Source: a virus. Taken from it: 21,004 bases of DNA. The translations under genes were made by a program, and so were the position numbers. Below the pieces are notes generated by a model. The model was not told where the DNA came from and did no database searches. It worked only from the letters and a program-made list of their open reading frames with translations. Numbering within the stretch: position 1 is the stretch's first letter; every line of letters starts with the position of its first letter. Positions 1 to 21,004 of this stretch are shown one piece after another. Where the stretch lies: IMG/VR virus record IMGVR_UViG_3300031623_000064, positions 1 to 21,004 of that record; one strand, 5' to 3'.

Positions 1-39
1 GTGGCCCACCCCCCGACTCCCCTTCTGGGGGTGGGCCAC
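1..39. repeat. GC-rich inverted repeat (13-bp perfect stem) inside coding sequence
   Basis: Bases 1-13 (gtggcccaccccc) are perfectly complementary to 27-39 (gggggtgggccac) around a 13-base loop. The repeat lies within the Pro/Gly linker of the truncated gene. Gly (GGN) and Pro (CCN) codons are complementary, so such hairpins can arise simply from the encoded repeat. It touches the window edge and may extend further left. No T-tract follows, so it does not look like a terminator. Confidence 0.6.
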
Positions 40-380
40 CACCTTCTCCCGAACAAGGACCTCCCCCGCAGGGGCAGCCGGAGGTCGGGGCAGGGTCGAG
101 CCCACAAGCGCCAATGCCACAAGGAGGAGCAGAGCAGAGCCCAATTAATGCGCAGAATGGCGGCAGTATGGTAGATCTCTTCGCCCAGGCAAAGCAGCTT
201 ACGGCACAGCTAAAAGCAATGGGCGAAGTTGACAGATATAGGGCGCTGGCGCAGTTACGCGCCAGCAACCCTGATCTATACATGTTAGTTAACCAAGCCC
301 TATCAGGCGGTGGCCGAGCAATGCGGCCACTTCCAGAGATACTTCCGCCGCGCGCCGGCCCAGAAAATCAAAGTATCTAG
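3..380 (+). CDS. C-terminal part of unidentified phage protein with Pro/Gly-rich linker (5' end outside window)
   Basis: The frame is open from the window edge to a TAG at 378-380, so this is the 3' end of a longer gene. The first roughly 35 visible residues are a Pro/Gly/Gln-rich linker (GPPP, GGGPPP and QGPPPQGQ stretches). A helical C-terminal section follows, containing LFAQAKQLTAQLKAMGEVD and then YRALAQLRASNPDLYMLVNQ. An ATG at 114 could act as a start, but the same low-complexity composition upstream argues for one continuous protein. I do not recognise the family. Portal and other head proteins of tailed phages often end in such tails, and its position before structural genes fits that, but this is only context. 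It resembles in style the Pro/Gly/Met tail of the gene at 17548-18603. Confidence 0.7.
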   Translation, partial: GPPPDSPSGGGPPPSPEQGPPPQGQPEVGAGSSPQAPMPQGGAEQSPINAQNGGSMVDLFAQAKQLTAQLKAMGEVDRYRALAQLRASNPDLYMLVNQALSGGGRAMRPLPEILPPRAGPENQSI

Positions 381-588
381 TCGGTTGTTGTTGGCCTACT
401 TTCCGGGGTCTAGGCTCTCCTCTACCGCGTCGTCGAAATCCGACAACGATGAATCACACACAAGGTAAGGGAGGCGGCTGCAATGTTGATAGTCAGGCAT
501 GATAACTCCTTTGCTAGATGCCTAGAGCGTGTTCGCTCCTTCATAGTTCTTATACCCGAAAATGCTTTTGTAATAGCCGGAGGCGTAA
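381..588 (+). other. Non-coding leader between truncated gene and RNA polymerase gene
   Basis: This is one of the few real gaps in the window. It holds an imperfect hairpin at 428-448 (CGTCGTCG / CGACAACG, one mismatch, 5-base loop) with no T-tract. It ends with a strong Shine-Dalgarno GGAGG at 579-583, five bases before the polymerase ATG. I see no convincing -35/-10 pair. A short frame (483-677) begins here behind AAGGGAGG but runs into the polymerase gene in another frame and looks spurious beyond about 36 codons. The gap is a plausible place for a promoter read by a phage-specific polymerase, whose consensus cannot be recognised from one copy. Confidence 0.45.
579..583 (+). promoter_or_regulatory. 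Ribosome-binding site of the RNA polymerase gene
   Basis: GGAGG lies five bases before the ATG at 589. An in-frame TAA at 586-588 immediately precedes the ATG, so no upstream extension is possible and this start is well fixed. Confidence 0.85.
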
Positions 589-3500
589 ATGTCGATTCTG
601 GACCCAGAGAGGGCAATGCAGGCCCTCGAAGAAGGGACCGTACGCAGCGTCGATACCTTTTTCCCACTAGTAGGTAAATCCCATACCCTAGTGGCAAAGA
701 GCATCTATCCAGACAAGGGTAGAGACATAGACGACATCGCGAGTCAAAAGAGAGCGCGGCTGCGCGGACGCACGTGGTCAACAGGCATATACGGCGACTT
801 TGACCTGGTTGATAACTCCTCTGGCAAGGTCATTGACTCTGTAAAGAAGATGAAGCTGCTGAGCCTCCCGAAGATGACGAGGAGGTTTAGCTACATTGTC
901 GATGGGACAGAGTATCAGGCAGACCACCAGTGGCGACTAAAGTCAGGGGCCTACGCCAGAGTAAAGGCAAACGGCGAGCTTGAGACACAGTTCAATCTCG
1001 CACGCGGGCGAGGGTTCAGGCTGGACTTTGCGCCAGGGAAGAAGTCATTTTCGCTCAAGTATGGCACCACAAACGTCCCACTCCTACCCGTTCTGCAGGC
1101 ACTCGGCGTAAAAGACGAAGACGTGAGATCGGCCTGGGGGGCGAGCCTGTATGCAGCCGCTGCTGTGTCAAAAAAGCGCGGCGGAATGGCTCGACTAGCC
1201 AAGATTCTGGACCGAAAGTCTGACCCAAAGTCAGATGCAGACGCAGCTGTAGTCATCAAAGACGCTCTGGCCGAGACTGAATTAAGTCCAGACACAACCA
1301 AGATTACCCTCGGCCAAGCGTTCAAATCCGTTACCGGCGGAGCGCTCTTGGCGGCAGCCAATAAGCTTCTCGGGATAAGCCGGGGCACCGAGGAACCGGA
1401 TAATAGAGACTCTCTGAGGTTCAAAGAGCTGTGGGGCACACAAGACCACATCCCAGAAAGGCTCCTGAACTCCAAACGGCGTATTGGCTATAAGCTCCGC
1501 AATAACCTGGATAGGAGGGATTCGGTCAAGGCAATAGTGACACCAGACATATTCAACGTGCCGGTGAAGGCATTTTTCACGTCTACGTCACTATCTCAGC
1601 AATCGTCACAGGTAAACCCGGTCGACATGGTTGGTGGGTTCCTCAGGACAACCATTATGGGCCAGGGCGGTATCTCGAATGAGCAGGCCGTGTCTGAGGA
1701 CGCCAAGCTGATCGATTCCAGTCATCTCGGCTTCATAGACCCTGTCCACACGCCAGAGGGGAAGCGGTCTGGAATCAGCAGCCACTTAACTCTGGGTGTT
1801 AGCAAAGACGGCGTGAACCCAACCATTCGCGTGTACGACGTCAAGAATAAGAAGTTCGTCCAAATGTCACCCACCGGCCTGGCGGGAAAAGCCTTGGCGT
1901 TCCCCGATCAATACGACTTCAAAAAGGGCATCCCCACGCCACGCAAAAAGACAGTAACCGTGGTGAAGAAAGACGGCGGAGATCCAGAGAATGTGCTCGC
2001 AGTGGACGTGGACTACGTCCTTCAATCCTCAAAACAGCTGTTCTCTATTACGGCCAATCTTGTGCCCTTCCTGCCGTCCGATCAGGCCAACAGGGCCGGG
2101 ATGGCTACGCGACACATGGAGCAATCGGTATCCCTCAAGCACAGAGAGGCGCCGCTTGTCCAGGTGGCTTCTGGTAATCCCAGTGAGCACCTCGACACTT
2201 GGGAAAAGATCGTTGGTCGACTGAACTCCCACAACAGCCCCGTTAGTGGGGTGGTCGAGAGCGTATCCTCGCAACGGATCGTCGTGTCGGACAAGTCTGG
2301 CGAAAAGCACACAATCCAGCTGTATGACGCGTTCCCTCTTAATGAGAAGAAGGCGTTTATTAGCAGCGCTGCCACAGTCAAAAAAGGCGACACAGTCAAA
2401 AAAGGCGAGATTGTCGCCGACACGAACTTCACGAAGGGCGGCACGCTGGCCCTCGGCGTGAACCTCAATATTGGCTATCTTCCGTATAAGGGGCTGGTCT
2501 TTGAAGACGGAATAGTAGTTAGCGAGGGCGCAGCCAAGAAGTTAACCAGCGAGCATCTTCACAAGAACAGAGCCTACGTTGAAAAGAACATGTCCGTTGG
2601 CCTGAAGAGGTTCCGGGCAAACTATCCAGGAGCGATTACCGACGAAAACGCGGCTAAGCTGGATGATGATGGCGTTATAGAAAAAGGCCAAATGGTTGCC
2701 CCGGGTGACACGTTAATAACTGTTCTGCAGAAGACAGAGCCCTCGAAAGAGCAGCTTCTTCTAAAGGGCATCCACAAGTCACTGGTCAGACCCTTCAAGA
2801 ACAGGGCGGTCGTTTGGGACAAGCCCTATGTCGGATTTGTCACCGACGTTGTCAGAAATGGGCGGGAGATAGCCGTTCACGTAAAGACTGAAGAGCCTGC
2901 CGACGTTGGCGATAAGCTGAGCGGAAGGCACGGAAATAAGGGCGTTATTACCGCCGTAATCCCAGACGAAGAGATGCCGAAAGACGCCGAAGGTGTGCCG
3001 CTTGAGATCATAGTCAACCCCAGCGGCGTTCCTGGCCGAATCAATCCAGGGCAGATCTTGGAGACCGCTCTTGCCAAAGCCGCATACAAGCGCGGCAAAG
3101 CCTACGCGGTGGATAACTTCCAGCGTGACGATGAGAAGAAGATCATCACTGTCAAGGCGCACTACAGGACGATCAAGACAAAAGAGGGCCCGAAGCGCGT
3201 GTACGTCAAAGAGCACGAGCGAGAGCTGGGTTACCAGGAGGTTGTTGCCGCAATAGTGAAGTCCGAAGGCGTATCCGAGACCGATGAACTCTTTGACGGA
3301 GAAACGGGCAAGAGCCTCGGCAAAGTTCTAGTTGGCAAGCAGTACATCCTCAAGGCGCTACACCAGGTAGACAAAAAGCTATCTGCGCGCGCACATGGGT
3401 ACGGATATGACTATGACGCCAATCTGAGCCCCAAGAGCGGCGGCAAGGGAAGCGCCGGACGGTTTGGCGAGCTTGGCCTTTACGCCATGCTCGCACATGG

Positions 3501-6500
3501 CGCGACAGCAAATATTCGCGATGCCCTTACATACAAGAGTGACAAGGCGCAGGACGAGGTCTGGACCGCTATTCAAACCGGCTCTATATTGCCGGCCCCG
3601 AAGCCGTCTTTCGCCTACGAGAAGTTCCTCGCGTATCTGACTGCGCTTGGCGTGAATGTTGAGAAGGAGGGCAATGGCCTGATAATCAGCCCGCTCACAG
3701 ACAAGCAGATACGCGAGATCTCGAACGGTGAGATAAAAGACGGCAGCCGGGTCATCAGAGGGAAAGACCTCAAGCCAGAGAAGGGTGGGCTGTTCGACGA
3801 AGATGTTACCGGTGGTCCTGGAGGAAAGAACTGGGCACACCTGCGCTTGTCTGAAGATCTACCCAACCCAATGTTCGAGAAATCGATCACCTCCCTACTG
3901 GGTATAACGGGCAAGCAGTACGACAGCATCATCTCAGGCAGCGCAGGATTCGATGACGAGGGGGAGTACACCGAAGAAGATCCCCGCTCTTCCGGGCCCA
4001 AGGCCATCGTTGAACAGCTCAAGGAGATCGATGTAGAAGCGTCGCTTGCCGCGGCCAAAGAGAAGATACAGGTGGTGAGTAAAAGCCAGCTTGACCGGGT
4101 TAACAAGAAGATCAAGTACCTTCTTATGCTCAAGAAGAACAAGATGCGCCCAGAGGAAGCATATGTTCTGTCAAACCTGCCGGTTATTCCCCCTGTGTTC
4201 CGCCCGATATCAACTATGGAGGGTGGCGATCTAAACATTGACGGCCTCAACATGCTGTATCGGGACATTGCGATACTGAACAACAAGCTCAAAGAGGCAA
4301 AGGGCGTTCTCCCAGACGAAGCAGTGGCCGGGCTGAAGAGCGACCTATACAGCGCCATCGACGCCCTCTACGGGACCCTGCCGAACTCGACAGAGGGCGA
4401 GACGGGGCTCGACGGGCAGATTAGGCCGCCCGGAATACTGAAGATTCTGTCTGGGAGAAATTCTCCAAAACAGAGCTACTTTCACAAGCGCATGATGGAC
4501 AGGCGCCAGGATATCAGCCTCAGGTCGGTTATTGTTCCTAATATGGACCTCCATCTCGATGAGATCGGGATACCTAGAAAGGGGGCGATGCAGATCTTCC
4601 GACCGTTTGTCGTCAAGGAACTGGTCAAGATGGGATACACCCCACTACAGGCCAGAGAAGAGATCGAGAAGAAGACGACGCTAGCCAATAAAGCACTGGA
4701 CATCGCAGTGTCCCAACGGCCGGTTTTGTTCAAGCGCGACCCCGTGCTCCATAAGTTTGGCGTTATGGGCTTCATGGCGAAGCTGCACGACAAGTCCTCT
4801 ATCCATATCCACCCGCTTGTTACCGAAGGCTTCAACGCAGACTTCGACGGCGACACAATGGCGGTCTTTGTTCCCGTCTCAGCAGAGGCGGTTGACGAAG
4901 CCTATAAGATGTTCCCCTCCAAGAACCTGTATAACCCCGCCACGGGTAGGGTCATGTACCAACCGTCTCTGGAGGGGCAGTTGGGGCTGTTCCTGCTTAC
5001 CCGGTTCGGCAAGAAGACAGACGACGTATTTGAAGATGAAAAGTCTGCCATTGCTGCCGCCAAAAATGGCGATATAAGCATGACCGACCAAGTCATGGTC
5101 GACGGCGTTCGTACTACCGCAGGGAGGCTTTCCTTCCTCAATGCACTGCCAAAGTCTATTCGCACAGAAGAGTTGTTGACCGATCCGGACGCGGTCGTCG
5201 GCAAGAAAAAACTACAGCAGGTGCTTCGAACACTCGCCAAAAAGGCGCCCGGAGACTTCGCCAATTCCGTCGACAAGATAAAGTCCCTTGGGTTTGGCTA
5301 TGCGTACTCAACCGGGTTCTCGTTCAGTCTGGACGATTTCACGACGTTGCGCGGGATCCGCGATAAGCATCTGGCCAATGCAGCCCCGGTAGAGGCTCGA
5401 ATCAGAAAACAGCAGAAGATGAAAATGCTCTCCGATGAGGCGGCAGATAAAAAGGTCGTAGACCTCTACGCAAAAACTACCAAGGACATCAACGCCGACG
5501 CCATCAAGGTTCTGAAGAAGAGCGGGAATAAGCTGTTTGCCATGCATCAGGCGGGAGTCAAGCCAGGCTGGCTACAACTACAGCAGCTGGTCCTAGCCCC
5601 CATGCTGATGGAGAACGCGAAAGGGCGCATTATCCCGGTCCCGGTGACAAAGTCTTACTCTGAAGGCCTATCCACGTCTGGATACTGGGTGGCATCATCT
5701 GGCGCAAGAAAGGGCCTTATCGCGAGAGTGCTATCCACGGCTATTCCTGGCGTACTGAACAAGCAGTTGGCAAATACCCTGATGCCCTACGTTGTGACGG
5801 CGAATAATTGCGGCACGACGAAGGGCATTGCCCTGGATATCAATGATTCTGGCGTCGTTGACCGCTTCACAGCGAAGTCAGTCCGTGCCGGCAAAACGAC
5901 CATCCCCGCTAATGTGGCAATCACACCAAACCTGATATCCAAAATGAAGGCGGCCAAGATATCCAAGGTGGTTGTCCGCTCACCGCTGAAGTGCGAGTCA
6001 GCAAAGGGCCTTTGCTCCAAGTGTTACGGCGTGGCCGACAACGGGCGACCGCTAGAGATCGGCACAAATATCGGATTGATCGCCGGGTCTGCCTTAGGGG
6101 AGCGTGGGGCACAGTTGGCCATGCGCGTGTTCCATACAGGCGGCGTTGCCGGTGGCGGTGGAGAGGTAGTTGGCAGCATCGATCGTGTGTCTCAGCTATT
6201 AAAGCTCCCCGCCGTGCTGCCAAACGCCGCAGCACTGTCACCATCGACAGGCTCGGTCGAGTCTGTCAGCAAGAGCCCTGCGGGTGGCTTTGATCTCAAG
6301 ATCGGCGGACAGGAAGTATATGTTCCTGGCGGTCGAGGCCTGCTCGTCAAAAAGGGAGACAAGGTCCGACGTGGGCAAAAGGTGTCTGCTGGGGTGATTA
6401 ACCCAAGGCAGCTGCTTGAGCTAACAAACGTGGACACCGTTCAGCGCTACATGGCGGACGAACTACACAAAGTGTACGCTTCAGAGGGGATCAAACGAAG

Positions 6501-6852
6501 GAACGCAGAAGTGGTCGTAAAGGCGCTCACAAACCTCGGGCGCGTAGAGGACCCAGGTGACGTAGACGGATTTATTCGGGGAGATTATGTTTCCATATCA
6601 GCCATTAATGCCGCAAACAAAAAGCCTGGGGTGAAAAAGCCCATGGTGGTCGAGCCCGTTCTGCGCGGTATAGAGACGCTGCCGCTCGATCAGACAACCG
6701 ACTGGATAGCCCGCCTCCAGTATCGCAAACTCAAAGAGACCTATATCAGAGCTGCCAACGAGGGGTGGGAGTCTGATATCCATGGTTTACATCCGTCGCC
6801 AGGACTGGCTTACTCTGCTGAGTTTGGTAAGTCAGAGAAGGGGCCCTACTGA
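589..6852 (+). CDS. Fused beta-beta' DNA-dependent RNA polymerase, 2087 aa, single chain
   Basis: A multisubunit-type RNA polymerase in which beta (about residues 1-1030) runs straight into beta-prime (about 1035-2087). Beta landmarks are HTPEGKRSG at 387-395, PFLPSDQANRAGM from 493, GLVFEDGIVVSE, and GDKLSGRHGNKG at 774-785, followed by the NPSGVPGRINPGQILET block and a typical beta C-terminus. Beta-prime landmarks are LPVIPPVFRPI, DRRQDISLRSVIV, the metal-binding NADFDGD at 1416-1422 (three Asp), a bridge helix near 1695-1730 (SSGARKGL), zinc cysteines 1741, 1802, 1809 and 1812, and a trigger loop near 1836-1852 with M1845, R1846 and H1849. The canonical C-terminus has INPRQLLEL and DPGD at 1988-1991. 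The N-terminal beta-prime zinc ribbon is missing. All catalytic parts look intact, so it is probably active. It sits in a structural operon, with its stop overlapping the next start (TGATG). I see no alpha, omega or sigma gene. Fused subunits are known in Helicobacter and Wolbachia; crAss-like phages have a far more divergent single chain. Confidence 0.97.
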   Translation: MSILDPERAMQALEEGTVRSVDTFFPLVGKSHTLVAKSIYPDKGRDIDDIASQKRARLRGRTWSTGIYGDFDLVDNSSGKVIDSVKKMKLLSLPKMTRRFSYIVDGTEYQADHQWRLKSGAYARVKANGELETQFNLARGRGFRLDFAPGKKSFSLKYGTTNVPLLPVLQALGVKDEDVRSAWGASLYAAAAVSKKRGGMARLAKILDRKSDPKSDADAAVVIKDALAETELSPDTTKITLGQAFKSVTGGALLAAANKLLGISRGTEEPDNRDSLRFKELWGTQDHIPERLLNSKRRIGYKLRNNLDRRDSVKAIVTPDIFNVPVKAFFTSTSLSQQSSQVNPVDMVGGFLRTTIMGQGGISNEQAVSEDAKLIDSSHLGFIDPVHTPEGKRSGISSHLTLGVSKDGVNPTIRVYDVKNKKFVQMSPTGLAGKALAFPDQYDFKKGIPTPRKKTVTVVKKDGGDPENVLAVDVDYVLQSSKQLFSITANLVPFLPSDQANRAGMATRHMEQSVSLKHREAPLVQVASGNPSEHLDTWEKIVGRLNSHNSPVSGVVESVSSQRIVVSDKSGEKHTIQLYDAFPLNEKKAFISSAATVKKGDTVKKGEIVADTNFTKGGTLALGVNLNIGYLPYKGLVFEDGIVVSEGAAKKLTSEHLHKNRAYVEKNMSVGLKRFRANYPGAITDENAAKLDDDGVIEKGQMVAPGDTLITVLQKTEPSKEQLLLKGIHKSLVRPFKNRAVVWDKPYVGFVTDVVRNGREIAVHVKTEEPADVGDKLSGRHGNKGVITAVIPDEEMPKDAEGVPLEIIVNPSGVPGRINPGQILETALAKAAYKRGKAYAVDNFQRDDEKKIITVKAHYRTIKTKEGPKRVYVKEHERELGYQEVVAAIVKSEGVSETDELFDGETGKSLGKVLVGKQYILKALHQVDKKLSARAHGYGYDYDANLSPKSGGKGSAGRFGELGLYAMLAHGATANIRDALTYKSDKAQDEVWTAIQTGSILPAPKPSFAYEKFLAYLTALGVNVEKEGNGLIISPLTDKQIREISNGEIKDGSRVIRGKDLKPEKGGLFDEDVTGGPGGKNWAHLRLSEDLPNPMFEKSITSLLGITGKQYDSIISGSAGFDDEGEYTEEDPRSSGPKAIVEQLKEIDVEASLAAAKEKIQVVSKSQLDRVNKKIKYLLMLKKNKMRPEEAYVLSNLPVIPPVFRPISTMEGGDLNIDGLNMLYRDIAILNNKLKEAKGVLPDEAVAGLKSDLYSAIDALYGTLPNSTEGETGLDGQIRPPGILKILSGRNSPKQSYFHKRMMDRRQDISLRSVIVPNMDLHLDEIGIPRKGAMQIFRPFVVKELVKMGYTPLQAREEIEKKTTLANKALDIAVSQRPVLFKRDPVLHKFGVMGFMAKLHDKSSIHIHPLVTEGFNADFDGDTMAVFVPVSAEAVDEAYKMFPSKNLYNPATGRVMYQPSLEGQLGLFLLTRFGKKTDDVFEDEKSAIAAAKNGDISMTDQVMVDGVRTTAGRLSFLNALPKSIRTEELLTDPDAVVGKKKLQQVLRTLAKKAPGDFANSVDKIKSLGFGYAYSTGFSFSLDDFTTLRGIRDKHLANAAPVEARIRKQQKMKMLSDEAADKKVVDLYAKTTKDINADAIKVLKKSGNKLFAMHQAGVKPGWLQLQQLVLAPMLMENAKGRIIPVPVTKSYSEGLSTSGYWVASSGARKGLIARVLSTAIPGVLNKQLANTLMPYVVTANNCGTTKGIALDINDSGVVDRFTAKSVRAGKTTIPANVAITPNLISKMKAAKISKVVVRSPLKCESAKGLCSKCYGVADNGRPLEIGTNIGLIAGSALGERGAQLAMRVFHTGGVAGGGGEVVGSIDRVSQLLKLPAVLPNAAALSPSTGSVESVSKSPAGGFDLKIGGQEVYVPGGRGLLVKKGDKVRRGQKVSAGVINPRQLLELTNVDTVQRYMADELHKVYASEGIKRRNAEVVVKALTNLGRVEDPGDVDGFIRGDYVSISAINAANKKPGVKKPMVVEPVLRGIETLPLDQTTDWIARLQYRKLKETYIRAANEGWESDIHGLHPSPGLAYSAEFGKSEKGPY
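2374..2409 (+). repeat. 18-bp tandem duplication inside the polymerase gene
   Basis: The unit acagtcaaaaaaggcgac is followed at once by acagtcaaaaaaggcgag (17 of 18 identical). It encodes TVKKGD then TVKKGE at residues 596-607 of the fused polymerase, in the beta half. It keeps the frame. Each copy carries an A6 run. Confidence 0.85.
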
Positions 6853-8246
6853 TGCCCGACCCGTATGGCAAAAGTCCTGGCGAATGTGATGGCCCGGCTA
6901 GAGTGCATTTAGCGCGGGTAACACACGTAAATATAGCGCTATACACGCTAGACCTGGTAACGCTGTATACGCATAAGCCAATGGTCGACGTTCCGTTCGC
7001 CACGCCGTACTGCCATCCGAATCATGCGGGCGGAATGAACTTCATGCCAGAGGTGGACAGTTATTGTTACGTTTGCGAGCCTGCCGATGGGACTGTCTTT
7101 ATTATCGGGTTTGTGCTCAACCCCATGACCTCTGCGCGAACAGAGGTTGACGATCTAGCAGAAGAGGGACCGGACTGGAGTGGGTTCAGAGACCCGATGG
7201 AGGCGGGCGACGTCATGCTTGGAACGCACGACGAGAACAAGATCGTCTTGCGGAGAGGCGGGATAATTCAGATCGCTGCGACAAGCCTCGCCCAAAGACT
7301 CTACATCCCCGTTGAAAACATCGTTAGGGACTACTTTCAGCGCTATCAAGCGAGGAGTCCGCTGGGGGAGATTGACTGGGGTCATGCAATATTATCTGGT
7401 GATGACCCTAACGCAGATCACTCAAATTACATGATGGAGAATACGCTAAGCAACGAGACCGAAACACCTGTGCTAGTAAAGTACAGCATCAAGGACCTCG
7501 CCCAGGAAGACGTAAAAACTGGGAACTACTCGGTAGAGCTGCGAGTTGGCCGCCTCACGCCAGAGGTGCTAGACCCACAGGGGCGGCGTGGGGATGGCTT
7601 CCATGTATTTGCGAACAAGCAGACGAAGGTTTGGGACGGTGAAGCAGAAACCGCCACCGATGATGGTGATGGTCTAAGGGCCGAGGATGGCCTCGGGATG
7701 CCCGGAGAGGAAAAGGGTATCGTCAGCTTCACCATCTACTGTCACGATAAAGGAGACTTTGAGAACAAGGTAACCTACGCCTTTCAGATTAATCGTGAAG
7801 GCAACCTGTTCATGCACACCAAGTCACATGTGCACATGGAGATCGATGAGTCTGTTTATGCCCGCGTAAAAAAAGGCGTTAGGCTGGACTTCGGAGCAAA
7901 AGGCGGAGAGGAGGAGGCCGCAGACAGAACACGGCTGGAGCTAACCGAAGACGACAAGATAAAGGCTTTCGTGGAAGAGACCGTTATTAAGACACTGAAG
8001 AAGTTCAAGATTATTAGTGAGCAGGCCGTGATCCAGGGCGGTGATATTTTTCTAGGCGGTATGTCGGGGGCGCAAGAGGTTGTTCTTAAGGACGACTTGG
8101 GAACCTTCCTGACCACGGAATTTCAGTGCGCGACGGCATGGGGACCGAGCGGGCCGATGCTTGTGCCCATAGGAGATGTCGGTTCAAGCTGCACAAAATC
8201 AGCTAAAACAGCAGATGAGGGAGATAACGAGGGAGGGTTAGACTGA
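6852..8246 (+). CDS. Putative baseplate spike / OB-fold virion protein, 464 aa
   Basis: The start ATG overlaps the polymerase stop (TGATG), with GAGAAGG about ten bases upstream, so translation is probably coupled. Residues about 45-90 contain PFATPYCHP, FMPEVDSYCYVCEPADG and TVFIIGFV. This pattern, with 'PEV/D' before an aromatic-rich strand, is typical of the N-terminal OB domain in phage baseplate hub and spike proteins (gpV/gp45-like). Residues about 116-160 (GDVMLGTHDENKIVLRRGG, then IAQRLYIP-type sequence) continue in beta-rich style. The C-terminal part has VIQGGDIFLGG and EVVLKDDLGTFL, which recalls spike C-termini. The last residues are acidic and include KSAKTAD. The assignment is from motif memory, not a search. 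It would imply a contractile-type tail. It could be another beta-rich tail protein. Confidence 0.65.
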   Translation: MPDPYGKSPGECDGPARVHLARVTHVNIALYTLDLVTLYTHKPMVDVPFATPYCHPNHAGGMNFMPEVDSYCYVCEPADGTVFIIGFVLNPMTSARTEVDDLAEEGPDWSGFRDPMEAGDVMLGTHDENKIVLRRGGIIQIAATSLAQRLYIPVENIVRDYFQRYQARSPLGEIDWGHAILSGDDPNADHSNYMMENTLSNETETPVLVKYSIKDLAQEDVKTGNYSVELRVGRLTPEVLDPQGRRGDGFHVFANKQTKVWDGEAETATDDGDGLRAEDGLGMPGEEKGIVSFTIYCHDKGDFENKVTYAFQINREGNLFMHTKSHVHMEIDESVYARVKKGVRLDFGAKGGEEEAADRTRLELTEDDKIKAFVEETVIKTLKKFKIISEQAVIQGGDIFLGGMSGAQEVVLKDDLGTFLTTEFQCATAWGPSGPMLVPIGDVGSSCTKSAKTADEGDNEGGLD

Positions 8247-8713
8247 TGCCACTAGCTAGTGCAAAAGATGCTGTAGTCGACGCCGTTGGCGCGGTTATAC
8301 AGAAGATGGGTGATGAGGGGTTCGACCCAAAGACAGAATGGGCCAAGGTGGCTGAGGCCTTTTTCTCCCAAGGCCTCAATCCCGTCTGGATAAGCCACGA
8401 TGCTGGCAAAGCCGCTTTTTCCGCAGCGTTTAACCCAACCCTCCCTGCCCCAGGCGCTGCCATGGCGACATTTCCGCTTGCTTGGATTGCCTATGCGGCA
8501 ACAGCGTCGGCAAGCACGGCGCCACTTCCGCCGGGAGTATCCGTGACCCCTCCCATCGGACCTCCCGGGATGCCAGCGGTGACCGGAGCAGATAAGCCGC
8601 CAGACCATACATTGTACGCTACGCAACTATTTACTGAACTGATAAAGTGGGCAGTTACGGGGCTAGTAATAGCACCCGTCCCACCCGGCCCGCCAACAAC
8701 GCCGTGGAGCTAA
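8246..8713 (+). CDS. Small proline/alanine-rich protein of unknown function, 155 aa
   Basis: The ATG overlaps the upstream stop (TGATG at 8244-8248) and has GGGAGGG about nine bases before it, so the start is well supported. The N-terminal 60 residues look helical (AKDAVVDAVGAVIQKMGDEG, then EWAKVAEAFFSQG). Residues about 70-92 are Ala-rich and hydrophobic (FPLAWIAYAATAS). Residues 93-120 are a Pro/Gly loop (PLPPG, TPPIGPPGMP). Near 125-143 there is another apolar helix (YATQLFTELIKWAVTGL), then a Pro-rich end. I do not recognise the family. Its place directly after the spike-like gene suggests a baseplate or tail-associated role, which is inference only. Confidence 0.75.
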   Translation: MPLASAKDAVVDAVGAVIQKMGDEGFDPKTEWAKVAEAFFSQGLNPVWISHDAGKAAFSAAFNPTLPAPGAAMATFPLAWIAYAATASASTAPLPPGVSVTPPIGPPGMPAVTGADKPPDHTLYATQLFTELIKWAVTGLVIAPVPPGPPTTPWS

Positions 8714-8726
8714 CTAGGAGTTACCA

Positions 8727-10724
8727 ATGGAGCTAGTCAGACAAATGCGCGCCCCTGTTTTTGAGAAAACAGCGGCTCGCTTCAACTTGAGCGACAACCC
8801 AAATACATATCCCAGTGAGCTTATTGCTCATCTGTACAAGCAGCACCCTTACCTCGGTAAGTACAAGGTCAACATGACCATCGAGGGAAAGGACGAGAGC
8901 ATGGGGTACATGTATGGTGTTTTCCTTGTCTCGCATGCTGACGAAACTCCGCCAGAGATGGGCACTGCCCGGATGGGCGAGACGGACCGCTCGGCGGATG
9001 AGACGGCGGAAAAGGAGAGCCAGCTCCGTGTTCCCATTATTGTGGAGAACAAGAAGGCTTACTCGTTTGATGTCTTTATCACCGCAGACGGCAAGTTCAT
9101 GCCGCTAAACGAACAGCGCGTAGCTTCGGCCCTGTTTGACCCTAGTCCCTATGCGTTGGCGCCCAAGTCAGAGGCCAGGCCCATCGCTGGCGCGTCCGCC
9201 AACTTTGCCCCAGCCGATCCGAGCAGGGCACACGGCGGCGGAGCCGGCGCGTACTCTGACTTCTCCGGAGAGGTGAAACAGGCGTCTGTTTTGGACAAGG
9301 TCGCAGCCGTGGTCCCGTCGGGTGAGATTGATGCTTTCCTGACGAAGGTTGCTTCTGATCGATCGCTGCTGGACGCGCTCCGACTCAACAGTCATTTCGA
9401 GGATGCCCTCAAAAGACTAGCCATTATCTCCAATGACTCGCTTGCCAAGACGGCCGCTATCGAGGACCCCATCGAGGCTGGCGATCCTGTGGTCATCACC
9501 AAGACTCCCGGCGGTTACTCGGTAAAGACGGCTTCTGCGGATGGGTTTGCCCCAAAAGAGACATCTATCCCCAACGAGGTTGGCGAGCGCCTCCCCTTGG
9601 ATATTCGTCAGGGCATTGTTGACAACGGCGCGGTCCTCCTTGTTAACCAGGACAACGCCACTCTTCTGGGCGTGGAGAAGACTGCCGGATTGGAGGTCAT
9701 CGCCGAGTCAGGCGTTTACTCTGTCATGACCAAGGCGGGAAAGGCCGAGAGAGCAGCCGTGGTATGCGGTATGTCTTCGCTCGATGGCAGAGAGCTTGAT
9801 ATGTGTCTCGTGGTTGGCCCAAGCGGAGCGGCCCTTCAAGAGAAGGTTGCCGGCGTGCGTTGTGGCGACATAAATCTGGATCGTTTAGACGGCGGCCTTC
9901 CCTCTGGAGAAGGTATTTTTGTGTTCAAGACGGCGGGTACCGTTTCTGAGCCACTTGAGATCAAGCACACGATCAACACCCGTGGCGGCACTACCTACAT
10001 CTATGATCACCCACTGTCGGGCCGTGGCGAGATAAAGACCGCCAGCGTTACTCGCCCCGTTATTGTCTCCGATAACCAGTACCTGATTCCCGAGGATAGC
10101 GTTTTTGTGCCGCTTACCTTTGGTAGCGGGTACGCCTCGGACACGATCCAGATCGATAAGATCGCGTCAAGAGCGGACCTCATGATGAGGGTCAGGCTCG
10201 TTGGCGACGGCTCCGAGTTCTCCCTGTATGGTAGGCCCGTTTTTGACAAGACCGCTGGGCTGTCCAAGGCTGACGCGTTACTGGTTCTTGGCGCTCTTGG
10301 CGATACATACCCGGGCGCGATGACAAAGCTCTCCATGGCAGAGGACGGCAAGAGTGTCGAGTTTGTCGCCAGGGCCAAGCTCAACGCCCCACGCCGAATT
10401 ACTCGCGAGGCAGACGAGGTGTCCAACAAGATAGCTCAGGCGATCAGGGCTGATCTAACCAAGGAAGCGGCGGTGCTCACCAACACAGACACCGTGGACT
10501 CTGTGCTGTCGCTTAACTTCATTACGCCAGAAAACATCCAGGGATACGTTGACGCCATTCCAGATATCGAAGCCGCAGGGTCGAGGCTTGCGGAACTCCT
10601 TGTTGGTGTGCGCCTGGGTCTTTCTGATGTTCCTGAAACAGCCGTCTCCTCTGCTCTTCGTGGAATTGAGCGCGCGCTGCAAGGGCTGAAAAAGCTTCAG
10701 ATGCGGGCCGATGTTATTAACTAG
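8727..10724 (+). CDS. 665-aa structural candidate with many repeated K-x-A-[AGS] motifs
   Basis: The start ATG has AGGAG at 8716-8720, six bases upstream. The fold is not recognised. The N-terminal 130 residues include an acidic Met/Glu-rich stretch and strand-like VPIIVENKKAYSFDVFITADG. Residues 145-180 are an Ala/Gly/Pro linker. Residues 290-560 are beta-like with many Gly and Val. The last roughly 60 are helical. The notable feature is a recurring hydrophobic-x-K-[TVIE]-A-[AGS] motif: lysines at 14, 184, 191, 207, 241, 267, 318, 373, 401, 437, 478, 508 and 579, seven of them exactly KTA[AGS]. By hand estimate chance would give one or two. The copies look like linker or processing sites between small domains. 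It lies in the structural operon, so a virion role is likely, but head, tail or internal cannot be decided. Confidence 0.9.
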   Translation: MELVRQMRAPVFEKTAARFNLSDNPNTYPSELIAHLYKQHPYLGKYKVNMTIEGKDESMGYMYGVFLVSHADETPPEMGTARMGETDRSADETAEKESQLRVPIIVENKKAYSFDVFITADGKFMPLNEQRVASALFDPSPYALAPKSEARPIAGASANFAPADPSRAHGGGAGAYSDFSGEVKQASVLDKVAAVVPSGEIDAFLTKVASDRSLLDALRLNSHFEDALKRLAIISNDSLAKTAAIEDPIEAGDPVVITKTPGGYSVKTASADGFAPKETSIPNEVGERLPLDIRQGIVDNGAVLLVNQDNATLLGVEKTAGLEVIAESGVYSVMTKAGKAERAAVVCGMSSLDGRELDMCLVVGPSGAALQEKVAGVRCGDINLDRLDGGLPSGEGIFVFKTAGTVSEPLEIKHTINTRGGTTYIYDHPLSGRGEIKTASVTRPVIVSDNQYLIPEDSVFVPLTFGSGYASDTIQIDKIASRADLMMRVRLVGDGSEFSLYGRPVFDKTAGLSKADALLVLGALGDTYPGAMTKLSMAEDGKSVEFVARAKLNAPRRITREADEVSNKIAQAIRADLTKEAAVLTNTDTVDSVLSLNFITPENIQGYVDAIPDIEAAGSRLAELLVGVRLGLSDVPETAVSSALRGIERALQGLKKLQMRADVIN

Positions 10725-10726
10725 TG

Positions 10727-11521
10727 ATGAAGCAACCCAACGAATACTGGCTGAAGTATATGGTCTTGTTTTCAGAGATGTCTCTGGAACAGATCATAGA
10801 CTCAGCGGGGCTCTACGAGTTCATTGTCCCGACGGAGGGATACCTCTCCCAAATTCGGGATGACCTGGATCGCACGAAGCCAGCCCCATTCAGGCTTGAC
10901 AGGGTCGCCTGTAAAGCATGGGCCAGACGACAGCGGGTTATGTCTCTTGCTACCGAGGCCACGGCTGCGATAAAGGCGCGTGATCTTCTAGGTGATACAA
11001 AATGCCGTCCAATGCTTGAGGCATTTATCATTTCTGACATGCCGATGGACGATGTGGTCAAGTATCTCTTGAAGCTCACGGGCCGAAAGGTCAGCCTCAA
11101 GGCAGTGAAACTGTTCGCGCACTACTTCTGGAATCGAAAGCTGCTGTCCATAGACCAGTGGCATGAGTATCTGGAGGGCCACCCAAGAAAGTGGCTACTG
11201 CGATCGTGTTACCACCGTGGGCCAGACTACGCATTATGGAAGATGGGGTGCCGGGTCGAGTTGCCGCAAGAGGAGATCTTACGAGCGGTGTTCCATGAAT
11301 CAGCCATGCGGTTTTTGGAGACCGGCCAATCCCCGAACACCAGAGATACTGCGATGACTGCCAAGATGTGGGCAGAGAACATCTTCAAGTCGGTGGAGGA
11401 GTTAAACCGAACTGGCGACGCTGTTCGGCAGGTCATAGATGAATTACGTGATTTTGCTATCCGCCTTGGCCGGCGTGATATATCCAGCATCGATGACCTT
11501 GACAAAGAGGCTGACGGATAA
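10727..11521 (+). CDS. Unidentified helical protein, 264 aa
   Basis: The start is ATG 10727, or GTG 10724 which overlaps the previous TAG. No clear Shine-Dalgarno is visible, so translation is probably coupled. The protein is almost wholly helical, rich in Lys, Arg, Leu and Trp. It opens with NEYWLKYMVLFSEMSLEQII. A middle segment, DDVVKYLLKLTGRKVSLKAV followed by KLFAHYFWN, looks like a helix-turn-helix-like unit. Such a unit followed by an aromatic 'YFW' resembles what I recall from small-terminase-type proteins, but this is weak. The end is acidic (SSIDDLDKEADG). The product appears cytosolic with no membrane segment. No function is assigned. Confidence 0.8.
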   Translation: MKQPNEYWLKYMVLFSEMSLEQIIDSAGLYEFIVPTEGYLSQIRDDLDRTKPAPFRLDRVACKAWARRQRVMSLATEATAAIKARDLLGDTKCRPMLEAFIISDMPMDDVVKYLLKLTGRKVSLKAVKLFAHYFWNRKLLSIDQWHEYLEGHPRKWLLRSCYHRGPDYALWKMGCRVELPQEEILRAVFHESAMRFLETGQSPNTRDTAMTAKMWAENIFKSVEELNRTGDAVRQVIDELRDFAIRLGRRDISSIDDLDKEADG

Positions 11522-11878
11522 ATGATTGACTCAGTAAGCAAGCTTTTTGCCGCACCGTTTTCTCTCGAAGAGGTAGTATTCGTGGATGCTAAAACCTCTG
11601 TCAGCGGTCTGCGCATCGAATACCTTATTGGTATCTCGGGAGTAAAATTCCATATTTGGCCAGAGCCCAAATTCCCAGATGCGACTGAACAATGTATTAT
11701 CGAAGCATTCCGGGGTTTTCCCAAAGAAGACACCGTGGTTGAGTACGTACCCGAAGTAACCAGCTGGTATGCTGAGATAAAGAGTGCAAGAGCGCCGTTT
11801 ACGGGGATGCTTGTCGAGCACATCATAAAGAAGATAGCCAGGGCGATGGACAGGCACGATGGCCAAGAAGGCAGATAA
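11522..11878 (+). CDS. Small protein of unknown function, 118 aa
   Basis: The ATG directly follows the upstream TAA (11519-11521). AGAGG at 11506-11510 is rather far (11 bases), so coupling is likely. The last 20 bases overlap the next gene in another frame. The sequence alternates strands and helices (EEVVFVDAKTSVSGLRIEYL, VKFHIWPEPKFPDA, VVEYVPEVTSWYAEIKSA), which suggests a compact alpha/beta fold of a small structural or assembly protein. The C-terminal helix HIIKKIARAMDRHDGQEGR is basic. I recognise no family or catalytic motif. Confidence 0.75.
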   Translation: MIDSVSKLFAAPFSLEEVVFVDAKTSVSGLRIEYLIGISGVKFHIWPEPKFPDATEQCIIEAFRGFPKEDTVVEYVPEVTSWYAEIKSARAPFTGMLVEHIIKKIARAMDRHDGQEGR

Positions 11879-13706
11879 ATCATATCTTAGCGCGCTTGCC
11901 GCGACAGCGCCTGCCTTTACGGCCAAGGCTCTTTTTGGCGACCTGCCAAAAGGCGCACTAGAGTCTGTTGTCCAGGGCAAGCTCAGCAAAAGCCCAAACA
12001 CCGCCCGCCAGCTTCTGTCCCAGGGGCTCCGTGGAAGGGGGTTTGGGAGAGCGCTTGGTGGAGGCGTTGGCGTTTTGTCTGCGCCGATCTTTCTCAAGGG
12101 GCTGTCCCTGGTCGGATCGAAAGATCCATCTGAGCGGAGAAAGGGTCTCGCAATGATCGGCTCTACCAGCGCGGTCTATTCATCGCAGAAGGGCTTCCTT
12201 GAGGGGTTCAGGTCGTCGAAAGCGCTCGGTAAGCCGTCCCCATTAGCTGTTTCTCGTGGACTGACTCTTGGCGCGACTCGGGCTGCCTACAAAACACCAC
12301 AAGCCCTTCTTCTTGGGTTAGGCATAGCCGCCGGCAGGAAGAAGAGCAAAAAATCAAAAGATGAAACAAGCAAGTACCTGTTACCAGCCCTGGCCGGTTC
12401 TGCTCTTGGCGCCGGGAGCCGCGGAATTGAGTCGGCAGTGCAGTCGTCAATCGATCTCCGCGGTACGGGCATGGCCCGAGCAGCCAAGCTCAGAAAGATT
12501 CTACAGCGCGCGTTACCCGCAGCGGGCGGTGGCGCAGCCGGGGGTCTTTTTGGTGGGCTTGTTTTGGCCGGGGTAGTGGAAGGAGCAACACGCGCTATGA
12601 ATAAAAAGGCATCAAACGAAAAGACCGCCGCGCTCCTTGATCCGCTCACCCTCGGCACCGCCGCGACAAAGGGCGTTCTGGATGTCTTAGGCATGCATGC
12701 GTTGACTAAGGGCGGGCTTGGCTACGGAAAGGTCGGCCAATTCTTTGCAAGGACACCGGGCCTAAGAAAGATCCCGCTGATGTACCAGAAGGCCCAGTCT
12801 AGACAACTGGCGATTGGTATCCGTGAAGGCATCGCCGGAAGAGCGACACAGGGGTATCGGTCAACTGCTGCGCTTTCGATTACCTTCCCAGAGCTACAGG
12901 TCCAAAGGCAGCTAGGGCTGAAGCTTGGCAACTATCTCAGAGGACTCCCGCCAGAATGGAGAGAGACCGCTCTGAAAACAGTAGGCGGCGGGATCGCGAA
13001 GCGCCCGCACATGATGACTAGCCGACGCGGTAGCCCAACAGGACTCCATGTATTCCCAGAGGGCATTAAAATGGCTCTTGGGGGCAAGCCACTCTACGAG
13101 GGTACAGGGCCGCTGACAAAAGCGTGGAAGAAGGTCATGCTCGGCGGCCGTGGGGCCGTCGATCAGACCGTTGCCGGGAAAATAAAGAAGCTCCACGGGC
13201 TCCCCATGGCAGGAGCAATGGATAAGCCTGTCCTAAAGGGCGCCGTCGAGGACCTCTCCTCAATGGCCGGATGGGCTGGAGCGGGCTTGGCTACGGGTGG
13301 AATGCCTGGCGCATTTATGCTGGCTCATGGCGGATGGAGTGGCCTGAAGGGCCTGGTCGCTAAGCACCAGGCTGTCGAAGCGGCGGCCAAGGGGATGACA
13401 GCCAAGGGCATACGCAGGGCCCTTTTCCCAAGCGCACGGGTACAGACGGGCGGGAATATGCTTTTGGACTATGCGGTGTCCCCCGCTGCCCGGGACATGT
13501 CCAGAATGTCCGAAGGGCTCGTTGCTGGCATCGGTGGTGAGCTGGCTGCAGGCGCCAAGCGACGCGGAGCCGAGGCGCTTAAGGGTGCAATGCTGCCGAA
13601 ACCGATTGGCCTGAGGGACCTTTCCATGCCCGCTGCTGGGGCTATCGGGCTTGGTTCGCTTGGGGTGTTGCAGGATAAGAGACTCAGACGAATGGGGGGC
13701 GCATAA
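11859..13706 (+). CDS. Large Gly/Ala-rich basic protein with membrane-like segments, 615 aa
   Basis: Begins inside the end of the previous gene (20-base overlap). It is strikingly rich in Gly, Ala, Leu, Lys and Arg. Apolar glycine-zipper-like stretches occur at about 147-160, 218-240 (ALPAAGGGAAGGLFGGLVLA) and 467-492. They are separated by very basic patches such as GRKKSKKSKDE near 160-169. Just after the second apolar stretch lies NKKASNEKTAALL (248-260), with two copies of the K-x-A-[AGS] motif shared with neighbouring proteins. There is no signal peptide and no enzyme motif. This composition is usual for internal virion or ejected proteins that insert into membranes, or for tape-measure-like proteins. 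That role is inferred from composition and neighbours only. Confidence 0.85.
   Translation: MAKKADKSYLSALAATAPAFTAKALFGDLPKGALESVVQGKLSKSPNTARQLLSQGLRGRGFGRALGGGVGVLSAPIFLKGLSLVGSKDPSERRKGLAMIGSTSAVYSSQKGFLEGFRSSKALGKPSPLAVSRGLTLGATRAAYKTPQALLLGLGIAAGRKKSKKSKDETSKYLLPALAGSALGAGSRGIESAVQSSIDLRGTGMARAAKLRKILQRALPAAGGGAAGGLFGGLVLAGVVEGATRAMNKKASNEKTAALLDPLTLGTAATKGVLDVLGMHALTKGGLGYGKVGQFFARTPGLRKIPLMYQKAQSRQLAIGIREGIAGRATQGYRSTAALSITFPELQVQRQLGLKLGNYLRGLPPEWRETALKTVGGGIAKRPHMMTSRRGSPTGLHVFPEGIKMALGGKPLYEGTGPLTKAWKKVMLGGRGAVDQTVAGKIKKLHGLPMAGAMDKPVLKGAVEDLSSMAGWAGAGLATGGMPGAFMLAHGGWSGLKGLVAKHQAVEAAAKGMTAKGIRRALFPSARVQTGGNMLLDYAVSPAARDMSRMSEGLVAGIGGELAAGAKRRGAEALKGAMLPKPIGLRDLSMPAAGAIGLGSLGVLQDKRLRRMGGA
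13694..13699 (+). promoter_or_regulatory. Ribosome-binding site fixing the GTG start of the SNF2 gene
   Basis: GGGGGG lies eight bases before GTG 13708. The frame is open further upstream to a TTG at 13651, but that would put 56 bases inside the preceding gene, with no comparable site. The GTG start is therefore preferred. Confidence 0.65.
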
Positions 13707-13707
13707 C

Positions 13708-15480
13708 GTGAGTTTAGGCGACTTCCTAGTAAAATCTGCTGAAGACGCCGGAATCGACGTTGCGCACGGCACGGGGATCCCTGCGCTCAAGGCCTGGTTC
13801 AAGCCATACGAGCACCAAGAGCGCGCTGTAAAAAAGCTGTTCAACAACAGGGGTAAGATCATCCTCGCCCACGAGATGGGAACCGGAAAGACGGTGACCA
13901 GCATCTACGGGTTTGAGAAGCTGCGTCATCGCGGCAAGGCTACAAAAGCTCTTGTTGTGGTCCCCTCCGGCCTCCGTTCGAACTATGCCGAGGGCGGTGT
14001 GGAGAAGTTCACGGAAAGCTCTTACCAAGTTGTCGGGTCCAGTACAGAGCGTAGCAGCAAAGAGAACTACGTCCGCCCCAACGGGATAGATCCCGAAAAG
14101 ACATACACTATTATCAGTTATGCGATGTTCCGTAGAGACCCGACTGGCTACATGAAGGCCACCGGGGCGGATACTCTGATCTTCGACGAGTTCCACAAGA
14201 CCAGAAACGAGAGTTCCTCGACGTTCAAGGCTGCCGCTCAGGCCCGTCCGTTTGCCAAAAACTTCATCGGCATGACCGGGTCACTCATTAACAACCACCC
14301 CGCTGAAATAGCGACGCTCATGTCACTGTCTGAGATGAACAGAGAGATGACGCCAGCGCAGTTCAAGCGGAAGTTCACACAGACAATTGGTTTCGCCAAA
14401 GGGTTTGGTGGCGGGAAGAAGAAGGTCATTGGTCTCAAGAACGTACCCAAGCTGATCGAAAAGACGAACCCAAGACTGTCGTACGTCTCGTCAGACCAGC
14501 TCAAGGGCCAGACCATGCCCAGAAAGGATACGAAGAACGTCTTCGTCCCCATGTCGAAAGAGCAGTATGAATACTATCAGCTCGCTCTGGACAGGCTTGG
14601 CCCCATCAAAGAGCGCATTGTACGTAGAGATCCGCACGTCTCTGTGAAGGGCGCCGATCAGCTCTTTGCACAACTTTCTAAGGCGCGTCAGATCTCCAAC
14701 GCAGTACACACAGCACGAGACGATATGACGCTAGCGCAGTCGGCAGGCAAGTCGCCCAAGGTCAAAAAAGTCCTCGATGACGCAGAGAAGCATCTCCACG
14801 GCGCGGAAGACGGCAAGGTGGTCATCTACTCAAACCTTATTCGTGGCGGGGTCGATGTCCTCTCAGCCGGGCTCAGAGAGCGCGGGATTCCCCATGCGCT
14901 GTTTATCGGGAAAGGCACGGAGATACACGGCAAGAAGGTAACTTCCCAGACGCGACAACAGGGCGTTAAAGCATTTAAGGGCGGTAAAAAACGGGTCATC
15001 GTCGTCAGCGGAGCCGGGGCAGAAGGGCTCGACCTTAAAAATGCTACCGCTTTCTATGCGCTGGACGGCCACTTCAACCCAGAGCGGATCTTACAGGCGG
15101 AGGGTCGCGCTAGACGGCTTGGAGGACAAAAGCACCGTCCAAAGGAGCAGCGCGTGGTCGATGTAAGACGGTACCAGAGTGTTGTCCCAGAGTCAGCCAG
15201 GCCAGGATTCTTCGGCAAGCTCATTGGCAGGCAAGCGCCACGAACCACCGACGAGTGGATGTACGGGGTTGCCGGCAGTAAGCACAAGGCAACAAAAGAT
15301 TTCTACACGGCCATCAAGCAGGCACCGAAGCACATCTACAAGTACAGAGATGAAAATGGCAAACTACGATACGTTTACCCGAAGAAGCCCAAACAAGGCT
15401 TTTTCTCCAAATTACTCAGCTTCGGGGGCACCCCAAGTCAAGGAGCGCCAACGCCCCCCGGGCCTCCAAGTTTCCCATAG
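13708..15480 (+). CDS. SNF2/superfamily-2 DNA-dependent ATPase (helicase-like), 590 aa
   Basis: A complete two-lobe SF2 motor of the SNF2 type. Motif I is HEMGTGKT at 55-62, preceded by a Q-motif-like YEHQERAV. Motif II is DEFH at 160-163, followed by K-T-R as in SNF2 proteins. Motif III is GMTGSLINN. Lobe two has VVIYSNLIRGGVDVL, motif V SGAGAEGLDLKNAT, and motif VI QAEGRARRLGGQ from 463 with R467 and R470. The start is GTG with a strong ribosome-binding site, two bases after the upstream stop. The N-terminus GDFLVKSAEDAG resembles the F-x-K-T-A-A leaders of neighbouring structural candidates. The C-terminal tail is basic, then Pro/Gly-rich, and ends at a C6 run where a +1 shift would continue into a Cys-rich ORF. 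It probably remodels or translocates on phage DNA. Its location among structural genes is unusual. Confidence 0.95.
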   Translation: MSLGDFLVKSAEDAGIDVAHGTGIPALKAWFKPYEHQERAVKKLFNNRGKIILAHEMGTGKTVTSIYGFEKLRHRGKATKALVVVPSGLRSNYAEGGVEKFTESSYQVVGSSTERSSKENYVRPNGIDPEKTYTIISYAMFRRDPTGYMKATGADTLIFDEFHKTRNESSSTFKAAAQARPFAKNFIGMTGSLINNHPAEIATLMSLSEMNREMTPAQFKRKFTQTIGFAKGFGGGKKKVIGLKNVPKLIEKTNPRLSYVSSDQLKGQTMPRKDTKNVFVPMSKEQYEYYQLALDRLGPIKERIVRRDPHVSVKGADQLFAQLSKARQISNAVHTARDDMTLAQSAGKSPKVKKVLDDAEKHLHGAEDGKVVIYSNLIRGGVDVLSAGLRERGIPHALFIGKGTEIHGKKVTSQTRQQGVKAFKGGKKRVIVVSGAGAEGLDLKNATAFYALDGHFNPERILQAEGRARRLGGQKHRPKEQRVVDVRRYQSVVPESARPGFFGKLIGRQAPRTTDEWMYGVAGSKHKATKDFYTAIKQAPKHIYKYRDENGKLRYVYPKKPKQGFFSKLLSFGGTPSQGAPTPPGPPSFP

Positions 15481-15622
15481 CACGGAGCGTTGTATTAACT
15501 GTGAGCACTTTATTTACGCAGCTGGACGAGGTCATCTCGGAGATGGCTCCTGCACCTATTATGACTCGCCTGTACGAGAAGATTTTAAGTGCGATTCGTT
15601 CTCTTCTGGAGAAGATCGATAA
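15356..15622 (+). CDS. Cys-rich small ORF overlapping the helicase end (+1 frame); independent gene or frameshift extension
   Basis: In the +1 frame relative to the helicase this ORF encodes, from about residue 40, a compact cysteine domain: ERCINCEHFIYAAG, GDGSCTYYD, EDFKCDSF. The spacing C-x2-C ... C ... C resembles small high-potential-iron-sulfur-like or metal-binding modules. That stretch (about 15480-15622) looks like real coding sequence. Possible starts are ATG 15350 or 15356, with only weak AGAG-type sites; the region before about 15440 reads like a shadow of the helicase. The alternative is a +1 frameshift at 15454-15460 (CCC CCC G) near the helicase terminus, giving a helicase of about 637 residues with the Cys domain at its end. 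A sequencing indel in the C6 run would look the same. Confidence 0.55.
   Translation: MANYDTFTRRSPNKAFSPNYSASGAPQVKERQRPPGLQVSHSTERCINCEHFIYAAGRGHLGDGSCTYYDSPVREDFKCDSFSSGEDR
15454..15460 (+). other. Candidate +1 frameshift site (C6 run followed by G) at the end of the helicase gene
   Basis: The helicase frame reads ACG CCC CCC GGG. Slipping +1 on the overlapping proline codons continues as CCG GGC CTC CAA and leads without a stop into the Cys-rich domain ending at 15622. Overlapping proline codons are the slip site in the +1 frameshift described for Listeria phage PSA structural genes. I did not find an obvious stimulatory structure, so this is a candidate only. Confidence 0.3.
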
Positions 15623-15692
15623 CTTGGTGGTGAAGGCCTATATTTCCGCATTTGCCTTCTTGGCGGCGGTCGTTTTATTAGGCCAGTTATAG
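15501..15692 (+). CDS. Small single-span membrane protein candidate, up to 63 aa
   Basis: The frame runs from GTG 15501 to TAG 15690-15692; ATG 15543 and ATG 15561 are alternative starts. The C-terminal 45 residues form an amphipathic helix (RLYEKILSAIRSLLEKIDNL) followed by one apolar span (AYISAFAFLAAVVLLGQL), as in small membrane or holin-like proteins. The part beyond 15622 is not covered by any other forward gene, which favours coding. The first part overlaps the Cys-rich ORF. GGAG at 15484-15487 is 13 bases from the GTG, a poor fit, so the start is uncertain. It lies next to terminase, but no function can be assigned. Confidence 0.45.
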   Translation: MSTLFTQLDEVISEMAPAPIMTRLYEKILSAIRSLLEKIDNLVVKAYISAFAFLAAVVLLGQL

Positions 15693-15908
15693 CCTTATTT
15701 CGATAATCCCCTTCTTTCGACTGACCTTCACCCTTGCGCTAGGGATATAATACTTGATAGTAGCCTTGACAGTGCTCGCCAGAGATTTCTCTATTGGCGG
15801 CCAGAGCCGAAGAGTGTACATATCCTCTTCTGGGTTACTGTAGCTTACAAGGTCATTGCCGAGCGCTCTGGAGAGCGTGGCGATAACTGTCTTCAAAGAA
15901 CTTTCCAT
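15687..15908 (-). CDS. Probable reverse-strand small gene, 73 aa, unknown function
   Basis: Reading leftwards from ATG 15908 to TAA 15689-15687, this is the only credible reverse-strand gene. Most of it (15693-15855) faces no forward gene, so it is not merely a shadow. The product has a natural composition: MESSLKTVIATLSRALGN, then SNPEEDMYTLRLWPPIEKSL, then TVKATIKYYIPSARVKVSRK and an IIEIRL end. Codons such as AAG, ATC and GTC match those of its neighbours. The fold would be helix-helix-strand-strand, similar in size to small assembly proteins, but I do not recognise it. No good Shine-Dalgarno is visible. Its ATG shares the palindrome CATG (15906-15909) with one possible terminase start. 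The competing view is a non-coding promoter region for terminase. Confidence 0.5.
   Translation of the reverse strand: MESSLKTVIATLSRALGNDLVSYSNPEEDMYTLRLWPPIEKSLASTVKATIKYYIPSARVKVSRKKGIIEIRL
15746..15751 (+). promoter_or_regulatory. Possible -10 box upstream of terminase (TATAAT)
   Basis: A perfect TATAAT occurs at 15746-15751 with only a weak CTGACC at 15721-15726 (19-base spacing). A perfect TTGACA follows at 15766-15771, with a weak TCTATT 18 bases further on. Neither is a complete promoter, and both lie within the probable reverse-strand gene, where they may simply be codons. Confidence 0.2.
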
Positions 15909-17538
15909 GCTGGGCTTCGATAAAACCAAGGAAGAGCGGGACGCAGATCTTGACTTGCTCAAGATGTTCCCGAGCGAGTTTGTCTCAGAGTTCGTCAACA
16001 TGCCGAACCGCGGGACACTTGAGAAGTTCTCGTTTGTCGGCAGAGAGTATCTTATCCCAATCTACGACACTCCGCACCAACGAGTGCTTCTGAAGTGTGG
16101 CCGACAGGTTGAGAAGAGCACGACCCTTGGCAACATTACCCTTACGTACGCAATGCTACGCAGGCATTTTCGGTCTCTCTTCGTTAGCCCCACACAGCAG
16201 CAGACAGAGACATTCTCCCGCGACAGAATTTCCACCCCTATAGAGCTATCCGACAAGCTCAATATATTCTTGCAGGGCGCGGCGACCAAGGACAACGTCC
16301 TGTACAAGAAGTTCATTACGGGCTCTGATATGACGTTCCGGTATGCCTTTCTTCATGCAGACCGTGTTCGTGGCATCTCCGCAGATATGCTTCTGCTTGA
16401 CGAGATCCAAGACGTGCTCACCGAGGTCATCCCGGTTATCGAGGAGGCACTGGCGCACTCGCCGTTCAAGATCTTAAGGTACTCTGGCACGCCCAAGAGC
16501 ACTGACAACACAATCGACTACTACTGGAACCAGTTCAGCACTCAGAACGAGTGGGCGATTCCCTGTGATGGCTGCAATAAGTGGAACATCGTTGGGCTAG
16601 ACAACATCGGGGATACGGGCCTCATCTGCTCTAAGTGTGGGCGCGCTATAAACCCGCAGCACCCGAGAGCGGCCTGGGTCTCGATGAGATCTCCATCGTG
16701 GATAAGGAATCCCCCCATAAGCAAACCGTTCGAGGGGTACAGGATCCCACAGGTCATCGCGCCGTGGATTGAGTGGTCGGATATCCTGGACAAGAAGAAG
16801 CGGTACTCCCAAGCACAGTTCTATAACGAGGTTCTTGGGCTGGGCTATGACTCAGCTTCAAAGCCACTTACACGTGATACGCTGATGGCGTGTTGCGAAG
16901 GTGGCCCCAGCATGAGCAAGGCCCACGCCCTGGCCATCAGAAACAGCCCTGTTTTTATGGGCATAGACTGGGGTACCGGGGAGAACACCTATACGGTCTT
17001 GTGTATCGGCACGTACATCAAAGACAAGTTCACCTACCTGTACTTCAAGCGTTATGAGGGCGAAGAGGCCTCGCCAGAGCCGATGATGGCTGAGATCAGA
17101 AAACTCATAGACAAGTACAGCATCGCCATTGTGGGAGTTGACTACGGCGGAGGCTTCGACAGAAATGACCAGCTAATACGGTCATTTGGGATTACCCGCA
17201 TCGCCCGATATCAATACGTGAACACAAAACGATTATACTTTGATAAGCACCTGCACAGGTTTATGGTTAACAGGACGGAAGCGCTGATGTCTATCGTCAA
17301 CGCGCTCAACAGAAAAGATGAGATCAGGCTCCCGCGGTGGGAAGATTTTGAGACACCTTTTGCCAGTGACCTTCTCGCTATCTACAGCGAATACAATGAG
17401 GCCAGAAGAACAACTGTCATCGACAGGACGCCAGGAACTACAGATGACACGCTACACGCGATGACATACTGTTTTTTAGCATCTATGATAAGACACCCCC
17501 GGCCTGATATCATGATGCCCACAGGTCGGGAAAAATAG
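15907..17538 (+). CDS. terL: Phage terminase large subunit (ATPase and nuclease), 543 aa
   Basis: The packaging motor that drives DNA into the prohead and cuts it. With ATG 15907 as residue 1, the Walker A region is CGRQVEKSTT from 64 (K70, S71, T72). Walker B with the catalytic acid is MLLLDEIQD, with D165 and E166. A zinc-ribbon insertion has C220, C223, C241 and C244, as in GpA-type terminases. The RNase H-like nuclease follows, with D354 in FMGIDWGTG, D412 in VGVDYGGG, and TTDDTLHA with D513 and D514. All key residues are present, so it should be active. GTG 15877 (553 aa) is an alternative start, with GGAG only three bases away; ATG 15907 lacks a good site but abuts the reverse-strand ATG. 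No obvious small terminase is next to it. Confidence 0.95.
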   Translation: MLGFDKTKEERDADLDLLKMFPSEFVSEFVNMPNRGTLEKFSFVGREYLIPIYDTPHQRVLLKCGRQVEKSTTLGNITLTYAMLRRHFRSLFVSPTQQQTETFSRDRISTPIELSDKLNIFLQGAATKDNVLYKKFITGSDMTFRYAFLHADRVRGISADMLLLDEIQDVLTEVIPVIEEALAHSPFKILRYSGTPKSTDNTIDYYWNQFSTQNEWAIPCDGCNKWNIVGLDNIGDTGLICSKCGRAINPQHPRAAWVSMRSPSWIRNPPISKPFEGYRIPQVIAPWIEWSDILDKKKRYSQAQFYNEVLGLGYDSASKPLTRDTLMACCEGGPSMSKAHALAIRNSPVFMGIDWGTGENTYTVLCIGTYIKDKFTYLYFKRYEGEEASPEPMMAEIRKLIDKYSIAIVGVDYGGGFDRNDQLIRSFGITRIARYQYVNTKRLYFDKHLHRFMVNRTEALMSIVNALNRKDEIRLPRWEDFETPFASDLLAIYSEYNEARRTTVIDRTPGTTDDTLHAMTYCFLASMIRHPRPDIMMPTGREK

Positions 17539-17547
17539 AGGTGCCAA

Positions 17548-18603
17548 ATGAGCGAGTTTGAACAATATCTTACCTCTGGCGGTAAATCAGAGGTTTCTCC
17601 TGGGTCCCTCAGACACATGGGGAAAAAAGCGGCTCGTCTCTATCTTGCCGAAAAGGTTCCGCTTAATGACGCGATCTCTTCGATGGCAAAAGAGGCGTCA
17701 TTGAGCCTGGAGCAAATCAAGCGGGTGGCAGAGTACGCCAATAACGACACGTTCTCCGTACTGTTCAAGCAGGGCGCCTCGAAGAACATCACGTTCCCGA
17801 TGGCAGACTCTTCGGCAATTGCTCAGCTGGTTGAAGAAGAAGGCAAGGACAAGATCTCTACTGTCTTCATGATCCCGAAAGAGCGATACATCCCTGGCCA
17901 AGAGCTTGCAGATCTGGCTGTAGCCTTTGGTTACAGCGGGATCGAGAAGACTGCGTCCGTTGACAAGACAGCGGCCAAGCAAGAGTTCTTAAGGCTACAC
18001 CACACCGCAAAGCACCTGCAGTCTGACCTAGAGGTGCTGGGGACGGTCTTCAAAGACAAGCTCTACAATCTGGGGACACTCTGCAAGGAGGCCGCGCGCG
18101 AGGGAAATTATGCCCACGTAATTGGCGCAGCCATTGAGGCTGGCGGGCCCTCCCCCGGCCTTGTCGGGGTTATCTCGGACGAGCTTGGTGAGTTGATCGA
18201 GTTTGGGCAAATGGAGAAGCTCGCCATGCACGGCATGGCTATGCAGGCCAATCCCATTTCTGGCCTGACGGCGGAACTGGAGGGGGTTTCCAGCAAGCTC
18301 ATGTCCACGCAAGAGGCGGTGGGTAGAACCCAGATGGCGATGAGTGAGCTGCTTGGTATTCTTCGTGGGCCAGAGGGGCCGCAGGGGGCGTCTGATCTGT
18401 TCTCGGGCCAGGGCGGAATGCAGATGCCTGTCGGGCCTCCGCAGGGCGGAGGGCCGATGCCCGCCCCAATGCCAGGAGGTCCACCGATGTCCGGTATGGG
18501 CGGCGGAGGGCCGATGTCCGGTATGGGCGGCGGACAGGCAATGCCCGCCCCAATGCCAGGAGGTCCACCGATGTCCGGTATGGGCGGCGGAGGGATGGGA
18601 TGA
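17548..18603 (+). CDS. 351-aa structural-region protein with Pro/Gly/Met repeat tail
   Basis: The ATG is preceded by AGAGG six bases upstream and lies ten bases after terminase. Residues about 40-95 (SSMAKEASLSLEQIKRVAEY, then FSVLFKQG and ITFPMADSSAI) form a short module that I associate with structural-region proteins of other large tailed phages, though I cannot verify it. Residues 135-270 are largely helical. From about 273 the protein becomes a Pro/Gly/Met-rich tail built on a 54-bp DNA repeat. The K-x-A-[AGS] motif occurs at K26, K48, K134, K140 and K180 (IEKTASVDKTAA holds two). No catalytic motif or membrane span is seen. It is probably a virion or head-assembly protein. Its last bases overlap the next start (ATGA). 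Confidence 0.9.
   Translation: MSEFEQYLTSGGKSEVSPGSLRHMGKKAARLYLAEKVPLNDAISSMAKEASLSLEQIKRVAEYANNDTFSVLFKQGASKNITFPMADSSAIAQLVEEEGKDKISTVFMIPKERYIPGQELADLAVAFGYSGIEKTASVDKTAAKQEFLRLHHTAKHLQSDLEVLGTVFKDKLYNLGTLCKEAAREGNYAHVIGAAIEAGGPSPGLVGVISDELGELIEFGQMEKLAMHGMAMQANPISGLTAELEGVSSKLMSTQEAVGRTQMAMSELLGILRGPEGPQGASDLFSGQGGMQMPVGPPQGGGPMPAPMPGGPPMSGMGGGGPMSGMGGGQAMPAPMPGGPPMSGMGGGGMG
18457..18594 (+). repeat. Direct repeats encoding the Pro/Gly/Met tail
   Basis: A 54-base unit at 18457-18510 recurs identically at 18541-18594. The core ccgatgtccggtatgggcgg (24 bases with its continuation) occurs three times, starting at 18484, 18511 and 18568. The unit encodes MPAPMPGGPPMSGMGGGG. Perfect identity suggests recent duplication, and the array could vary in length between relatives. 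Confidence 0.9.
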
Positions 18604-19259
18604 GCCCAGAGGCGCCATTCCTAAAAACGGCAGCTAATCCACCAGACCTCCTTGATAAGTTCAGAGAGCGGTTTGTGGTTGGGCTGAAACGTGACCCAGT
18701 AACCAAAGAGGTTATTGGCCGTAACGCGCTACTTGGCTCACAGTCCGCCTTGGCGGAAGCCCTTCGGCGCGAGTGGGCGTTCCCATCCCGTGTTGCCGGA
18801 GCGCCCTTTAGATGGGCGGGTGGCGGCCTCAAAAACATCATGCTTGGCAGGCCAGAGGGCTCGCTGATGTCTCCTGTTCGGGGAAAGAGGCTTCGCCCAG
18901 TTCCTGGAGGGGCGGGCAAGGGCCTTATCGAGATCGGAGCAGATGAATACGGCGCCCTCAAAGAGCGTGGCGGCGCAGAGCTAAAGCGTGGGAAGATTGG
19001 CGGAAGATCAGTCTTCTACAAGAGGAAATACATCCCTGGCGGGCTGGTCGGCGGCGCAATGAAGCACCCGGTCCTGGCAGGCGGCGGCGCTTTACTTGCC
19101 TACTACTTGATGAAGAATCCGTCGATGCGCGCACCCGCAGGCCAAATGGCCACCGGGCTTGTTCCACAGCTTCCACATAGCCAACTATCTGATGATGTTG
19201 CCCGGATGTGGGGACAGCAACGCAACCAGTCGAATCCACTCCAACGAGACGCTTGGTAA
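18600..19259 (+). CDS. Basic Gly-rich protein with one membrane-like span, 219 aa
   Basis: Starts with an ATGA overlap and has GGAGG about seven bases upstream. The N-terminus SPEAPFLKTAANPPDLL carries the F-x-K-T-A-A motif (K9) seen in neighbours. Residues 20-145 are basic and Gly-rich (RFVVGLKRDPVTKEVIGRNA, then GGRSVFYKRKYIPGG). Residues about 147-171 (GGLVGGAMKHPVLAGGGALL and AYYLM) could span a membrane. Near the C-terminus DDVARMWGQQRNQ contains a [MI]-W-[GA]-x-Q-R motif that recurs in the next two genes. I do not recognise a family. Composition and position suggest a minor virion or internal protein. Confidence 0.85.
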   Translation: MSPEAPFLKTAANPPDLLDKFRERFVVGLKRDPVTKEVIGRNALLGSQSALAEALRREWAFPSRVAGAPFRWAGGGLKNIMLGRPEGSLMSPVRGKRLRPVPGGAGKGLIEIGADEYGALKERGGAELKRGKIGGRSVFYKRKYIPGGLVGGAMKHPVLAGGGALLAYYLMKNPSMRAPAGQMATGLVPQLPHSQLSDDVARMWGQQRNQSNPLQRDAW

Positions 19260-19264
19260 AATCA

Positions 19265-20149
19265 ATGAATAAAGAAGACATTAAGCATATGCTCTCTGAG
19301 AAACTTGCCGGCAACCGGACAGGCCGCAAGAAAACCCGAGCACTCAAGATACAGCAGACGGCGGCTGATCCGGCGCTTAATCAGATGTGGGCCAAGCAGC
19401 GCAGAAGAGCAAAGCGGAAGTTTAAGCAGCAGATGAAGGGCATGGGGCAGGTCCAGCAGGCGGGCGGCACACCGCCGCCTCCACCGAAGTTCAGACAGCC
19501 CTCAGCTAAGCCCGCAGCCGCGAACACGGCTGCAAAAGAGTCGCTTAAGGATATTATGAAGTCGTGGAGTAAGGGGGTTAGCAAGTCTGCCCTTAACCCG
19601 GAAGCTATCGGCAAGGGGCTCGCAAAGGGCCTTGGCGTAGCCGGCATTGCTGCTCTTGGGGCGAAGGGCCTTGACCTGCCTGGAGCAATAGCCAAGAAGT
19701 TCGCGCCCAAGAAGACGCTGACTCAGAAGCTGCTTGCTGCAGGTAGCCCAGGACGGAAAGCGCTCATGTTTGGCGCTGGTGCCGCGGGGATCATGGCCGG
19801 TATCAAGGGGCTGGAAGCAGGGTCAGACGCGATCATCGATCCGATCAAGAAGAAGCGCTCGTATAACAAGATGATGGACGACAATTCTTTCCTCAAAAAA
19901 GAGAAGGGCAGAGACGTCAAGCGCATCTTCAGTACGCTCTACCGGTTCAACCCGAAGATGGCGGGAGATCCGCTTGTGGCCGGTTCGTTCCTCAGAAGAG
20001 CACTGCAGTTCAAGGAAGAGGGAATCCAACCGGTGGACATCAAGACCTTGACCGAGGCCGCAAAGAACGTCGCGCAGACCAAAAATAAGGGCTCGCTGCT
20101 CAGAGATGCCTTTATCGGCTCAGGGGCCGATTTATCTAGTTTTGCATAG
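19265..20149 (+). CDS. Basic Ala/Gly-rich protein with apolar helices, 294 aa
   Basis: ATG 19265 (MNKEDIKHMLSEKLAGN) is preferred over an upstream GTG at 19208, which would overlap the preceding gene by 52 bases; no strong Shine-Dalgarno is seen. Residues 20-60 are very basic and contain LNQMWAKQRRRAKRKFKQQ, with the W-x-x-Q-R motif. A Pro-rich linker (GGTPPPPPKF) follows. Apolar Gly/Ala helices lie at about 113-140 and 167-190 (ALMFGAGAAGIMAGIKGL). The C-terminal domain (SYNKMMDDNSFLKKEKGRD, then IFSTLYRFNPKMAGDPLVAG and an amphipathic helix) looks globular. K13 in SEKLAG fits the K-x-A-[AGS] pattern. It resembles the 615-residue protein at 11859-13706 in style. A possible internal or ejected virion protein; no family recognised. 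Confidence 0.85.
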   Translation: MNKEDIKHMLSEKLAGNRTGRKKTRALKIQQTAADPALNQMWAKQRRRAKRKFKQQMKGMGQVQQAGGTPPPPPKFRQPSAKPAAANTAAKESLKDIMKSWSKGVSKSALNPEAIGKGLAKGLGVAGIAALGAKGLDLPGAIAKKFAPKKTLTQKLLAAGSPGRKALMFGAGAAGIMAGIKGLEAGSDAIIDPIKKKRSYNKMMDDNSFLKKEKGRDVKRIFSTLYRFNPKMAGDPLVAGSFLRRALQFKEEGIQPVDIKTLTEAAKNVAQTKNKGSLLRDAFIGSGADLSSFA

Positions 20150-20160
20150 TATTACTATGC
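20144..20160 (+). other. Perfect short hairpin at the stop codon
   Basis: GCATAGT and ACTATGC pair as a 7-bp stem around a 3-base loop (ATT). The stem contains the TAG stop of the preceding gene. No T-tract follows on either strand, so it is not a classical terminator. It may affect translation or mRNA stability, or be chance. Confidence 0.35.
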
Positions 20161-20179
20161 GCTATCTTGAAGTATTATC

Positions 20180-20335
20180 ATGGCGAAGAGACACATATGG
20201 GGCAACCAGCGCCCTAGTGACACCAAGAAGAAGAAAACGAGACAAGGGTCTAGTAAGTTTTCAAAAACTGGTAATCCCGGGCCATCTGGCGGGAACAAGG
20301 GCTACCGCAAACCAAACCGAGGACAGGGCAAATGA
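20180..20335 (+). CDS. Very small basic protein, 51 aa
   Basis: The frame runs from ATG 20180 to TGA 20333-20335, and the stop overlaps the next ATG (AAATGA), as at other junctions here. The product begins MAKRHIWGNQRPSDTKKKKT and ends GNKGYRKPNRGQGK. It is almost entirely Lys, Arg, Gly, Ser and Asn. Small basic phage proteins ending in a 'YRGQGK'-like tail are, as I recall, common in tailed phages, without known function. IWGNQR matches the W-x-x-Q-R motif of the two preceding genes. It fills a space otherwise without a gene. TGAAG about nine bases upstream is a weak ribosome-binding site. RNA or DNA binding is plausible from charge alone. Confidence 0.7.
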   Translation: MAKRHIWGNQRPSDTKKKKTRQGSSKFSKTGNPGPSGGNKGYRKPNRGQGK

Positions 20336-20736
20336 ACTCATTAGAGAAGTACGCAGCTAAGCGCAGGTTAATTGGGCACTTGATCGAGAAGCTGGCAAAC
20401 CAGCCACCTACCCGGTACATGAACCTTCCAGGGGGGACTGTGACTGCCCGCAAGCCGACAATCCCGGAGGGCACTGTTCAGCTTGATACCAGTCCCCAGC
20501 CCGGCTACAAGCGGAACCCAGCGGTAGGCTACAAGGGCGTTTTGCCCACTGGGACTGCCCGGACCACTGCGGCCCCGGCCGTCGAAGGCGCCCCCGTCCT
20601 TTCTCAGGCTGATGTGCGTCCCGGATATCGCCCAGACCTGAGCTATCTCAAAGACCGCGAGAGCCAGACGGCCAAAACGAACAGGCTCTTCCAGCTTCTC
20701 AGCCGTCAGCAACCGCCCACAACTGCAACGAGGTAG
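20332..20736 (+). CDS. Small protein with N-terminal KYAAK module and Pro-rich body, 134 aa
   Basis: The ATG overlaps the previous stop; GAGGA lies about eight bases upstream. The N-terminus MNSLEKYAAKRRLIGHLIEK is a basic amphipathic helix shared with the next two genes. Residues 25-95 form a Pro/Gly/Thr-rich, probably unstructured body with loosely repeated GTV/GTA and PGYK/VGYK units. The C-terminus (SYLKDRESQTAKTNRLFQLL) is helical. No catalytic residues are apparent. The first member of a tandem family; likely a minor structural or decoration-type protein, inferred from context only. Confidence 0.85.
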   Translation: MNSLEKYAAKRRLIGHLIEKLANQPPTRYMNLPGGTVTARKPTIPEGTVQLDTSPQPGYKRNPAVGYKGVLPTGTARTTAAPAVEGAPVLSQADVRPGYRPDLSYLKDRESQTAKTNRLFQLLSRQQPPTTATR

Positions 20737-20741
20737 CTCAG

Positions 20742-20882
20742 ATGAACGCCATAGAGAAGTATGCCGCTAAAAAGAAGCTTGCCAAAGGCTTGCTCGATCT
20801 GCTGTCTAGGGGCAAGCACTACGCCCCTGCGGCTGCAGGTGGTGGTGGTCTCGGTGCTCTTTTAGCCTCAAGAGGTAAATGA
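20742..20882 (+). CDS. Tiny KYAAK-family protein, 46 aa
   Basis: Starts at ATG 20742 with GAGG eight bases upstream and ends at TGA 20880-20882. The product starts MNAIEKYAAKKKLAKGLLDL, closely matching the N-terminus of the preceding gene. It continues through a short Gly/Ala-rich stretch (APAAAGGGGLGALLASRGK). It is a basic helix plus a short apolar Gly-rich tail, which could associate with membrane. It may be a minimal paralogue of its neighbours. Confidence 0.75.
   Translation: MNAIEKYAAKKKLAKGLLDLLSRGKHYAPAAAGGGGLGALLASRGK
20871..20875 (+). promoter_or_regulatory. Ribosome-binding site that favours the GTG start at 20885
   Basis: AGAGG is nine bases before GTG 20885 but only three before the in-frame ATG 20879. 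The GTG start also gives MNSLGKYAAK, aligned exactly with the two preceding paralogues. Confidence 0.5.
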
Positions 20883-20884
20883 AC

Positions 20885-21004
20885 GTGAACTCCTTAGGAA
20901 AATACGCAGCTAAACAGTCTCTCAAAGAGATGCTTTCTCAAGCGGTTTACGGCGCGAAGCCAAGCATTCTTGGTGGAACCGCTCGTGGCGCTGGTATAGG
21001 CGCT
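20885..21004 (+). CDS. KYAAK-family protein, 3' end outside window
   Basis: The third tandem member. From GTG 20885 it reads MNSLGKYAAKQSLKEMLSQA followed by VYGAKPSILGGTARGAGIGA, still open at the window edge (40 codons). ATG 20879 is an alternative start overlapping the previous stop but badly spaced from the AGAGG. The Gly/Ala-rich continuation resembles the apolar stretches of the 294- and 615-residue proteins, so the full gene may be a larger Gly-rich virion protein. Confidence 0.75.
   Translation, partial: MNSLGKYAAKQSLKEMLSQAVYGAKPSILGGTARGAGIGA

Follow-up and report, generated by a model that had tools for sequence, protein, structure and literature searches.

Here, a short lysine-containing motif, [LMIVF]-x-K-x-A-[SAG], is put forward as the recognition and cleavage motif of a tailed phage's own head maturation protease, with gp665, in which K-x-A-[AGS] occurs 13 times, as a multi-cut internal head protein; on the comparative sequence evidence this reading is given a probability of roughly 80%. 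Four observations favour it. The motif is concentrated among the protease, scaffold and capsid genes, with no such concentration in genes for replication or the tail; it flanks the protease catalytic domain in divergent phages, Bacillus phage G among them; scaffold-like proteins have the most sites for their length, as would be expected of a core protein that is processed into fragments; and its sites shift within the variable linkers of gp665 homologues. A first-pass annotation had raised the idea of a maturation protease signal, which the comparative data support, and cleavage itself we infer.

The window, i.e. the whole 21,004-nucleotide stretch analysed (IMG/VR record IMGVR_UViG_3300031623_000064), is a 21-kb virus record from a tailed phage and encodes an RNA polymerase, several unknown proteins, a helicase, a terminase and small head-region genes. 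Its relevant features are:

589-6852: fused beta/beta' RNA polymerase, a single 2087-aa polypeptide
8727..10724, + strand: gp665, 665 aa, 13 K-x-A-[AGS] sites; predicted head-internal prohead protease substrate
13651-15480: SNF2-type helicase ORF
15856..17538, + strand: terminase large subunit (TerL), phrog_675, E=1e-70; the head module begins here; 0 motif sites
17548..18603, + strand: gp351, 351 aa, directly after TerL; 5 sites (K26, K48, K134, K140, K180)
18624..18635, + strand: N-terminal site FLKTAA in ORF 18600-19259, whose homologues begin MNRFEKQAAK or MTPLEKRAAK
19301..19312, + strand: site SEKLAG in ORF 19208-20149, near the likely true start at about 19265, MNKEDIKHMLSEKLAG
20332..20361, + strand: leader MNSLEKYAAK of the 134-aa ORF 20332-20736, common to unrelated proteins of relatives

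The beta and beta' regions of the RNA polymerase share one ORF in the window and the homologous regions occupy separate ORFs in Salmonella phage Arash and Vibrio phage D69. The helicase ORF as listed has a TTG start within the preceding gene; its homologues begin MSLGDYL, which compares with VSLGDFLVK in the window, so the true start is probably a GTG near 13708.

Every one of the 13 K-x-A-[AGS] sites that the first-pass annotation had counted in gp665 was recovered at the residue it gave, and its estimate that composition would predict one or two agrees with residue shuffles of the protein, which give 1.10 expected (p<=0.0005 with 2000 shuffles, p<=0.0002 with 5000); such shuffles assume independent residues, and the count for the rest of the D69 genome, given below, is the better control. 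Composition bias as the source of the motif was rejected on these two controls. Tandem repetition within gp665 was also rejected, as the spacing is irregular and nothing but the motif recurs. The sites, all on the + strand, with their occurrence in the 18 aligned family members, are:

8766..8777: K14, FEKTAA, 17/18 homologues; possible end of a 16-residue N-terminal leader; N-terminus of low pLDDT
9276..9287: K184, VKQAS, K-x-A-[AGS] in 9/18 homologues and K-x-[SG]-S in several others
9297..9308: K191, DKVAA, 3/18 homologues
9345..9356: K207, TKVAS, 9/18 homologues
9447..9458: K241, AKTAA, in a low-confidence linker where sites move between homologues
9525..9536: K267, VKTAS, 9/18 homologues; predicted strand
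9678..9689: K318, EKTAG, 5/18 homologues
9843..9854: K373, EKVAG, 17/18 homologues
9927..9938: K401, FKTAG, 10/18 homologues
10035..10046: K437, IKTAS, 9/18 homologues; predicted strand
10158..10169: K478, DKIAS, 14/18 homologues; low-confidence loop
10248..10259: K508, DKTAG, 5/18 homologues
10461..10472: K579, TKEAA, 17/18 homologues; directly precedes the most conserved C-terminal ~84 residues

No match to gp665 was found in Pfam, PHROGs or the named-phage collection, and Foldseek with its AlphaFold model, a weak one (pLDDT 60, pTM 0.33), returned one match only, to an uncharacterised phage protein. This weak model places two sites (K267, K437) in strands and three (K191, K207, K579) in helices; given the two sites in strands, the protease reading does not require cutting at every site. 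The location of gp665 inside the head we infer from the motif only. Within the window, gp351 is the only other protein that is comparably enriched (5 sites vs 0.64 expected), and its homologues reach to Arash gp220, annotated 'structural protein', with 7 sites. The window controls gave 0 sites vs 4.0 expected in the RNA polymerase (2087 aa), 1 vs 1.2 in the helicase and 0 vs 0.3 in TerL.

Homologues of gp665 were found in IMG/VR contigs, where 17 relatives with 36-58% identity carry 5-12 sites apiece. The 18 aligned proteins of the family hold 167 sites in total vs 19.1 expected, although they share ancestry and are not independent tests, which are provided instead by different protein families and divergent phages. 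Across the alignment the motif Lys is more conserved than other Lys (0.74 vs 0.47), as is the motif Ala relative to other Ala (0.69 vs 0.45), and the residues neighbouring them are more variable. In three variable linkers (27-40% column identity) about one homologue in two carries a site, and its position varies; judged from the alignment, such turnover is the behaviour of a short functional motif and not of an element fixed by structure. In some homologues K-x-S-S or K-x-G-S takes the place of the motif, which suggests that small residues are tolerated.

Beyond gp665, the motif was followed through the entire sequences of two near-complete relatives, G001 (181 kb) and G002 (173 kb), with gene calls made as mechanical longest-ORF picks. 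D69 and Arash have an RNA polymerase, protease and capsid protein in common with the window group at ~27-42% identity; the Vibrio phages D148 and D181 likewise have homologues of all three. Neither D69 nor Arash has a homologue of gp665, unlike the window phage, but both carry the same motif in the head module. In G001, G002, D69 and Arash alike, the motif is concentrated in head-assembly genes, the motif-rich ones being those that encode the head maturation protease, the scaffold-like proteins and the post-terminase protein. Past the equivalent of the window end, the gene order in G001 and G002 is protease, a 202-224-aa acidic protein, a highly charged scaffold-like protein of 272-283 aa, a 115-116-aa protein, a 194-aa protein and the capsid protein, which matches the PHROG 'major head protein' (E=1e-4); nearly all of these genes carry the motif. 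Just four G001 proteins exceed a strict per-gene threshold: gp665, a 336-aa protein, the post-terminase protein and the scaffold-like protein. The scaffold-like proteins are densest in sites, the protein in the scaffold position of D69 having 10 in 269 aa vs 0.9 expected.

The first-pass annotation had proposed a proteome-wide shuffle test, and the outcome in D69 favoured a true enrichment in the head genes: with sites counted where a hydrophobic residue stands at -2, there are 24 vs 2.3 expected in the head module (terminase side through capsid gene) and 21 vs 20.9 in the rest of the genome. The module from TerL to the major capsid protein (MCP) has 13 vs 2.1 expected in G001 and 13 vs 2.5 in G002. 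Outside it the counts are also raised (49 vs 28.7 in G001, 53 vs 26.7 in G002). Some of this excess comes from gp665, the 336-aa protein and the leader proteins, which the module definition leaves out, and some of it is nonspecific, since the reversed motif also gives high counts there (44 in G001, 49 in G002). A gapped-triplet search of the D69, Arash and G001 head modules, with no motif assumed, placed K.AS, L.K.A and EK.A at the top and did not return x-x-E patterns of the L/I-x-E or A-x-E type.

Two proteins outside the head modules are also rich in sites. The 336-aa protein (G001 70207-71217, G002 104047-105057), which belongs to no known family and is encoded upstream of a portal-like gene and the RNA polymerase, has 6 sites vs 0.4-0.6 expected and is likely, from its sequence, to be another head-internal substrate. 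A 283-aa protein of D69 (170872-171723; L063 20872-21723) has 6 sites vs 0.27 expected, which makes it a candidate packaged protein.

Residue preferences were taken from 171 K-x-A sites in the head proteins of four phages. Position -2 favours L (3.4x), M (4.5x) and I (2.0x), position -1 favours E (3.8x) and V (2.2x), +1 favours T, Q, E and V, and +3 favours S (4.4x). The sequence context given by the first-pass annotation is upheld as regards a hydrophobic residue at -2 and E at -1, but D (1.2x) and T (1.5x) are weak at -1. These preferences yield a better consensus, [LMIVF]-[E/x]-K-x-A-[S/A/G].

A prohead-type protease, the search for which the first-pass annotation had also recommended, was found in the relatives just past the equivalent of the window end; the window itself ends upstream of the gene, which in relatives adjoins the scaffold and capsid genes. 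The G001 protein (95753-97438) matches the PHROG 'head maturation protease' phrog_18299 (S78-like) at E=5e-9, a family also matched by phage G (E=3e-19) and Mycobacterium phage I3 (E=1e-19); phage G gp19 and the N-terminal domain of I3 gp103 (phrog_18299 / phrog_2774) have a homologous protease domain. All seven aligned proteases (from five group members, phage G and I3) have the invariant residues His104 and Ser160, which fits a serine protease. The G001 predicted model is weak (pLDDT 49) and gave no PDB match at E<0.001 by Foldseek.

All of the aligned proteases except that of I3, which lacks the flanking sites, carry the motif just before the catalytic domain (LVKVAS, LVKEAS, FEKTAA, LEKSAA, LTKQAA and, in phage G, LVKTAA). 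Several also carry it just after the domain (AKVAS, QKVAS and, in phage G, EKVAS), and in the G001 model both flanks are low-confidence segments. In phage G gp19 there are four K-x-A-[AGS] sites in 300 aa, outside the catalytic core, vs 0.49 expected (P=0.0009). The head genes of phage G and I3 show no general enrichment of the motif. The phage G portal gp14 (L064 10200-12146) has two K-x-A-[AGS] sites near its N-terminus, K18 and K55, and these could mark a portal propeptide.

The site in the capsid protein, GKEKIAALGG (VKEAG in Arash), is conserved, as is the N-terminal segment around it, and may be structural. The phage G major capsid protein lacks the site and in its solved structure, 6wkk, the chain begins at residue 1, for which reason the capsid-protein site is set aside as weak evidence.

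The motif also forms N-terminal leaders. MN[AS]LEKYAAK or close variants occur on proteins of nine body families that are unrelated by blastp, including short proteins encoded in the window (20332-20736), in G002 (20-3017, 8054-8518 and 171637-172386) and in G001 (104642-105151 and 179136-179540). One short N-terminus on otherwise unrelated proteins closely recalls the T4 capsid-targeting sequence, and by this analogy the leaders would target proteins to the head and be removed.

The first-pass annotation invoked as precedent the T4 and phiKZ motifs, which end in E; T4, phiKZ and SPN3US proteases all have glutamate specificity (PMC9026906, PMC10052503). T4 gp21 cuts after L/I-x-E and cleaves core proteins into several fragments, and T4 internal proteins are directed into the head by a 10-residue N-terminal capsid-targeting sequence that gp21 then removes (PMC9026906), while SPN3US gp245 cuts after A-x-E (PMC10052503). 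The system described here has several features in common with T4 gp21 and its scaffold gp22: the motif is short and degenerate, its key charged residue is preceded at -2 by a hydrophobic one, scaffold and core proteins contain many sites, internal proteins bear short leaders and the protease itself has sites; the T4 and SPN3US precedents lead one to expect self-cleavage segments in a prohead protease (PMC9026906, PMC10052503). It differs from T4 in that Lys, with x-A-[SAG] after it, stands where T4 has Glu, and in that the protease, as judged by its PHROG match, falls in a different PHROG group from gp21. SPN3US gp245 and phiKZ gp175 are likewise from large phages, with several cut sites in the propeptide of a single protein (gp53) (PMC10052503, PMC9026906), and the preference of SPN3US for Ser after the cut parallels the Ser enrichment in the K-x-A motif; their glutamate specificity sets them apart, and their proteases were absent from the matches here. 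A literature search returned nothing on a Lys-x-Ala phage protease motif, and nothing on Salmonella phage Arash.

Other explanations of the motif can be weighed against these data. It could be a tag for docking or packaging, which recruits proteins uncut into the prohead by binding to some part of the head, e.g. the inner surface of the capsid, the core or a protease exosite. The presence of MN[AS]LEKYAAK on unrelated proteins does resemble an address tag, the multivalent repeats of the scaffold and gp665 would suit avidity, and the capsid protein retains its site, yet the phage G capsid protein, without one, is apparently uncut. Nevertheless, we regard a tag as unlikely, since cleavage better accounts for sites that flank the protease catalytic domain, in phage G too, and for the peak in density among scaffold-like proteins, and the small residues preferred at +2/+3 are typical of a scissile bond.

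Less probable still is that the motif arises incidentally from local structure, such as a helix end or strand-loop element that recurs because head proteins share folds. Several sites in gp351 homologues and scaffolds do sit at likely helix-loop transitions (e.g. AKEAGLSLEQI) and parts of the D69 scaffold resemble degenerate helical repeats, but gp665 sites occur in coil, strand and helix alike at irregular spacing, conservation is confined to the Lys, Ala and small residues amid variable neighbours, sites shift in linkers, and D69 shows no enrichment in the rest of its genome. Almost no weight is given to lysine-rich DNA-binding repeats that would hold the packaged DNA. Each motif supplies one Lys and the proteins are predicted to be in the head, but the 3.8x Glu enrichment at -1 disfavours this option, which the first-pass annotation had also offered, and the scaffold-like and 202-aa proteins are strongly acidic and the motif is present in the protease itself.

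Under the favoured protease reading, gp665 would be packed in the prohead as an internal or core protein and cut by the prohead protease at several sites, losing a leader of ~16 residues at the N-terminus and being cut internally in its linkers and at the near edge of the conserved helical domain that forms its C-terminus (residues ~582-665). The protease would remove the segments flanking its own catalytic domain on both sides, shred the scaffold-like proteins and trim the leaders off small internal proteins. The scissile bond may lie between A and [SAG], a possibility raised by the Ser enrichment at that position, or after the Lys, which would place a hydrophobic residue at P3, as in the T4 L/I-x-E motif.

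The element that would be new is a lysine-containing maturation motif, as the well-studied cases end in glutamate. The broader proposal, which is judged an even bet, is of a lysine-directed maturation code, partly shared with phage G, in which one motif serves as both cargo leader and cut mark, so that unrelated proteins including gp665 are loaded and processed by one protease. If true, this would supply a sequence rule that predicts head-internal proteins, their cut positions and their mature forms in uncharacterised large phages, and many orphan virion proteins would be annotated at once. It would also add to the glutamate rule of T4, phiKZ and SPN3US a specificity of a different kind, and foreign proteins could be loaded into phage heads by means of the leader.
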